Shown: positions 1-64,000 of the stretch, piece by piece
Layout: each line of letters opens with the position of its first letter
Numbering within the stretch: position 1 is the first letter of the stretch
Assembly (NCBI RefSeq): GCF_000179555.1
Contig: NZ_AECZ01000001.1
Location: 124,001-188,000 of the forward strand
DNA length: 64,000 bases
From: Solidesulfovibrio fructosivorans JJ]
GTDB taxonomy: Bacteria > Desulfobacterota > Desulfovibrionia > Desulfovibrionales > Desulfovibrionaceae
Direction of reading: 5' to 3'
The notes under the pieces: generated by a model
What the model saw: only the letters and a program-made list of their open reading frames with translations
The model's database searches: none
Told to the model about the DNA's origin: nothing
Program-made: the position numbers and the translations under genes

Positions 1-1054
1 GATAGTGCGGGTTGGCCGCTATAAGGGCCCTGGGCTCAGCGGAAATGCCCAAGGATTTCTTCAAATGGCAGGGATCGTGATAGGTGATCGTCACCTCCTT
101 GCCGATGGTTGCGCCGACGGGGGGCGTCACCCCCACGTCCTGGATGAGGAAGGCGCTTATGTCCTTAACTTTGGCCGAGAGTTCCCGAATCTTGATCCGC
201 GTGGACTCGGGCAGGCCGGTGGCCATAAGCGGCCAGATCTTCTTTATGGTGGAAGTGCAGGTGGCGCAGGGCGTCACCAGCACGTCGAAGTCATGGTCCC
301 CAAAAAGGGCCATATTGTGGGCCACGAGGGCCTCGAAGGTCTTGCTGTCACCCGAGGACAGGGCAGGGATGCCGCAGCAGGCCTGACGGTGGGGCATGTA
401 GACCCCAACCCCGTGGTGATCGCAGACCTGAAGAACCGCCTCGCCGATGCGCGGGAACATCTTGTCCACCACGCAGCCGTAGAAAAACGCCGCCTTGAGC
501 CCGGAAGGGCCCCGGGGGGCGTCGCGTTCGGCCTGGCTCGCGTGCAGCGGGGCGCTTGCCAGGGGGGCGAAATGCCGTCCCTCGAGCAGTTTGGAAAAGA
601 CCCTGGCGCACGAAGAGCCGATGGCGTCGTTGACGGGGCGGGTGAAGATGCCCTGGAACTTGGCCGCGATGGCCATGACCGAGTCGAACAGCCGGGGATT
701 TTTTAAAAGCCCCCGGAAGATGACCCGCTTGACCGGCGGCAGGCCGTAGTAGCCCGTCAGAAAGGCCCGGGCCTTGAGGAAGATGTCCAGGGCCTTGACG
801 CCGCTTGGACAGTTGGCCTGGCACGAGCCGCACAGCAGACAGGCGTCCAGGCGTTCCTTGACCCCGGCCGGGTCTTTTATGACCTCGTCGGCCAGGCATT
901 CGAGCAGGGCGATCTTGCCCCGGGCCACGTGGGCCTCGAGGCCGGTTTCCGCGTAGAGCGGACACACAGCCTGGCACATGCCGCAGCGCATGCAGACGAC
1001 CAGCTGGTCGTCGATTTGCTTGAGCAGCCCGACCAGTTCGCGCATCTCGCTCAT
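1..1054 (-). CDS. Fe-S subunit of a GlcF/lactate-dehydrogenase-type complex (partial, 3' end missing)
   Basis: The gene starts at 1054 and runs off the left edge, so about 351 residues are visible. The first 100 residues carry two ferredoxin-type clusters, CMRCGMCQAVCP and CLLCGSCQANCP, each suited to a [4Fe-4S] centre. Further on are a CCG-type segment (QACCGIPAL) and a HDPCHLKK motif, the hallmarks of the cysteine-rich domains of GlcF and heterodisulfide-reductase-like subunits. It begins one base after the stop of the FAD-linked oxidase, so the two are cotranscribed and probably form one cytoplasmic-face dehydrogenase passing electrons from lactate or another 2-hydroxyacid. Family knowledge gives the complex; substrate choice (lactate) is inferred from the por neighbourhood. 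Confidence 0.85.
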   Translation of the reverse strand, partial: MSEMRELVGLLKQIDDQLVVCMRCGMCQAVCPLYAETGLEAHVARGKIALLECLADEVIKDPAGVKERLDACLLCGSCQANCPSGVKALDIFLKARAFLTGYYGLPPVKRVIFRGLLKNPRLFDSVMAIAAKFQGIFTRPVNDAIGSSCARVFSKLLEGRHFAPLASAPLHASQAERDAPRGPSGLKAAFFYGCVVDKMFPRIGEAVLQVCDHHGVGVYMPHRQACCGIPALSSGDSKTFEALVAHNMALFGDHDFDVLVTPCATCTSTIKKIWPLMATGLPESTRIKIRELSAKVKDISAFLIQDVGVTPPVGATIGKEVTITYHDPCHLKKSLGISAEPRALIAANPHY

Positions 1055-1055
1055 A

Positions 1056-2435
1056 TCATTCCCCCGTGATCTTGCCAGGATTGAGAATCCCCTTGGGATC
1101 CAGGGCCGCTTTGAGTTTTTTGGCGTAGAGGATGGAGCCCTTGCCGACTTCCTTGACCATGTACTTCGACTTGGCCGTGCCGATGCCGTGCTCGCCCGAG
1201 AGCGTGCCGCCAAGGGACAGGGCCACGTCGAAGATCTCGTCTATGGCCGCCTCGACCCGCTTCCACTCCTCGTGATCGCGCTTGTCGGTCAGGATGGTGG
1301 GGTGCAGGTTGCCGTCGCCGGCATGGCCGAAGGTGCCGATGGTAAGCCGGTACTTGGCCGCGATGGTCTCCAGCGCGCCGACCATGGCCGGGATTTGCGA
1401 GCGGGGGACGGTGGCGTCCTCGAGCACTGTGGTCGGGCGGACCCGGGCCAGGGCGGACAGTGCCGCCCGGCGGGCCTCCCAGACCTTGTTGCGCTCGGCC
1501 GCGTCCTTGGCCACGTGGATGCGGGTTGCCCCGCTACGCTGGCAGATGCTCTCGACCTCGGCCGCTTCTTCCTCGACCTGGGCCGGATGGCCGTCGACTT
1601 CGATCAGAAGAAGCGCCTTGGCGTCGGTTGGAAGCCCGGCGTGGGCGAAGTCCTCCACGGTTTTGATGGTGAAGTCATCCATGTATTCCAGGGTCGCCGG
1701 CACGATCTTGGCCGCGATGATGGCGGCCACGGCCTCCGACGCCTTTCCCAGGTCGTCGAAGATGGCCATCATGGCCTTGCTGGCCTTGGGCGGCGGCACG
1801 AGCTTCAGGATGATCTCGTTAAAGACCCCCAGCGTGCCTTCGGAGCCGACCATAAGGCCGTGCAGGTTCATGCCGGTGACGCACTTGACGGTGCGCGAGC
1901 CGGTTTTGACCAGCTCGCCGTCCACGTCATAGAGGCTAAGCCCCATGACGTAGTCCTTGGTGACGCCATATTTCAGGCCGCGAAGCCCGCCGGCGTTTTC
2001 GGCCACGTTGCCGCCGATGGTGGATACGGCCTGGCTGCCCGGATCGGGCGGATAGAACAGACCGCGCTTGGCCACTTCGGCCGCGAACTTGGCCGTGACC
2101 ACGCCGGTCTGGACCACGGCGTACATGTCGGCTTCGTTGATCTCGATGATCTTGTTCAGCGCTCCGGTTAAGGCCACCACCCCTCCGACGGACGGGATGG
2201 TGCCGCCGGAGAGGTTGGTGCCCGAGCCGCGTATGGTCAGCGGCAAACCGAGTTCATTGCAGGTGGCGACCACCCGTCCCAGGGCTTCGGGCGTCTCCGG
2301 CCGCACAGCCAAGGCCGGGAGCTTCGGGGGGAGGACCGCGGCGTCATAGGAATACGCATGGCGATCCACTTCGCTGGCCAGGACGTTTTCCTTGCCGACG
2401 ATTTCCGCGAACTTCTGGGACAGATGGTTGTCCAT
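1056..2435 (-). CDS. FAD-linked oxidase, GlcD/D-lactate dehydrogenase family
   Basis: 459 residues, the usual length of GlcD-like flavoproteins. The N-terminal half is the FAD-binding type 4 domain, with the segment TIRGSGTNLSGG around residues 68-79. The C-terminal half is the FAD-oxidase C domain, with FGHAGDGNLHP and the GEHGIG signature near the end. It oxidises a 2-hydroxyacid, most likely lactate, to the 2-oxoacid and hands electrons to the Fe-S subunit encoded just downstream. It lies 21 bases after por on the same strand, so lactate oxidation and pyruvate oxidation are in one operon. In D. vulgaris a lactate permease sits in this operon; none is seen between these genes here. Confidence 0.9.
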   Translation of the reverse strand: MDNHLSQKFAEIVGKENVLASEVDRHAYSYDAAVLPPKLPALAVRPETPEALGRVVATCNELGLPLTIRGSGTNLSGGTIPSVGGVVALTGALNKIIEINEADMYAVVQTGVVTAKFAAEVAKRGLFYPPDPGSQAVSTIGGNVAENAGGLRGLKYGVTKDYVMGLSLYDVDGELVKTGSRTVKCVTGMNLHGLMVGSEGTLGVFNEIILKLVPPPKASKAMMAIFDDLGKASEAVAAIIAAKIVPATLEYMDDFTIKTVEDFAHAGLPTDAKALLLIEVDGHPAQVEEEAAEVESICQRSGATRIHVAKDAAERNKVWEARRAALSALARVRPTTVLEDATVPRSQIPAMVGALETIAAKYRLTIGTFGHAGDGNLHPTILTDKRDHEEWKRVEAAIDEIFDVALSLGGTLSGEHGIGTAKSKYMVKEVGKGSILYAKKLKAALDPKGILNPGKITGE

Positions 2436-2456
2436 GTGGTTGCTCTCGCTTGTTGC

Positions 2457-6278
<3,822 letters not shown>

Positions 6279-6366
6279 CTACGCAGCCTAATACCGCGAA
6301 ATGTATGGTTTCGTAAAGCGGGACCCATGAATGGGCGTTGTCCGGAATTCCAGACGGGCGGCATTC

Positions 6367-6382
6367 GTCTGAAAAATCAGAC
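6367..6382. promoter_or_regulatory. Second related palindrome, probable activator site (UAS 2)
   Basis: Arms GTCTGA and TCAGAC flank AAAA. Read on the minus strand the core is TCTGATTTTTCAGA, the same pattern as UAS 1 (TCCGATTTTTCGGA). The centres are about 108 bases apart. The rest of the 533-base gap between por and the regulator gene (6099-6631) holds no convincing gene. Confidence 0.68.
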
Positions 6383-6631
6383 ACCAATAGCCTCCTTGTC
6401 CGCAGGGAAAGGGATTCCCGCTGATTGATGCCACAAACGCCATCGGATGGCACGGGAAAAAGCCGGAAAAGGGATTTGTTACAAAAATCGCAATTGGTGT
6501 CCGGGAAAGACGTGTTTTGCGTCCTGTCGCATGGGAAGGGACTTTTTTTGCTGGCGGGCATCCGGTGACGGTCCAGCCAGGCCCTGGCCACAGTGGTGAA
6601 ACCGTACCCGGTCGGGCCAGGCAGGGAAGGG

Positions 6632-8047
6632 TCAGTCTGGAATGGCCAGATTGTTTTTCTTGAGCAGGGCGTAGAAGTGGGACCGGGAAAGCCCGGAAAC
6701 CGCGATCATGGCGGCCACGTCGCGGCCGTGTTCCCGCAGCAGTCCTTCCAGGTATCGCCGTTCCATGGCCTCCTTGAAGTCCTTGAGCGACTGACGGGGA
6801 GCGGGGAACGCGGCGGAGGGCCCGACGGCGGGTTCGGGCCGGGGCTGCCCCCCCGCCTGCCGACCCTTTTCCAGGCTGGACTTCGTCACCTTGATGCGCA
6901 GGTCCCGGGGCAGGTGCATGCTGTAGAGCGTTTTTTCCCGGCCCGAGGCCAGAAAGGCCCGCTCCAGGACGTTTCGCAGTTCGCGCACATTGCCCGGCCA
7001 GTCGTAGGCCTCGAGCATGGCCAGAAATTCCGCGTCAAAGCCCTTGGGCGGCAGGTTGTACTCGACGCAAAGCCCGTCCACGAAGGTGAGGGTCAGGGGT
7101 TTTATGTCCTCCGGGCGCTCGCGAAGCGGCGGCAGGGCGAGCCCGATGGTCTTGAGCCGGAAATAGAGGTCGCGGCGAAACTGCCCCGCCTCGACCATAG
7201 CCTCCAGGTTGCGGTTGGTGGCGGCGATGAGGCGGAAATCGCTCTTGCTTTCGGCGACCGCCCCCACGGAGCGAAAGGTCTTTTCGTGGAGCACCCGCAA
7301 AAAGGTCTTTTGCAGGGAAAGGGGCATCTCCCCCACCTCGTCCAGAAACAGCGTGCCGGCGTTGGCCAGCTGCACCAGACCCACCCGGTCGGCGTCGGCC
7401 CCGGTGAAGGCGCCTTTTTTGTGGCCGAACAGCGTGCTCTCGACGAGGGTTTCGGTCAGGGCCGCGCAGTCCACGGTGACGAAGGCTCCCTGTGCCCGGG
7501 AACTGTTGGCGTGGATGAGCCGGGCGAAAAGCTCCTTGCCGGTGCCGGTTTCGCCGGTGATGAGCACGGCCGCGTTCGACCCGGCCGCATGGGCCACCTG
7601 GTCGAGGCAGGGTTGCATGCGGGGGCTTGCCGCGACACACCCGGAAAGGGTGAGGGACACGGGCGGTCGGTCGCAATGCCGTTCCTCGCGGTAGCGCAGG
7701 GCGCGCTTGAGCGTCAGCATGATCTGTTTTATCGGCGAGGGTTTGACCAGATAATCCCAGACTCCCTCCTGGATGGCCAATTCCGCCCCGTCCGGGTCGC
7801 CGATGCCGGTGAGGATGATGACCTCGGGCGCGTCCGGCAGGCGTTTGATCTCGGGCAAGGCGGCCAGGCCATTGCCGTCGGGCAGGCGCACGTCCAGAAA
7901 CAGCACGTCGAAATTGTCGCTGGCGAGCAGGTCCAGACCGGCGGCGAGGGTGCCGGCGGATTCGCTGGTCAGGCGCATCTTGCGGGTGAGGCTGGCGATG
8001 GTGTCGCGGACTTCGGGGTCGTCGTCGATGATGCAGACGGATTTCAT
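6632..8047 (-). CDS. NtrC-type sigma-54 response regulator (lactate-utilisation regulator type)
   Basis: 471 residues with the classic three-part plan. The receiver domain covers about residues 1-120, with acidic pocket DDD at 8-10, phospho-acceptor D52 (LFLDVRLPDG) and the conserved lysine in VKPSP. The AAA+ domain has Walker A GETGTGKE, the sigma-54-contacting GAFTGA loop and Walker B LFLDEVGE. A Fis-type helix-turn-helix lies at the C-terminus. The start at 8047 overlaps the kinase stop as ATGA; the open frame upstream is not needed. By position beside por and dehydrogenase genes it matches the Desulfovibrio lactate regulator LurR. It probably binds the palindromes at 6256 and 6367. Confidence 0.92.
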   Translation of the reverse strand: MKSVCIIDDDPEVRDTIASLTRKMRLTSESAGTLAAGLDLLASDNFDVLFLDVRLPDGNGLAALPEIKRLPDAPEVIILTGIGDPDGAELAIQEGVWDYLVKPSPIKQIMLTLKRALRYREERHCDRPPVSLTLSGCVAASPRMQPCLDQVAHAAGSNAAVLITGETGTGKELFARLIHANSSRAQGAFVTVDCAALTETLVESTLFGHKKGAFTGADADRVGLVQLANAGTLFLDEVGEMPLSLQKTFLRVLHEKTFRSVGAVAESKSDFRLIAATNRNLEAMVEAGQFRRDLYFRLKTIGLALPPLRERPEDIKPLTLTFVDGLCVEYNLPPKGFDAEFLAMLEAYDWPGNVRELRNVLERAFLASGREKTLYSMHLPRDLRIKVTKSSLEKGRQAGGQPRPEPAVGPSAAFPAPRQSLKDFKEAMERRYLEGLLREHGRDVAAMIAVSGLSRSHFYALLKKNNLAIPD

Positions 8048-11000
8048 GCGGCTTTGGTTTGCGGTTTGGCGTCGAGCACTTCGCGTATGGCCGCGGAGAT
8101 GATCGCCTGGTTGTAGGGTTTGAGCACGATTTTTTTGATGTTGCCGGCGACTTCCCGCTGCTCGATGTCGCCCAGGCGGCCGGAAACGAGGATCACGGGC
8201 AGGTCGGGCCGGATGGCGGCGATTTTGCTGGCCAGCTCCAGGCCGTTTATGTCCGGCATGTCGTAGTCTGTAATGCACACGTCGAAGGCCTGCGGGTCAA
8301 GGGCGAGCTTGGCCAGGGCCGAGGCGCCGCCGCCGTGGGCCGAGACTTCGTGGCCGAGTTGGGCCAGGACGCGGGGAATGGTGATACGCTGGTCCTCGTC
8401 GTCCTCGACGAAAAGAATGCGGTCACGGCCCTTGTTGGGAGGGTCGATCTGGGGCGGCGGCACGGCGTCGGCCTCGGCCGGCAGTGGCAGATAGACGTCG
8501 AAGTCCGTGCGCGTGCCGGGCTGGCTCACCACCCGCACCGCGCCGCGATGGCTTTTGACAATGCCGCGAACCACGGCGAGCCCCAACCCCGTGCCTTCGC
8601 CCTTCTGCTTGGTGGTGAAAAACGGGTCGAAAATCTTGTCCAGGATTTCCGGCGGGATGCCTGGGCCGGTATCCACGATGGAGAGTTTCGCATAGCGGCC
8701 GGCCCGCGCGCCGACATGGCCGGCCTGCGTCTCGTCGAGGGCTTCCTCGGCCAGGGACACGGTCAGCAGGCCGCCGGTCTCGCGCATGGCCTGAAAGGCG
8801 TTGGTGCACAGGTTCATGACGATCTGGTGGAGCTGGGTGGGGTCGGCCCGGCAGGTCACGGCCCGCTCCGGCACATCGAGCACGATCTTGATGTTGCGGG
8901 GCACGGACGCCTTGATGAGCCCCGCCGCCTCTCCCACGACATCGGCCACGTTTATGGCCGCGAATCCGGCCTGGGACGGCCGGGTGAAGGACAGGATCTG
9001 CTTGACCAGCCGGCTGCCGCGATGGCCGGCCTTGAGCACCCGGCGCATATCGTCCCCGATGGGCTCGTCTTCGGGCAGGTCGAGCAGGGCCAGTTCGGCC
9101 GAGTTGATGATGGAAGTGAGAATGTTGTTGAAATCGTGGGCGATGCCGCCGGCCAGGGTGCCGATGGCCTCCATCTTCTGGGACTGGAGCAGTTGGCGCT
9201 CCAGACTCACTTTCTGGGTCACGTCCTCGGACGTGGACAGCACACCCACCACCGCCCCCCGATCGTCGTGGAGCGGCACCTTCTTGATCTCGAGCAGCAC
9301 GTCGGCCCCGCGCACGTTGCGGGCGGCCAGCTCCCCGGCCACGGTGCGGTTGTTGCGCATGACGTCGATGTCCGTGGCCCGCACGGCGTCCATGTCCTCC
9401 CGGCTCAGGGGCAGGGCATAGTCGTCACGGCCCTTGAGCTCGTCCAGGTCGGCAAAACCGAAAAATTCGATAAAGGCCCGGTTGGCCCCGATATAACGCA
9501 GGGATTTGTCCTTCCAGGAAACGAGCTGGGGAATGTTGTCGAGGACAATGCGCAGCATTTCCTGGGATTCCCGAAGCGCCCGCTCGGCCTCGTGGCGCTT
9601 GGTCACGTCCTCCACCACGCCTTCGACATAGGCCAGGTAGCCTTCGCGGTCGGCCACCAGACGCAGGTTGACGTTGGCCGTGATGATGCCGGCATCGGGC
9701 CGGGCGAACCATGTCTCGAAGGTGGCTGTGGCCTGTTCGTCGAGCGCTGAGCTGATGTGCTCCTCGAAGCGCTGCTGGCCGGAAAAAAGGACCTCGACCA
9801 GATTGCCCCGGCGTCTGGTCAGTTCGTCCAGGCTTTTTACGCCGAGCATGGCCAGCAGGGCCGGGTTGACGTCCACGGCCTGGCCGTCCGGGGTCATGCG
9901 GAAAATGCCGAGGGCCAAGTTCTCGAAGATGCCCCGGTATTTTTCCTCGGCCAACCGCAGTTTTTCCGAGGCCTTCTTCAGCTCTGACACGTCGTAGAGC
10001 ACGCCGACCAGGCCGGCGATTTCGGTCTTGGCGCTGGCGTAGACCGCCCGGTGCAGAATGACCGAATGGGGCAGGCCCTGGGCGTCGAGGAGTTCGGCTT
10101 CGCCGACGCGCACGCCGGGCTCGCGCAGAAGGGATGCGTCGTCGCGGTCCAGGAAGCGGGAAAGGGGGGCATCAGGCACTTCGGAGAAGGCGCGCGACGT
10201 CGTCTCGGCCTCCCCGGGTAGGCCGCACCAGTGGCGAAAGGCCGGGTTGCAGCCCCGGTAGGCTCCGGCGGCATCCTTGAAATAGAGCGGAATGGGAATG
10301 GTGTTGACGAGCGTTTCCATGAAGGAAAGCTGGTCCTTGATCTTTTCCTCCACCGAGCGTCGGCGCAGGATGTTGGTCACGAGCAGGACCATGACGTAGC
10401 ACAGGATGAGAAAGCTTATGATGATGGTCCAGAAGACGGCGATGTTGATGTGGTAGAACGGGTAGGGCTCGTTTATGAGCGTGTAGCCCGGCGGCAGCTT
10501 ATCCGTGGTGATGCCGAGGCGCAGCATCTCCTTGTAGTCGAAAATGTAGCTGTCCGCGGTTTTGGTGACGATGGGCAGGGAGGCGACGGTTGCGCCGTGG
10601 AGGAGTTTTTCCGCCATGTCCGCCACCAGCCGGCCTTCCTCGAAGCCGCTGTGCAGCTTGCCGCCGACAATGCCGTGGCCGAGCATGAACCGCCAGGCGC
10701 TGTAGATGGGCACGTCGGAATTGGCTCGGATGGCGGCCAGGACCTCGGTGACCGAATAGACGTCCTTTTGCGTATCCTTATAAAAAGGGATGAGGAAGAT
10801 CATGGCGTCGCCGGGCAGTTTGCGCACGGTGTCGAGGATTTGCGGCAGGGTCAGGTTGTCCTGGAACTCAAAGCGCAGCCGGCCGGCGAAATCCGGTTCC
10901 ACGGCCTTGATCTGGTTGCCGATGGCCACGCCGGTTACGGAAGTGTCGCCGAAAATAATGAGCCGGCGGCGGTTGGGATGAAAGCGCAGGGCCAATTCCA

Positions 11001-11457
11001 GGGTTTCACGGATGTCGGGCTCCTCGAGCACGCCCGTGAAATTGGGATGGCCGGTGAGCCAGTCGGGATGAAAATCGTTGACGCCGCAAAATACGACCGG
11101 CGTGCCGGGGAAAAGCTCGTTTTGATATTGCCGCAGGAAGTTGAAGGCGAAATTGTCCGAGGCCAGGATGACCTCGAAATGGGTGTTGCGGTATTTGAGC
11201 TTGTAAAAGTCGTGGAGCATTTTGCGCAACACGGGATCGGTGTACTTCTTCGAGTCCATGTACTCGATTTGCAGATCCACGTTGTATTCGGAATGCGCGA
11301 ATCCGGCCCGGATGCCGGAGAGTATCTCGTCGGACCACTGGTAGCCGTTCTGGTAGGAATTGAAGTAGAGGACGTTTTTGCGGATTTTTTCGGCCGCAAC
11401 CGAGCCCGGCCAGAATGAGGCCGCCAAAAGCAGGCAGAAAATGAGCCGTCGGGCCAT
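8044..11457 (-). CDS. Hybrid sensor histidine kinase with ABC-substrate-binding-like periplasmic domain
   Basis: 1137 residues from the ATG at 11457, chosen because it opens a good signal peptide ([19 protein letters not shown]); an ATG 46 codons upstream gives an unlikely basic leader. Residues about 25-330 resemble the periplasmic substrate-binding domain (ABC_sub_bind type). One membrane helix follows at about 336-362, then three PAS-like domains, a HisKA box (IAHDFNN, His near 773), and an HATPase domain ([28 protein letters not shown]). A C-terminal receiver (ILFVEDDED, aspartate near 1063) makes it a hybrid kinase. It overlaps the regulator gene by 4 bases and is its likely partner. Confidence 0.9.
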
Positions 11458-11761
11458 GGGTGCTCGCGGGATGGGGGGCGTTGGCGCAGGCTGGACCATG
11501 CGTCCGAATATTCTTGCCTTGGCCGCCCGGGAAGTCAAGGGAGCGGGCTTCGCATCGGTCTTTGGGCGGGACCCGCGCCGCGCACTTTTTATCACGTTTT
11601 TTTATATTTTTAATGTTAACTTTTTCGGTGTGTTGACAAAAGCATGGCAATTTCGGGCTTGTACGGGTTTTCAATATAGGATAAATTATGTTTTATTAAT
11701 CTTATATCGGAGCCCGGTCGATCAACCGAGCGACCGGCGACACAGGAGGTATGTCATAACG
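11458..11761. other. Divergent intergenic region (kinase / bacteriohemerythrin)
   Basis: This 304-base gap contains an AT-rich tract around 11580-11700. A TTGACA hexamer at 11633-11638 points rightward, but no good -10 box is seen at 17 bases. No RNA gene or long repeat is visible. Confidence 0.4.
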
Positions 11762-12163
11762 TTGCTCGCATGGAATGACCGCCTTTCAGTGAATATCGCG
11801 GAAATCGATTCGCAACACAAAAAGCTGGTGGACATGGTCAATGAGCTTCATGACGCCATGAAGGCGGGGAAAGCCGAAACCGTGATGGTGCATATCGTCA
11901 AGGAAATGAAGCAATACGCGGCGTCGCACTTCGGCTTGGAGGAGCGGTACATGAAATCGAACAATTATCCGGATTACAAGCCGCATAAAACAGAGCATGA
12001 CAAGTTCGTCGCCAAGGTTGTCCAAGTGGAGCAGGACTGTAAGGCGGGGAAGTGCGCCATGTCCATGGACATTCTCAATTTTCTTTCCAACTGGCTGGTG
12101 AACCACATCAAGGGAACGGACAAGAAGTATGCGCCGTTTTTAAACAACTGCGGCATACACTGA
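11762..12163 (+). CDS. Bacteriohemerythrin
   Basis: 133 residues from a TTG at 11762. The di-iron ligands of the hemerythrin family are all present: H in DSQHKK, H and E in ASHFGLEERY, H and H in KPHKTEHDK, H in VNHIKG and D in GTDKKY. It binds O2 reversibly in the cytoplasm and is common in Desulfovibrio for oxygen handling. The start is odd: AGGAGG at 11744-11749 is followed by an out-of-frame ATG that stops after two codons, and the TTG is 12 bases away. A 7-base gap leads to the broken chemoreceptor gene, suggesting an oxygen-sensing pair. Confidence 0.88.
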   Translation: MLAWNDRLSVNIAEIDSQHKKLVDMVNELHDAMKAGKAETVMVHIVKEMKQYAASHFGLEERYMKSNNYPDYKPHKTEHDKFVAKVVQVEQDCKAGKCAMSMDILNFLSNWLVNHIKGTDKKYAPFLNNCGIH

Positions 12164-12170
12164 GGCGCCA

Positions 12171-13702
12171 ATGCATCTGGCATCACCTGCAACCTCATTT
12201 GCGCCCCTTGCCCTGGGTCTTGCCGTGGCGGCAGGGGGCGTTTTGGCTTGGGATGAGCGGTGGCGGCCAGGAGTGATTGTCCTTCTGGGGGTATGCGCCG
12301 TGGTTCAATTGGCAGCTCTTTTCACCGCGCGCCGGGAAAAAAGGAACTTGGTAAACGACCTCAACACGCTGCTTCCACGGGGGCTGGGGACGGATGGGAT
12401 AGGCGACCCCGACCGCCTGATCGCGGCGCTGCGCAGCCACATGCTGGCTGTCGGCGAGGAGCTGGGCAGGATTCTCGACCTGCTCGCCCATCCGCCCTTT
12501 CCCTGCATGACGGTCATCTGTTCGGGGGAAGTGAGCTGGCAAAACGATTCCATGGAACGCTTCCTTCAGGGACTGGGGCTGACCGGCGCGGCCGATCCGG
12601 TGGCGGCCTTTTGCGCCAGGACCAGCGCCGGGAGCTGGGAAAACCTTCGCAGCGGCGAGTGGACCGGGGAAGGCCTGCGTCTGGACGGCCCCCAGGGAGA
12701 ACGCCTGTTGCAAGCCGACGTGGTCCCGTTGGAAAAGGACGGCGGCTGTTATCTCTGTGTCTTGCAGGACGTGACGAAGCGGCAGCGCGAGGCCGAGTGC
12801 TTGAAAACCCGGCATGCCGCCCTAAGCGACGCCAATGCCCGGGTCGGCGCGCAGGCTGCCGCCTTGGAGGCGCTGGCCCGGGACATCGGGAAATCCCTGG
12901 AGGGGCTGGTCGCGACGATGGATATGTCCAAGGAACAGTCCGGCCAGGTGGCGCAGACCATCCAGGAAATGACCGACAACGTGCGCGTGATGGCCCCCAG
13001 GCGGCGGAAACGGCCCAGGCCGCGACAACGGCCGGCGACCGCGCCCGCGAGGGCCTCGAGACGGCCGATCGGACCGCGGCGGTATCCCGCACGTTGGTCA
13101 CGTCGTATGACCAGCTGCAAAAGATCCTGTCCCAGCTCGTGCGACAGGTCGAAAGCATCAGCACCGTGGCCGGCCTTATCTCGGATGTTGCCGACCAGAC
13201 CAATCTGCTGGCGCTCAATGCCGCCATCGAGGCGGCCCGGGCCGGAGAGGCCGGACGCGGTTTCGCTGTCGTGGCCGACGAGGTGCGAAAGCTGGCCGAA
13301 AAAACCCTGACCGCCACCCGGGAAGTGCATGCGACCATCCAGGCCATCAGCTTTTGCTCCAAGCAGGCGGTCGCGTCCATGGCCAGCACCCGCCGGGAAC
13401 TGGACACGTCGTTTGATCTGGTCCAGTCGGTGGAGAGCAAGTTCAAGGCCATCGCCGGGGCCATGGTGACCGCGTCGCGGGCTATCAAGGACATTGCCCA
13501 GCGGGCCGAAAAACACTGCGCCACCGGTTTTGAACTCAATATGTGCGCCATCAACGTGACGGACAACACAGAGGACATGTGCGAACAAGTCCATGACGCC
13601 AGTCGGGAGCTGCATCGACTCGTCGGCGAAGCCGGCAAGGCGCGCCTCCTCGCTGCCGCGTCCGAAGCGACGGAGCCTGTCGCCCTGGCCGAAGCGAAAT
13701 GA
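12171..13702 (+). pseudogene. Methyl-accepting chemotaxis protein, frameshifted
   Basis: The first frame (from ATG 12171) gives two N-terminal membrane helices within residues 1-55, a PAS-like region and the beginning of a coiled signalling helix ending near [11 protein letters not shown]. After the run of five C at 12994-12998 the sequence continues one frame back, without a gap, into the signalling tip [18 protein letters not shown] and [13 protein letters not shown], ending at 13702. One missing C explains the break. The combined length would be about 510 residues. It could be a true pseudogene, phase variation or a sequencing error; translated as is, the product lacks the CheA/CheW-contacting tip. 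Confidence 0.85.
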
Positions 13703-13752
13703 CGGCGTCACCCGGCGGCCTTCGGTACCTTGCCGGACGGGAAGATTGTGAG

Positions 13753-13794
13753 AAAGGGCCGTGGCGGATGTCTGCAACCTGCCGCGGCCCTTTT
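13753..13794 (+). terminator. Rho-independent terminator after the chemoreceptor
   Basis: A 13-base-pair stem AAAGGGCCGTGGC / GCCGCGGCCCTTT (one G-U pair) with a 15-base loop is followed by TTTT. The A-run on the left side may let it act in both directions. Confidence 0.75.
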
Positions 13795-13899
13795 GGGGGC
13801 CTGGGCCTTCCAGCATGTTGGATGAAGGGTTTCGGGCTGGTTGCCTCGCTCGCCACGGGTTGATCGAAATCCGGGAACCGGCTATCCTAGACAACTTAC

Positions 13900-13993
13900 G
13901 GAAGCGTTTCGTCACCGGTGTGGCGCCTGGACTTCAAATCCAGTGGGACGTCGCGAGGCGTCCGGTAGGTTCGACTCCTATACGCTTCCGCCA
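13900..13993 (+). tRNA. selC: tRNA-Sec (anticodon UCA)
   Basis: 94 bases with the CCA encoded. The acceptor stem GGAAGCGT / ACGCTTCC has 8 pairs, longer than in normal tRNAs. The anticodon arm is CTGGA-CTTCAAA-TCCAG with anticodon TCA reading UGA. The long variable arm (GGGACGTCGCGAGGCGTCC) and T arm (TAGGTTCGACTCCTA) fit bacterial selenocysteine tRNA. It shows that the host makes selenoproteins, and its 3' end is the likely attachment site of the prophage that follows. Confidence 0.95.
13960..13993 (+). other. Inferred left attachment site (attL) in the tRNA-Sec 3' end
   Basis: Phage genes begin directly after the tRNA and a tyrosine integrase lies at the other end of the element, a layout typical of insertion into a tRNA 3' end that leaves the tRNA intact. 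The exact core cannot be set because the right copy is outside the window. Confidence 0.45.
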
Positions 13994-14294
13994 TCATTAG
14001 ATTTTTGTTTTTCTGGCCGCTACTCTTCTTCATCCTGGACCGCTCCTGGTCCCACTCCGGTCCCACTGGGTGCAGTTTTATCCCCCCGCGCCCCCCATCA
14101 AAGTTACCCGCCGTCCAGATGTCGCTATAATCCTTCTGAGGCGCCGAACGGCTGCGGGTCCTCCCTAAGTGCCGAACGTCAGGGGTCCTTCACGCCCCGG
14201 CACGTGGCACTCAGGGATGGAACAAATCCCGTGGAAAAATGGAATTTTCTCGCGGGTGTCATTCCTCGGCTGACGCGTAACACGGTGTGTCGCC
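13994..14294. other. Left-end non-coding region of the prophage
   Basis: This 301-base stretch shows no convincing gene. An imperfect inverted repeat pairs 14163-14173 (CCCTAAGTGCC) with 14206-14216 (GGCACTCAGGG). Nothing else stands out. Confidence 0.4.
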
Positions 14295-16025
14295 ATGGGC
14301 GGTGACGATAAGTCGCTCACCGATCCCGCCGCCATCCGCGAACAGGTCCGTGCGGCAGTGTCCGTCGAGGCTTCCTACCGTCCGGTAGATCCCATTCTAT
14401 CGGAGGTCGCCCCAGACGAAACCGAGATCGCTCCGGGCATCACCGTCTCCGATGTCGAGGATGCGTTTCGCTGGAAGAACGTCGGTGATGCAGCCATCGC
14501 CATCAAGCTCCTGCGCGGCAAGATTTGCTACGACGCCGTGGCGGACAAGCCCTACCGTTTCAACTGCACGCACTGGCTGCGCGACAAAAACGCCAATTGG
14601 CGCAAGGCCTTGTTCGGCGTCGCCGACATCTACGCCATCCGGGCCAGGCATTATCTGGAGCAGGCCAAAACCGTCGAGGAAGAGTGCAATGCCGCGCCCA
14701 AGGACGAGCAAAAGTCGCTCAAGCCGTTGGTGAAAAAGGCCCAGAAGATCGCCGAGGCCTGGATCAAGCGCGTCAATTCCTGCCGCGACACGTCCTACGT
14801 CCGCAAGATCTGGGAGGCCGCCACTTCCGGAGACGGTTCCCTGGCCATATCCGGCGACGAATGGAACCAACGCCCGACGCTTCTTCCTTGCAAAAACTGT
14901 GTGGTAGACCTGGAAAAGGGCAAGCCCCTCGACCCGGACCCGTTCCAGTATTTCAACAAGGCGGCTATCGCGCCGTTCGTCGACCTCCACGCCGAAGCGC
15001 CGTTTTTCCTGGACACCATCTCCAAGGCGCTGTGCCGCGACAAGCAACTCATCGACTACTTCGACTACATGGTCGGTTTCGCGGCCACAGGCCTTCAGAC
15101 GAAGGACTTTTTCTGCGCCTACGGCCCCAAGGGCGACAACGCGAAATCCGTCGTCTTCGAGTGGCTGCGCAAGGTGCTGGGGGACTTCGCCGGCACGATC
15201 AAGGTCGAAACGATCCTCGACGAGAAGTTCATGCGATCGGCCGACGGCCCTTCGCCTTCCATGCTCAAGCTGCGCGGCCTGCGCATGGCCGTGACCTCGG
15301 AGGCGGACAAGAAGCACCAGTTCGCCATGGCCAAGATCAAGTCCATCTGCTCCGGTGGCGACCGCCTCGAGGCTCGCGGCATCAACGCCGTAGACATCAT
15401 CGAGTTCAATCCCGAGCTGACCCTCATCATGCACAGCAACCATATCCCCAAGGCGTCGGGCAACGATGATGCGTTTTACAAGCGCATCAAGGTCATTCCC
15501 TTCCGGGCCAAGTTCATCGCGGAAAAGGACGGTCCCGAGGACCCGGATCACCACATCTACCACGCCAAGTCCCGGTCCCGCATCGTCGACCCGACGCTGA
15601 CCAGGGAGATGCCCGGCATCATGGCCTACATCGTGCGCTGCGCCGTCAAAGCGCTCAAGGCCGGCGACATGCCGCCGGCCCCTCCGGCCGTGCTCATTGA
15701 GACGGACCAGTACCGCACCGACCAGGACATTGTCGGCCAGTTCCTGCGCGAATGCACGGACCCTGATTCCAACAACCAGGAGCAAATGAAGGACATCTAC
15801 TTCGCCTTCCGCAAGTGGTGCGCCGAGGAGCAGATGATGCCGCCAAAAGCCATCTGGTCCCAGAACGCCCTTGGGAAGGATCTCAAGCAGCGTAATGAAC
15901 TGGAACGCATCCCGAGTAATGTCACGTATTACAAGGGACTACGGATCAAGCCGCAATGGCGGAAGCAGGAAGGCGACATCAATGACCAGGAGGCGCATGA
16001 CTCGGGTTCATTTAGGCCTTTTTAG
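14295..16025 (+). CDS. Phage replicative helicase, P4-primase C-terminal / D5-like SF3 family
   Basis: 576 residues. The C-terminal half is an SF3-type ATPase with Walker A YGPKGDNAKSVVFEW near residue 275-290, followed by the SGGDRLEAR segment and an arginine-rich VIPFRAKF region. This is the family annotated as phage/plasmid primase P4 C-terminal domain. The N-terminal 270 residues are a D5_N-like region without an obvious primase active site; the primase is supplied by the gene at 16328. It should unwind phage DNA at the origin, which probably lies just downstream. Its last codons and stop overlap the first iterons. Confidence 0.85.
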   Translation: MGGDDKSLTDPAAIREQVRAAVSVEASYRPVDPILSEVAPDETEIAPGITVSDVEDAFRWKNVGDAAIAIKLLRGKICYDAVADKPYRFNCTHWLRDKNANWRKALFGVADIYAIRARHYLEQAKTVEEECNAAPKDEQKSLKPLVKKAQKIAEAWIKRVNSCRDTSYVRKIWEAATSGDGSLAISGDEWNQRPTLLPCKNCVVDLEKGKPLDPDPFQYFNKAAIAPFVDLHAEAPFFLDTISKALCRDKQLIDYFDYMVGFAATGLQTKDFFCAYGPKGDNAKSVVFEWLRKVLGDFAGTIKVETILDEKFMRSADGPSPSMLKLRGLRMAVTSEADKKHQFAMAKIKSICSGGDRLEARGINAVDIIEFNPELTLIMHSNHIPKASGNDDAFYKRIKVIPFRAKFIAEKDGPEDPDHHIYHAKSRSRIVDPTLTREMPGIMAYIVRCAVKALKAGDMPPAPPAVLIETDQYRTDQDIVGQFLRECTDPDSNNQEQMKDIYFAFRKWCAEEQMMPPKAIWSQNALGKDLKQRNELERIPSNVTYYKGLRIKPQWRKQEGDINDQEAHDSGSFRPF

Positions 16026-16314
16026 CCCTTTTTAGACCTTGCACCATGGAAGGGCTAAATCGATTTTAACCAATAAAACAAACAAATTATAATGTATATT
16101 TTATACTTATTTAGGCCTTTAGGCCTTTTTAAAGCGCAAGCGCATGGAACGAAAAAAGGTGGCTTTGAAGGATCAGAAAAAAATTCCCATAGGGGGGAAT
16201 AGCCTGGAAAAGGGCTAAAAGGGCTAACGACAGCTGTAACTTTTTATAAAAACTTAACATTTTCACTCAAAAAGGGCTAATTGTAAAGTCTAAAAAGGCC
16301 TAAAAAGGGCTAAG
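16011..16314. repeat. Decamer iteron array, probable phage replication origin
   Basis: Twelve copies of an 8-base core TTTAGnCC, or its complement, lie in 304 bases. Forward copies start at 16011, 16021, 16031, 16110 and 16118. Reverse copies start at 16052, 16212, 16221, 16274, 16287, 16297 and 16307. The first three and the last three are spaced exactly 10 bases apart and oppose each other, forming a large inverted arrangement around AT-rich DNA (16077-16110 and 16231-16265). A related pair lies at 17711-17725 in the primase gene. Lying between helicase and primase genes, this fits an initiator-bound origin. The gap 16026-16327 has no gene. Confidence 0.75.
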
Positions 16315-16327
16315 GGAGTCGGTTTTC

Positions 16328-17968
16328 ATGGGTGTGGCGATCGAATGGTTCAGCGAGGACGATCGAAGGAGCATCGCCAAGGCTCTGTTGACGGATGTCG
16401 ACGAACGCAATGGCAAGGTCTGGGCGGCCTGTCCGTTCCATGCCGAGCAGTCCGTCGGCGGCGCGTTCCGCTACGACCCGGAAAAGGATCGCGGCACCTG
16501 CTATTCGTGTCGCGCTTCCGAGGACCTTGTCGGCATCTTCTGCGCCGTCTCCGGTTTCCCCCAGAACGACCCCGAGGGGTTCCAGGCCTTCCGGGACAGG
16601 TTCGCCCCCGGCCGGGAGCTGCATCATGGGAACCGCCCCGCGCCCTCGGACTCGGAAACGAAACCGGCCCCGCGCGTCTGGATTCCGAGCGCCGTGGATC
16701 TTCCGGACGCGCTGTGGTCCGAGAAAGCAAACGCCTTTGTGCGCCAGTGCGCCGAGCGTTTGATGTCCAGCCCGTCCCGTCTCGAACGGCTCGCCGCCTG
16801 GGGCATCGACCGGGACACGGCCGCCAAGTGCCGGATGGGCTGGAACGACAAGGACCGATACCCGCTTCGCACGTCCTGGGGGCTTCCCTTCGAGCGCAAC
16901 AAGCGCGGCAAGGAAAAACCGCTCTGGCTCCCCGAGGGGCTGGTGCTCCCTTTCTACGCCGAGGGCCGCGCCGCGCGCCTCAAGATCCGGCGACCGCATC
17001 CCGAGCGTGGCCCGGAGGCCTGCCGCAAGATCAAGTATTACAAAGTGCCGGGCGGCTGCGAACGCATGTTCGTCTACGGCCGGACCACCTGCCGGGCCTG
17101 GGTCGTGGTCGAAGCCGAACGTGACGCGGCCATGATCTGGGGCAAGGTCCGCGACCTCGGCGTTGGCGCCATCGGCACCGGATCGGCTTCCAATCGCCCC
17201 GACGCTGCGACGGATGCCATCCTGACCCGGGCCGACATCATCCTGGTCGCCCTTGATTTCGACCATGCCGGCGCGGCCGCCTGGGACTGGCGGTTGTTCG
17301 TGCCGAAAAATCCCGGCGACCATCCACGTCAGGCCTGGTGCTGGTCCGAAGCCTACCCGCTGGCCGTGCGCTGGCCGGCCCCGCCCGAAGCCGGCAAGGA
17401 CGTCGGCGACGCGGTAGGCCCCGGCCTCGACGTCCGGGCCTGGGTGGTGGCCGGACTGCCCCAGCACGTACGCCAAAGCATTTGCGACGCTTCGCGCCGT
17501 CGCCTGCGGCAAGCCGTTGCCGATGCCCGCGACCAGTCCGAAACCATCTCCGCCCCCGAGCCGGTCCCCGAGCAGACCGTGGCCGGGGAGCCGCTCCCGG
17601 TGGCCACGTCGGAACCATTTCCCGACATTCCTGGTCTGGATTTCCGCGACCCGGACCTTGCCGACCTGTGGAATCTGCTGCCGCCTGATTACCCCGGGAA
17701 ACGCGCCTACTTTAGCCTTTTAGGCATGTTTTCTCTTTATCCGGCACGGGGGGGGCGCGTGAGAAATAGGGGCGATGGGCCGGAGCTGGATGGTGCGGCA
17801 CTGTGGATCGACGAGTCGTGGCGGCGCTCGAACCCCGACCTCGCGCGGAAAATTTCGCAATTGTTTTGGGGTGAGGCGTGGTCGTGCTGGCGGGATTGGA
17901 GTTGGAACGACGCCCCGGTCGAAATCAGGGACGAAGAGCAAAAGGTACGCGCCTGTGGCGCGGCGTAA
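16328..17968 (+). CDS. Phage DNA primase with zinc-finger and Toprim-like domain
   Basis: 546 residues. A CHC2-type zinc site is seen at C35-P-F-H38 and C58-Y-S-C61, in the spacing of DnaG-like primases. The middle part has a Toprim-like core, with E in VVVEAERDAA and the DxD motif in ALDFDHAG. These bind the primase metal ions. The C-terminal third is less conserved and proline-rich. It lies directly after the iteron array, so helicase and primase, usually one fused P4-type protein, are here two genes with the origin between them. The sequence from 17700 onward is somewhat less GC-rich. Confidence 0.85.
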   Translation: MGVAIEWFSEDDRRSIAKALLTDVDERNGKVWAACPFHAEQSVGGAFRYDPEKDRGTCYSCRASEDLVGIFCAVSGFPQNDPEGFQAFRDRFAPGRELHHGNRPAPSDSETKPAPRVWIPSAVDLPDALWSEKANAFVRQCAERLMSSPSRLERLAAWGIDRDTAAKCRMGWNDKDRYPLRTSWGLPFERNKRGKEKPLWLPEGLVLPFYAEGRAARLKIRRPHPERGPEACRKIKYYKVPGGCERMFVYGRTTCRAWVVVEAERDAAMIWGKVRDLGVGAIGTGSASNRPDAATDAILTRADIILVALDFDHAGAAAWDWRLFVPKNPGDHPRQAWCWSEAYPLAVRWPAPPEAGKDVGDAVGPGLDVRAWVVAGLPQHVRQSICDASRRRLRQAVADARDQSETISAPEPVPEQTVAGEPLPVATSEPFPDIPGLDFRDPDLADLWNLLPPDYPGKRAYFSLLGMFSLYPARGGRVRNRGDGPELDGAALWIDESWRRSNPDLARKISQLFWGEAWSCWRDWSWNDAPVEIRDEEQKVRACGAA

Positions 17969-17987
17969 TAAAGGAGGCAAAAGCATC

Positions 17988-18728
17988 ATGAACACGGAAC
18001 AACAGGAAGGTCAGTCCCTCGACGCCCTGGCCAGGGAGCTTTTCGGCGATGCCGCCACCTTCCGGGTGGCGGACCCATCCACGATCCGGCTGCGCAAGGA
18101 GAACGCCCGCTATTTCAAGAAGGACGTGTTCAAGCAACTCGTGGACAACGTCAAAGCCGACGGCATGCTGTCGTCCATGCCACTGTGCTACGAGCCGGAG
18201 CCGGGCGTGCTCGAAGTCCTGTCCGGCAACCATCGGGTGAAAGCCTCGGTAGCCGCCGGCATCCCGCGCATCCTGGTCATGGTGCTGCTTGGGGAGTTGG
18301 ACGAATCCCGCCTGACTTCCATCCAGTTGTCCCACAACGCCCTGGTCGGCCTGGATGATCCGCAAGTCCTGGCCTCACTGTGGGCAAAAATCCGGGAAAC
18401 CCAGGACAGGCTTTACGCCGGCCTTTCGAGCGATGCCCTCGGCGAGATGGAAAAGGTCAAGCTGGTCACCTTCACGACGCCGAGCCTGGCGACGCGCACC
18501 ATGACCTTCGCCTTCGTGGACACGGACGCCGCCCGTGTGGCCGAAGTCCTTGACGCCCTCGCGTCGCTGCCGAAATCGGCCACGGTCCACGCCGCGCCCC
18601 TGGAAATGTTCGACACGTTTTTCGCCTCGCTGCAACAGGCCAAGGTCAAGGCGGACGTCAAAAACTCGGCCCTGGCCATGTCCCGCCTCATCGAATTCGC
18701 GGCCAGAGCCATGGAGGATGCGGCATGA
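17988..18728 (+). CDS. ParB/Srx-fold protein
   Basis: 246 residues, started at the ATG 11 bases after AAGGAGG. Residues about 25-110 form a ParB N-terminal-like domain: DPSTIRLRKENARYFKK, VDNVKADGMLSS and the signature GNHRVKASVAAG. The rest is helical and unassigned. Phage ParB-like proteins of this size are often next to base-modification genes and have nuclease or NTP-binding activity in some families. It overlaps the following gene by 4 bases, so the two are translationally coupled and probably work together, rather than in partition. Confidence 0.78.
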   Translation: MNTEQQEGQSLDALARELFGDAATFRVADPSTIRLRKENARYFKKDVFKQLVDNVKADGMLSSMPLCYEPEPGVLEVLSGNHRVKASVAAGIPRILVMVLLGELDESRLTSIQLSHNALVGLDDPQVLASLWAKIRETQDRLYAGLSSDALGEMEKVKLVTFTTPSLATRTMTFAFVDTDAARVAEVLDALASLPKSATVHAAPLEMFDTFFASLQQAKVKADVKNSALAMSRLIEFAARAMEDAA

Positions 18729-20074
18729 GCTTCATCGGTGCCGTCGCCTCCCCTGTGAGACAGGTCCTGGCCGGCTATGCCCGCGAGGTAGAAGCGCCCG
18801 TGCGCATCGTCGGGGCTGGGAATTTCACGGTTCCGTCCGCACTCCGGGCCGGTGGGTATGCCGGGGAAATCCACGCCTGCGACGTCACGCTTTATTCCTG
18901 CGCCCTTGGGGCCTACCTCGCCGGCTGGCCGCTCAAGGCGCGGGAGCGCGACGATTGTCCCGATCAGCTCAGGGGATTCCTGCGCCCGGATTCGCCCATG
19001 GACCTCGCGGCTTCCGTGGCCTTGCTCCTCGACCTGCGGCAGGTCTGGAAAGCCCACAATCCCTATCAACTGGCGATCCTCGAACATTACCGCCAGCGGT
19101 GGGACATCCTCCTGTCCGGGGTACGGCAGCGTTTGGCCGCGTTCCGGGAACAGGTTTCGTCCGTAGTCTTCGAGGCCCGGGACGGCTTCGCCGTCCTGGA
19201 GGATGCGCCTCGGGAAAGCACGGTGTTCGCCTTCCCTCCCACCTACAAACGCGGCTACGAAAGTCTGGAAAAGCTCCTGACCGCCGCTGTCGTCTGGGAC
19301 CGTCCCGCCTACCGGGAAATGACGGACAAGACCCTGGAGCTCTACGAACGCATTGCCCGCTTTGACGGCTATTTTGTGGTGTTGGAAAAAGACCTCCCCG
19401 AGGTCCGGGCAATCCTGGGCCGTCCGGTGGCGGTGCTCCCCAGAGGGAGAGGCAAGACCACGACCATTCTGGCGAAAAAGGCTTCCCGAAAGGTCGTCAT
19501 CCGCCACGTCATCAAGTCCGCCGATATCGGTCCCGTCTGGTCCCCAGGCGAAAAGGTCCCCGTCGACGCGCGTCTGACCCTTGGCGTCCTGTCCCCGCGA
19601 CAGACAATCCGCTTCAACGAGCTCTTTCTTTCCTCCCGAATCGACTACTTCGAGGGCGGCGTGGCCTTGTCCCTGGTGTTCCTCGTCAACGGCCGGGCCA
19701 TCGGCAAGGCCGACTTCTGCAAATCCAGCCAGCAATGGAAGCTCCCCGGCCCCGGGGCCATGATCTACCTCATGTCAGACCTGGCCGTCCCAAGCGCGGA
19801 ACCGCGTCTGGCCAAGCTGGTTTTGCTGTCCATCCTCTCCAGGGAGGTCCGGGATTTGGTCGACCGGAAGTTGCTGGGACGGCACAGCTTCGTCGGTACG
19901 ACCGCCTTCGCCCAAAAGCCGGTGTCCATGAAGTATCGGGGCGTTTTCAAGCTCCATTCCAGAAAGGAGAAAGAAGAGGGCTTCGCTCTCAACTATCTGG
20001 GGACCTTCGCCGGGTACGACCTCTCCGGGGCGCTGGACGTGTGGCGAAAAAAATACGTCAACATGCCGAAATAG
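18725..20074 (+). CDS. Putative DNA-modification protein (methyltransferase-like N-terminus, Mom-like C-terminus)
   Basis: 449 residues. The N-terminal part has a Rossmann-like start (IVGAGNFTVPSAL, then IHACDV) and FAFPPTY, which looks like the (D/N/S)PP(Y/F) motif of adenine methyltransferases but with F-A-F before PP. The C-terminal 170 residues, with LVLLSILSRE, FVGTTAFAQKPVSMKYRG and a final YDLSGALDVWRKK, resemble the Mu Mom group, known as antirestriction DNA-modification enzymes. The family is usually labelled putative antirestriction adenine methyltransferase. A role in shielding phage DNA from restriction is inferred; the assignment rests on remembered family patterns, not an alignment. 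Confidence 0.6.
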   Translation: MSFIGAVASPVRQVLAGYAREVEAPVRIVGAGNFTVPSALRAGGYAGEIHACDVTLYSCALGAYLAGWPLKARERDDCPDQLRGFLRPDSPMDLAASVALLLDLRQVWKAHNPYQLAILEHYRQRWDILLSGVRQRLAAFREQVSSVVFEARDGFAVLEDAPRESTVFAFPPTYKRGYESLEKLLTAAVVWDRPAYREMTDKTLELYERIARFDGYFVVLEKDLPEVRAILGRPVAVLPRGRGKTTTILAKKASRKVVIRHVIKSADIGPVWSPGEKVPVDARLTLGVLSPRQTIRFNELFLSSRIDYFEGGVALSLVFLVNGRAIGKADFCKSSQQWKLPGPGAMIYLMSDLAVPSAEPRLAKLVLLSILSREVRDLVDRKLLGRHSFVGTTAFAQKPVSMKYRGVFKLHSRKEKEEGFALNYLGTFAGYDLSGALDVWRKKYVNMPK

Positions 20075-20162
20075 TTGATTTAATTGTTTACAACACAGGT
20101 AAAAATGCTAGTCTTTTCGCATGGTTATCAACAAACAACGCCAAAAAGAAGGAGAAAACACC

Positions 20163-20561
20163 ATGTGGGAAGGCGCGGCAATCATCGATGCGTACACCCG
20201 GGCCCAGGCGATCGAGGACGGTGTGCTGGTGGACATGAATCAGGATTTTTTCGGGGAGTTGGCCAAGGAAGCCGGTTTTCAGTTCCCCATAGCCATGACC
20301 GAAACGGCATTCGCCAAGTACGTGGCTTTGACCCCGGCGGCCATTCGGGCCGGCAACGACATGCACGGTCGATGGTGGGACATTTTGTGGATGCTGAAGC
20401 GGGAGATCAAGGCAGCTCGGGGCGGCACTTCGGAACTGCTGTTCCACTTCCATTGTGTGGTGGATCGGGTCCGGCCGACGCCGAGCGTGCTCAAGTCTGT
20501 GTGTGGGCCTGGCGACAACGGAGAGCCGGTCATCACCATCATGCTCCCCGAGGAGGATTAG
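20163..20561 (+). CDS. Conserved phage protein, DUF6573-like
   Basis: 132 residues starting at the ATG preceded by AAGGAG. The opening AAIIDAYTRAQAIEDGVLVD is typical of the DUF6573 group found in phages, plasmids and integrative elements. No catalytic motif is visible and no function is known. It follows the Mom-like gene after an 88-base, AT-rich gap that may hold a promoter. It is closely followed by a small basic gene. Confidence 0.7.
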   Translation: MWEGAAIIDAYTRAQAIEDGVLVDMNQDFFGELAKEAGFQFPIAMTETAFAKYVALTPAAIRAGNDMHGRWWDILWMLKREIKAARGGTSELLFHFHCVVDRVRPTPSVLKSVCGPGDNGEPVITIMLPEED

Positions 20562-20563
20562 CC

Positions 20564-20824
20564 ATGGCGGTGCGAATTCCGAAGGATCTCATCGCGGATT
20601 GCGCGGCCGTGGCCAAGGAATGGGGTATCCGCGACATGCCCGGCCTGGAGTCCAGGATGGGGGACATCCTCCAGGAAGCGGTGAAAAGACGGGCACGGTT
20701 TATTCAAGAGGTCATCGATGCAACGCCCAAAGGAAAATTGATTTTGAAAGCTGCTGCGAGAGGCGTTTGGGTGGGCTGCAAGACCCGTGAGGCGATGGAC
20801 TTCTGTCCTGACCAGACAGCTTAA
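20564..20824 (+). CDS. Small hypothetical phage protein
   Basis: 86 residues, two bases after the previous stop, with AGGAGG overlapping the end of that gene. It is helical with a basic middle (AVKRRARFIQEVID). I do not recognise the family. Confidence 0.6.
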   Translation: MAVRIPKDLIADCAAVAKEWGIRDMPGLESRMGDILQEAVKRRARFIQEVIDATPKGKLILKAAARGVWVGCKTREAMDFCPDQTA

Positions 20825-20828
20825 AAAA

Positions 20829-20900
20829 GGGCCTCTTTCGAGGCCCGGAAAACATGGAGGGGCTAGCCCCCGAACGTGAGAATTCAAGGCTAGCCTCTCC
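20829..20900 (+). other. Two-hairpin structured leader upstream of the DUF488 gene
   Basis: The first hairpin, GGGCCTC-TTTC-GAGGCCC (20829-20846), has a run of A before it, so it could end transcription on the minus strand. The second pairs GGAGGGGCTAGCC (20856-20868) with GGCTAGCCTCTCC (20888-20900), 13 pairs with one G-U and a 19-base loop. No T-run follows on the plus strand. It may stabilise or control the downstream message. Confidence 0.55.
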
Positions 20901-20927
20901 CCAAACCAAACGCAAGGGAGAAACGAG

Positions 20928-21272
20928 ATGATCACCGTGTCCTACTTCGCCAGCAAAGCCCCCTCCGATCGGAAAATCTGCATCGCCAAGGGGCGTCCGC
21001 GCTATTTCAAGGGGCTTTCCTTCAGGGATTTCGCGCCGCTCAACCCCCACGACCTCAACGACTGGCAGAACCGCTACCGCCGGGAACTGGAAGCCCGCTA
21101 TCCCGACGCGCTCTCTCTCCAGGCCGCCCTAGGCCGTATCGAGGACCGTGTTCCGAACCCCATCCTCTGTTGTTACGAAAAAGACCCGGCCGAATGCCAT
21201 CGCACCATTCTGGCCCAATTCATCCAGGAGCGCCTGGGGCTTGAAGTCCCCGAGTGGGCTCCCGGCATGTAG
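20928..21272 (+). CDS. DUF488-family protein
   Basis: 114 residues. The C-terminal segment CCYEKDPAECHRTILAQF is the hallmark of DUF488, small proteins of unknown function with a Cys/His-rich site. The start follows AAGGGAG. It lies between the small genes and the terminase, 9 bases before the next gene. Confidence 0.8.
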   Translation: MITVSYFASKAPSDRKICIAKGRPRYFKGLSFRDFAPLNPHDLNDWQNRYRRELEARYPDALSLQAALGRIEDRVPNPILCCYEKDPAECHRTILAQFIQERLGLEVPEWAPGM

Positions 21273-21281
21273 GAGCCGCGC

Positions 21282-22046
21282 ATGGACAATGCGGAGCTTG
21301 TCGACATCCTGACCCAGACCGAGCGCAATTCCCTGGCCATCCTGACCCAGGCTGTCAACGACTGCCAGGCCGATGTCCTGGCCCACAAGCCGGGAGCGGG
21401 CTCACGGCTCATCAAGGCTACGGAAACCCTTGAGAAGTTCAAGGTCAGGTTTGCGTCGTCCGCAACGTCCGCCGCGCCCCTCGAAATCATCGGCAAGATC
21501 CCGGCGGTGGAGAAGTACCTTATCGCCGCCGGGTGGAAAGTCGCCAAGTCGAAGCTCTACCAGGATAAACGAAAAGGCCTGTTAAAACTTCAGCCGGACG
21601 GCAAGGTCTCCAAGGCGGATGCCGACGCCTATGCGGAGGAGCGCCTTGTCTCTGCCGACGCAGCCCCGGATGCGGAACCGGACGAAGTTCTGGGTATGCG
21701 TCGGGACCTTCTCAAAGCGGAATTGGACGTCAAGCAGCAACTCGCCGAGCGGAACCGGATGCGCCTTGAAAAGGAGCGGGGGGAACTCGTTTCGCGCGGC
21801 GAGTTCGACGGCATGATGGTCGCCGCCGTATCCGTGCTGCGCTCCAGCATGCGCCAGTGGTTTTACGTCAAGATGCCCGAACTGGTGGAACTCGTGGCGG
21901 GCGACCCCACAAAAGTCGAGGAGGGCATCCACTTTTTCATGAACGAGAGCAACGTGTTCTTCAACGGCTTTTCCCGGGTCCGGCTGTTCGATGTCCAGGA
22001 CGATGATTTGGAGGAATCGGAGGGAGAGGAGGGGGCCTTTTCATGA
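21282..22046 (+). CDS. Terminase small subunit-like protein
   Basis: 254 residues, overlapping the large terminase gene by 4 bases. Around residues 70-120 a winged-helix-like segment (VEKYLIAAGWKVAKSKLY, then VSKADADAYAEE) resembles the DNA-binding part of Nu1-type small terminases. A charged helix (KQQLAERNRMRLEKERGELV) follows, and the C-terminus is very acidic. It should recognise phage DNA and bring the large subunit to it. Assignment rests partly on position. Confidence 0.72.
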   Translation: MDNAELVDILTQTERNSLAILTQAVNDCQADVLAHKPGAGSRLIKATETLEKFKVRFASSATSAAPLEIIGKIPAVEKYLIAAGWKVAKSKLYQDKRKGLLKLQPDGKVSKADADAYAEERLVSADAAPDAEPDEVLGMRRDLLKAELDVKQQLAERNRMRLEKERGELVSRGEFDGMMVAAVSVLRSSMRQWFYVKMPELVELVAGDPTKVEEGIHFFMNESNVFFNGFSRVRLFDVQDDDLEESEGEEGAFS

Positions 22047-24058
22047 GCGCCGCGCCCTGCCTCGTCGCGCCTTCCGCGCCTTCCGACAAGGTCGAGGTCG
22101 TCGAGGTCGACCGCGCTCTTGTCCATGCTCTCGGCTTGCCTGTCCCTGAACTGGACCAGGACAGGAAGAACTTCTTTCTGCGGTTCTCCTTCTCGTCCAC
22201 CGTGCGCGCCGCCTTTCGGGCTCCGGTCGGCATGCGCCCGGCGGCCTGGGCGGAAAAGTATTTCATCGTCACCGAGGGGTCGCGCCCCGGTCCCTGGCGC
22301 AACGAAAACGCTCCCTACCTCGCCGGCATCATGGACGCATGGGCCGAGCCCTACGTGCGCGACGTCACGTTCATGGCCCCGCCTCAGGTCGGCAAGTCCA
22401 AGATCGGCGAAATCCTCGTCGGCTACATCTCCGACCGGGACCCGAGTCTGACTCAGTACGTGGTGCCGGACGAAACGTCCGCCGCTGAGCTGGTGGACGA
22501 ACGGCTTCGTCCCATGTTCGAGGACAGTCCGCGGCTTTCAAAACTCCTGACCGGCGCGCCCAAGGACCTGACCGCCAAGCGCTTCAAGCTGCGTACCATG
22601 CGCCTCATGCTGGTCTGGGCCGGTTCCGTGGCCCGCCTCGCGGCCAAAGCGGCAAAATACCAAATCCGCGACGAGGTCGACAAATACCCGGAAGCGCCTT
22701 CGAAAAAGGAAACCAGCACCGAGGCGCTGCTCGACAAGCGGCAACGCACCTTCCGCTGGGACCGCAAGATCTACCGCGACTCCTCCCCGACCAAGGAATC
22801 CGGTCCGATTTATCTGGCCTTCAGCGCGGCGTCTGCGCGGTTTTATTTCCACGTGCGCTGCCCCCTCTGCGGTCACATGCAGCGCATGTATTTCACCGAT
22901 CCCGACGGCCGCCCGTGCGTGTGCTGGCCCAAGGAAGAGGCGGAAGCGGATCGGATCGAGGACGGCCTCCTGGCCTGGTATGAATGTTCCCGTTGCGCCG
23001 GCCATTGGGATGACGCCAAGCGCGACCGGGCGGTCTCGCGTGGCGAATGGCGCGAGGAAAAAACCGGCATGGAGTTGTTCGCCTACCTGCGACTCCACAA
23101 GCCTCGCCGCATCGCTTTCCACATTTCCGCGCTCTATTCCATGTTCGTCAGCCTGTCCGAAACGGCCGCCGCGTTCCTGCGCTCCAAGGGGAACAAGCTG
23201 GCCCTGCGCGACTTCTGCAACGGCTATCTTGCCGAGCCCTGGAAGGACTACGCCGTCGAACGCCAGGAACAGGCCATCCTTGCCTTGCGCGACGACCGTC
23301 CGCGCGGCCTGGTCCCCGGCGGCGGCGTGGTGTCGTGCCTGTTGGCCAGCGTCGATACGCAACAGGACCACTTCATTTACCGCATCCGCGCCTTCGGCTG
23401 GGGCGGCGACTCCACGACTTGGGGTATCCGCGAGGGCCGCGTGGAAACCTTCGAGGATGTCGAGCGTGTGCTCTGGCAGGACGAGTACAAGGACCCGGAC
23501 GGCAAGGCCTACCCGGTGCGCCTCACCATCATGGACTCTCAGGGTACCCGCACCGCCGAGGTCTACGAGTTTTGCCGCAAACACGTGGGCAAGATTTTCG
23601 CCTTCAAGGGCGAGCAACAAATGGCCGTGCCCCACACCTTCACGGTGATCGACCATTTTCCCAACTCGCCGCGCAAGATCCCGGGCGGCTTGAAGCTCCT
23701 TCGCGGCAACGTGACCTACTTTAAGAGCCTGCTCTCGGGGAAATTGTCGATCAACCCGGCCGACCCCGGCGCGTTCCTGCTCCACGCCGAAACCACGGAA
23801 GACTACGCCCGCCAGATGTGCGCCGAATACTACGACGACGCGGACGGCGTCTGGCTGTGCCCGGACCACAAAGCCAACCATTTTTGGGACTGCGAAGTCT
23901 ATTGCCTTATCGCCGCCGACCTGCTCGGCGTGCGCCACTGGAAGAAACCGGAAGACAAACCGGCCGCAGCGGCCGTTCACCATTCGCCATCAACGTCGCG
24001 CGGTTCCCGGTCGGGCTCTCGTCCGGTCCCATCCGCCATAGCCAGGAGGAGAGGATAG
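22043..24058 (+). CDS. Terminase large subunit, GpA family
   Basis: 671 residues, like lambda gpA (641). The ATPase region has FMAPPQVGKSKIGE, a Walker A variant of this family, around residue 110, and a zinc-ribbon-like set CPLCGHMQR ... CSRCAGHW lies in the middle. The nuclease domain shows SVDTQQDHFIYRIRAFGWG. It cuts concatemeric phage DNA and pumps it into the prohead. GpA-type terminases usually go with cos-site packaging, and a lambda-like head module follows. Confidence 0.92.
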   Translation: MSAAPCLVAPSAPSDKVEVVEVDRALVHALGLPVPELDQDRKNFFLRFSFSSTVRAAFRAPVGMRPAAWAEKYFIVTEGSRPGPWRNENAPYLAGIMDAWAEPYVRDVTFMAPPQVGKSKIGEILVGYISDRDPSLTQYVVPDETSAAELVDERLRPMFEDSPRLSKLLTGAPKDLTAKRFKLRTMRLMLVWAGSVARLAAKAAKYQIRDEVDKYPEAPSKKETSTEALLDKRQRTFRWDRKIYRDSSPTKESGPIYLAFSAASARFYFHVRCPLCGHMQRMYFTDPDGRPCVCWPKEEAEADRIEDGLLAWYECSRCAGHWDDAKRDRAVSRGEWREEKTGMELFAYLRLHKPRRIAFHISALYSMFVSLSETAAAFLRSKGNKLALRDFCNGYLAEPWKDYAVERQEQAILALRDDRPRGLVPGGGVVSCLLASVDTQQDHFIYRIRAFGWGGDSTTWGIREGRVETFEDVERVLWQDEYKDPDGKAYPVRLTIMDSQGTRTAEVYEFCRKHVGKIFAFKGEQQMAVPHTFTVIDHFPNSPRKIPGGLKLLRGNVTYFKSLLSGKLSINPADPGAFLLHAETTEDYARQMCAEYYDDADGVWLCPDHKANHFWDCEVYCLIAADLLGVRHWKKPEDKPAAAAVHHSPSTSRGSRSGSRPVPSAIARRRG

Positions 24059-24060
24059 CC

Positions 24061-24267
24061 ATGCCGAACGATAGCCTGCTCAATGTCGAACAAGTCCGTG
24101 TACTCCTCGGCGGCGAGAGTAAGCCCGTGTCCAAGATGTGGGCCTATAAGCTCATCAAGGAGGGGAAGCTCAAGGCCATCCGCTATGGCACCGTCAAGGG
24201 TATTCGGGTCTACCGCTCGTCCGTGGAACGCTATCTTCGGGATCGCGGCCGGGATATGTCCTCGTGA
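24061..24267 (+). CDS. Small MerR/excisionase-type helix-turn-helix protein
   Basis: 68 residues, starting two bases after the terminase stop. The sequence SLLNVEQVRVLLGG ... SKMWAYKLIKEGKLKAIRYG ... VYRSSVERYL follows the HTH_17 pattern of AlpA and Xis-like proteins. It may regulate late genes or neighbouring HicAB; it is far from the integrase, so excision is less likely. Confidence 0.7.
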   Translation: MPNDSLLNVEQVRVLLGGESKPVSKMWAYKLIKEGKLKAIRYGTVKGIRVYRSSVERYLRDRGRDMSS

Positions 24268-24340
24268 GCCTCCCCGACCCCGAAGATGGTGCCGGCGTTG
24301 GACGGGGTACACGATAGGGCCGCTCGGGATGGATGCTTTT

Positions 24341-24382
24341 TTTGCTAGCATTTATTGCTTGCATTGGTAGCAAAAAATGCTA
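24341..24382. promoter_or_regulatory. Operator-like repeats upstream of hicAB
   Basis: An inverted repeat TAGCA-AAAAA-TGCTA (24368-24382) lies just before hicA, with a similar GCTAGCATT element at 24344-24352. HicB-type antitoxins bind such repeats to repress their own operon. Confidence 0.55.
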
Positions 24383-24393
24383 TCTTTATTCTT

Positions 24394-24663
24394 ATGAATA
24401 GCGCGCACAAAAAGACCTTGGCCGCCGTGTTTGCGCGGCAGACCCCGAGGAATTTGGAGTGGGCCAAGGTCGAGGCATTGCTGGCCGCGTGCGGGTGCGA
24501 TATTTTTGAGGGGCGAGGATCGCGGGTGACGTTTTCCAAGGGACCGCATTCCCTGGACGCGCATCGGCCGCATCCCGGAAAAGAGGCCAAGCCCTACCAA
24601 GTGCGCGATGCCAGGGCGTTTCTTGAAAAGATCGGGATAACCCCGGAAGAGGAGGGGATATGA
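24394..24663 (+). CDS. hicA: HicA-family toxin
   Basis: 89 residues. The fold pattern is NLEWAKVEALLAACGC, GRGSRVTF, HRPHPGKEAKPYQVRDAR and FLEKIGI. This is the HicA variant with GSR instead of the common GSH at the usual active histidine, and with the HRPHP motif. HicA proteins are mRNA interferases with a dsRNA-binding-like fold. It overlaps hicB by 4 bases. The pair sits within the structural gene region, between terminase and gpW-like gene, and probably stabilises the prophage or blocks other phages. Confidence 0.85.
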   Translation: MNSAHKKTLAAVFARQTPRNLEWAKVEALLAACGCDIFEGRGSRVTFSKGPHSLDAHRPHPGKEAKPYQVRDARAFLEKIGITPEEEGI

Positions 24664-24992
24664 CCCCTATGACCTACAAGGGCTACGCGGCCCGGATCGA
24701 ATACAGCGACGAAGACGAATGCTTTGTCGGGCACATCGCCGGGATAAGCGACATTGTCGGGTTTCACGGCGATTCCGTGGAAGAAATCCGCGCTGCTTTT
24801 CATGAGGCTGTTGATCATTATCTGGAGGCTTGCGCGGCCAGAAACGTGCCGCCCAACAAGCCCTATTCCGGCAAGATCATGGTTCGCGTCAGCCCGGAAC
24901 TGCATGCCCGCGTGGCCATGATTGCCTCGGCAAGAGGCGTGAGTCTCAACGCCCTGGCAACGGAAGCCCTGGAGCACACCGCGCAGAGCTAG
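24660..24992 (+). CDS. hicB: HicB-family antitoxin
   Basis: 110 residues, or 107 from the second ATG. The N-terminal part (YKGYAARIEYSDEDECFVGH, then IVGFHGDSVEEIRAAF) is the HicB RNase-H-like fold, and the C-terminal VRVSPELHARVAMIASARG is a ribbon-helix-helix/Arc-like DNA-binding part. It should neutralise HicA and repress the operon through the repeats at 24341-24382. Confidence 0.88.
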   Translation: MTPMTYKGYAARIEYSDEDECFVGHIAGISDIVGFHGDSVEEIRAAFHEAVDHYLEACAARNVPPNKPYSGKIMVRVSPELHARVAMIASARGVSLNALATEALEHTAQS

Positions 24993-25288
24993 CCACAAGA
25001 AAACGAAACCAACGGGGTCGGCGGAAGTCGGCCCCGCTAAACATCTTTTCCCCACCATTGACCTGATTTTTCTCTGTTTTTCGTCGTATTATGGCGTCCC
25101 TGCCGCCTCGGCCTCAAGCCGTCATTTGAGATTTTTGAGCCGCAATCTCGCCGTTCTGGCGGCTCTATGTCTAACATATTTTAATCGTTAGCGATTAATA
25201 TCCCTGCATCTTGAAAAAACCGTTTGCCACGTTCGTGACGTTCGCATGGTAAACTGACATGCCCCCATGATTGCCCTACGGGGCAAGC
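24993..25288. promoter_or_regulatory. Non-coding region before the head genes, with a perfect palindrome
   Basis: After the possible terminator, TTAATCG-TTAG-CGATTAA (25181-25198) forms a perfect 7-base-arm palindrome in AT-rich DNA, 90 bases before the gpW-like gene. It may be an operator for the head operon. No gene is seen here. Confidence 0.45.
25013..25036 (+). terminator. Possible terminator after hicAB
   Basis: A stem CGGGGTCGGC / GTCGGCCCCG with two G-U pairs and a GGAA-type loop lies 21 bases after the hicB stop. The T-run is weak (TCTTTT, 16 bases on). Confidence 0.45.
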
Positions 25289-25540
25289 ATGCCGAACCTC
25301 TTCTCCCTGTACGACGACGCCGAGCTGGAAACGCTCATCAGCCAGATCAAGGCCGCCATTCCCAAGGTCTTGGCCGGCCAGCGTGTGAAGATCGACGACA
25401 CCGAGTACGACTACAACACCCTCGACGCCCTTGAGTCCTTCGGGACAGGGTTGGCCAGGGAGAAGGCGGCGCGTTCGGGGACCTCTTCCCGCGTCACGGT
25501 TTTGCGCCCCCGTCGTCCTGACGCCTGGAGGCGCTGGTAG
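25289..25540 (+). CDS. gpW-like head-tail joining protein
   Basis: 83 residues. The segment ETLISQIKAAIPKVLAGQRVKI ends in YDYNTLDALE, the pattern of lambda gpW, which plugs the portal after DNA packaging. It lies between terminase and portal genes as W does in lambda. The basic C-terminus (RPRRPDAWRRW) also fits. The stop overlaps the portal start. Confidence 0.75.
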   Translation: MPNLFSLYDDAELETLISQIKAAIPKVLAGQRVKIDDTEYDYNTLDALESFGTGLAREKAARSGTSSRVTVLRPRRPDAWRRW

Positions 25541-27222
25541 TGGCTGCCTCCGCGCTGGTCGACCGCTTTGGTCGTCCCTTGGCGGCTCCGGCCTTGGGCC
25601 GAGTGGGCGGCGTGACCCGGATTGCCGGCAGCCATCGCGGCACCCTGGCCGGCTGGTGGCCGCGCCGCAACACCGATTCCTCGGCCTCGCGGGAGCGCGA
25701 CGTCATCGCCCGCCGGGCCGAGGACCTTGCCGCCAACGACGCCCATGCCGCCGGCCTCATCGGCGGTCTGGCCACGAACGTGGTCGGCACGGGCATCAAG
25801 CCGCAATCCCAGGTCGAAGCCGCCGCCTTGGCCCTCACCGATGAAGACGCTGTTTCCGAGCTGCGCGACCAGATCGAGGCGGCGTTTTCCCTTTGGGCCA
25901 TGCGCGCCGACGCCGGGGGCCGCATGACTTTCGACATGCTCCAGGCCCTCAACATCCGCACCACGCTCATTCAAGGCGAGTTCTGCAACCTGTGCGTCAA
26001 CATGGCCGACGCGCGCGGCGGCCTTCCCCCGGGACGGCACTTTTCCATGGCCCTGCAATCCATCTCGCCGCAGCGCATCCAAAGTCCGTTCGGCCAGTGG
26101 TATTCCCCGGATGTTCATGACGGCGTCAAGCTCGGCGTTTTCGGCGAACCGACCGGCTACTGGATTGCCCAGCCGGACATGACCGGCAACATTCCGTTCG
26201 GGCAGGCGCTCAACGCCCGCTACTATCCGGCCAATATCGCCCACCGCCCGGTGGTGCTCCACGCCTTTCCCCAGACGGACCCCGAACAGTTCCGAGGCCG
26301 TTCGATCCTGGCCCCGGCCATGAAGTTCTTCCGCGACCTCAACGACTGCCTCGACTACGAGCTGGTCGGCCAGCTCGTCGCCGCCGCCTTCCCGATCGCC
26401 ATCACCTCCGACATGTCGGGCCTGCTGCAGGGGTTCGGGAACGAGTTCAAGGACCAGGTGCGATTCCGCCCCTATGAGGAACGCGTCGCCGACGTGCAGC
26501 CGGGTTCCGTGCTCGAACTCTACCAGGGCGAGGACATCAAGGCCCTGGAAAGCAAGCGGCCGGGCAACAACTTCGACCCCTTCGTCACGCGCATCCTTCG
26601 CGCCGCCGGCGCGGCGGCCGGCATCCCCTACGAAGTGGTGGTCAAGGATTTTTCCAAAACCAACTATTCGTCGGCTCGGGCCGCGCTCCTCGAGGCCCAG
26701 CGCGTGTTTCGCTGCTACCAGCAATGGCTGATCGTTTCCTTTTGCCAGCGTGTCTGGCGGGCCGTCGTCGAAGAGGCTTTCGTGCGGGACATGGTCAAGA
26801 TCCCGCAGGGCGCGCCGGATTTCTACGAGGCCATGGACGCCTATCTTGCCGTGTCCTGGATTCCTCCGCGCCCCGGCCATGTGGACCCGACCAAGGAGAC
26901 GGCGGCCGAAATCGCCGCCATCGAAGCCGGCATCGCCACTTACGCCGACGTCATCGCCGCGCGCGGCGGCGACTACGAAAACACCTTCCGTCAGCGCAAG
27001 CGCGAGCAGGACCTCGCCCGCAAGCTGGGGCTTTCTTCCGCTTCGGCGTCGACCGCCGCACGCCCGTCAGCCCGGGAAGAGGAGCCCGAAGGGGAAGCAT
27101 TCCCTCGGGATGCCGCCCCGGAGGACCAACAGGCCGCGTTCGGTTCGGCCGCGCGGTTGTCCGCTCTGGAACGGCTGCGGCCATACCTTGCGTCCGACGA
27201 AATCCACGAGGAACACGCATGA
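25540..27222 (+). CDS. Portal protein, lambda gpB family
   Basis: 560 residues, started at a GTG that overlaps the previous stop (TAGTG). Motifs of the lambda-type portal include ARRAEDLAANDAHAAGLI, GTGIKPQSQ, FRDLNDCLDYELVGQLVAA and SKTNYSSARAALLEAQR. The dodecameric portal forms the DNA channel at one vertex. The C-terminal 60 residues are acidic and variable. It overlaps the protease gene by 4 bases. Confidence 0.92.
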   Translation: MAASALVDRFGRPLAAPALGRVGGVTRIAGSHRGTLAGWWPRRNTDSSASRERDVIARRAEDLAANDAHAAGLIGGLATNVVGTGIKPQSQVEAAALALTDEDAVSELRDQIEAAFSLWAMRADAGGRMTFDMLQALNIRTTLIQGEFCNLCVNMADARGGLPPGRHFSMALQSISPQRIQSPFGQWYSPDVHDGVKLGVFGEPTGYWIAQPDMTGNIPFGQALNARYYPANIAHRPVVLHAFPQTDPEQFRGRSILAPAMKFFRDLNDCLDYELVGQLVAAAFPIAITSDMSGLLQGFGNEFKDQVRFRPYEERVADVQPGSVLELYQGEDIKALESKRPGNNFDPFVTRILRAAGAAAGIPYEVVVKDFSKTNYSSARAALLEAQRVFRCYQQWLIVSFCQRVWRAVVEEAFVRDMVKIPQGAPDFYEAMDAYLAVSWIPPRPGHVDPTKETAAEIAAIEAGIATYADVIAARGGDYENTFRQRKREQDLARKLGLSSASASTAARPSAREEEPEGEAFPRDAAPEDQQAAFGSAARLSALERLRPYLASDEIHEEHA

Positions 27223-28565
27223 CCATGGAAAGCTCCCATCCGGCCCCACGCGTGCTTTCGGCCATCATGGCCGAGCCGTGGGCCATCCTGCCCGGCTCCC
27301 TGGAACTGATTCTGGAAATCGCGGCCCGGCGCGGCGACCCGGAGGCCCTGGCCGTCAGGCGCGGCACGGCCCTGGAAGGTTCGCGCACCGTCGAGATGCG
27401 CGGCAACGTGGCCATCATCCCGGTCATGGGCCCCATCTTCCCCCGGGCCAGCATGTTCGAGTCCATCTCGCAAGCCGCAGTGTCCGTGGAAACCCTGGCC
27501 AGGGACCTGCAAGCGGCTCTGGACGACCCGGCCGTCGCATCCATCGTGCTCAACATCGACAGCCCCGGCGGCCAGGTCTCGGGCATCCATGAATTCGCCT
27601 CCCAGGTGTTTTACGCCGGGAGCGTCAAGCCCGTCGTGGCCTACATCCAGGGCACCGGCGCTTCGGCCGCCTACTGGATCGCCTCGGCCACGTCCCGGAT
27701 TTTCGCCGATGCCGCCGCTGTTGTCGGCAGCATCGGCATTGTGGCCACCATCCCCAAAAACGACGGCAAGACACTCTCCATCGTTTCCAGCCGGGCCCCG
27801 AAAAAGCGTGTCGACCCCGAGACCGAGGAAGGCCGGGCCGAGGTCGTGCGCACCCTGGACGACCTGCACGCCGTGTTTGTGGGCGACGTGGCCGCCTTTC
27901 GCGGCTTCACCCGGGAAGAAGTCGAACAGAATTTCGGCCAGGGCGGCGTCCTGGTCGGCGCGCGGGCCGTCGCCGCCGGTATGGCCGACGCCCTGGGCAG
28001 CCTCGAAGGCGTGATCGCGGAATTGTCCGCACCCCGGCCCCTCGCCGGAAACCTCAACGCGAAGGAGGCAATCATGCCCGACGCGAACAAGCCGGATGCC
28101 GGCGGGGGACCGACCGCCTCGCTGCGCGACCCGGCCCAAAGCCAGGCAGCCATATTGGAGGCCGTGAAAAATTCCGGGGCGCTCATCGCGCAAACCAACG
28201 ACGAAAAGCCTTACCTCATCCTCCCCGGTCCCACGGCCGACGACGTGCTGGCCATGGTCACGGCCATGCACGGCCCGGAAGCAGCCCACGCCATCACCGC
28301 CGCCCTGGCCGAGGCCGCCGCCTTGAACGTGGAGCCCAAGGCCTACGCGACCCTCTTCGCCAGGTTCGGCGCGAAACAGCCCGAGGCTCAGACTCCCGAG
28401 AAGTCCGAACAGCCCGCCGCCCCGTCCCCGCTGGCCACGCTCCAGGCGGCTCTGGCCGCTCCGGCCGCACCGGGCACGGTGCCGGACCAGGAAACAGGTC
28501 AGGCCGAGCGGGTGCGCGCCGCGATGAAGACCGGCGGCGAACGCCGCTACGCGGGAAGGAGGTAA
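27219..28565 (+). CDS. Head maturation protease, S49/gpC family, with scaffold-like C-terminus
   Basis: 448 residues. The N-terminal two-thirds are an S49 (SppA/gpC) peptidase, with NIDSPGGQVSG, the nucleophile serine in GTGASAAYWIAS and AVVGSIGIVA. It cleaves portal and scaffold during head assembly. Residues from about 286 on are alanine- and glutamine-rich and resemble a scaffold. An AAGGAGG followed by ATG at 28074 opens the same frame inside the gene, as lambda Nu3 does inside C. Confidence 0.92.
   Translation: MTMESSHPAPRVLSAIMAEPWAILPGSLELILEIAARRGDPEALAVRRGTALEGSRTVEMRGNVAIIPVMGPIFPRASMFESISQAAVSVETLARDLQAALDDPAVASIVLNIDSPGGQVSGIHEFASQVFYAGSVKPVVAYIQGTGASAAYWIASATSRIFADAAAVVGSIGIVATIPKNDGKTLSIVSSRAPKKRVDPETEEGRAEVVRTLDDLHAVFVGDVAAFRGFTREEVEQNFGQGGVLVGARAVAAGMADALGSLEGVIAELSAPRPLAGNLNAKEAIMPDANKPDAGGGPTASLRDPAQSQAAILEAVKNSGALIAQTNDEKPYLILPGPTADDVLAMVTAMHGPEAAHAITAALAEAAALNVEPKAYATLFARFGAKQPEAQTPEKSEQPAAPSPLATLQAALAAPAAPGTVPDQETGQAERVRAAMKTGGERRYAGRR
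28074..28565 (+). CDS. Scaffold protein from an internal start (Nu3-like)
   Basis: 163 residues in the same frame as the protease. The internal AAGGAGG at 28062-28068, 5 bases from ATG, is the strongest ribosome site in this gene. In lambda the scaffold Nu3 arises in exactly this way. The product is alanine/proline-rich and helical. Confidence 0.7.
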   Translation: MPDANKPDAGGGPTASLRDPAQSQAAILEAVKNSGALIAQTNDEKPYLILPGPTADDVLAMVTAMHGPEAAHAITAALAEAAALNVEPKAYATLFARFGAKQPEAQTPEKSEQPAAPSPLATLQAALAAPAAPGTVPDQETGQAERVRAAMKTGGERRYAGRR

Positions 28566-28568
28566 CAA

Positions 28569-28943
28569 ATGGCAACGCAAGGATATTCCATTCTCGCCGA
28601 ACACGTTCCGGACAAGCTCATCGCCGGCGACGCCAAGATCGTGACCGCCGCCGGCACCATTGCCTCCGGCGCCGGGGCGCTGGTGCGTGGCACCGTGCTC
28701 GGCAAGATCACTGCCAGCGGCAAATACCAGAAGGCCGTCGGCACGGCCGAGGACGGCAGTCAGACCCCGGACGCGATCCTGGCCGAGGACACGGACGCCA
28801 CCAGCGCGGATGCGCTGTCCGTGGTCTACCTGTCCGGCCAGTTCGCCGAATCGGCCCTGACCCTGGACGCGTCCCTGACCCTGGACGGCATCCGGGACGG
28901 CCTGCGCGACAAGAACATCTACCTGACCAAAACCGAGGGGTAA
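28569..28943 (+). CDS. Head decoration protein, gpD-like
   Basis: 124 residues, 3 bases after the protease stop. KIVTAAGTIASGAGALVRGT and DATSADALSVVYLSGQF follow the lambda gpD pattern. It trims and stabilises the expanded capsid. It lies between protease/scaffold and major capsid genes, as D does. Confidence 0.88.
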   Translation: MATQGYSILAEHVPDKLIAGDAKIVTAAGTIASGAGALVRGTVLGKITASGKYQKAVGTAEDGSQTPDAILAEDTDATSADALSVVYLSGQFAESALTLDASLTLDGIRDGLRDKNIYLTKTEG

Positions 28944-28946
28944 GCC

Positions 28947-29975
28947 ATGGGCTACGATATGTTCGACTACCGGGAAATGACCGGCGTGCTGTCCACCATG
29001 TTCTCCCCGCGCATGTTTCTCCTTGAGACGTTCTTCGGCGGCACGGAGGTCAAGACCCACGACACCAAGCACGTGGACATCGACATCGTGCGGCGCGGCC
29101 GCAAGATGGCCGCTTTTGTCTCTCCCCGGCGCGAAGGCCGGGTGGTGGACCGCGAGGGCTACCGCACGGCCACGTTCACGCCGCCCTACATCAAGGAGAA
29201 GAAGGTCACCACGGCCGAGCATGTGCTCACGCGCCGTCCGGGGGAGACCATCTACGCCAAGCCCATGACCCCGGACCAGCGGGCCGGCGAGATCCTGGGC
29301 GAGGACATGACCGAACTGCGCGACCGTATCCTGCGGCGCGAGGCCTGGATGGCCGCGCAGCTCCTCAAAACCGGGGTGGTCGTCTGCCAGGGAGACGGCA
29401 TCGACGTGACCATCGATTTCGGCATGCCGTCGGACCACAAGATCATTCTGTCCGAGGTCGACAAGTGGACCGCCGACACGTCCGACCCGTCGGGCAACCT
29501 TGTGACTTGGCGGGAATTGATCGCCCGTGATTCCGGTCTGGTTCCCAACGTGGCCGTGCTCGGGTCCGACGTGGCCGCAGCCGTGCGTCGCAACGAGCTG
29601 CTTATGAAGCAGCTCGACAGCCGGCGGGTGACACTGGGCCAGATTGATCCGCAGCAACTCCCCGACGGGGTCATCTATCTGGGGCAACTCGAAGCCACCG
29701 ATCTGTATTCGTTCAGCGATTACTACGAGGACGACGACGGCGACCTCCAACCCATGGTCCCCGAGGATTACATCTTCCTGGGGTCCACCCAATCCGCCAA
29801 CCGTCGTCATGCCGGCCTCATCGAGGACCTGGACCTCAACGCCGAGGCCGAGGTGCAGTACTTCGCCAAATCCTGGAAGAACCCGGATCCCAGCGCCCGT
29901 TTTGTCATGGTCCAGTCCGCGCCGCTTCCGGCCATGCACCAGCCTGACGCCTTCGCGGCCATCAAGGCCGTTTAG
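28947..29975 (+). CDS. Major capsid protein, lambda gpE family
   Basis: 342 residues, the length of gpE (341). Signals include FSPRMFLLETFFGG near the start, VDIDIVRRGRKMAAFVSP and SPRREGRVVDREGYRTA. It forms the icosahedral shell with an HK97-like fold. Start codon two bases after the gpD stop plus a GGG-rich ribosome site. Confidence 0.93.
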   Translation: MGYDMFDYREMTGVLSTMFSPRMFLLETFFGGTEVKTHDTKHVDIDIVRRGRKMAAFVSPRREGRVVDREGYRTATFTPPYIKEKKVTTAEHVLTRRPGETIYAKPMTPDQRAGEILGEDMTELRDRILRREAWMAAQLLKTGVVVCQGDGIDVTIDFGMPSDHKIILSEVDKWTADTSDPSGNLVTWRELIARDSGLVPNVAVLGSDVAAAVRRNELLMKQLDSRRVTLGQIDPQQLPDGVIYLGQLEATDLYSFSDYYEDDDGDLQPMVPEDYIFLGSTQSANRRHAGLIEDLDLNAEAEVQYFAKSWKNPDPSARFVMVQSAPLPAMHQPDAFAAIKAV

Positions 29976-29987
29976 AGGAGGGACGCC

Positions 29988-30239
29988 ATGAAAATCGCCC
30001 TGACCAGCGCCTTTGTGCTGCGCGGCAAGCACTACAAAGCCGGCGACTGCCTGGAGGTGGAGGAGTCCATCGGCGCGGCCGCCATCAATGACGGCGCGGC
30101 CGAACAGGTCTTCGACCTGGCCGCTTCCGCGTCCGGGGACACCAACCCCAAGACGGATGGCGGCAACCCCGACCCTAAGACGCCGACCGACGACGGCGCC
30201 AATGCCGGCCCCGGAAAGTCCGTCAAGGCCAAGTCCTGA
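29988..30239 (+). CDS. Small hypothetical phage protein after the capsid gene
   Basis: 83 residues. The N-terminal half has ALTSAFVLRGKHYKAGD and GAAAINDGAAEQV, the pattern of small DUF7210-like phage proteins. The C-terminal half is a lysine/proline/asparagine-rich flexible tail. Position matches lambda FI, but the sequence does not prove it. Confidence 0.65.
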   Translation: MKIALTSAFVLRGKHYKAGDCLEVEESIGAAAINDGAAEQVFDLAASASGDTNPKTDGGNPDPKTPTDDGANAGPGKSVKAKS

Positions 30240-30303
30240 CCGTCCTCCAAACCGTCCGGGCGGCGCTGCCACGCTGCCCGGACACAAAGCAAGGAGTCTG
30301 GCC

Positions 30304-30603
30304 GTGACGTTTACGCCTCTCGAAGCCCTGTCCCTGACGGCGTTTGTGACCGTGGTGACGGGACTCGTGGTGCATGCGCTCACCAAGCGCAACTACGTCA
30401 GTCATACGGAATGCGAGGAGAGGCGCGTGCATGTCTGCTCGACGCTCAAGGCCGTTCAGGACGATCACGCCGAACTGCGCCAGGACATCAAGGACCGCAC
30501 CAACATCCTGTTCCGCATGGTGCGGGCACTGATCGCCCACGACAAGGACATGCCCGACGGCATCAAGGCCGAGATCCTGAACGAAACCCCGGGAGGGAAA
30601 TGA
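30304..30603 (+). CDS. Small membrane protein, possible holin-system component
   Basis: 99 residues from a GTG preceded by AAGGAG. One membrane helix (ALSLTAFVTVVTGLVVHAL) lies near the N-terminus, followed by a charged coiled segment. It immediately precedes the holin-like gene, so an accessory lysis role is likely but not shown. Confidence 0.6.
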   Translation: MTFTPLEALSLTAFVTVVTGLVVHALTKRNYVSHTECEERRVHVCSTLKAVQDDHAELRQDIKDRTNILFRMVRALIAHDKDMPDGIKAEILNETPGGK

Positions 30604-30604
30604 C

Positions 30605-31150
30605 ATGCCCGAAAGCAATGCTCCGTCGCCTGAAAACGGACAGCCCATCGTCACCCCGGCCGCGCCGGGAAAATCCGACGACGTTTTGGCCCGGCTCGAT
30701 ACCCTGGCCGGCAGGTTCGAGTCGTTCCTCAAAACCGTCGCCCCAGGCACGCTGAAATCGACCGGGACCGGTGCCGATGGCGCCGACGCCGCGTCGACGT
30801 CCCTGGCTTCCCGCCTCACGCCGCGCATGCTGGCCTGCCTGTTCCTGGCCGGCGTCCTTGTGGCCGGGCTGGCCATCGTATCCCCGCAGCAGCTTCCCGT
30901 GGCCGGGTATAAGCTGTGCCTGGTCGTGCTGGCCGGGCTGCTCGGCTACTGGCTGGACCGTTGGCTTTTCCCTTACGCCCGACCGGACGGCTACCTGGCC
31001 CGGGAATGGCGGGCCCATGGCCGCGACTATCCGGACTCCGAGGCGGATTACGCGGTGGTCCCGGGCTACGAAACCGTGTTCGCCGCCGCGCTGCTGCGCC
31101 GCGCCCTGGTGGTCCTGGGGGCCATGCTGGGGCTCGGGCTGGGGCTGTAA
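30605..31150 (+). CDS. Putative holin (2-3 transmembrane)
   Basis: 181 residues. After a soluble N-terminus of about 70 residues come hydrophobic helices LACLFLAGVLVAGLAIV and LCLVVLAGLLGYWL, then YARPDGYL and a third hydrophobic stretch at the C-terminus (LLRRALVVLGAMLGLGLGL). The ARPDGYL motif marks the putative 2/3-transmembrane holin family. It should permeabilise the inner membrane so the lytic enzyme can act. Its stop overlaps the transglycosylase start (TAATG). Confidence 0.75.
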   Translation: MPESNAPSPENGQPIVTPAAPGKSDDVLARLDTLAGRFESFLKTVAPGTLKSTGTGADGADAASTSLASRLTPRMLACLFLAGVLVAGLAIVSPQQLPVAGYKLCLVVLAGLLGYWLDRWLFPYARPDGYLAREWRAHGRDYPDSEADYAVVPGYETVFAAALLRRALVVLGAMLGLGLGL

Positions 31151-31884
31151 TGGATACGCTGCGGGGCGTTGGCGCGTTTTTCCTGGCCGTCTGTCTGGCT
31201 GTCGCGGCTGCCTGGATGGTTACCGGCTGCAAGCAGGCCGAACGGCCCGAGCCCGATCCGGCCGCCGCGCCTGCGGCTCCGGCGTCCCCGACGTCCGCCC
31301 CCGACGCATCCCCGGCCGTGCCCGCTCCCGGCGTGCCGCAGCGCGCCATGCGCTACCGCTCCGAGCTGATCCGCAACGCCCGCGTGGCCTGGGGCCTTTC
31401 CGCTCCGGTCGCCACCTTCGCGGCCCAGGTGCACCAGGAATCCGGCTGGCGTCCGGACGCGAAATCCCCGGTCGGCGCGGTCGGCATGGCCCAATTCATG
31501 CCTGCGACCGGTCGGTGGATTTCCCGGCTGTTCCCGGAGCTGTCCGCCAACGAACCTTACAATCCGTCCTGGGCGCTGCGGGCGCTGGTCACCTACGACA
31601 AATGGCTCTGGGACAGGGTTTCCGGCCGCGACGCCTGCCAGCGCATGGCCATGGCCCTGTCCGCCTACAACGGCGGCCTGGGCTGGGTGCAGCGCGACAA
31701 GTCCCTGACCGAAGGGCAGGGCGGCGATGCCTTGGTCTGGTTCGGCCAGGTGGAGACGCGCAACGCCGGACGGTCCGCAGCCGCCTTCCGCGAGAACCGC
31801 GGCTATCCGCGCCGCATTCTGGGCAGGCTCGAACCGCTCTACATCCGGTCCGGATTCGGACAGGGGGTGGCCTGTGCTCAATAA
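31150..31884 (+). CDS. Lipoprotein lytic transglycosylase (endolysin, SLT domain)
   Basis: 244 residues. The N-terminal hydrophobic segment ends in AAWMVTGC, a lipobox-like sequence, so the enzyme may be membrane-tethered. The SLT domain has FAAQVHQESGWRPDAKS with the catalytic glutamate in QES, GAVGMAQFMPAT and ALSAYNGGLGW. It cleaves the peptidoglycan glycan strand. A lipid-anchored endolysin is unusual; alternatively the segment serves as a signal-anchor. Confidence 0.85.
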   Translation: MDTLRGVGAFFLAVCLAVAAAWMVTGCKQAERPEPDPAAAPAAPASPTSAPDASPAVPAPGVPQRAMRYRSELIRNARVAWGLSAPVATFAAQVHQESGWRPDAKSPVGAVGMAQFMPATGRWISRLFPELSANEPYNPSWALRALVTYDKWLWDRVSGRDACQRMAMALSAYNGGLGWVQRDKSLTEGQGGDALVWFGQVETRNAGRSAAAFRENRGYPRRILGRLEPLYIRSGFGQGVACAQ

Positions 31885-32473
31885 GCTCTGCATCGGTCTG
31901 GTCGTCCTCGGCATCGCCAGCGCCCTGGCCTTTGGCGCGGGCTACTCCCTCGGCTTCGAGCGGGCGGACAACGCGCGCCGGGCCGAAGTGGCCGCGCTCA
32001 ATGCCCAGGCCGCGACCTGGAAGGCCGAGCAGGCCCAGGCCCTGGCCGAGGCCGAATGCAAGGCCCGGGAAGCCCTCGAGGACGCCCAGGGCAAAGTCAA
32101 CGCCCTGGCCACCCGGCTCGAGGCGGCGCGCCGCCAAAGCGCGGCCAGAATCACGGACATCACCAGGAGGATCAAGCATGCCACGGCTGGCCTGGATTGT
32201 GTTTTCGGCCCTGATTTTGTGCGGCTGTACAACGAGGCCATCGGCGCCGCCGCCGATCGTGCCGGTGGTGGTGCCGTGTCCCAAACCGCAAATCCCGGCG
32301 CAGCTTCTGGAGCGTCCGGAGCCGCCCCGGCCGCTGACTCCCGACTACGACCGGCCCGGGCCGTGACCCCGGCCGACATCCTGGCCAACATCCGCGATTT
32401 CGGCGCGCGCTCCCAGGCCATGGAAGCGCAACTCGGCGCGCTCATCGACCTGACCGAACAGGGAGGAAAGTGA
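31874..32473 (+). CDS. i-spanin, Rz-like
   Basis: 199 residues from a GTG overlapping the endolysin end. One N-terminal membrane helix (LCIGLVVLGIASALAFGAGY) leads into a long alanine-, glutamate- and lysine-rich coiled coil in the periplasm. This is the architecture of inner-membrane spanins. The gene contains the o-spanin in another frame. Confidence 0.82.
   Translation: MLNKLCIGLVVLGIASALAFGAGYSLGFERADNARRAEVAALNAQAATWKAEQAQALAEAECKAREALEDAQGKVNALATRLEAARRQSAARITDITRRIKHATAGLDCVFGPDFVRLYNEAIGAAADRAGGGAVSQTANPGAASGASGAAPAADSRLRPARAVTPADILANIRDFGARSQAMEAQLGALIDLTEQGGK
32178..32366 (+). CDS. o-spanin, Rz1-like lipoprotein nested in Rz
   Basis: 62 residues, preceded by CAGGAGG. The signal peptide ends in SALILCGC, a lipobox, and the mature part is proline-rich (TTRPSAPPPIVPVVVPCP). 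It lies entirely inside the Rz gene in the +1 register, the classic Rz/Rz1 arrangement. The two would join across the periplasm to fuse the membranes at lysis. Confidence 0.85.
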   Translation: MPRLAWIVFSALILCGCTTRPSAPPPIVPVVVPCPKPQIPAQLLERPEPPRPLTPDYDRPGP

Positions 32474-32619
32474 TGCGTCATTTTCTGCAACGGTTTTTCA
32501 ACGGCGTGAATGTCTACTGTCGGTTGTGCGACCTGGGCTTTTCCGTGTCCCGGGCCAAGCGGTGGGGTCTCGTTGTCTCCAAGTGGGTGCATCCCGTGCT
32601 CTACGGGAAAAGGAGCTGA
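32473..32619 (+). CDS. Small phage protein (48 residues)
   Basis: Starts with a GGGAGG ribosome site, its ATG sharing a base with the Rz stop. It is basic and aromatic, with VYCRLCDLGFSVSRAKRWG. A further gene follows 4 bases on. No family recognised. Confidence 0.55.
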   Translation: MRHFLQRFFNGVNVYCRLCDLGFSVSRAKRWGLVVSKWVHPVLYGKRS

Positions 32620-32623
32620 GGTC

Positions 32624-32845
32624 ATGCCGGATATCGCCGATAGGGCGCAACTGGACGAACAGGCCCATATCCTCGACGCGCTCTCCCGCCGTGACGACAG
32701 GGACGACGCCGGGCAGACCCGTGAAAACGGCGTGGTCGTCTGTTGCGACTGCGGCGAACCGATTCCCGGCGCGCGGCTGCGCATCCTGCCAACGGCCTGC
32801 CGGTGTGTGGAGTGCCAGGACAAGGCGGAGGGCAAGGCATGGTGA
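32624..32845 (+). CDS. TraR/DksA-type zinc-finger protein
   Basis: 73 residues. VVVCCDCGEPIPGARLRILP ends before CRCVECQ, giving the CxxC-x17-CxxC zinc site of the DksA/TraR family. Such short phage members can bind the RNA polymerase secondary channel. It overlaps the next gene, in the lysis-to-connector region. Confidence 0.85.
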   Translation: MPDIADRAQLDEQAHILDALSRRDDRDDAGQTRENGVVVCCDCGEPIPGARLRILPTACRCVECQDKAEGKAW

Positions 32846-33192
32846 CCGCCCGCGAACAGTTCGCGGCCGACATCCTGGCCGCCTTGCCGCACCTCTCCGG
32901 TTTCCAGCCGGCCGAATACCGACCCAAGGAAGGCGACCCGGTGGAGACCTACGCCATGGTGACGGACGCGGCGCTGGAAAACGACGGCCGTGTGTACGGC
33001 GAGTATGCCGCCATCCGCGTGCCCATGGCCCATGTCCCGGCCCCGTCGGCGGATGACTGTATCGCCATCGGTGGCGAGGTCTGGGAGTTTCGTGTCAACC
33101 AGGGCGCGAAATTGCGGCGGGAGCGCCGGTTCCCGTTCTGGGTTCTCCAGTGCCGCTTGAAGGGTTCCGTCGGCGTCGGGGGGCGGTCGTGA
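32839..33192 (+). CDS. Head-tail connector protein (FII-like position)
   Basis: 117 residues. The C-terminal strand pattern IGGEVWEFRVNQGAKLRRERR and the position before the Z- and U-like genes fit a head-tail attachment protein. No decisive motif is visible. It overlaps neighbours on both sides by 4-7 bases. Confidence 0.55.
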   Translation: MVTAREQFAADILAALPHLSGFQPAEYRPKEGDPVETYAMVTDAALENDGRVYGEYAAIRVPMAHVPAPSADDCIAIGGEVWEFRVNQGAKLRRERRFPFWVLQCRLKGSVGVGGRS

Positions 33193-33887
33193 GCAAGGCG
33201 TTCCTGCTCCAGGAGTCCAAGGGCTTCAAGGGGGGGCTGGGCTTCGCCTATTCCTTGTCCGAAAGCCCCTATCTCGCCGACATCCTGTCCAGCTCCGATC
33301 CGGCTGTGCGGCGTGTGGCGCTCAAGGCGCTCAAATCCACGGGCTGGATGGTGCAACAGAATTGGCGGCTGTGGTTCAACGCGCCTGGGTGGGCCGCGAA
33401 TTCCCCGTTGACCAAGGCGCTCGGCGGAAAGCGGACCGGGCTCAAGTTTCTGCGCCAGTTCGTGCGCTACAAGGCTTTCAGCGACCAGATGGCCGTGGCC
33501 ATCGGCTTCGGCAAGGGACGCAGCCGCGCCAAGAAGTTGTCCGACGGCTACACCGGCGTGGGCATCACCGGCCTGGTGGCCGACAGCCTGCTCGGGGCCG
33601 ATCCTGTCGTCACCTACATCGCGTCCAAGGCCGAATACGGCTGGCACGGGCAGGTAACGGACAAAATGCGCCGCTTCGTGGCTTCCAAGACGCGCGCCCG
33701 CTCCAAGGCCAAAAAGCCCAAGGTCGGCCGCAACTTCTACGCCCTGTCCAAGGACAAGGCCGTCATCGACGTCCCGAAGCGCCCTGTGGCCGCGCCCTAT
33801 TTCGCGCGCATCACGCCGAAGATCCCGGCCTATTTTCTCATAAAATTCAACAAGAACTGGCGCGAGCTCATGGGGGCAACAGCATGA
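33189..33887 (+). CDS. Minor tail protein Z-like
   Basis: 232 residues from a GTG overlapping the previous stop. ALKSTGWMVQQNWRLWFN and the C-terminal RPVAAPYFARITPKIPAYFLIKFN match the GpZ group of tail-completion proteins. It is basic and would bridge tail terminator and head. Confidence 0.7.
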   Translation: MSKAFLLQESKGFKGGLGFAYSLSESPYLADILSSSDPAVRRVALKALKSTGWMVQQNWRLWFNAPGWAANSPLTKALGGKRTGLKFLRQFVRYKAFSDQMAVAIGFGKGRSRAKKLSDGYTGVGITGLVADSLLGADPVVTYIASKAEYGWHGQVTDKMRRFVASKTRARSKAKKPKVGRNFYALSKDKAVIDVPKRPVAAPYFARITPKIPAYFLIKFNKNWRELMGATA

Positions 33888-34300
33888 CCACGTCGCAACT
33901 CATGGCCGAGCTGCGGTCTCGCCTTTCGAACAGCGCAGCCATCGGGGCCTTTTGTCAGGAGTATTTCGGGAAGAGTCTCACCGTGCTGCGTCGGTACGAC
34001 GACAACGCTCCTCCGAAACCGTCGGACCACCCGTGGATATCGCTGGAGCTTTTGGGCGACCAGAAAAGCAACAAGACGCAGATCGTTGTCCGCACGGTCT
34101 TTATGGTGTGCTCGGTGTGGCGCGATCCGGACGGCACTGCCGATGACGGCGAGGACCGGGCTTCCGATCTGCGGGAATTGGCGGAAAAGGCGCTCATGTC
34201 CCCGGGCCTGGGCAAGGTTGAGGCCGGCGACGATGTTTTCGCCAATGCCGAAGACGGCTGTTTCGACAGCGCAACCACCATCATCATCACCAACAAATAA
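33884..34300 (+). CDS. Tail terminator, gpU-like
   Basis: 138 residues. It sits between the Z-like and major tail protein genes, as U does. The small alpha/beta composition fits the tail-terminator fold, but no signature motif is seen. Confidence 0.6.
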   Translation: MTTSQLMAELRSRLSNSAAIGAFCQEYFGKSLTVLRRYDDNAPPKPSDHPWISLELLGDQKSNKTQIVVRTVFMVCSVWRDPDGTADDGEDRASDLRELAEKALMSPGLGKVEAGDDVFANAEDGCFDSATTIIITNK

Positions 34301-34317
34301 GAAAACGGGAGGCAGAC

Positions 34318-35049
34318 ATGGCGGGCATTCTCGGATCGGGCGACCTTTATTTCGATCGCCAGGACGACAACGGCAACAGCACGGGGCTGCTGCACATCGG
34401 CAACACCACGTCGTTTATGATCACCGAGTCCTCGACGCTCAAGGAGCGCACGAGCAAAATGAAAAAGACCTACGGCCAGACCCTGGATTCCGTGGCCATC
34501 CACGGCGCGCCCAAGGTCTCGTTCACCCTCAACGACCTGATCCGCTCGAACCTGGCCCTCATCCACATGGGCGACGACGCCGACGCGACCCAGGCGCTCG
34601 CGGCCGAGGCGACCAAGATCTTCGCCGTGGAGGATGTCAAGGCCGGCGTCTTTTACGAGCTGGGCGCGGCCGGCGTTTCCATCACCAGCGTCAAGGACGC
34701 CTCGAACGCCGATTTCACCACCTATGAAATGGACGAGGACGGCGGCCTGTTCAAGTTCACAGAGGCCCCAACCGAGCCCGTCACCGTCACCTATTCCGTC
34801 CCGAAGATGTCCGGCTACACCATCACCGGTTCCACCCGCTCTACCATCAAGGGCCGGCTGCTTTTCATCGGCAAGAACCTCGCGGACCAGACCAATATGC
34901 GCGTGGATTGCAAGGAATCGCAGCTCACGCCGAAAAACGGCCTGGACTATCTGTCCGACGACTTCGCCGATGCGCAATACGAGGGCACACTCAACACGCC
35001 GTCCGGCGAAACCTCCCCGTACAGCGTTCGTATGCTGTCCGCCGCCTAA
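34318..35049 (+). CDS. Major tail (tube) protein
   Basis: 243 residues, the usual size of gpV-type tube proteins. The N-terminus ILGSGDLYFDRQDDNG leads into a strand-rich body, and the C-terminal part has GRLLFIGKNLADQTNMR. A good GGGAGG site precedes it. It is directly followed by the tail chaperone genes. Confidence 0.82.
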   Translation: MAGILGSGDLYFDRQDDNGNSTGLLHIGNTTSFMITESSTLKERTSKMKKTYGQTLDSVAIHGAPKVSFTLNDLIRSNLALIHMGDDADATQALAAEATKIFAVEDVKAGVFYELGAAGVSITSVKDASNADFTTYEMDEDGGLFKFTEAPTEPVTVTYSVPKMSGYTITGSTRSTIKGRLLFIGKNLADQTNMRVDCKESQLTPKNGLDYLSDDFADAQYEGTLNTPSGETSPYSVRMLSAA

Positions 35050-35061
35050 CCGGAGCACGCC

Positions 35062-35424
35062 ATGCGGAAATCCAACTCTCTGAAGATCGAGCATCCGAAC
35101 GGCGAAAAGTCCGTGGCCGTCCTGGAAATGACCGTGGCCGACATGCTCGCCGCCCCGTCCATCCTGGGGCTGGTGTGCACCGGCGATGTCGACATGCTGG
35201 TGCTGTCCCTGGCCATGGGGCAGGCCGGCGAGGAAGGCCGGAACCTTCTGCCGAAAATCAGCGACCTGGGCGAATCCATTTCCGAGGTCGGCGGTTCGTC
35301 GCTGCTGCGCATCCTGCGCAAATGGGCCGAGGTGAACACGGATTTTTTCGGCAATCTCCGGACGCTGTGGGAAGCCGTCAACGCCGCGCCGGCAGAAAAA
35401 ACACCCAAGGAACAGGCCGCCTAG
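35062..35424 (+). CDS. Tail assembly chaperone, gpG-like
   Basis: 120 residues, between the tube and tape measure genes. It is helical and acidic. A run of six A at 35396-35401, near its end, allows a -1 shift into the open frame that continues to 35672. Lambda G and GT work in this way on the tape measure. Confidence 0.72.
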   Translation: MRKSNSLKIEHPNGEKSVAVLEMTVADMLAAPSILGLVCTGDVDMLVLSLAMGQAGEEGRNLLPKISDLGESISEVGGSSLLRILRKWAEVNTDFFGNLRTLWEAVNAAPAEKTPKEQAA

Positions 35425-35672
35425 ATTCGCTCGATATTCTGGCCCGGGCCGTGGACCGCCTTGTGCGGCGCGGACACGGCCCGGCCGTGTACGGCTACGG
35501 ATTGTCCTGGTTCATGCGTTGCCTGCGGGCGGCGGAGGCGGCCGATGCGACGGCGCGCAAGGACAAGCTCCTGGAGCGGGCCGGCCGGGCCGTGGACATG
35601 CGGCTGGCCGCCCACGGCAAGGCGGAAACCTTCAAGGATCACGTGAACGATTTACTGCGGGAGGTTGGCTAG
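35397..35672 (+). CDS. gpT-like extension, reached by -1 frameshift from the gpG-like gene
   Basis: About 91 codons with good coding character (ILARAVDRLVRRGHGPAVYG, KDKLLERAGRAVDMRLAAHG) continue in the -1 frame and end at the tape measure start. No ribosome site or convincing start exists for this frame alone. The fused G-T product would be about 203 residues. Confidence 0.65.
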   Translation, partial: KNTQGTGRLDSLDILARAVDRLVRRGHGPAVYGYGLSWFMRCLRAAEAADATARKDKLLERAGRAVDMRLAAHGKAETFKDHVNDLLREVG

Positions 35673-38600
35673 ATGGCGGGCGGTTCCCTGGATATCCTCA
35701 TTCAGGCCAAGGACGAGGCTTCGGCGGTTCTGGAGTCCATCCAGTCGCGCATGTCCGGGCTGGGGAGCCAGGGAGCTTCCTCCTTTTCCAAAATCGACTC
35801 CGCCGCGTCCGCCGTCACCACGCGCCTCAACGGGCTCTATGCCGCCGCCGTGGCCGTGTCGGCGGCCTTGACCGCCGGCAAGTTCGTCCAGGTCCCGGCC
35901 CAGTTCGAGAGCCTTGCCAAACAACTCGAGACGGTCACCAAGTCGTCGAAGACCGCCCAGGAAGGCATGGCCTGGGTGCAGGACTTCGCCCAGCGCACGC
36001 CTTACGAACTGTCCCAGGTCACGGACGCCTTCGTCAAGCTGACCTCCTACGGTTTCGATCCCAAGCAGCTTCTTGAACCCATCGGCAACGCCGCGTCCGG
36101 CATGCAAAAGGAGCTGGACCAGGCGGTGGAGGCTTTCGCCGATGCCACGCGCGGCGAGTTCGAGCGTTTGAAGGAATTCGGGCTCAACGCGTCCACGGTC
36201 GGCAACCAGGTGACGTTTTCCTGGATGGAAAACGGCCAGCAGATGGAGAAGACCGTCACCAAGAGCGCCGAAAAGATCGGCGAGGCGCTTTCCGGCATAT
36301 GGGAGGGCATGTTTTCAGGCGGCATGGAAAGCCAGATGTCGACCTTCGAGGGTCGGCTTTCCAACCTCATGGATGCCGCCACCCGCGACATCCAGCAGTT
36401 CATGTCCGCCGGATTGTTTGAGTCGATCAAGGCCAAGTTGGCCGAGCTTACCGAGGCGCTTGCCGAATTGGAAAAGTCCGGCAAGCTGGAGGAGTGGGGC
36501 CGGATCGCGGCCGAACAGTTCGACAAGATTTGGGAAATCCTCAAGACCGTGGGCAAGGAGGCCAAGGATTTCATTTCGCAGTGGGGCAAGCTGCTGGTCG
36601 CCCTGGCCACGGTGGCGGCGATCACCAAGGCGGCGGGGGCCCTCAGGCAACTCACGTCGATCTTGATGAAATCCAAGCTCGGCATCGCCGGCCTTGTCCT
36701 GGCCGCGCCGGAGCTCATCGACCTGACCACGTCCCTGGCCGTCAAGTTCGACGCGCTCTACAACCCCATTTCCAAAACGAACCGGCTGCTCAAGGACGCG
36801 GCGTATTATCAAAAGCGGGCGGCCGAACAGAATCAGATAGCCGTGGACATGCTCAACCAGCTGATTGCCGCGCAAGGGCAGTCGGTTTCGAGCATGGACG
36901 AGTTCCGCCGCAAGGTCGCCGCCGGCACCATCGTCCTGAAGGACAACGCCGGGCAGATTGGCTTGACCGCCGACCAGTACAAGGCGTTGTCCAAGGAGAT
37001 CAAGGACGCCGGCACGGCCGGTTACGCCTACCTGTCCCAGGTGGCCGACCGCTACGACATGGCCGGCAAGGAAGCCAAGGCCCTGGCCACCACCGAGGGA
37101 GCGGCGGCCGCCGCCGGCCTGGCCGCGCAAAAGGACAAGTACGAGGCCGTGCTCGCCGTGGCCAAGTCCGTGGCCGCTGCCCAGGAAAAGCTGGTCAACG
37201 AATCCGCCGCCAATGAAACGCAAAAGGCGGCGCTCCGCAAGCAGGTCGAACAGGACCTCATGAAGGCCAAGAAGGACGCGCTCACCGACTGGCTGTCGGC
37301 GCTGAAATCCGGCCTGGACGAGGCGCTTGCCCAGGAAAAGCGCTACGCCGAGGAGTCCCGTGAGGCCGGCAAGACCACGGAAGAGAAGCTGCGCGACCTC
37401 AAACGGCAGACCATGACGCAGTCCGCGGCCTACTACGACGAGCTCAAGGTGGCGGCGGAAAAGCTGGCCCAGGCCGAGCAGGAAGCGTCCAAGGGCACGG
37501 CCGAGGGCTACGACAACGCCATGAAGCTGGCCAAGGAGGCGCAAAACGCCTACGCGGCATCGGCTTCGAGCGGCAAGGACGTGGTCGGCCAGGCCCAGGC
37601 CGTGCAGACGGCCATGAAGGGCGTGGCCGACGCCGGCCAGGTCTGGAAGGACGCGGCGGACAAGGGCAAGGACGCCTGGGCCGAAGCGGCCAAGTCCATG
37701 AAGGACCAGATTGCCGAGGTCAAGGCCGAGCTGGCCGACATGCAGAAGTCGCCGCTGTCGCTCAAGGTCGACGTGGACACCGAGGCCGTGGACAAGGCGT
37801 TGGATGCGCTCAACGGCAAAAAGACCGAGTCCGAGCACACCGTTGAACCGGATACAACGGCGGCGCAAAAAGCCATCGCCGAGCTAGAAAAGGATACGTA
37901 CAGCACCCATTACGTCTACGAAAAGAAGGTCGAAGCCTACGCCACGGGCGGCCCGGCGCGTAGCGTCCCGGCCATGGTCATGCCCGGGGAAGTGGTCATC
38001 GATAAGGACGCGGCCAGGGAAAACGCGCCGTTGCTCCACGCCATCAATTCCATGCGGCTTGCCCGCGAGGCCGTGGCCCATTTCGCGGCCGGCGGCGGCG
38101 TGTTCCGGCCGTTTCGGCGAGGACTGGTGCCCGGCGTCGGGAACGAGGATTCCGAACCGGTCATGCTGGATGAGGGCGCGTTCGTGGTGCGCAAGGCGGC
38201 CGTGGCCAAGTACGGCCGGGGCGTGCTGGACGCCATCCAGTCCGGCCGGATGGCCGGGGTGCAGGCCTTTGCCACGGGAGGATTCGTCTGGCCCGACTGG
38301 ATGCGCAAGATTCAGGCGGCCACGGCGGCGGCCCCGGAAACGCCCACCCCCATGACGCCGCAACGTCCGACGCCGCTTTCCGTGGCCGTGTCCGTGCCGG
38401 CGGCTTTTCGCGGCGCGACCACGCCCCTTGCCGCCGCGCCCGGCATGTCCGCCCACGGCGCGGCCGCCGTCTCGCGCCTGGACGGCATCCGCCACGCGGC
38501 GGCCGTCAGCTTTGCCAAAGGCGGCAACCTGGACGAGCAACTCGCGGACATCGCCCTGGAACGCAAGCGCACCCGAGAGGATTACGACGAGGCCGTGTCC

Positions 38601-39911
38601 GACGCCAAGGGCGACCATGACGACCAGCTCGCCGACCTGCTGACCCAAGAACAGGCGGACCTGGACGACATTGCCCAGACCCTGGCCGACACCCTGGCCG
38701 ATCTGCAAGCCGCCTGGGAGGAGGCCCAGGCCGCCTACCAGGAAGCGATCGAGGAAGCCCAGGCGGAAAGCGACGAAGCCCTGGCCGACGCGCAATCCGA
38801 CTACCAGGATGCCATGGACGACGCCCGATCCGAGTACGAGGAGCAGAAGCAGGAACTCCAGGACGCCGTGGACGAGGCTTATGCCGCCTGGCAGGAGAAG
38901 AAAAAGGAAGACAAGATCGAGCACGGCTACACCAAGACCACCATCGGCGCGAACACCATGGGCGGCAAGCCCACCACCCATTACTGGGTTTCGGACCAGG
39001 ACGCCCTGGACGATTGGGAAGCGGAGGTCGAGGAGCTGAAGCAGGCCTACGTTTCCGCGTTGCGCGACCAGAACGCCCTGGGCGGGTTCCGGATTCCGAC
39101 CGATGCCGTGGCCACCCTTGGCGAGGCCAAGGCGGAGGCCAAAACAACCCTGGACGAGGCCACCGGCCAGGCCCTGGCCGACCTTGGCGACGCGCAAAAC
39201 ACCTTTACCGCCGGCACGGACGAGGCCAAGGCCCAGGCCGCCGACGACACCCAGGCGACCAAGGACCAGGCCGAGGCCGACAAGGCCGATCTGGCCGCCG
39301 ATCTGGCCGACACCCTGGACGACCTGAAAAAGGATTTCGACCGGGCCATGGAGGATCTGGATATCGAGGAGGCCCGGGCCCGGGCCGATGCGGACGAGGA
39401 AAAGGGCTATTCCATTTCCGGGTTTTCGCAGTGGCTTTCCTCGGGCGGTCCGGTGGCGGTGCTGGACCGCATCCGCAAATACGCCGCCGGCGGCTGGGCG
39501 GCGCTTTCGGAAAAGCTGCCGCGCTTCGCGGACGGCGGGGAGGTCCCCATGCTCCCGGGCGCGGTGGCCGGCCAGGACAGCGTGCTGGCCAGGGTTATGC
39601 CCGGCGAAGGCATGGTCAACGTCCAGGCCATGCGCTCCATCCTGTCCAAGCGGGCGCTGGACGCCCTCAACAGCCTGGACCTCGAGGGGTTCCTCGGCGC
39701 GCTGCCGCGTTTCGCCGACGGCGGCGTGGTCCCGGGCGGCTCGCTCGCTGCCGCAGCCGCCGCCGTCCCTGACGGTGCGTCCTCCGGCTCCGGTTACACC
39801 GCCACCCTCAACCTGTCCCTCGGCGGCAAGACCTTCGAGACCCGCGCCACCGAGGCCACGGCCATGGCGTTGGCCCGGCAGTTGCGGCGCCTGGGCGGGA
39901 GCATGAAATGA
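35673..39911 (+). CDS. Tail tape measure protein
   Basis: 1412 residues, setting a tail length near 200 nm by the usual rule. The N-terminus LDILIQAKDEASAVL and AQRTPYELSQVTDAFVKLTSYG are typical. Hydrophobic segments lie near residues 310-355. Repeated glycine motifs such as FATGG and FADGGEVP with VMPGEVVI or VMPGEGMV recur near residues 770, 820 and 1300. Residues about 950-1240 form an Asp/Glu/Ala/Gln-rich coiled coil (LADTLADLQAAWEEAQAAYQ). It starts directly after the chaperone stop. Confidence 0.92.
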   Translation: MAGGSLDILIQAKDEASAVLESIQSRMSGLGSQGASSFSKIDSAASAVTTRLNGLYAAAVAVSAALTAGKFVQVPAQFESLAKQLETVTKSSKTAQEGMAWVQDFAQRTPYELSQVTDAFVKLTSYGFDPKQLLEPIGNAASGMQKELDQAVEAFADATRGEFERLKEFGLNASTVGNQVTFSWMENGQQMEKTVTKSAEKIGEALSGIWEGMFSGGMESQMSTFEGRLSNLMDAATRDIQQFMSAGLFESIKAKLAELTEALAELEKSGKLEEWGRIAAEQFDKIWEILKTVGKEAKDFISQWGKLLVALATVAAITKAAGALRQLTSILMKSKLGIAGLVLAAPELIDLTTSLAVKFDALYNPISKTNRLLKDAAYYQKRAAEQNQIAVDMLNQLIAAQGQSVSSMDEFRRKVAAGTIVLKDNAGQIGLTADQYKALSKEIKDAGTAGYAYLSQVADRYDMAGKEAKALATTEGAAAAAGLAAQKDKYEAVLAVAKSVAAAQEKLVNESAANETQKAALRKQVEQDLMKAKKDALTDWLSALKSGLDEALAQEKRYAEESREAGKTTEEKLRDLKRQTMTQSAAYYDELKVAAEKLAQAEQEASKGTAEGYDNAMKLAKEAQNAYAASASSGKDVVGQAQAVQTAMKGVADAGQVWKDAADKGKDAWAEAAKSMKDQIAEVKAELADMQKSPLSLKVDVDTEAVDKALDALNGKKTESEHTVEPDTTAAQKAIAELEKDTYSTHYVYEKKVEAYATGGPARSVPAMVMPGEVVIDKDAARENAPLLHAINSMRLAREAVAHFAAGGGVFRPFRRGLVPGVGNEDSEPVMLDEGAFVVRKAAVAKYGRGVLDAIQSGRMAGVQAFATGGFVWPDWMRKIQAATAAAPETPTPMTPQRPTPLSVAVSVPAAFRGATTPLAAAPGMSAHGAAAVSRLDGIRHAAAVSFAKGGNLDEQLADIALERKRTREDYDEAVSDAKGDHDDQLADLLTQEQADLDDIAQTLADTLADLQAAWEEAQAAYQEAIEEAQAESDEALADAQSDYQDAMDDARSEYEEQKQELQDAVDEAYAAWQEKKKEDKIEHGYTKTTIGANTMGGKPTTHYWVSDQDALDDWEAEVEELKQAYVSALRDQNALGGFRIPTDAVATLGEAKAEAKTTLDEATGQALADLGDAQNTFTAGTDEAKAQAADDTQATKDQAEADKADLAADLADTLDDLKKDFDRAMEDLDIEEARARADADEEKGYSISGFSQWLSSGGPVAVLDRIRKYAAGGWAALSEKLPRFADGGEVPMLPGAVAGQDSVLARVMPGEGMVNVQAMRSILSKRALDALNSLDLEGFLGALPRFADGGVVPGGSLAAAAAAVPDGASSGSGYTATLNLSLGGKTFETRATEATAMALARQLRRLGGSMK

Positions 39912-40291
39912 GCATCACCCTGGACACGCTGCCCCTGCCGGACGACTGCCTGTGGCAAAACGAATTCGACGCGCTGCCCATGGCCGTGGCCACGGCGCGG
40001 ACCCTGTCCGGCCGGCTGGTCGTGTCCGAGACGGCGCTCGCCGCCGGCCGGCCCATTGACCTGGGCGGCGACGACGCCTGGATCGTCCGGTCCGATCTGC
40101 TCACGCTCCATGGCTGGGCATCCACTCCCGGTTGGTCCGGCACGCTGAGGCTCCATGACGGCCGCGCGTTTTCGGTCCGCTTCCGCACCCAGGAAGAAAA
40201 GGCCGTCGAAACGGCGCAGGTGCGCGACACGGCCGATCCGGCCGGCGACGACCGCTACCAGCTCGTGACGTTGCGCCTGGAGACCTGTTGA
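39908..40291 (+). CDS. Tail protein, unassigned
   Basis: 127 residues, overlapping the tape measure end by 4 bases. Strand-rich, with no motif I recognise. Its place right after the tape measure suggests a distal tail component. Confidence 0.6.
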   Translation: MSITLDTLPLPDDCLWQNEFDALPMAVATARTLSGRLVVSETALAAGRPIDLGGDDAWIVRSDLLTLHGWASTPGWSGTLRLHDGRAFSVRFRTQEEKAVETAQVRDTADPAGDDRYQLVTLRLETC

Positions 40292-41163
40292 TGGGCGCGG
40301 CCAAACAAACCATGCTGGTGCGTGTCGGCAAGGACACGGACTGCCCGACGTCGCTCCTGGAATTCCCCAAGCAGGACGTGGACCCGGGCGAGGCCGTGAC
40401 CATCCGCGTCTGGGCTCCCGATCCGGCGCTTTTGACCGGCCTGCGCCTGGACGCCGGGCTGACCTCCCTCGGCACGGGGAGCCCCAACGTCTGGCCCGGG
40501 CAGACCACCTGCAAGTATTTCGACTTTGAGGGCGACAATGAGGCCCAGCGGTTCGACTACCCCGTCACCGGCGTCTCGCGCGTCATCGCCTTCTCGCCGC
40601 TCTACGGCATTTCGGATGCCGGCGGCATCACCACACTGGCCCCGGCCGGGGCGGACATCACCGGGCTTTTCCACCGACGCGGCTATGCCTGTCTGGTCCC
40701 GGCCGCCGGCCTGCCCAAACTCTACGGCACGGTGCATGCCGTGGGCGTTCGCGCGCCGTACTGCCGGGAATGGGCCTGGACCTCGCCGGCCGATCCGCGC
40801 GGCGCGCAGTGGTTCTTTCTCTGGGAGGACGGCGAGCTTACGCACCGCTTTTCCCTGACCCTGTCCGAGGACCCCGACGACACGTCCATCTGTTTCACGG
40901 ACATCAAGATCCGGGTCATCGACCGCCGCACGGCCGGGGCCGTGCTCGGCGCGAATGTGGTGCTGGGCGGCGTCAGCGTCGGCCAGACCGACCAGCGCTA
41001 CGGCTTCGTCAAGGTGTTCCGCCATCTCTCCGGAACGTTTCCCATCGTGGTGACCAAGGCCGGCTACACGGCGTCCAACGCGGACAGCTACACTGACAAC
41101 GACCGCATCACCATCCCGCCGGCCGGCGGGGAAGTGCGCGTGAAAATCGGGGGCTACGCATGA
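40291..41163 (+). CDS. Tail-tip protein with PEGA-like C-terminal domain
   Basis: 290 residues. The first 190 residues are paralogous to the next gene: QTMLV, VDPGEAV, (W/Y)PGQT, CREW(A/R)WT and WFFL occur in both, in order. The C-terminal 90 residues form a separate small domain, IKIRVIDRRTAGAVLGANV, then GTFPIVVTKAGYTA, like a carboxypeptidase-regulatory or PEGA Ig-type fold used for surface binding. It overlaps the next gene by 4 bases. A role at the tail tip is inferred from position. Confidence 0.6.
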   Translation: MGAAKQTMLVRVGKDTDCPTSLLEFPKQDVDPGEAVTIRVWAPDPALLTGLRLDAGLTSLGTGSPNVWPGQTTCKYFDFEGDNEAQRFDYPVTGVSRVIAFSPLYGISDAGGITTLAPAGADITGLFHRRGYACLVPAAGLPKLYGTVHAVGVRAPYCREWAWTSPADPRGAQWFFLWEDGELTHRFSLTLSEDPDDTSICFTDIKIRVIDRRTAGAVLGANVVLGGVSVGQTDQRYGFVKVFRHLSGTFPIVVTKAGYTASNADSYTDNDRITIPPAGGEVRVKIGGYA

Positions 41164-42401
41164 GCGCGGTGCAAACCATGCTGGTCCCGTTCTCCTCCTC
41201 CGGCCAGGAAAACGGCGGCGTCAAAATCGAGGTGACGGCGCAAACCGTGGACCCGGGCGAGGCGGTGCGGCTCTACCTCTGGGGCGCGTCCCCCGACGCT
41301 CTGGCCGGCTACTCCCTGACCCAGGGCGCGGACGGGCTCGGCGCCGGAACGCTGCGCCAATACCCGGGCCAGACCGAGGCGCGCCTGTTCGACCTGGACG
41401 GCACGGACGGCCTGAAATCCTTCGACTGGCCGGTGGTGCGGCTCCTGACCGTGGTCGCGGCGGGGCACTGTTTCGTCGTGGACGGCAATGATGTGAGTGT
41501 CGTCGCCCTGCCCGGAGAGGATGTGACGCGGTTCTTCCGGCTTTCGGGCAATGCCCTGGCCCCGGCGGAAAACGCGCCGAAGCTGGCGGGGTCGGTCCTG
41601 GCCACGGCCGCGCGTTCGGCCTGGTGCCGGGAATGGCGCTGGACCACCCCGGCCAAGCCGGCGGCCGGGTTCCCGGCCGGCACCTGCACCGACGACGAGG
41701 ACGACCGCGACGACACGGCCTACTGGTTTTTCCTGCTGCGCTGGGGCGTGTTGCGGGAAGAATTTTCCATGGAGCTTGCCTGGAACGATACATACCGGGA
41801 TGAAACAAGCGAAGAAGAAGGAGAAGATGAAGACACTTACGCTGTCGTTTTCTGTATAGACACGACGGGGTCGATGTCTGGAGCCATTGAGTCCGTTGTC
41901 GAAGCCCTTGGAGCTTTTTTGAACGAAGCGTCAAGCATGTACCTTAACATAGGTGTTGTGACGTTTGGAGATGAAGTTCCGTATCGACGGAAATTGGATA
42001 TTACCAACAATATCGATATTGTATCAACGTTTTTATCGAGTCTCGAAGGGTTCGGTGGCGCGGACGGCAAGGAAAACCAGCTGGACGCTATCCGGACAGC
42101 ATGCGGAATGTTCGCAGGATACAACAAGAGAGCAATTTGCCTCATAACGGACATTGATTACCACATTGCTGGGGACGGTGGGGATTCGGAAACGGAAGCC
42201 ACTCCTGATATCGTCAATGCAAAATTGGCGGAATACAATGCGAATCTTTTTATAGCTTGTTATGATACCTACGTGACTGGAGAGGGTACAAGCGAAACCA
42301 TACACCCCTATAATCTCCTTACCATGACGTGGATAGGCGACCTAGAAGATATTATGACGGTATTGACGAACAACCTTGTCCGAGAATTGGAGAAAATGTG
42401 A
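41160..42401 (+). CDS. Tail-tip protein with C-terminal von Willebrand factor A domain
   Basis: 413 residues. Residues 1-205 are a diverged copy of the N-terminal domain of the preceding protein. From about residue 225 a complete VWA-like domain follows: VVFCIDTTGSMSGAIESV with a MIDAS-type DxTxS, then LNIGVVTFGD, KENQLDAIRTACG and AICLITDIDYHI. An acidic hinge (SEEEGEDEDTY) joins them. The DNA of the VWA part (about 41790-42400) is near 43 percent GC by eye against about 65 in the flanks, so the domain came from elsewhere. It may bind a host surface ligand with a metal ion. Confidence 0.8.
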   Translation: MSAVQTMLVPFSSSGQENGGVKIEVTAQTVDPGEAVRLYLWGASPDALAGYSLTQGADGLGAGTLRQYPGQTEARLFDLDGTDGLKSFDWPVVRLLTVVAAGHCFVVDGNDVSVVALPGEDVTRFFRLSGNALAPAENAPKLAGSVLATAARSAWCREWRWTTPAKPAAGFPAGTCTDDEDDRDDTAYWFFLLRWGVLREEFSMELAWNDTYRDETSEEEGEDEDTYAVVFCIDTTGSMSGAIESVVEALGAFLNEASSMYLNIGVVTFGDEVPYRRKLDITNNIDIVSTFLSSLEGFGGADGKENQLDAIRTACGMFAGYNKRAICLITDIDYHIAGDGGDSETEATPDIVNAKLAEYNANLFIACYDTYVTGEGTSETIHPYNLLTMTWIGDLEDIMTVLTNNLVRELEKM

Positions 42402-43393
42402 TGCTTGTATCCTCCGAAATCATCATCCGCAAAAGCGCGGTCGTCACCGACACCGCGTCGAACGGCGGCCGCATGAGCAAGCACGCCGTCACGTCGGGCG
42501 CGAACCGCAATTTCCTGCGCGACTGGACCCTGGCCGAGGCGCAAAACGGCGGCACGATGTATCGCAAGTTCTTCCTGCACGCGGCCAATGCCGACGGCCT
42601 GACCTATTCGCAAGCCGGCCTGCACCTGCTCGCGCCCTCGGCTGCGGACGAACGGGTGGCGCTTTTCGCGGGCATGGCCACGGACACCCAGGCCGACCTT
42701 TCCGTCAGCCCGACGACCTACGGCGCGGGGACGTTGCAGGCGGCCGTGGCCGCCGGGGCCACGACTTTCGCCGTGGCGCTCAAGGACACGGACCTCCTCT
42801 ATTTTCACGACGGCGACACGGTGTGTCTCTACCAGGCCGGCGCGGCCACGGACGGCAGCGAAGACGTCTACGAATACCATGACAATATCACCGTTTCCCA
42901 TGCGGCCGGCGTGGACACCATCACCCTGGCCGACGGCGACATGGCGGCCAATGCCTACGCCGCCGGGGACGGCTGCGCCTCGGTGCTGCAATGCGGCGAT
43001 ATCGCTCCGACCGTGGCCATGACGGCAATGACGTCGGCCGCCGGCATTGTGGACGTGTCCGGCATCACGCCCGACGCCATCGCCGGGATCGACCACACGG
43101 TCACGATCACCTTCACCTCGGCCACGGCTTTCTCGGCCGTCTCGGACGTGCTCGGCGCGTTGGGGGCCGGGACCATTGGCAATGCCTTCGCGCCGACCAA
43201 CGCCGATTTCACGCGGCCCTATTTCACCATCGCGGCCAGCGTCTGGAGCGGCACGTTCGCGGCCGGGGACATCGTAACGCTCGGCCAGACGGCGGCGGCC
43301 GCCGCGTTCTGGATGCGGTCCGTGCTGCCGGCCGGGGCGGCCCCGTTTTCCGGCGACGCCTTCGGCCTGCGCGCCATCGGCGGCAGCAACTAG
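42401..43393 (+). CDS. Tail protein, unassigned
   Basis: 330 residues, sharing a base with the previous stop (TGATG). Rich in alanine, threonine and beta-type segments such as VDTITLADGDMAANAYAAG and DIAPTVAMTAMTSAAG. Typical of fibrous distal tail proteins, but no family recognised. Confidence 0.6.
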   Translation: MLVSSEIIIRKSAVVTDTASNGGRMSKHAVTSGANRNFLRDWTLAEAQNGGTMYRKFFLHAANADGLTYSQAGLHLLAPSAADERVALFAGMATDTQADLSVSPTTYGAGTLQAAVAAGATTFAVALKDTDLLYFHDGDTVCLYQAGAATDGSEDVYEYHDNITVSHAAGVDTITLADGDMAANAYAAGDGCASVLQCGDIAPTVAMTAMTSAAGIVDVSGITPDAIAGIDHTVTITFTSATAFSAVSDVLGALGAGTIGNAFAPTNADFTRPYFTIAASVWSGTFAAGDIVTLGQTAAAAAFWMRSVLPAGAAPFSGDAFGLRAIGGSN

Positions 43394-43405
43394 GAGGATG
43401 CGGGC

Positions 43406-43840
43406 ATGGCCATCACCGTCGCGCCCTATGCCGGGGCACTGAAACATTTGCTCTCCGGCGTGAGCTGGGAAACGGACACCGTCAAACTGGCGCTGCTGGG
43501 TTCCGGCTACACCTTTGACGTCGCCCATGCCGTTTTCGCCGACGTGTCGGCAAGCGAGATCGCGGGCACCAACTACAGCCCCGGCGGCCAGGCGCTTTCC
43601 GGCAAGGCGGCGACCCCGGATGGCGCGGGCGGCGTGACGCTCACGGCCGACAATGTGGTGTTCGCCGCGCTGACGGCCAGCGACATGGGCCATGCCGTGC
43701 TCTACATCGCCGGCACGGTGGGTGTCCTGACTGATCCGCTCCTGGCCCATATCGGCTTCGGCACAAATCCGGTCGACGTCTCGGCCGAGGATTTTCCCGT
43801 CAACTGGCGCAGCGCGGTATTCGTCATCGCCGCGTCGTAG
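43406..43840 (+). CDS. Phage tail-associated protein, unassigned
   Basis: 144 residues. The opening ALKHLLSGVSWETDTVKLALL and DVSASEIAGTNYSPGG follow a pattern common in short phage structural proteins of unknown function. Preceded by an AGGA site. Confidence 0.6.
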   Translation: MAITVAPYAGALKHLLSGVSWETDTVKLALLGSGYTFDVAHAVFADVSASEIAGTNYSPGGQALSGKAATPDGAGGVTLTADNVVFAALTASDMGHAVLYIAGTVGVLTDPLLAHIGFGTNPVDVSAEDFPVNWRSAVFVIAAS

Positions 43841-43849
43841 GAGACACCC

Positions 43850-44209
43850 ATGGCAGTCACCAAAACCGCACGCACGCTTCAGGCCCCGGCGACCAATGCG
43901 GCCGGGGCCAGCACGACCGGCTCCGCGATCGATCTGACCACAGCGCTCGGACTCTCGGGCACGCTGCAAATCACCAACGGGAGCACGGCCCCGACGGTCG
44001 CGTGTACGGCCTACATCGACGTCAGCAACGACGCCGGCACGACCTGGCGGCAATGGCTGGCCATCACGGCCGGGCTGACGGCTTCGACGGCGTACACCTA
44101 TCCTTTTTCGCTGCCGGCCGAGATCCTGTACGCTCGGGCGCGATTTGGCGGCAATACGGGCCAGGGCGTGACCGTGGAATGTCTGGGCCACGAGCTGACG
44201 AGCGTGTAG
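43850..44209 (+). CDS. Phage tail-associated protein, unassigned
   Basis: 119 residues, threonine- and alanine-rich and strand-like (LQITNGSTAPTVACTAYIDV, then SNDAGTTWRQWLAI). It sits between the small tail gene and the large LamG-hub protein. No family recognised. Confidence 0.55.
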   Translation: MAVTKTARTLQAPATNAAGASTTGSAIDLTTALGLSGTLQITNGSTAPTVACTAYIDVSNDAGTTWRQWLAITAGLTASTAYTYPFSLPAEILYARARFGGNTGQGVTVECLGHELTSV

Positions 44210-44212
44210 TCC

Positions 44213-46387
44213 ATGTCCGGCGTCTGGCAATGCCGTCCCCCGCTAGGGACGCCCATAGACTGGAGCAATCCGCTCACGCGGGGGCTGGCGACGTTCATCG
44301 ACGCGGCCGGAGACCGCGTGAACGGCGCGCCGCTCACGCTCATGGGCGCGGCCGTCAAGCGCGAGGACGGCGCCATCTATTCCCCCGGCGGATCGAGCGA
44401 TGGGGCATACGTTCCGTTCGCCCCGGGTTTGCTCAATGTCGGCCTCGACGCGACGATCATTCTTTTTGCCAGGGTAACGGCGCTGGTGAACACGTCCGCC
44501 CTGGTTTCCGTCCCGCACAACGCGAGTTGGTCCAGTCCCTGGGGCGCTTTAACCTTGCAGCGCAACGGCACAAACTCGGCCTTGCGATTCACTGTGGGCG
44601 ACACTTCCTACGGCGGCGTGGATTCGGTCAGCGGCTTTTTCTATGTAGAAGACGACGTGAGTTGCTATGCCGTTTCGAGGGAAAACAGCGATGTTTTCTT
44701 TTATAAAAACGGGATAGGGTACGCCGCCGGCACTACCGAAGGCGTCGGCTTGAGCAATCGTTCGCCCAATTTTGCGAACAGGCAACGCATCACGATTGCG
44801 AATCGTTGCAGCACCGCTCCCGGGGAAGCCGCCGGGGGCATTTTTCTGCCGGCCCTCATCTACCCAAACAGGGCCTTATCGATCGAAGAACTCAACGCGA
44901 TCCGAGCCAACCCCTGGCAGTTGTACGCGCCACGCCGCACGGTATTCTTCTTTTCGGAATCCTCTCCGGAGGTCGCGGCCGGTCCGGCGACATTGTCCTT
45001 CTTGCTACCTACGCCTCTGGTCCCGGTGGCCACGCGCGGCACGTCCCGCCGATGGTCGGTCAAGCGGCTGATCCCGGTCGGCCGGGACCTCGCCGTGCGT
45101 CATCTGGCCCCGGGCGTGGTGGCCGATTACGCGGCCGCGCACAGCGTGGCCGGATGGGTACGGCGGTCCTTCGCCGCCGCCCATGCCGTGCCGTCCATGG
45201 TGGCCGGGGTGTTTCGCGCGCGCCATGCCGTGCTCGAGGTCAACCCGGCCAGCCGCCAGTGGACGTCGCGCCACGGCATCCCGGCCGACACGGCCATCTT
45301 TCGGCCGGCGTCCTGGTCGGCCGTGTTCGACGACGACGGCTCGTCCCTGGACCTCTCCGGCGCAAACATCACCGGGGACCGCGAATCCTATGCCTGGAGC
45401 GTGGACCTGACCTTGCCCGACGCCGAGGCCTGGGCCGACTGCACGCCCGGACGCCGGCTGACGCTGACCGTCTCGGGCCAACCCTTCGCCCTGGTCCTCG
45501 AGGGCCGGACCCGGGACCGCGCCGCGACCTCCGCCGAATGGACGGCCACGGCCCGTACCGTCTCGTGCCTGCTGGGCGAACCCTACGCCGCCGCATTGTC
45601 GCAGTCCTGGCCGGAGACGACCGCCAGCCGGGCCGCGTCCGAGTTGGCCGGGCTGGCCGGGCTGTCCTGCTCATGGGAGGTTTGCGACTGGACGTTGCCC
45701 GCCGGCAGGCTGACGGCGGACGCCGAGACGCCGGCCTCGGTGCTGTCCCGGTTGGCGCAAAGCTGCGGCGGTATGCTGCAACCCGATCCGGCCGGCGGCG
45801 TGACGGTGCGCTACCGCTACCCGGTCGGCGTGACCGAATACGCGGACGCCGCGCCCCGGGCCGTGCTCACCGCCGCCGACGCCGTGTTGACGCTCTCCGA
45901 AACATTCAGCGCCCAGCCCGGCTACGACGCGGTCACGGTGGTGGACAACCGGGCGGCGGCGGACGGCTGCCTGACCTGGGAGCTGGACGACGACCGCAAC
46001 GCCGGCCGCGACACGTTCCCGCCCGGGAGCCCTTGCTATTTCCGCGTGTACCACGAGGTGGACTACGCCGTGCGCGCCACCTCTGGCACACTGGAACGGA
46101 TTGCCGTGGACGAGATGGAGCGCCTGACCGAGACGGTCGGTTTCGACGACGAGGACACGGCGGACCTGGACAAGCTGGTGGCGGCCGTGGATGCGGTCGT
46201 GTGGTGGGGGACGGACCTTGGAGCCGTCGCGCCCAACGGCGGCGCGAACGTGCTGCTGTCCGGCGGCGCGGGGTTTTCCGTGGCCGAGATCACCTACCGG
46301 ACGCGCTACGACGTGTGGAAGCTGGTCCCGGCGGCGCTCGGCGAGGCGTTCCCGGTCATGCTCGAACTGGCGGAGGTAAGCGCATGA
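44213..46387 (+). CDS. LamG-type domain fused to a tail-hub-like protein
   Basis: 724 residues. Residues about 1-245 form a concanavalin/LamG-like domain, ending in the typical LSIEELNAIRANPWQLYAP. A linker with repeated AAAHSV/AAAHAV and RH(A/G) motifs follows. The C-terminal 400 residues have RDRAATSAEWTATARTVSCL, GVTVRYRYPVG and EITYRTRYDVWKL, like baseplate/tail-hub proteins. It probably combines carbohydrate binding with a structural hub. The DNA around 44600-44760 is less GC-rich than the flanks, again suggesting module exchange. Confidence 0.6.
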   Translation: MSGVWQCRPPLGTPIDWSNPLTRGLATFIDAAGDRVNGAPLTLMGAAVKREDGAIYSPGGSSDGAYVPFAPGLLNVGLDATIILFARVTALVNTSALVSVPHNASWSSPWGALTLQRNGTNSALRFTVGDTSYGGVDSVSGFFYVEDDVSCYAVSRENSDVFFYKNGIGYAAGTTEGVGLSNRSPNFANRQRITIANRCSTAPGEAAGGIFLPALIYPNRALSIEELNAIRANPWQLYAPRRTVFFFSESSPEVAAGPATLSFLLPTPLVPVATRGTSRRWSVKRLIPVGRDLAVRHLAPGVVADYAAAHSVAGWVRRSFAAAHAVPSMVAGVFRARHAVLEVNPASRQWTSRHGIPADTAIFRPASWSAVFDDDGSSLDLSGANITGDRESYAWSVDLTLPDAEAWADCTPGRRLTLTVSGQPFALVLEGRTRDRAATSAEWTATARTVSCLLGEPYAAALSQSWPETTASRAASELAGLAGLSCSWEVCDWTLPAGRLTADAETPASVLSRLAQSCGGMLQPDPAGGVTVRYRYPVGVTEYADAAPRAVLTAADAVLTLSETFSAQPGYDAVTVVDNRAAADGCLTWELDDDRNAGRDTFPPGSPCYFRVYHEVDYAVRATSGTLERIAVDEMERLTETVGFDDEDTADLDKLVAAVDAVVWWGTDLGAVAPNGGANVLLSGGAGFSVAEITYRTRYDVWKLVPAALGEAFPVMLELAEVSA

Positions 46388-46713
46388 GACTCACGGTGAC
46401 GCGCGGCGACGGGGTATCCCCCGCGCCGGACGAATTGACGGCGGAGCTGGCCTGCTCCGAAGCCCCGGCCACCCAGGCCGGGCGCAATTACCTGGACGAG
46501 TACGGCCAGGACGCGGCCGAGGTCGACGTCACGTGCATGCCCGAGTCGTCCGTGGGCGTGCTCCTGCCCGGTGAACTGGTGGAGATCGACGACGGCCCGG
46601 CGGCGGAAACCTGGCGGGCCACGGTGACCGGCATCGAAATCACCCTTGCCGTGGCCGATTCCGGCGCGGCAACGCTGACGCAAACCCTGACCGTGGAGCG
46701 TCCCCTTGAGTAA
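46384..46713 (+). CDS. Small tail protein, unassigned
   Basis: 109 residues, overlapping the hub gene by 4 bases. Acidic, strand-rich. It ends in overlap with the next gene. Confidence 0.6.
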   Translation: MRLTVTRGDGVSPAPDELTAELACSEAPATQAGRNYLDEYGQDAAEVDVTCMPESSVGVLLPGELVEIDDGPAAETWRATVTGIEITLAVADSGAATLTQTLTVERPLE

Positions 46714-46978
46714 CGCCCTGGCCCAACTGCGCCGCGTGGTCGCGCCGGCCCCTCGCCGTCGCGCCGCCACCATTGTCCGCATCCTGGCCGGCGGCCGGGT
46801 GGAGCTGGCCGTGGCGGCCGACACGTCCGGCACGGCGTCCACGGCCGGGGCGACCGCCGCCCGACCGGAGGTCTACTGCGGCGTGACCGTATCGGTCGGC
46901 GACCGGGTGCTTGTCGAGGGCGACCGGGTGATCAGCCGGCTGGCCCGGGAGGCGGGGAGGGCGGTAAGGATCAAATAG
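46706..46978 (+). CDS. Small tail-end protein, unassigned
   Basis: 90 residues from a TTG that overlaps the previous gene by 8 bases. The pattern RAATIVRILAGGRVELAV ... YCGVTVSVGDRVLVEGDRVI looks like an OB-type small barrel. It closes the plus-strand late operon. Confidence 0.55.
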   Translation: MSNALAQLRRVVAPAPRRRAATIVRILAGGRVELAVAADTSGTASTAGATAARPEVYCGVTVSVGDRVLVEGDRVISRLAREAGRAVRIK

Positions 46979-47303
46979 CCCCTTCACTGGCCGTTCCCCA
47001 TCAAAGGGCGCGGACATCCCCTCGAGCAATGGCGGAATCCGGCTCCTGTTCGGGAACCACATGCTTCGGGAAGCGGTGCTACGAATACACCGCACAATTT
47101 GGCGCGTTGCCAGACTCCAGTTCGATGTTTCATCGGGGGTGCGGCCGCGCGCGATCGTGCAACTGGTGAGCGTGCCGTGTGCTGTGGCGCAACGGCCGGT
47201 TCGTGCTGCCATGAGTCTGCCTGGGGGCCAGCCTCTGCCGACGGACCAGTCGATGCCGGCCCACATGAAGGACGGGCAATCTCGTTCAGCGTTGGAGCAA
47301 ACA
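46979..47303. other. Non-coding junction between tail operon and cargo
   Basis: Open frames exist on both strands but have poor coding character, and no ribosome site or family match. Composition falls sharply at about 47300, where the AT-rich cargo begins. No clear terminator is seen. Confidence 0.4.
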
Positions 47304-48155
47304 CTAATAAAACAACACTTGAACATCCTGAGATAATTTTTCTTTGGGAGAGGCGTCTGTGACTACACGATCCGGAAACATTTTAGACAACTCACCCTGG
47401 ATGCTTTTGACAATATTTTCCCCTCGTTTATCATATATTATACGGATTGTGTTTTTGGCCATTTTGTCTCCTGACTCTTCAAGGGAGGAAAGGATATTCG
47501 AAGACTGAAACCCCTGCTTTGTCAATAAAGATGTGGCAGACTGTGAGTCTGTTAATTGTCCATCAACATGATATACAAAGACTTTGTAGTTCGAATTGCT
47601 TGCAATTTCATTAAGTTGGGCTACAGCGGTCTGTATTTTTTTATCTGTGCCGGACTGTTCAAGGCCTTGCGCTGTTGACTTTGTTAAACTAGAGGTGACG
47701 TCCAGTTGACGCTTGGCACTACTAATCTTGCCATCAATATTCTGAAGGGATTCTTCTATTTCTTTTGTTTTTTTGTTTAAGGTCATAGACAACTTGCCTA
47801 TAGTCGATTTTGTTTCATCGTCAAATGCCTCTATCGAACTCCTTATTTTCTCCATTCTTTTATGGGCATCTTCTGCGGCTATTTCAGCTTTAAGAGCGGC
47901 ATTTGATGCTTGTAGTGTTGCAGTTTCAATCCCAGACATTCTTTCTTTCATCATGCTTGTGAAGATTTCTTTCACCATGAATGTCAATCCAAATAAAGAA
48001 ATGATCGTAACAACAATACCCCATAATTTGAATTTTTTAAACGCCCAATTTTCTATGTCATATTTGATTTCCTCCAGTATTTTAACTCTAAGGACACGTT
48101 CATATTCATCGAGTGACATTCCAATTCTTTTTTCTTGATCGTTAGCCTCGGACAT
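47304..48155 (-). CDS. Membrane-anchored coiled-coil protein of unknown function
   Basis: 283 residues, AT-rich DNA. A membrane helix lies near residues 45-68 (LWGIVVTIISLFGLTFMV). Residues about 70-165 are a coiled coil (AALKAEIAAEDAHKRMEKI). The C-terminal part (NYKVFVYHVDGQLTDSQSA, then RIIYDKRGENIV) is a small alpha/beta domain. It is the first cargo gene after the tail operon; a role in phage exclusion is possible but unproved. Confidence 0.7.
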   Translation of the reverse strand: MSEANDQEKRIGMSLDEYERVLRVKILEEIKYDIENWAFKKFKLWGIVVTIISLFGLTFMVKEIFTSMMKERMSGIETATLQASNAALKAEIAAEDAHKRMEKIRSSIEAFDDETKSTIGKLSMTLNKKTKEIEESLQNIDGKISSAKRQLDVTSSLTKSTAQGLEQSGTDKKIQTAVAQLNEIASNSNYKVFVYHVDGQLTDSQSATSLLTKQGFQSSNILSSLEESGDKMAKNTIRIIYDKRGENIVKSIQGELSKMFPDRVVTDASPKEKLSQDVQVLFY

Positions 48156-48359
48156 GGTGATCTTCCTTTGTTAAGTTTTGTTTCTTAAATAAACTCTGAT
48201 AATAAGTTAGTTGTGGTGGTGCTGGTGTATGAGCCTCCACGAGGAGGATACCACTGTCGGATATTATATCAACTATAAAATATAAAAATACAATAAAAAA
48301 ATCAGCAAACGATTACAAATAGATATCAAAACGAGACAAGGGCGTGTGGGAAGGTTGGC
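48156..48359. other. Cargo boundary with hairpin and an 18-base repeat
   Basis: This AT-rich gap contains GTGGTGGTGCTGGTGTAT (48213-48230), present again with one change at 55541-55558, followed by a hairpin CCTCC-ACGA-GGAGG (48234-48247). No gene is seen. Confidence 0.45.
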
Positions 48360-48788
48360 TTATTGACCGATGGTCCGCTGGATGCGGATGACGACACCAT
48401 CAAAATCCTGACGCAACTCATGTTCCCAGATACGTAGCACCTGCCAGCCGGCCGCTGCCAGTTGTGCAGTGACCTCGGCATCACGGGAGACGTTGCGGGA
48501 AATCTTTCTTTCCCAGAAATCATGATTTGTTTTCGGCATCCGGAAATGTTCCGGACAGCGATGCCAGAAGCAGCCATCGACAAAGATGGCAAGCCGGCGT
48601 GAGACGAAAACGATGTCGGGCCTTCCGGGCAGATTGTGCCCGATGCGGTAACGGAGGCCGAGGCTCCAAAGCTTTTTCCGGAGCAGTAATTCGGGCTTTG
48701 TGTTCCTGCCCTTGTTGGCGGCCATGCAACGCCGGCGCTGTTCCTCTGTGAGGACATCGGTCCGTTCGTCGCTTTCGGCCACGGTCAT
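48360..48788 (-). CDS. vsr: Very-short-patch repair endonuclease
   Basis: 142 residues, the usual Vsr length. Motifs are complete: KGRNTKPELLLRKKLWSLGL, LPGRPDIVF, IFVDGCFWHRCPEHF and PKTNHDFWERKI. It nicks beside T:G mismatches left by deamination of 5-methylcytosine, so it is the usual partner of m5C methyltransferases. The start overlaps the end of the nuclease-like gene as ATGA, so the three genes form one unit. Confidence 0.95.
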   Translation of the reverse strand: MTVAESDERTDVLTEEQRRRCMAANKGRNTKPELLLRKKLWSLGLRYRIGHNLPGRPDIVFVSRRLAIFVDGCFWHRCPEHFRMPKTNHDFWERKISRNVSRDAEVTAQLAAAGWQVLRIWEHELRQDFDGVVIRIQRTIGQ

Positions 48789-49903
48789 TCCTCGTCATCA
48801 TCGGACAGACTGATCGGAATTTCATCACCGAAGGGCAGGGACTCCGGAGCGATGGACACGCCGTCCGGGGTGACACCGGCCGGCAGATCTCCGAACACCC
48901 GGATCAAAGAGGTCGCGAAACCCGACAGGTCTCCGGCGATGCGGAGTCTGGCAGTCCCTTCTTCCAGGCCGTAAATCCGGTAGAGGTCATAACGCCGGCC
49001 CTCGTCGGCCATTTCCAGAAGCTCGGCCATGGAAACGTGCAGGGGGCGCTCGAACGGCCCGGTGGTGGATTTGACATCCAGACGGATTTCATTGCCGGCT
49101 GCATCCACGAGGGTGAAGTCGTAGGGTGCGACAGCGTTGGCATCGGAAATCCAGGTATATTCCCTGACCAGGCCGGCCCGCTTCTGCTGTCCGAGCCAGG
49201 CGTCAATGAGCGCCTCCCCGTCACGGCCGAGCGTCTCGGCATTCTGTCGGGCACGCTGCAATGTCTCCCGGGTCATCATGGTGCCGGAACGACGGCGGAA
49301 CAGCCGTTCCGTACCTTCAACCCCTCCCAGGGCGGCGTCCTCGATCGCCCCTCCCAGGGTGAACTCCTGGGCCGGGTGATCATCCGGCAGCGCGGCCATG
49401 TCGATCAGGGTTTCCAGTTCAGGGGCCGTGAAAGGAACCATCCGTTTGGGGCCGAGACGATTTTCCAGGAGGGCATGAAGCGGGGCATCTGCCGCAATCG
49501 CGGCAGCGACAAAGAGAAGACGGGCGGAAGTGGGGATGATGTCGCCTGAGAAGTCAAAGATGACAAAATCGCCCTGGGCAAGAGGGTCGAATCGGTCCGC
49601 CGTGACAGCCGTCGGGATGATCTCGCCGTTGAGCCGCCAGTTTTTGTAGCTGCCGCCCTTGATGATCTTGCGCTGCAGCCGCAAAGCCCCATGAAGTCCC
49701 GGACCAAGAAGCAGGAGATCCAGGCCGAGATAGCCGGCCTTTCCCTCCTCGGTCTCGGGCAGCGCGGGGAACAGCTGCTTGACGAAGACATCGGCATTCA
49801 GATTGATGGATTTCTGCTTTCCCGCGTGTTGGAAGGCCAAATGGTGCTGAAAGATCGTCAGGTCCGAACGGGTCAGGCGTTTCAGGGCGATTTTACCGGA
49901 CAC
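48785..49903 (-). CDS. Restriction-nuclease-like protein with DUF3883 domain
   Basis: 372 residues. The C-terminal half has GEALIDAWLGQQ ... YDFTLVDAAGNEIRLDVKSTTG, a PD-(D/E)xK-type core with D and DVK, as in DUF3883. The N-terminal half (AFQHAGKQKSINLNADVF, then GLDLLLLGPGLHGALRLQR) may be the specificity part. It lies between an m5C methyltransferase and vsr, with overlaps of a few bases, so it is the probable restriction nuclease of a type II-like system. Confidence 0.72.
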   Translation of the reverse strand: MSGKIALKRLTRSDLTIFQHHLAFQHAGKQKSINLNADVFVKQLFPALPETEEGKAGYLGLDLLLLGPGLHGALRLQRKIIKGGSYKNWRLNGEIIPTAVTADRFDPLAQGDFVIFDFSGDIIPTSARLLFVAAAIAADAPLHALLENRLGPKRMVPFTAPELETLIDMAALPDDHPAQEFTLGGAIEDAALGGVEGTERLFRRRSGTMMTRETLQRARQNAETLGRDGEALIDAWLGQQKRAGLVREYTWISDANAVAPYDFTLVDAAGNEIRLDVKSTTGPFERPLHVSMAELLEMADEGRRYDLYRIYGLEEGTARLRIAGDLSGFATSLIRVFGDLPAGVTPDGVSIAPESLPFGDEIPISLSDDDEE

Positions 49904-49904
49904 T

Positions 49905-51377
49905 TCAGCCTCGCAGGGTTTTGAGCATGATTTCCGCCAAGGCCTTGGCCATAAGCGGGGGGACGGCGTTGCCGATCTGGCGGAAGCCGGGGTTCATCGG
50001 GCCGACGAACACGAATCCGTCCGGGAAGGACTGGAGCCTTGCGGCCTCGCGTACGGATATGGTCCTGGCCTGCCGGCTGTCGTAATGGATATGGGAATAG
50101 CTGTCCTTCCCCAGGTGGGCCATCAGGGTCCGGGCGGGGCAGTCCGCCTCCATCTTGCGCCATTTGTTGGGGAACTTGTCGGGGTCGTAAGGAGGAACGG
50201 TACCCTTCCAGAGTTGCATGTATTCTTTTGAATTCTTGGTGGGAGCAAGCCCTTTGGCCTGGAGAGCGGCAAGCTTTTCGTTGAACAGCGCAATCGCGTG
50301 CCGGTGGGCCTCCGGGTACTGGTCGCCGGGCCGCATCCTGGCGAAGATGGCGTAGTCGCGCGGCAGGAAGCGTATGACGTGGTCGGAGATTCCAACGCTG
50401 CTTTCAAAGCCCGGCCAGGAGCGCATGAGTCTCCCGTAATCCGTTATGGGGCGGGATTCATCATAGGGCAACAGGCTGTCGAAGCGGCGGGGACCCTTTT
50501 TCAGCTTTCCGTTCAGGTGGCCGGTGATGGGCGGCAGGTCCTGCAGCGCCTCCCTGGCCGTAACCGCGGGTGGCAGATGGGGACCTCGTTCGGGCGTTGG
50601 CAGGAAGCGCGATTTGTTGTCCAGGAGGCTTAATACGCCGTTGCCGTTATCGGGCAGATACTTGAGCGCGACCTGTCTGGAGCCCTCGTAGCCCCTGGGG
50701 AGTTCATGCCGGCGGGTCGGTTCGGGAAAACGAATCCGCTCCGCAATGCCGGCGGCATAGCCGATAAGAAAGGCCCGTTCGCGCATCTCGGGAACGCCGT
50801 AATGCACGGAATTGAGCAAGGTGTAGCCGCAGGTGTAGCCCAGTTCCTCCAGGACCTCGCAAATTTCCTCGTAGATGTTGTGGCCACCGTGGTTGAGGAC
50901 GTCAGGTACGTTTTCCACGAGAAGGGCCACAGGTTTGAGCTGTTTGATGAACTCCAGGTAGCGCAGGTAGAGGTTGCTGCGGGGGTCCTTAATGAAGGCG
51001 TGGGGATGTTCGGCCACTTCCCGCAGCTTGGCCCGGCCGACGCGGGCGAAGGCTTGGCAGGGGGGGCCGCCGACGACGACGTCGATGGCCTCTTCCGGTT
51101 CCGGACAGCCCATTTCAAGCATGAAGGAATGGGGTTCGGTCTTGACGATGTCCCGGCTTTGGGCGTGGCGTTTTTTGTCCTCACCTTCCAGGTCCGGGTA
51201 GAAGTTCAGGGCATGGGATGCGGCGGCAACAGGGTCCATTTCAATGGCGGCGCGCAGCTCATAGCCGGCGGTCCTGAATCCCAGGGAGATGCCGCCGCAG
51301 CCGGCAAAGAGATCCAGGACACGGGGAGAAGCGCCGGCGCGAAGGCGATCAATTTTTTGTTGGATAATCGGGTACAT
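49905..51377 (-). CDS. DNA cytosine-5 methyltransferase
   Basis: 490 residues from ATG 51377, chosen because it has a GGAG upstream; an ATG at 51443 would add 22 residues. Motif I is DLFAGCGGISLGF, motif IV GGPPCQAFARVGR with the catalytic Cys, motif VI ENVPDV and motif X RQIGNAVPP. A long target-recognition region lies between motifs VIII and IX. It methylates a recognition site, protecting the lysogen from the linked nuclease. GC content is like the host, unlike the AT-rich genes around this block. Confidence 0.93.
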   Translation of the reverse strand: MYPIIQQKIDRLRAGASPRVLDLFAGCGGISLGFRTAGYELRAAIEMDPVAAASHALNFYPDLEGEDKKRHAQSRDIVKTEPHSFMLEMGCPEPEEAIDVVVGGPPCQAFARVGRAKLREVAEHPHAFIKDPRSNLYLRYLEFIKQLKPVALLVENVPDVLNHGGHNIYEEICEVLEELGYTCGYTLLNSVHYGVPEMRERAFLIGYAAGIAERIRFPEPTRRHELPRGYEGSRQVALKYLPDNGNGVLSLLDNKSRFLPTPERGPHLPPAVTAREALQDLPPITGHLNGKLKKGPRRFDSLLPYDESRPITDYGRLMRSWPGFESSVGISDHVIRFLPRDYAIFARMRPGDQYPEAHRHAIALFNEKLAALQAKGLAPTKNSKEYMQLWKGTVPPYDPDKFPNKWRKMEADCPARTLMAHLGKDSYSHIHYDSRQARTISVREAARLQSFPDGFVFVGPMNPGFRQIGNAVPPLMAKALAEIMLKTLRG

Positions 51378-51599
51378 CCAGGAGTCTCCGGGGACACAGC
51401 CGGGGGCGGAATGGCTGGTCCTGATCCGGAAGTCGGATAGCATCGGGGAAGGCCGGAGTCAAAACGTGGCGCAGGGGACCGGCAGGCCACAGGGACGGAT
51501 GATCTGATCAGCCACGCTTTGACTCGTCAGCCTGTGCCCGGGTACCAGGATAGCCAGGCCGCAGCCGAGGGGAAAAACTTCCAACAGTGGGCATATCCG

Positions 51600-52574
51600 A
51601 TGCGATTCGACGAATTGGTGGACTTTCTCGAACACAGGATGACGATGCAGCATATCTACCAGCCGCTGCTGATTCGTTCGCTGGTGGATGCCGGGGGATC
51701 GGCGACCATCCGGCAACTGGCGCTGGCCTTTCTGGGGCAGGACGAGAGCCAGATTGTTTTTTATGAGCGGAAGATCAAGGAGATGCCGCTCAAGGTGCTG
51801 CGGCGGCACGGGGTGGTGGCGTCGCACGGCGAACTGGTGGAGCTGACGGCGGGGCGGCTTTCCTTTGAGGAGAAGACCCAGATCCGCATGCTCTGCGACC
51901 GTAAGCTTCAGGAGTACATGCTCAAGCGGGGCCTGGGTATCTGGGAATATCGGATGCTGGAGACCGAGCCCGTGCCCGGGAGTCTGCGCAATCGGGTCCT
52001 GGCGGAATCAGGCGGCCGGTGCGCGCTGTGCGGGGCCACGAACAAGGACCGCCCCCTGGACGTGGACCATATCAAGCCCCGGTCCAAGGGCGGCAAGAAC
52101 GAATACGCCAACCTGCAGGTGCTTTGCTCCCGCTGCAACAGGGCCAAAGGGAACAAGGAGGACACGGACTATCGCCCCCTTGTGCGTGAGGAGGCGGTTC
52201 CTGGTTGCCCGTTCTGCTTTGAGGCCATCGAAAGCCGGATCGTAGAGGCGTATGATTCCGTGGTGGCCATTCCGGACGGCTTTCCGGTGACCGCCGGACA
52301 CCTGCTCGTCATCACAAAGCGCCATACGCCGGACTGGTTTTCCATGTCCCAGGCAGAGCGCAACGACGCCGACAGTCTGCTGCGGATACTCAGGAACCGG
52401 CTAAGCGAGGACGACCGCAGCATCACCGGCTTCAACATCGGCATGAACGCCGGCGCATCTGCCGGGCAGACCGTGTTTCATGTGCATATCCATCTCATCC
52501 CGAGACGGGACGGAGATACGGAGCATCCACGCGGCGGGGTAAGAGGGGTGATTCCGGGGAAGATGGGCTATTAG
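51600..52574 (+). CDS. Winged-helix / HNH endonuclease / HIT-domain fusion
   Basis: 324 residues from ATG 51600; a TTG at 51519 could extend it. Residues about 1-110 look like a winged helix (ATIRQLALAFLGQDES). The HNH domain shows CALCGATNKDRPLDVDHIKP and CSRCNRAKGN. The C-terminal HIT domain has the histidine triad HVHIHLIPRRDGD. HIT proteins hydrolyse or transfer nucleotides. The gene is divergent from the methyltransferase by 222 bases, so it may be part of the same restriction-like system. The chemistry of the fusion is not known to me. Confidence 0.82.
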   Translation: MRFDELVDFLEHRMTMQHIYQPLLIRSLVDAGGSATIRQLALAFLGQDESQIVFYERKIKEMPLKVLRRHGVVASHGELVELTAGRLSFEEKTQIRMLCDRKLQEYMLKRGLGIWEYRMLETEPVPGSLRNRVLAESGGRCALCGATNKDRPLDVDHIKPRSKGGKNEYANLQVLCSRCNRAKGNKEDTDYRPLVREEAVPGCPFCFEAIESRIVEAYDSVVAIPDGFPVTAGHLLVITKRHTPDWFSMSQAERNDADSLLRILRNRLSEDDRSITGFNIGMNAGASAGQTVFHVHIHLIPRRDGDTEHPRGGVRGVIPGKMGY

Positions 52575-52814
52575 CAGAAAAAAGTATGCCGGTTCTGTGT
52601 TACGCTAGACAGTAGTTCAGAAAAGAAAGCAATTCGCAGTTGGCAATTTCTACTCTGGGGTCCCTCAACTAAAAATACCGCAGGACCATGTTGATTGGAA
52701 AGGGGGGGGCGATGGCATGCAACAGTCCCGTTGCTATTCGTGACAGCTTAATGCTTTATTGGTTTTAAAATGGACAGCCAATCAAAAGTTTTTAAAAATT
52801 TGTATGAATTGTTT
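52575..52814. other. Non-coding gap between HNH-HIT and TIR genes
   Basis: No gene is seen. An ATTGG/CCAAT short inverted repeat at about 52757-52783 lies downstream of the TIR gene on the minus strand and may be a weak terminator. Confidence 0.3.
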
Positions 52815-55301
52815 TTAGACTGACTCTTCGTCAAGAAAAAGGCCTATGGTTTTATTTTTTCGAATTTTTTCTTTTAAGGTATTTCTTGCTGATAGAGGGA
52901 AAGATGAAAGCTTAGAATCTATATGGACAAAAGCATCGCTAATAGTTGTTTTTTTGGCAATTAATTGGGATTGAGCACTTATCAAGAAAAAATAAAACTG
53001 AGATTTTTCGTTAATATATTTTCCCAGCTGAGTTAATGTTTCTTCCATACACAAAATATCGTCAAAAAAGTTGCAAATTCTGAATTTGTTAATTAGTGGA
53101 TAAGTTGATTCTGGATGTTGTGATATTGTATCATTAATTATGTCGAGCGAAGCTGCTTTGTCTTTTAAATAAAAAGCTTGATATAAAGCATGCATTGAAG
53201 CATTCATTTCCTTGGCTTTCTCTAGTGCAACATTGTCCATGGCTTTAAATAATTCTTGTATTTCAGCATCGATGGCGTCGGCTCTGTCTTGGTGAACTAA
53301 ACAATTGAAATAAGCTTGTATGTAGAAAGGATTTGTTTTTTCGGCTTGGTAAACCTGGGTTGCAAGAATAAGTGCTTGGTCAAATTCCTCAAGAGATATA
53401 AGCGCGCCAACAAGTTCATTTTTTGCAGGCAAAAATCTACTGTTTATTTCTAAAACTTTTTCAAAACAACTTATTGCATCGGCATATCTTCGCATGTGTC
53501 TATAGTAGAATCCCTTAATAAAACTATGTTCCGGTTCAGATAGTTTCTGGACTTCTGAAAGGCATTTAGTGTTTCGAGTGCGCGCCAAAGAAAGGCATAA
53601 GTAATAGCGAATTTTGTCAACAATATTTTTTTCAATTTGTTGTGGTCCTCTTAGTACTTTATTTGCCAGGGTTATGACATCGTTATATCTTTTCCCTCTG
53701 TCGTAAAGATCTTTGATTACACGTATAAAATGTGAAGGTATCAAGAATTTTGATTGAAAATTTATATCGTCTTTTAGCTTTTCTTTTAATGAAAAAAAAT
53801 AGTCGGCCAAGTCGAAATTTTCTTCTTTGATAGTGTCTATGAATTCATCGACATGTTTCTTTATGCGTTCATGAAATTCGTGTGGCACGTCAATCCTATG
53901 CCGTAATACATAGTCACGAATTATATCACTGACTTTGATATATTCTTTGTTCGCACCTATGTGTTCGCACACTGAGTCGTTAAAAAAGTCAGACAATGCC
54001 TGCTTATAATCACTTTTCCCATCGACCAATACATCTAGAAGATTGTAGTCAATGAAATCAAACTTTGATAAAACAGCAAGCAGATCAAAATGCCTTGTAG
54101 TATAGTGTTGGAAAAGTAAAAAAGCTTTTTCTCTGCTGAAATTCACTATTTGGTAGGATTGTTGTTTTGCCTTTATTATGCCTTCTTTATTTATCAAGTC
54201 TACAGTGAAATATACTTGGCCTGGATATCCAAATTGAAGGTCTAAAAAGTGCTTAAACTCTTCTTTGGGGAGCTCCAGGTGGGTAAATCGAGCGTATTTT
54301 CCTAATAATTTTTTCCTGTCGTCGTATGACAACTCGGGAATATGGATATGAAACAAGTGGTCTAGGTTCCGATATGTTGAATAACTGATTTTATATGAAG
54401 AAAGAATGCATATCACAATCGAGTCGATTGATTTTATATTATTGAGTAATTTTAAGAACCAGTCGGTAATGGTATTGTTTCTTGATACTATTGCCAAGTG
54501 ATCTGATATGAAAAGTATTTCCCGGCATTTTTTAATATCAACGAGTAGCCTTGATAAAAGGTCAATTTTCTCTTCTTTGGCCATCGATGAAAGATTCCCG
54601 ATGCTGTTAGTATCAGAAAATCCCAGGTTTTCAATTTTCAAGATCAGGTCGTCGATGCTGTCAAGTTCGCCCATGTCGATGAGGGGGGGCAGGTAAGAGT
54701 GTTTGATAAGATCAAGCTTTCGTATACAATGTTTTAAAAAAGATGATCTCCCGATTTCTTTCCAGCCCGATGCTATGATACAGACTGGCTTTGTTCTGTC
54801 GTAATCATATATACGCTGCTCAAATTCTTCAATCGATTCGTTTCTTCCGACAAAAAATTGCTCTCTGTCTTTTTGCATGGGGTTGTCTTCCCAAAGTAAT
54901 TCTCTAATCTTTTGTTCAATTCTGCGTGCAGCTAGCTTGGGCCGTAAGATGGGCTTGATATTGTATTCTGCACGCATCCAGTTCGGTATTCTGGCGTCAG
55001 TGTAGTCAATATCTTTGTCGATAATTATAGGAAAAATTTTCCTCAAAGTCCCCTTGGAAAGGTTGTCTTTTGCTAATTGCAATTCAGTTTTTACCCAATT
55101 AGAGTTAAGCGCTGAATTTGATAAAAAAATAACAAAAATTTGTGAGCTTTCTAGTGTTGAAATGATTTCATCAAGTGACTTCATCCCCTCTTCAAATGTG
55201 TATTCATCATAGACACAGTAATCGTGACCAAGATTGTCCGCAACGATCTTAACGTATCGAATTTTGTCCGAACTGCTGTGTGATAAGAAACACTTTATCA
55301 T
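52815..55301 (-). CDS. TIR-domain P-loop protein with helical repeats (anti-phage candidate)
   Basis: 828 residues in AT-rich DNA. The N-terminal 125 residues form a TIR-like domain: KCFLSHSSSDKIRYVKIVAD, VYDEYTFEEG and LNSNWVKTELQLAKD, with the E of the WxxxE pattern as likely catalytic glutamate. A P-loop NTPase follows with IASGWKEIGRSSFLKH, where arginine replaces the usual Walker lysine, and LFISDHLAI as Walker B. From about residue 540 come TPR-like repeats (SFIKGFYYRHMRRYADAISC). This is the layout of STAND-type immune proteins that degrade NAD on infection; function here is inferred. Confidence 0.82.
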   Translation of the reverse strand: MIKCFLSHSSSDKIRYVKIVADNLGHDYCVYDEYTFEEGMKSLDEIISTLESSQIFVIFLSNSALNSNWVKTELQLAKDNLSKGTLRKIFPIIIDKDIDYTDARIPNWMRAEYNIKPILRPKLAARRIEQKIRELLWEDNPMQKDREQFFVGRNESIEEFEQRIYDYDRTKPVCIIASGWKEIGRSSFLKHCIRKLDLIKHSYLPPLIDMGELDSIDDLILKIENLGFSDTNSIGNLSSMAKEEKIDLLSRLLVDIKKCREILFISDHLAIVSRNNTITDWFLKLLNNIKSIDSIVICILSSYKISYSTYRNLDHLFHIHIPELSYDDRKKLLGKYARFTHLELPKEEFKHFLDLQFGYPGQVYFTVDLINKEGIIKAKQQSYQIVNFSREKAFLLFQHYTTRHFDLLAVLSKFDFIDYNLLDVLVDGKSDYKQALSDFFNDSVCEHIGANKEYIKVSDIIRDYVLRHRIDVPHEFHERIKKHVDEFIDTIKEENFDLADYFFSLKEKLKDDINFQSKFLIPSHFIRVIKDLYDRGKRYNDVITLANKVLRGPQQIEKNIVDKIRYYLCLSLARTRNTKCLSEVQKLSEPEHSFIKGFYYRHMRRYADAISCFEKVLEINSRFLPAKNELVGALISLEEFDQALILATQVYQAEKTNPFYIQAYFNCLVHQDRADAIDAEIQELFKAMDNVALEKAKEMNASMHALYQAFYLKDKAASLDIINDTISQHPESTYPLINKFRICNFFDDILCMEETLTQLGKYINEKSQFYFFLISAQSQLIAKKTTISDAFVHIDSKLSSFPLSARNTLKEKIRKNKTIGLFLDEESV

Positions 55302-55591
55302 TGGAAAAACCTTGTACTTTGCTGATGTTTGCTAGGTATGATTTGGAAATATTTGCCTAGTGCTATTCAATATTTTCCTTTACGGAAAGTTTATTGAATT
55401 TCATAGAGAAATACAGTGATAAATTCATTATAACCTTTCCCAAAAACTGCCCCATCTTTCAGAGCCTTGTCCGGATCCTTCGCATGCAGGCCGCAGCTCT
55501 TGGTACACAATATAACAATTTAATTGTTTCGCATTTCTTCGTGGAGGTGCTGGTGTATTTAGCTACAGGTTTTTGTGTCTAGTTTATATGG
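55302..55591. other. Gap with degenerate repeat and 18-base cargo repeat
   Basis: Contains GTGGAGGTGCTGGTGTAT at 55541-55558 (see 48213) and a stretch at 55436-55500 similar to 56443-56530. A short rightward frame exists at 55394-55582 but has no ribosome site. Confidence 0.4.
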
Positions 55592-56422
55592 TCATACACC
55601 AAAGGTGGCTTTTATTCGTTTTGATTTATTTAGATATAGCAGCCAGGCAATGCCAAATGAAAGAGATAGTATGAATTGAACTCCAGATGTATTTATGAAG
55701 AAATCAATTCCAAGGTTTAGGGCCTTATACATGAGGATTGGGTAGATACAGTTGATAATTATCGTGGCGACAATATATGCTTTTGCGTAGGCTATTCCTT
55801 TTTTGTTTCTTCTATAAATATAAATAACGGCTGTAATCCCTGTAAATAGCAAGGCGTAGGAAAAATAAAAGAGTGTTGTGATTATGTATTTTGCTTTGAT
55901 AAGTGCTAAAGTTGTCGTCTGTATTTTGAAAAAACTCGGGTGATCTGGAGAAACACTTTGCGATAATTGTTTGTACTTTATTAGTAACTCGTTGAATTTG
56001 CCGCTGGCTTCTCCAAATTTCCCAAGAGTAAGGAGTGGCGACAAAACCAGAACGACACAAAGAAACGCTAGCCAGCCTTTGATGCCGTAATATTTTGATG
56101 AATAATCTGGATGTGAAAAGACAGTTCCATTTACTTTATGGGAATCATTTTCGCCTAATGGTGTTGTTAAAAATTCTTTTGCATACGTGTTGCCAAATTT
56201 AGCAGCAGTTCGAATATCAGCAACTCCATTTTCTTTTTTGTTTGTTTTTAAATAGCAAACTCCACGTCCGAACAATGCTTCGTTGTTGGTGCTGTCTGTC
56301 TGGAGGACTTTGTTGAAACAACTAAAGGCATTGGTGAAATCATTGAGTTCACAATAATCTGTTCCTGCAGATATTAATGAGTCTATTGTAGGCTTGTCCA
56401 CGATATCCTCAGTGAAATACAA
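55592..56422 (-). CDS. TPR and DUF2569-type membrane protein
   Basis: 276 residues, AT-rich. Residues about 10-75 look like TPR units (CFNKVLQTDSTNNEALFGRG). Then GIKGWLAFLCVVLVLSPLLT is the typical start of the DUF2569 membrane domain, followed by three further helices. It probably sits in the inner membrane with the repeats in the cytoplasm. It is flanked by similar 60-90-base sequences, so it looks like a separate insertion. Function unknown. Confidence 0.7.
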   Translation of the reverse strand: MYFTEDIVDKPTIDSLISAGTDYCELNDFTNAFSCFNKVLQTDSTNNEALFGRGVCYLKTNKKENGVADIRTAAKFGNTYAKEFLTTPLGENDSHKVNGTVFSHPDYSSKYYGIKGWLAFLCVVLVLSPLLTLGKFGEASGKFNELLIKYKQLSQSVSPDHPSFFKIQTTTLALIKAKYIITTLFYFSYALLFTGITAVIYIYRRNKKGIAYAKAYIVATIIINCIYPILMYKALNLGIDFFINTSGVQFILSLSFGIAWLLYLNKSKRIKATFGV

Positions 56423-56597
56423 TTAGCTGAATAGGTTTATACGTTATGTCCTCTCCCCAAATTTCGCCCCATATTCCTGCACCTTGCTGGGAATCTTCGC
56501 TTGCAGGCCGCGATCCTTGGCCACCCCGTATCCCTTCGTCTTCCTCTCGCCAGCACACATTTCATCACGATAGCATAAACGCCGTCAACAAGCTGCC

Positions 56598-57677
56598 TTA
56601 CTCCGCCTTACCGTTGGCCGGGGTTTCGTAGCTCTTAAATGTCGCCATGATGCGATCCGCGTACTTGAAAATGTCGTTCAGACTTTCCAGGGCAACGCGT
56701 TCTTCCTTTTTGGCTGCATCGAACAAGCCGAGGTATTTCGTTGAACCGTTCAAGTGGAGCCGGCAAATCGGCTTCCGGTTCGTGTCGTCCAGCAGCACGC
56801 CCATGTAGCCTTGCGTATCACGCGCCGCGATGCGGGCAGGGTCGCAGCATTCCCGGAGGATCGCCTTGACGGTCAGATAGCCTTCGATTTCTTCCTGCGT
56901 CGTTTCGATCTTCGACTTGGCAGGCTGCTCCGGCACCGCTTCTGTGGGGGGCTCGGCAGCCGGGGTGGTCACGGTCATCGCGCCCTTCAGGCGCTCGTTG
57001 ATGCGTTCGTCGATGAGCTTGGCGAACGCGCGCTTGATGATCGGTGTGAACTGCTCCTTTACGGCGGCAGTCATGCGGCCCGTATAGACCCGGCCAATGA
57101 AGAAACGGGCGAAATCCTCGGATGGGGTATCGAGCTCACTGGTCAGCAGCTTCTTGATCTCCCGTGTGTACTTGAGTTCCATGGCACAGGAGAGGGTCTG
57201 CTCCAGGTCGAACTGGGCCTTGGTCATCTTCTTGAGCTCGGGGACCAGGGACAGGTCGAGGTCTTCCAGGTCGACGATCATGAACGGCCTGTCGTCCATC
57301 TTATTGGGTTCGTCCAGGTCGGTGAAAAAGTGGAATCGCGCGCCGTCAGTAAGCAACGCCACGCGGCAGGCGGTCACGGAAAAATAGCGGTAGAGCTGAC
57401 CAGAAGCCTGGGACAGGTCGGCTCCATATTGTTTGACTTCGATTATGAAGATCGGCTGTTCATTGAGGCAGATGGCATAGTCGACTTTCTCGCCTTTCTT
57501 GATGCCGTGGTCAGCGGTAAACTCCGGGACCACTTCCTTTGGGTTGAACACGTCATAGCCGAGCGTCTGTAAGAACGGCATGACAAGGGCTGTCTTGGTC
57601 GCCTCCTCGTTGCCGAGGTGGTCTTTGAGCTTGCCAGTACGGTTCACAAGTTCCTGGATTTGGTCAATGAAGTCCAC
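56598..57677 (-). CDS. HsdR N-terminal-like nuclease (PD-(D/E)xK)
   Basis: 359 residues, without any helicase domain. Residues 20-140 match the HsdR_N fold: NEEATKTALVMPFLQTLGYD, VDYAICLNEQPIFIIEVKQY with D and ExK, and FHFFTDLDEPNKMD. The C-terminal part has HLNGSTKYLGLFDAAKKEE. Stand-alone proteins of this type are frequent in prophages beside the repressor. It begins 29 bases after the repressor gene on the same strand, so it should be expressed in the lysogen. An exclusion role is likely, not shown. Confidence 0.78.
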   Translation of the reverse strand: MDFIDQIQELVNRTGKLKDHLGNEEATKTALVMPFLQTLGYDVFNPKEVVPEFTADHGIKKGEKVDYAICLNEQPIFIIEVKQYGADLSQASGQLYRYFSVTACRVALLTDGARFHFFTDLDEPNKMDDRPFMIVDLEDLDLSLVPELKKMTKAQFDLEQTLSCAMELKYTREIKKLLTSELDTPSEDFARFFIGRVYTGRMTAAVKEQFTPIIKRAFAKLIDERINERLKGAMTVTTPAAEPPTEAVPEQPAKSKIETTQEEIEGYLTVKAILRECCDPARIAARDTQGYMGVLLDDTNRKPICRLHLNGSTKYLGLFDAAKKEERVALESLNDIFKYADRIMATFKSYETPANGKAE

Positions 57678-57706
57678 GCCATTCTCCTTGCTACTGAATA
57701 GTCCCC

Positions 57707-58198
57707 TTAGGTGTCTTTCCCGAAGTCAGACCCGGGCTCATGGACGTTATTATATCCAGGATCGGCCGGAGGTTCGGCCGTCGCGTAGCTACTTTTCGGG
57801 GCGCGGGTTTTGCCCATGGCGATGGCTTCGATGCCATCGATGATCCGTTCGGGCACCGCGCCCAACTCCTGCATGGTCCGCTTATAGGTCAGCATCTCCC
57901 GCTGGGCGGGGGTCAACTTCTCGCTGAGTTCTTCCAATGGGATGGCCGGCGTTTCGGTCTTCCCCTGGTCACCGAGCATTTCACCTTCGCCGGTCAAGAG
58001 CCATGTCCCGTTCACATGAAAAGCGTTTACCCAGTTCGCGAGTGTACTTCTGCCGGGCTCTCTTTTGCCTGTTAAGTAGCCGCTCAGGGTTTGTTTGGTC
58101 ACGCCACCTGAGAGCGCGAACTCAACATCCTTAATCTTAAGAGCCTGAATTAGCTCTCTTAAGCGTGATGCGAACTCGATTGTGTCGTCAGACTTCAT
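57707..58198 (-). CDS. Phage repressor-like HTH protein (CI role, no peptidase domain)
   Basis: 163 residues. The HTH is IKDVEFALSGGVTKQTLSGY with LTGKREPGRSTLANW. The usual LexA-like autopeptidase domain is absent, so SOS-induced self-cleavage is unlikely. It is transcribed away from the early genes and faces the operator at 58211-58238. It is the likely lysogeny repressor. Confidence 0.82.
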   Translation of the reverse strand: MKSDDTIEFASRLRELIQALKIKDVEFALSGGVTKQTLSGYLTGKREPGRSTLANWVNAFHVNGTWLLTGEGEMLGDQGKTETPAIPLEELSEKLTPAQREMLTYKRTMQELGAVPERIIDGIEAIAMGKTRAPKSSYATAEPPADPGYNNVHEPGSDFGKDT

Positions 58199-58210
58199 CT
58201 TTTTTCCATG

Positions 58211-58238
58211 AAAAACGTTGACAAGAGTTCACGTTTTT
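58211..58238. promoter_or_regulatory. Operator between repressor and early genes
   Basis: Arms AAAAACGTTGAC and GTTCACGTTTTT match at 10 of 12 positions around a 4-base centre. A TTGACA (58218-58223) lies inside, so a rightward promoter would be blocked by a bound repressor. A -10 box is not clear. Confidence 0.65.
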
Positions 58239-58325
58239 AATTAGCCCCATAATTAAGCGACACGCAACGCGTCCGCTCATACCGCATCCCTGGAAGGGGA
58301 GGGCGCAAACGACAAGGAGACAACC

Positions 58326-58571
58326 ATGCCGCAAGCAACCATGAACACCACCTCGCTGCCTTCCCCGGGGTTCAGCTTAGTAGGGAATCCCTCCGCATAC
58401 ATGGACATCCTCATCTGGCTATTGGCCGGTCTGCGCCAGTTTTGTGCCACCCCCGTGCACCAGAACCAACCAGGGGTAGATCCTGCGCAAATTCCGGAAA
58501 GGATGGCCTTGCACGGCTACCGGTGGATCGGGTCAGACCCGGTTTTGCGCCACCACCACGAAGGAGCCTAG
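58326..58571 (+). CDS. Small hypothetical early protein
   Basis: 81 residues after AAGGAG. No family recognised. Its first 15 bases (ATGCCGCAAGCAACC) are repeated at 58573, two bases after its stop, also behind AAGGAG. Coding character is moderate. Confidence 0.4.
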   Translation: MPQATMNTTSLPSPGFSLVGNPSAYMDILIWLLAGLRQFCATPVHQNQPGVDPAQIPERMALHGYRWIGSDPVLRHHHEGA

Positions 58572-58639
58572 CATGCCGCAAGCAACCCAAGAACTTCCGT
58601 CCGTGGACGACCTTCTTGCCGGGAAATGCCCGGAGTTCC

Positions 58640-58936
58640 TCAACGCCCCCCACGCTTGGCCCGTTTGGGAGCGTTTTCTCTTTGGAACGCGCGGGCTCTG
58701 CTCCGAATCAACTCCTCATTCCCAGTCATCAGGCGCACGTACCAAGCCAGTATTCCGGAAGCCTCATCGGCGAAGGCTGCTTCCAGCACGGCCTGTTCCT
58801 CCGAGGAAATCTCTTCATCCATGTTCTCCCGGCCGGATTCGGTTGCCACGACGTAATCAAGCACGTCTTCCAGGTGGGAACGAGGCTGCCCGGTCGCTTG
58901 CAGGAGCGCGCGCAGCATCAATTCGCGACGAGTCAT
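58640..58936 (-). CDS. Hypothetical protein on the opposite strand
   Basis: 98 residues with good codon character, started at the ATG 8 bases after AAGGGG. It is helical and acidic in the middle (HLEDVLDYVVATESGREN, then SSEEQAVLEAAFADEASG) and basic at the end. It lies inside the rightward early operon. A plus-strand frame at 58573-58938 overlaps it; that one has good coding character only for its first 40 codons. Confidence 0.5.
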   Translation of the reverse strand: MTRRELMLRALLQATGQPRSHLEDVLDYVVATESGRENMDEEISSEEQAVLEAAFADEASGILAWYVRLMTGNEELIRSRARAFQRENAPKRAKRGGR

Positions 58937-58982
58937 AGCGGCATCCCCTTGGGTAGGCGGCAACCAACTGAGAGGTTATCTG

Positions 58983-59282
58983 ATGAACGATTTTAGCGAA
59001 CAAATACGCAACAAAACAAGTAGGCGTCAAGTGCGCCTGAAAGTTTTCCTTTTGGAAAACGGCATCGAAGTGAAGGGGTTGGCGGAAAAACGCGGCATCT
59101 CCCGGGGGGCGATGGGCGATGTGCTGTCCGGGCGGCGGCCGAAACGTGAACATATCGAATGGCTTGTAACGCAGGGAATCCCGGCGGACCTGCTGCCGCT
59201 CCCGGCTGTGCCCAAAAAGCGCGGCCCCAAACCGAAGCAACCGGCGATCATGTCCCCTGTCCCCGACGCGGAGGCGGCATGA
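58983..59282 (+). CDS. Cro-like HTH regulator
   Basis: 99 residues. LLENGIEVKGLAEKRGISRG, then GDVLSGRRPKREHIEW is a helix-turn-helix of the Ner/Cro type, with a basic tail (KKRGPKPKQP). It is the first clear rightward regulator after the repressor. It overlaps the next small gene as ATGA. Confidence 0.75.
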   Translation: MNDFSEQIRNKTSRRQVRLKVFLLENGIEVKGLAEKRGISRGAMGDVLSGRRPKREHIEWLVTQGIPADLLPLPAVPKKRGPKPKQPAIMSPVPDAEAA

Positions 59283-59500
59283 CCAGCGATCCCACACGCC
59301 ATGGCGTGAACCGGTCACAGGCGGGGTCCGTCTCCCGGCACTCCTTTCGGGCGCGCATGCATGTCTTGATCCAGCCGGTAGGCGAAAAACGGCCGGTCAG
59401 GGTGCACACCCATTCCTCGCAGTCGGCGCATCCGGGCCCCCGGGCTGGCGGTTCCATGCCGCCACGCTGCCAGGAAGATTCCTGGCCGGCCACGAGATAG
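59279..59500 (+). CDS. Small hypothetical early protein
   Basis: 73 residues, overlapping the Cro-like gene by 4 bases. Codon use fits phage genes, but the product is low-complexity and no family is recognised. Confidence 0.42.
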   Translation: MTSDPTRHGVNRSQAGSVSRHSFRARMHVLIQPVGEKRPVRVHTHSSQSAHPGPRAGGSMPPRCQEDSWPATR

Positions 59501-59514
59501 AAAGAGGCGAATCT

Positions 59515-59967
59515 ATGGCACGCAAATTCGATTCCCTGGTCGAGGTGCTTCACGAAGACGTCCTTGACGCACCCTCCGGACTGACGCCGGGCGAAATCGG
59601 GGAGGAGCTTGGTTTCTCCCGCTACAACACGTTCATGAACCAGATTTCGCAGCAGGACGGTTTCAAGCTCGACGCCAACATGGTGTTGCCGCTGATGCGC
59701 AAGACCGGCTCGAAACGACCGCTGCACTATCTTGCGTCGCGCATGGACTGCGTGGTCATCGACCGGCCGCGCGCGGCGGCGGGGACGGACACCCTGGCCC
59801 GGCAGGCCATCAAGGCCGTGGAAGAGGTCGGGGACGTGATGCGGGTTTTTCTCGAGACGTCCGGTGACGGGGACATCAGCGCCCGGGACAAGCGCGATGT
59901 GCACAAGGAAATCTACGAAGCCGTGCAAGCCTTGATCGCTTTCGACAAGGCCCTGGAGATCGCCTGA
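59515..59967 (+). CDS. Phage regulatory CII-family protein
   Basis: 150 residues. LHEDVLDAPSGLTPGEIGEE with LGFSRYNTFMNQISQQDGFKL is the start of the CP76/CII family, and PLMRKTGSKRPLHYLASR follows. In related phages it decides between lysis and lysogeny. It directly follows the small early genes. Confidence 0.82.
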   Translation: MARKFDSLVEVLHEDVLDAPSGLTPGEIGEELGFSRYNTFMNQISQQDGFKLDANMVLPLMRKTGSKRPLHYLASRMDCVVIDRPRAAAGTDTLARQAIKAVEEVGDVMRVFLETSGDGDISARDKRDVHKEIYEAVQALIAFDKALEIA

Positions 59968-59969
59968 CC

Positions 59970-60698
59970 ATGGCCGCCACGTCGACCTCTCGCCAGGGAG
60001 TGGCCGCCTCCGGGCCGCGCGAACATCCTCCGCGCGCGGCCTCGGCCGTTGGCCGGGGAGCGCTTTCCTCCCCGGCCTCTGGCGAGGCGTCGACCCGAAA
60101 CGGCGTCACGGCGGACGCGTTCCCCCTCCGCGCGTTTGGCCCGGCGCGGCCGACAGTTCCCCCGTCGGCCGCGCCAGCCCCGCCAGCGCAAGCCCTTCGC
60201 ATCCACGACATGCGCCAGCAAGGCGGCGCGCGGCGCATGTCGCTTTTCGACCTGCCCGAACCCGATTCGCGCCAGGGCCTCAAGCTGACGCTCACGGTCA
60301 AACAGTGGCGCGTGTTCCTGGACCCGGACAACTGGCCCCGGCCGCGTTTGGCCGTGCTCAACCTGTTCGAGGAGTACGGCCGTTTCGTGGGGCGTCCGGC
60401 CTGCGAAGTCGTTCCGGCCGCCGGGCAGGGCTGGTTCGGCCCCGGCCAGGAGCCGTGGCATCGGGCCATGGCGGCGATCCTCGCCTTCGCCCGGGAACGC
60501 ACGGGGTTCGACTACAAGTACCAGGAAGGCATGAGCTACGACACGACCGCCTACTACGACGAGGAGCGGCCGTTTCTCGATTTCCCGGAAGAACCGCTGT
60601 TCATGAGCCACCAGGATTTCCCGGAGCACCTGGCCCACATGCGCTGGGACCGGACGTATTCCCTGCCCGAGCGGTTTCGGAAAGGAGCGGTGGCATGA
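59970..60698 (+). CDS. Hypothetical early protein
   Basis: 242 residues from 59970. The first 85 are proline/alanine-rich and may not be translated; ATGs at 60209 and 60237 are alternatives. The conserved-looking core runs from MSLFDLPEPDSRQGLK to FRKGAVA. It overlaps the next gene by 4 bases. No family recognised. Confidence 0.6.
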   Translation: MAATSTSRQGVAASGPREHPPRAASAVGRGALSSPASGEASTRNGVTADAFPLRAFGPARPTVPPSAAPAPPAQALRIHDMRQQGGARRMSLFDLPEPDSRQGLKLTLTVKQWRVFLDPDNWPRPRLAVLNLFEEYGRFVGRPACEVVPAAGQGWFGPGQEPWHRAMAAILAFARERTGFDYKYQEGMSYDTTAYYDEERPFLDFPEEPLFMSHQDFPEHLAHMRWDRTYSLPERFRKGAVA

Positions 60699-60904
60699 GT
60701 GTTTCCGGCCGCGATCCGCTGCCCGGCGTGTTGCCCTTTGCGCCCGGGGACCGGGTGGGGATGCCCCAGCGGTGGCGCTCCGGTCGCTGCGCCACCTGGA
60801 TCATGGCCATTGTCTGGACGGGCGAGGAATGGGCGGCGCGCTGCGCCGGCGAACGCAAACCGGTGCCGCTCGGGCTGCTGGAGCGGCGAGGAGGCGGGAA
60901 ATGA
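60695..60904 (+). CDS. Small hypothetical early protein
   Basis: 69 residues, AAGGAG upstream, overlapping genes on both sides by 4 bases. It is tryptophan- and arginine-rich. No family recognised. Confidence 0.55.
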   Translation: MSVSGRDPLPGVLPFAPGDRVGMPQRWRSGRCATWIMAIVWTGEEWAARCAGERKPVPLGLLERRGGGK

Positions 60905-61341
60905 GCGTCTACGAATGCCCCTACTGCGAAGCGGAATTGTCCGTTTGGGACCTTGGCACGACGGATGGCTTCATGGGGGGAGAGGACACCCAGGAACACA
61001 CGATCATCTGTCCCAAGTGCCGGCGCGAAATCATCGTCGAGGTCGAGATAGAGGCGGATTATTCTCTCCGGCCGGCCAAGACCGTTTCTATGGACGGCGA
61101 AGAGGTCCCAGACATGGAATACGACATGGCCGACGTCATGCGCCACTTCGCCAAGCGCCCGGACCAGCTCTACGTGGCTCCTCATGAAATTTCCTGCGAG
61201 GTCTGCCGCCGCTCGGGCGACACGGATTGCCGCACGGCGGCGGACTACATCAAGGCCGGCTGGCGCGTGGTGGCCGAATACCCGGGCGTGCGCGCCACGT
61301 GCCCGGCCTGTCGCGGAGGCGTCCATGCGCACGCAGCTTGA
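60901..61341 (+). CDS. Zinc-ribbon early protein
   Basis: 146 residues. Four CxxC pairs, CPYC, CPKC, CEVC and CPAC, give two zinc ribbons, one at each end. A DNA- or RNA-binding role is possible. It is part of the tightly packed early operon. Confidence 0.65.
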   Translation: MSVYECPYCEAELSVWDLGTTDGFMGGEDTQEHTIICPKCRREIIVEVEIEADYSLRPAKTVSMDGEEVPDMEYDMADVMRHFAKRPDQLYVAPHEISCEVCRRSGDTDCRTAADYIKAGWRVVAEYPGVRATCPACRGGVHAHAA

Positions 61342-61576
61342 CCGCAAGTTTTCCGAGGCCGAGACGGCCGTGGCCGCTTTGGCCGCTGATCCGTTTTTGA
61401 CCATGTCGCAACGCCATGCCCTGCGCGGCGCGCTCGGCACCATCCAGGGCGTGGCGCTCGTACGGCGTCATGCGCTGCTGCGGCTGGTCCCGTGCGGCAT
61501 GATTCCCCCTGTCGATTGCCGCGAACGCCAGCTCCCGGCCGGCGACAGGGACGGAGGGCGCGACGATGCCGCGTAA
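61325..61576 (+). CDS. Small hypothetical early protein
   Basis: 83 residues, overlapping both neighbours. Helical (TAVAALAADPFLTMSQRHAL). No family recognised. Confidence 0.5.
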   Translation: MRTQLDRKFSEAETAVAALAADPFLTMSQRHALRGALGTIQGVALVRRHALLRLVPCGMIPPVDCRERQLPAGDRDGGRDDAA

Positions 61577-61760
61577 CCCCATGCGTCAGGAAATGAAGTT
61601 CGTCCGGACCCATACGATCATCCTCTACACCAATGCAGCCAAAACCCCGATGACCACCACGGACAGCTTTTTCCAGCGGCTCCGGGTCATCCCCCTGGCC
61701 ATGGCCGAAGACCACGCCGCGCAACCGGACGAAAAGCGGGAGGGCGATCATGCAGCCTGA
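61566..61760 (+). CDS. Small hypothetical early protein
   Basis: 64 residues in the overlap-rich operon. It has a mixed composition (KFVRTHTIILYTNAAKTP). Coding evidence is moderate; no family recognised. Confidence 0.4.
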   Translation: MPRNPMRQEMKFVRTHTIILYTNAAKTPMTTTDSFFQRLRVIPLAMAEDHAAQPDEKREGDHAA

Positions 61761-61905
61761 CGCCATCGCCCTCGCCATCTTGTGGATCGTCTGGGGTTTG
61801 GCCGTGCTGGCCATCGGCGCGGCGCTCTGGATTGGCCGGCATGAGCGCGTCGTCGGCCGCCGCATCGACATCGCCCCGGAAACCGCCGCCCGGTTTGAGC
61901 GGTAA
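61750..61905 (+). CDS. Small membrane protein
   Basis: 51 residues from ATG 61750, overlapping the previous gene by 11 bases. One helix, ALAILWIVWGLAVLAIGAAL, is followed by a basic cytoplasmic-type tail. Such single-span proteins are common in early phage operons, sometimes as exclusion factors. Confidence 0.6.
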   Translation: MQPDAIALAILWIVWGLAVLAIGAALWIGRHERVVGRRIDIAPETAARFER

Positions 61906-61915
61906 GGAGAAGACC

Positions 61916-62182
61916 GTGCCCGGCATGCTCGCATCATGTGTGGATTTGACCGAGATCCCGGAGGAAGGGCCCGACATGGAAGGAATCCGCGCCCTCAAGC
62001 TCCACCTGGACGCGGCCGAGGCCATGGCCGACGCCGCCCAGGCGGAAACTAGGCTGCGCCATCTGCTTGGGCGTCATGCCCTGGTGCTCCATCCCGACGC
62101 CCAGCAAGCCGCCCGCGACTGCCTGGACGCCCTGGACCGCCTGGACAACCTCGGCCGCAAGGCCCGGGCGCTGGGGGTGTAG
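61916..62182 (+). CDS. Small helical hypothetical protein
   Basis: 88 residues from a GTG after AAGGAG. Alanine- and leucine-rich helix with heptad character (LHLDAAEAMADAAQAETRLR). It is 2 bases before the sliding-clamp gene. Confidence 0.55.
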   Translation: MPGMLASCVDLTEIPEEGPDMEGIRALKLHLDAAEAMADAAQAETRLRHLLGRHALVLHPDAQQAARDCLDALDRLDNLGRKARALGV

Positions 62183-62184
62183 CC

Positions 62185-63366
62185 ATGCGCGATGCCACCC
62201 TCTCCATTCTCCGCGACGACCTGCTGGCGGCCGTCTCCCGGGCCGCATCCGCCGTAGCGGCGTCGGCCAGGAAAAACACCATAAACGGTAACGTCTGGTT
62301 CGACGCGTCCGCCAGCACGCACGGGCGGATCACCCTCACGGCCACGGACGGCACCCTGGACGTCCATTGTCGGCTGACGGCCGCTCCGGGATTCGATCCA
62401 TTCCGCTGCGGCCTCCCGGCCAGGAAATCCCTGGATCTGGTTTCCCGCCTGCCGGCCGCCCCAATTATTCTTTCCCCGGACCCGGACGCCGGTATGCTGC
62501 GCCTGCGCTGTGGCCGGACCCGGGCCAGCCTGCCCATGACCGACTGGCGCTACGCGCCGACGTTGGAGCCGCTGCCGGAAACGACCCATCCCCTCGATCC
62601 GGCGCCGCTGGCCGCTGCCATTGCCGCTGCCGCGCCCTCGGCCGGTGACGAAGAGGAAGGCCTCGACCAGGTGCGCTTCACGCCTTTTGGCGAAGCCGGG
62701 GCGCTTCGGGTCGAGGCACTGGACGGGCACCAGTTCGTGCGCGTGGACGTCCCAGGGCAGGGCGGCCAACAAGGCTGGTGGCGGGCCGTGCCCGACGCCT
62801 TCGGCGTGGAGGCGCGGCGCATGGGCCCCGGCGCAAAATGGATCGAAACGGCCCGGGCCATGGCCGTCTCCGACAAGCGCCTGTTCTTCGTCGACGCCGT
62901 GGGTTGGTGGAGCCTGCCCGTGCGGCGCGGCGTCTGGGTCGAAACGGACCGGCTCATGGCCAAGGTCGAGGACGTCTACGCCGTGGATATCCGCGCCCAG
63001 GTTTTCGCCGATGCGGCCGAACGGCTGGCCATCTACCTGCCCGAGGGGAGCAAGAATATGTGCCTCACCCTCGGCCAGGGCGACGCGTCCCTCTGCCTCC
63101 CGGCCGTGCGCGGCTTCGAGCCGTTGGAAACGCTGGCCGGTTCGGTTCCGCAAACCCTCCGCGTTATCGTTCCCGGCGTGGAGTTCGGACGGTTCCTGCG
63201 CCGCGCGCCGTCGGAAACGGTCCGGCTCTGCTGCGGCGGCCCGGTCCACCCCATCGGTGTTTTTCCGCTCCACGACGGCGGGAAGATCAGGGAAGGCTGG
63301 ACCGGGATTTTCATCGGCTGCGAGGATGACGTCGCGGCCTACACCAGCGAGGAGGCGGCGGCATGA
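62185..63366 (+). CDS. Phage-encoded DNA polymerase III beta-clamp-like protein
   Basis: 393 residues; bacterial DnaN has about 366. The three-domain clamp pattern is visible: LLAAVSRAASAVAASARKN and ITLTATDGTLDVHC in domain 1, GLPARKSLDLVSRLP next, then ALRVEALDGHQFVRVDV (the DGHRL-like signature) in domain 2, and a third repeat ending IGVFPLHDGG. It would load as a ring to tether polymerase to phage DNA, or compete with the host clamp. It sits at the end of the early operon. Confidence 0.72.
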   Translation: MRDATLSILRDDLLAAVSRAASAVAASARKNTINGNVWFDASASTHGRITLTATDGTLDVHCRLTAAPGFDPFRCGLPARKSLDLVSRLPAAPIILSPDPDAGMLRLRCGRTRASLPMTDWRYAPTLEPLPETTHPLDPAPLAAAIAAAAPSAGDEEEGLDQVRFTPFGEAGALRVEALDGHQFVRVDVPGQGGQQGWWRAVPDAFGVEARRMGPGAKWIETARAMAVSDKRLFFVDAVGWWSLPVRRGVWVETDRLMAKVEDVYAVDIRAQVFADAAERLAIYLPEGSKNMCLTLGQGDASLCLPAVRGFEPLETLAGSVPQTLRVIVPGVEFGRFLRRAPSETVRLCCGGPVHPIGVFPLHDGGKIREGWTGIFIGCEDDVAAYTSEEAAA

Positions 63367-63563
63367 AAGCCGTCGCCCAGGCCCGGGCCGAACGCCGCTA
63401 CGTCAGGAAGCGTTGGCGGCGCTGCGCCCGGTGCGTCTATTTCCGCTCGCTCAATGGCCATGGGAACAACGTTTGTTCCCTGGACGGCGCGCCAACGCCG
63501 AAGACGGCGTATTGCAAAGAATTCACACCGACAAGGAGGCCGGAATGCAACCCCGTGAACTGA
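63363..63563 (+). CDS. Small cysteine-containing protein
   Basis: 66 residues, overlapping the clamp gene by 4 bases. It is very basic with four cysteines (CARC, C in NNVCS, C in AYCKEF). A small zinc-binding protein is likely. Confidence 0.55.
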   Translation: MKAVAQARAERRYVRKRWRRCARCVYFRSLNGHGNNVCSLDGAPTPKTAYCKEFTPTRRPECNPVN

Positions 63564-63907
63564 CCCAGGAAGAGCGTGATTGGATCGACGATTGGCTGCC
63601 GCGCCTCCCCATGCGGGTGGCCAGGGAAGCGGTCTACGAGGTCACCGCAGGCCTCATAAAACCGGCGACGTTGAGCAATGCCGACGCGGCCGGTACGGGG
63701 CCGGCCAAACGCTACAGTTTCGGACGCAAGAAGGTCGTTTACGACATGCGCGACGTACTGGAATGGTTTGTGCGTAAGCACGGCCTCAATCTGCAACGTG
63801 ATCTGGCCGGGATGGTGGCTTGCAAAGAACCTCGACGTCGGAGGCCAGCCAGGAAGGGCGAAGATGCGCGTACCGCTGTACCATCGCCGGAGTCTTATGC
63901 CGCATGA
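63545..63907 (+). CDS. Excisionase-like HTH protein
   Basis: 120 residues, overlapping the previous gene. VYEVTAGLIKPATLSNADAA then GPAKRYSFGRKKVVYDMRDV and LEWF follow the MerR-like HTH of Xis/AlpA proteins. Position beside the integrase supports a recombination-directionality role. The last 40 codons lie opposite the integrase 3' end, giving a 122-base convergent overlap. Confidence 0.6.
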   Translation: MQPRELTQEERDWIDDWLPRLPMRVAREAVYEVTAGLIKPATLSNADAAGTGPAKRYSFGRKKVVYDMRDVLEWFVRKHGLNLQRDLAGMVACKEPRRRRPARKGEDARTAVPSPESYAA

Positions 63908-64000
63908 GCTTTTGGATGCGGTAGAGTTCCACGTCGGCCAAAGCCAACCAAGAACCAAAAGTGTGGCGCAGACTATGAAACGTCAATTGCTGTCTTCTGT
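63786..64000 (-). CDS. Tyrosine integrase (3' end only; runs off right edge)
   Basis: The visible 71 residues contain the C-terminal catalytic part: FHSLRHTFGSWLA with the second arginine and histidine, and LMRHKTPAMVQRYAHL with H and the nucleophile tyrosine. The rest of the gene continues beyond the window. It should mediate insertion into tRNA-Sec. Confidence 0.9.
   Translation of the reverse strand, partial: RRQQLTFHSLRHTFGSWLALADVELYRIQKLMRHKTPAMVQRYAHLRPSWLASDVEVLCKPPSRPDHVAD

Follow-up and report, generated by a model that had tools for sequence, protein, structure and literature searches.

Two paralogous tail-module genes in a Solidesulfovibrio fructosivorans prophage: a shared N-terminal domain with one fixed C-terminal end and one exchangeable end that includes a VWA domain

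The window investigated here is a stretch of 64,000 nt of Solidesulfovibrio fructosivorans (contig NZ_AECZ01000001.1, 124,001-188,000), and all coordinates are positions in this window unless a contig is named. It carries a prophage, which is also represented by a viral contig (L003). The head module of this prophage is lambda-like and comprises a terminase (PHROG 15), a portal protein (PHROG 21), a protease (PHROG 53), a decoration protein (PHROG 49) and a major head protein (PHROG 29); a major tail protein is encoded as well. No sheath gene was noticed among the genes annotated, which represent part of the prophage. The tail-module features described below are all located on the forward strand. 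The tail tape measure gene (35673-39911; Pfam TMP_3, E=3.9e-12; PHROG 973, E=2.4e-32) is followed by a gene for a small conserved tail-module protein of 127 aa that belongs to the PHROG 4408 family (39908-40291; E=9.6e-31), and then by the two genes that are the subject of this study, gene 1 (40291-41163; 290 aa) and gene 2 (41160-42401; 413 aa). The first conserved gene past them is related to PHROG 6128 (gene 3, 42401-43393; E=3.4e-19), and further downstream a hub-like tail protein is encoded (44213-46387; PHROG 6079 tail protein, E=1.5e-27), of which the core is conserved and the N-terminal part is variable. Gene 1 and gene 2 are thus part of the tail module, downstream of the tape measure gene and upstream of the gene for the hub-like protein. 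They overlap by four bases (ATGA), and the stop codon of gene 2 overlaps the start codon of gene 3 (TGATG).

A defence-like island adjoins the tail module (47304-58198), with genes for a Vsr nickase, a C5 cytosine methylase, a NOV_C protein, an HNH-HIT protein, an AT-rich TIR-NLR (PADLOC, E=1e-175) and an HSDR_N protein. An AT-rich gene at 47304-48155 gave weak matches to the ZorA and PDC-S26 models, and a gene at 62185-63366 matches the N-terminal domain of the DNA polymerase III beta clamp (PF00712, E=1e-5).

The proteins encoded by gene 1 and gene 2 are homologous over residues ~1-200, with an alignment score of 305 compared to a mean of 34 and a maximum of 55 for shuffled sequences; in a genome search the two N-terminal parts were 39% identical (E=3.5e-28). 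A preliminary description of this DNA had placed a common N-terminal domain of 190-200 residues in two adjacent genes, and both the domain and its coordinates proved correct. In gene 1 the domain spans aa ~1-195, while in gene 2 it is encoded by 41160-41771 and is proposed to be a virion anchor. A profile of this domain matched PDB entries at chance level only, and its predicted structure is beta-rich, with no confident match to any single domain; neither a fold nor an anchor relative was assigned.

The end of gene 1 (aa ~200-290) did not match any Pfam family when the window copy was searched alone. Its homologues match PEGA and CarboxypepD_reg, with the copy in L013 reaching 22.1 bits for PEGA against a cut-off of 20.8. 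The AlphaFold2 model of gene 1 (pLDDT 82.7) places the end close to CnaB2 and to the transthyretin-like domain of carboxypeptidase D (TMt 0.66-0.67, predicted structure). Taken together, the homologue above the PEGA cut-off and the modelled fold uphold the earlier reading of this end as PEGA-like, and the model identifies it as a predicted CnaB/transthyretin-like, Ig-like domain.

In its C-terminal part, gene 2 encodes a genuine VWA domain, as had been proposed, a type of domain that also occurs in adhesion proteins, with matches above cut-off to both VWA_2 (PF13519; E=5.6e-10, 40.3 bits, cut-off 27) and PF25106 (31.7 bits, cut-off 27). It is joined to the N-terminal domain by an acidic linker. 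The metal site consists of DTTGSM (D-x-T-x-S; aa 234-239, 41859-41876), the loop GGADGKENQLDA (aa 299-310, 42054-42089), in which a D/E form replaces the canonical Thr, and LITD (aa 328-331) within LITDIDYH (42141-42164). The only other VWA copy found, in contig L017, has DTTASM at the first motif, and both copies keep D-x-T-x-S and the third Asp together with the D/E-type loop at the Thr position. Judged from these residues, most of which are retained, the metal site seems to be nearly canonical. When an AlphaFold2 model of gene 2 was searched with Foldseek, the VWA part matched domains of the integrin I and VWF A3 type (TMt up to 0.66, E about 1e-6), in agreement with an alpha/beta VWA fold; the model has low confidence (mean pLDDT 67.6) and is weakest in this very part.

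Base composition changes abruptly within gene 2. GC content is 0.695 over 41160-41789 and 0.461 over 41790-42401, compared to a window mean of 0.617, and near 41790 the third-position GC drops from 0.88 to 0.48. The drop in GC reported previously is therefore real and sharp, although the 43% given for the VWA part was slightly low.

Outside the window, both genes were found together at seven loci in phages or prophages. Five of these lie on viral contigs from metagenomes (L004, L005, L017, L020 and L021; L006 is a duplicate of L005) and two in genomes of the host's family (G041, a Desulfovibrionaceae bacterium whose locus corresponds to L013 and L028, and G088, corresponding to L014 and L022). 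All known hosts are Desulfovibrionaceae. The pair was absent from the remaining sampled genomes of the genus, family, order and phylum; an initial scan of genomes that used gene 1 by itself had returned no relatives, and none were found for gene 1 in annotated phages. Because both copies are present in every locus, the duplication is old. Compared to L004, dN/dS is 0.16 for gene 1 and 0.23 for the N-terminal domain of gene 2, which shows that both genes are under purifying selection and are maintained by it. As the family is small (eight loci), the modules reported below represent a minimum of the actual range, and the tree is based on few taxa.

The two genes differ in how their ends vary among these loci. 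Gene 1 is conserved at full length with one fixed type of C-terminus in all eight loci (pairwise identity 48-92% across gene 1), and it was therefore rejected as a participant in exchange. Across the same eight loci, the N-terminal domain of gene 2, on the other hand, is followed by C-terminal modules of at least four unrelated kinds. The VWA end is present in two of them, the window and L017. In L004 the end is a module of ~130 aa, in L005 it is a different module of ~260 aa, and one further, related module type occurs in L020, L021, L022 and L028. No convincing relation was detected between the L005 module and the type found in L020, L021 and L022, and a search of the viral contigs with the L004 module returned only L004 itself. 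By-eye readings as DUF2135-like (L004) and LamG-like (L005, L021) are not claimed, since the L004, L005 and L021 modules gave no Pfam match even at E=5. Of seven loci in which base composition was measured, five have a C-terminal part that is AT-rich relative to its own N-terminal part.

In L020, L022 and L028 the module of the fourth type is split over two adjacent ORFs, while L021 carries one intact copy followed by one split copy. Comparisons among the second halves of the split modules show that they are related (z 13 to 54), and the one from L022 is also related to the intact copy (z 7.5). The split falls at a similar place: in L020 (6870-8297) the frame continues past a stop codon, in L022 (6855-8271) the ORFs overlap, and the corresponding region of L021 is 6864-9016. 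A two-chain assembly or recoding is possible for these split modules.

An exchange can be followed in L004, the closest relative, whose DNA is 88% identical to the window over 33148-46973 (~14 kb) except for two blocks, 41772-42400 and 43423-45067. Similarity stops at 41771, and the first block is exactly the end of gene 2: it comprises the acidic linker and the VWA domain (VWA_2; GC 0.46), has no similarity to L004 and is flanked by sequence that is 88-89% identical, the N-terminal domain of gene 2 being 87% identical at this comparison. This is a clean replacement of a cassette at the C-terminus of gene 2. In the tree, which contains few taxa, L004 is the sister of the window phage (bootstrap 97 for the concatenated genes, 95 and 83 for the single genes), yet the counterpart of the window's VWA domain (63% identity) is found in L017, which is more distant, so that at least one swap must have taken place after the family was formed. 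The second replaced block contains a PHROG 644 gene, a gene for a 119-aa protein and the N-terminal region of the hub-like protein. In L005 this region is a PPC domain (PF04151, E=8e-16), and other loci have other sequences there. A diversity-generating retroelement was considered as a source of the variation and rejected, given that the whole genome gave no match to the reverse transcriptase family PF00078 and that the pattern is one of whole-module replacement and not of point variation.

The preliminary description had further suggested that the two neighbours carry exchanged C-terminal domains and form a plug-in system, and had proposed to list the C-terminal partners of the shared N-terminal domain. 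Such a listing gives several partners for gene 2 and a single fixed one for gene 1. With at least four modules and the clean replacement in L004, gene 2 is not tied to one C-terminus, and for this gene exchange across phages and a plug-in arrangement stand; for gene 1 they do not, its end being fixed and the duplication old.

Related siphophages help to place the pair within the tail module. Marinobacter phage AS1 (MK088078) and LR797314 likewise have a PHROG 4408 gene 3' of the tape measure gene, and there the PHROG 6128 genes come directly after it, so that gene 1 and gene 2 represent an addition to the tail module that is specific to their lineage. In AS1 the PHROG 6128 genes are annotated as “tail fiber”; they share the position of gene 3 behind the tape measure and PHROG 4408 genes and correspond to it. 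Since siphophages such as AS1 lack both gene 1 and gene 2, the two genes are not core tail parts.

Based on these results, gene 1 and gene 2 are proposed to encode paralogous minor tail proteins of a temperate Desulfovibrionaceae siphophage, with gene 2 as a virion adhesin that combines a conserved anchor with a swappable binding module; we give this reading a probability of roughly 0.6. Both proteins would probably be located at the tail tip, into which the shared N-terminal domain most likely docks. Gene 1 would carry the fixed Ig-like (CnaB/PEGA-like) end, while gene 2 would display the exchangeable module on its acidic linker, in the window phage a VWA domain that may bind a metal ion. Lineages may swap this module through recombination in conserved flanks, namely the end of the anchor domain and the start of the next gene, and the replaced stretch, which runs from the one to the other, fits such a mechanism. 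The imported modules, often AT-rich, would come from elsewhere, and a change of module by recombination is proposed to change the surface structure that is bound by the phage. It is also conceivable, as a tentative extension, that the paralogous pair forms a display socket, made up of a fixed copy and a second one that serves as the cassette site for unrelated adhesion modules, with the VWA domain acting as an integrin-like, metal-dependent adhesin that sets host range.

Other roles for the variable end were weighed against the adhesin reading. Gene 2 could be a virion protein whose end is a decoration that loosely binds polysaccharide, biofilm or mineral near the host and does not determine specificity as a receptor binder. 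The modules encountered here are indeed binding folds of a general kind (VWA, the PPC domain of the L005 hub-like protein, the CnaB-like end of gene 1), the variable front block of the hub-like protein could be the real specificity determinant, and related siphophages manage without either gene. On the other hand, the end has been exchanged cleanly, repeatedly and at a single point, and most imports differ in base composition, which would be typical of host-range modules; we regard a mere decoration as rather unlikely.

The AT-rich VWA part inside a GC-rich operon also recalls cargo, which AT-rich inserts in prophages often are, and the end of gene 2 might accordingly be an accessory product, such as a surface or exclusion factor expressed during lysogeny, that merely lies within the tail operon. 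This is improbable in view of its in-frame fusion to a domain that is conserved and subject to purifying selection, of the start codon overlaps of gene 2 with both neighbours, and of the retention of the fusion at the same point in every locus. Many intracellular bacterial VWA proteins function in the assembly of complexes, and the VWA domain could likewise act in tail assembly, making metal-dependent contacts between proteins within the particle instead of binding cells. Against this, L004 carries an unrelated module at the same position in a tail module that is otherwise 88% identical, which makes it unlikely that VWA is required for assembly as such; we consider this role very improbable.

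The VWA domain itself is scarce among the phages searched. Its relatives among the viral contigs searched were restricted to the window phage and L017; none were found in annotated phages or, by sequence, in the PDB, and the searches returned two weak partial matches in genomes of the order and one 31% match in plasmids (Natrinema). The partial literature searched did not contain a phage tail adhesin with a VWA domain, and a VWA protein of Vi01-like phages has been grouped outside the structural genes (PMC10892097). That VWA domains are rarely described in phage tails is supported to this extent, but a 2026 catalogue lists VWA among the tail-fibre domains of extracellular contractile injection systems (eCIS), which have conserved anchors and varied ends (PMC12923769). 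As proposed for gene 2, these fibres possess a conserved N-terminal anchor (eBAP, at the baseplate) and horizontally exchanged C-terminal binding modules, and the partners of eBAP4 include VWA and carboxypeptidase-regulatory domains, as in gene 2 and gene 1. The eCIS are contractile, whereas the phage described here is a siphophage, and the likeness lies in the general domain arrangement.

A second parallel is the Streptococcus sanguinis pilin PilB, which is built of two modules, one of them a grafted vWA, and shows metal-dependent adhesion (PMC8179133). In both PilB and gene 2 a metal-site VWA domain is grafted onto a filament subunit for display, with a tip position proposed. PilB belongs to a type IV pilus, and both its canonical metal site and its adhesion have been shown by experiment, whereas for gene 2 metal binding and adhesion are predicted. 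Modular receptor-binding proteins of tailed phages, for instance those of Klebsiella phages (PMC8262889), similarly join an N-terminal structural module to an exchangeable C-terminal specificity module; theirs are capsule depolymerases, while here VWA and other modules sit on one of two paralogues encoded in the tail module of a siphophage.

A conserved anchor with an exchangeable end is a phage strategy that is already known. In the present case, however, a comparison of two phages that are 88% identical locates the boundary with nearly single-base precision, a fixed partner copy adjoins the exchanged one, and the module is a metal-site VWA domain known from only one other phage contig among those searched. 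The near-base boundary, the rare VWA domain and the fixed partner together offer a clean test of whether VWA serves phages as an adhesin. If true, a VWA adhesin displayed on such a socket would be the phage counterpart of the VWA-grafted pilins, and the set of modules carried by gene 2 may hint at the surface structures of sulfate-reducing bacteria.
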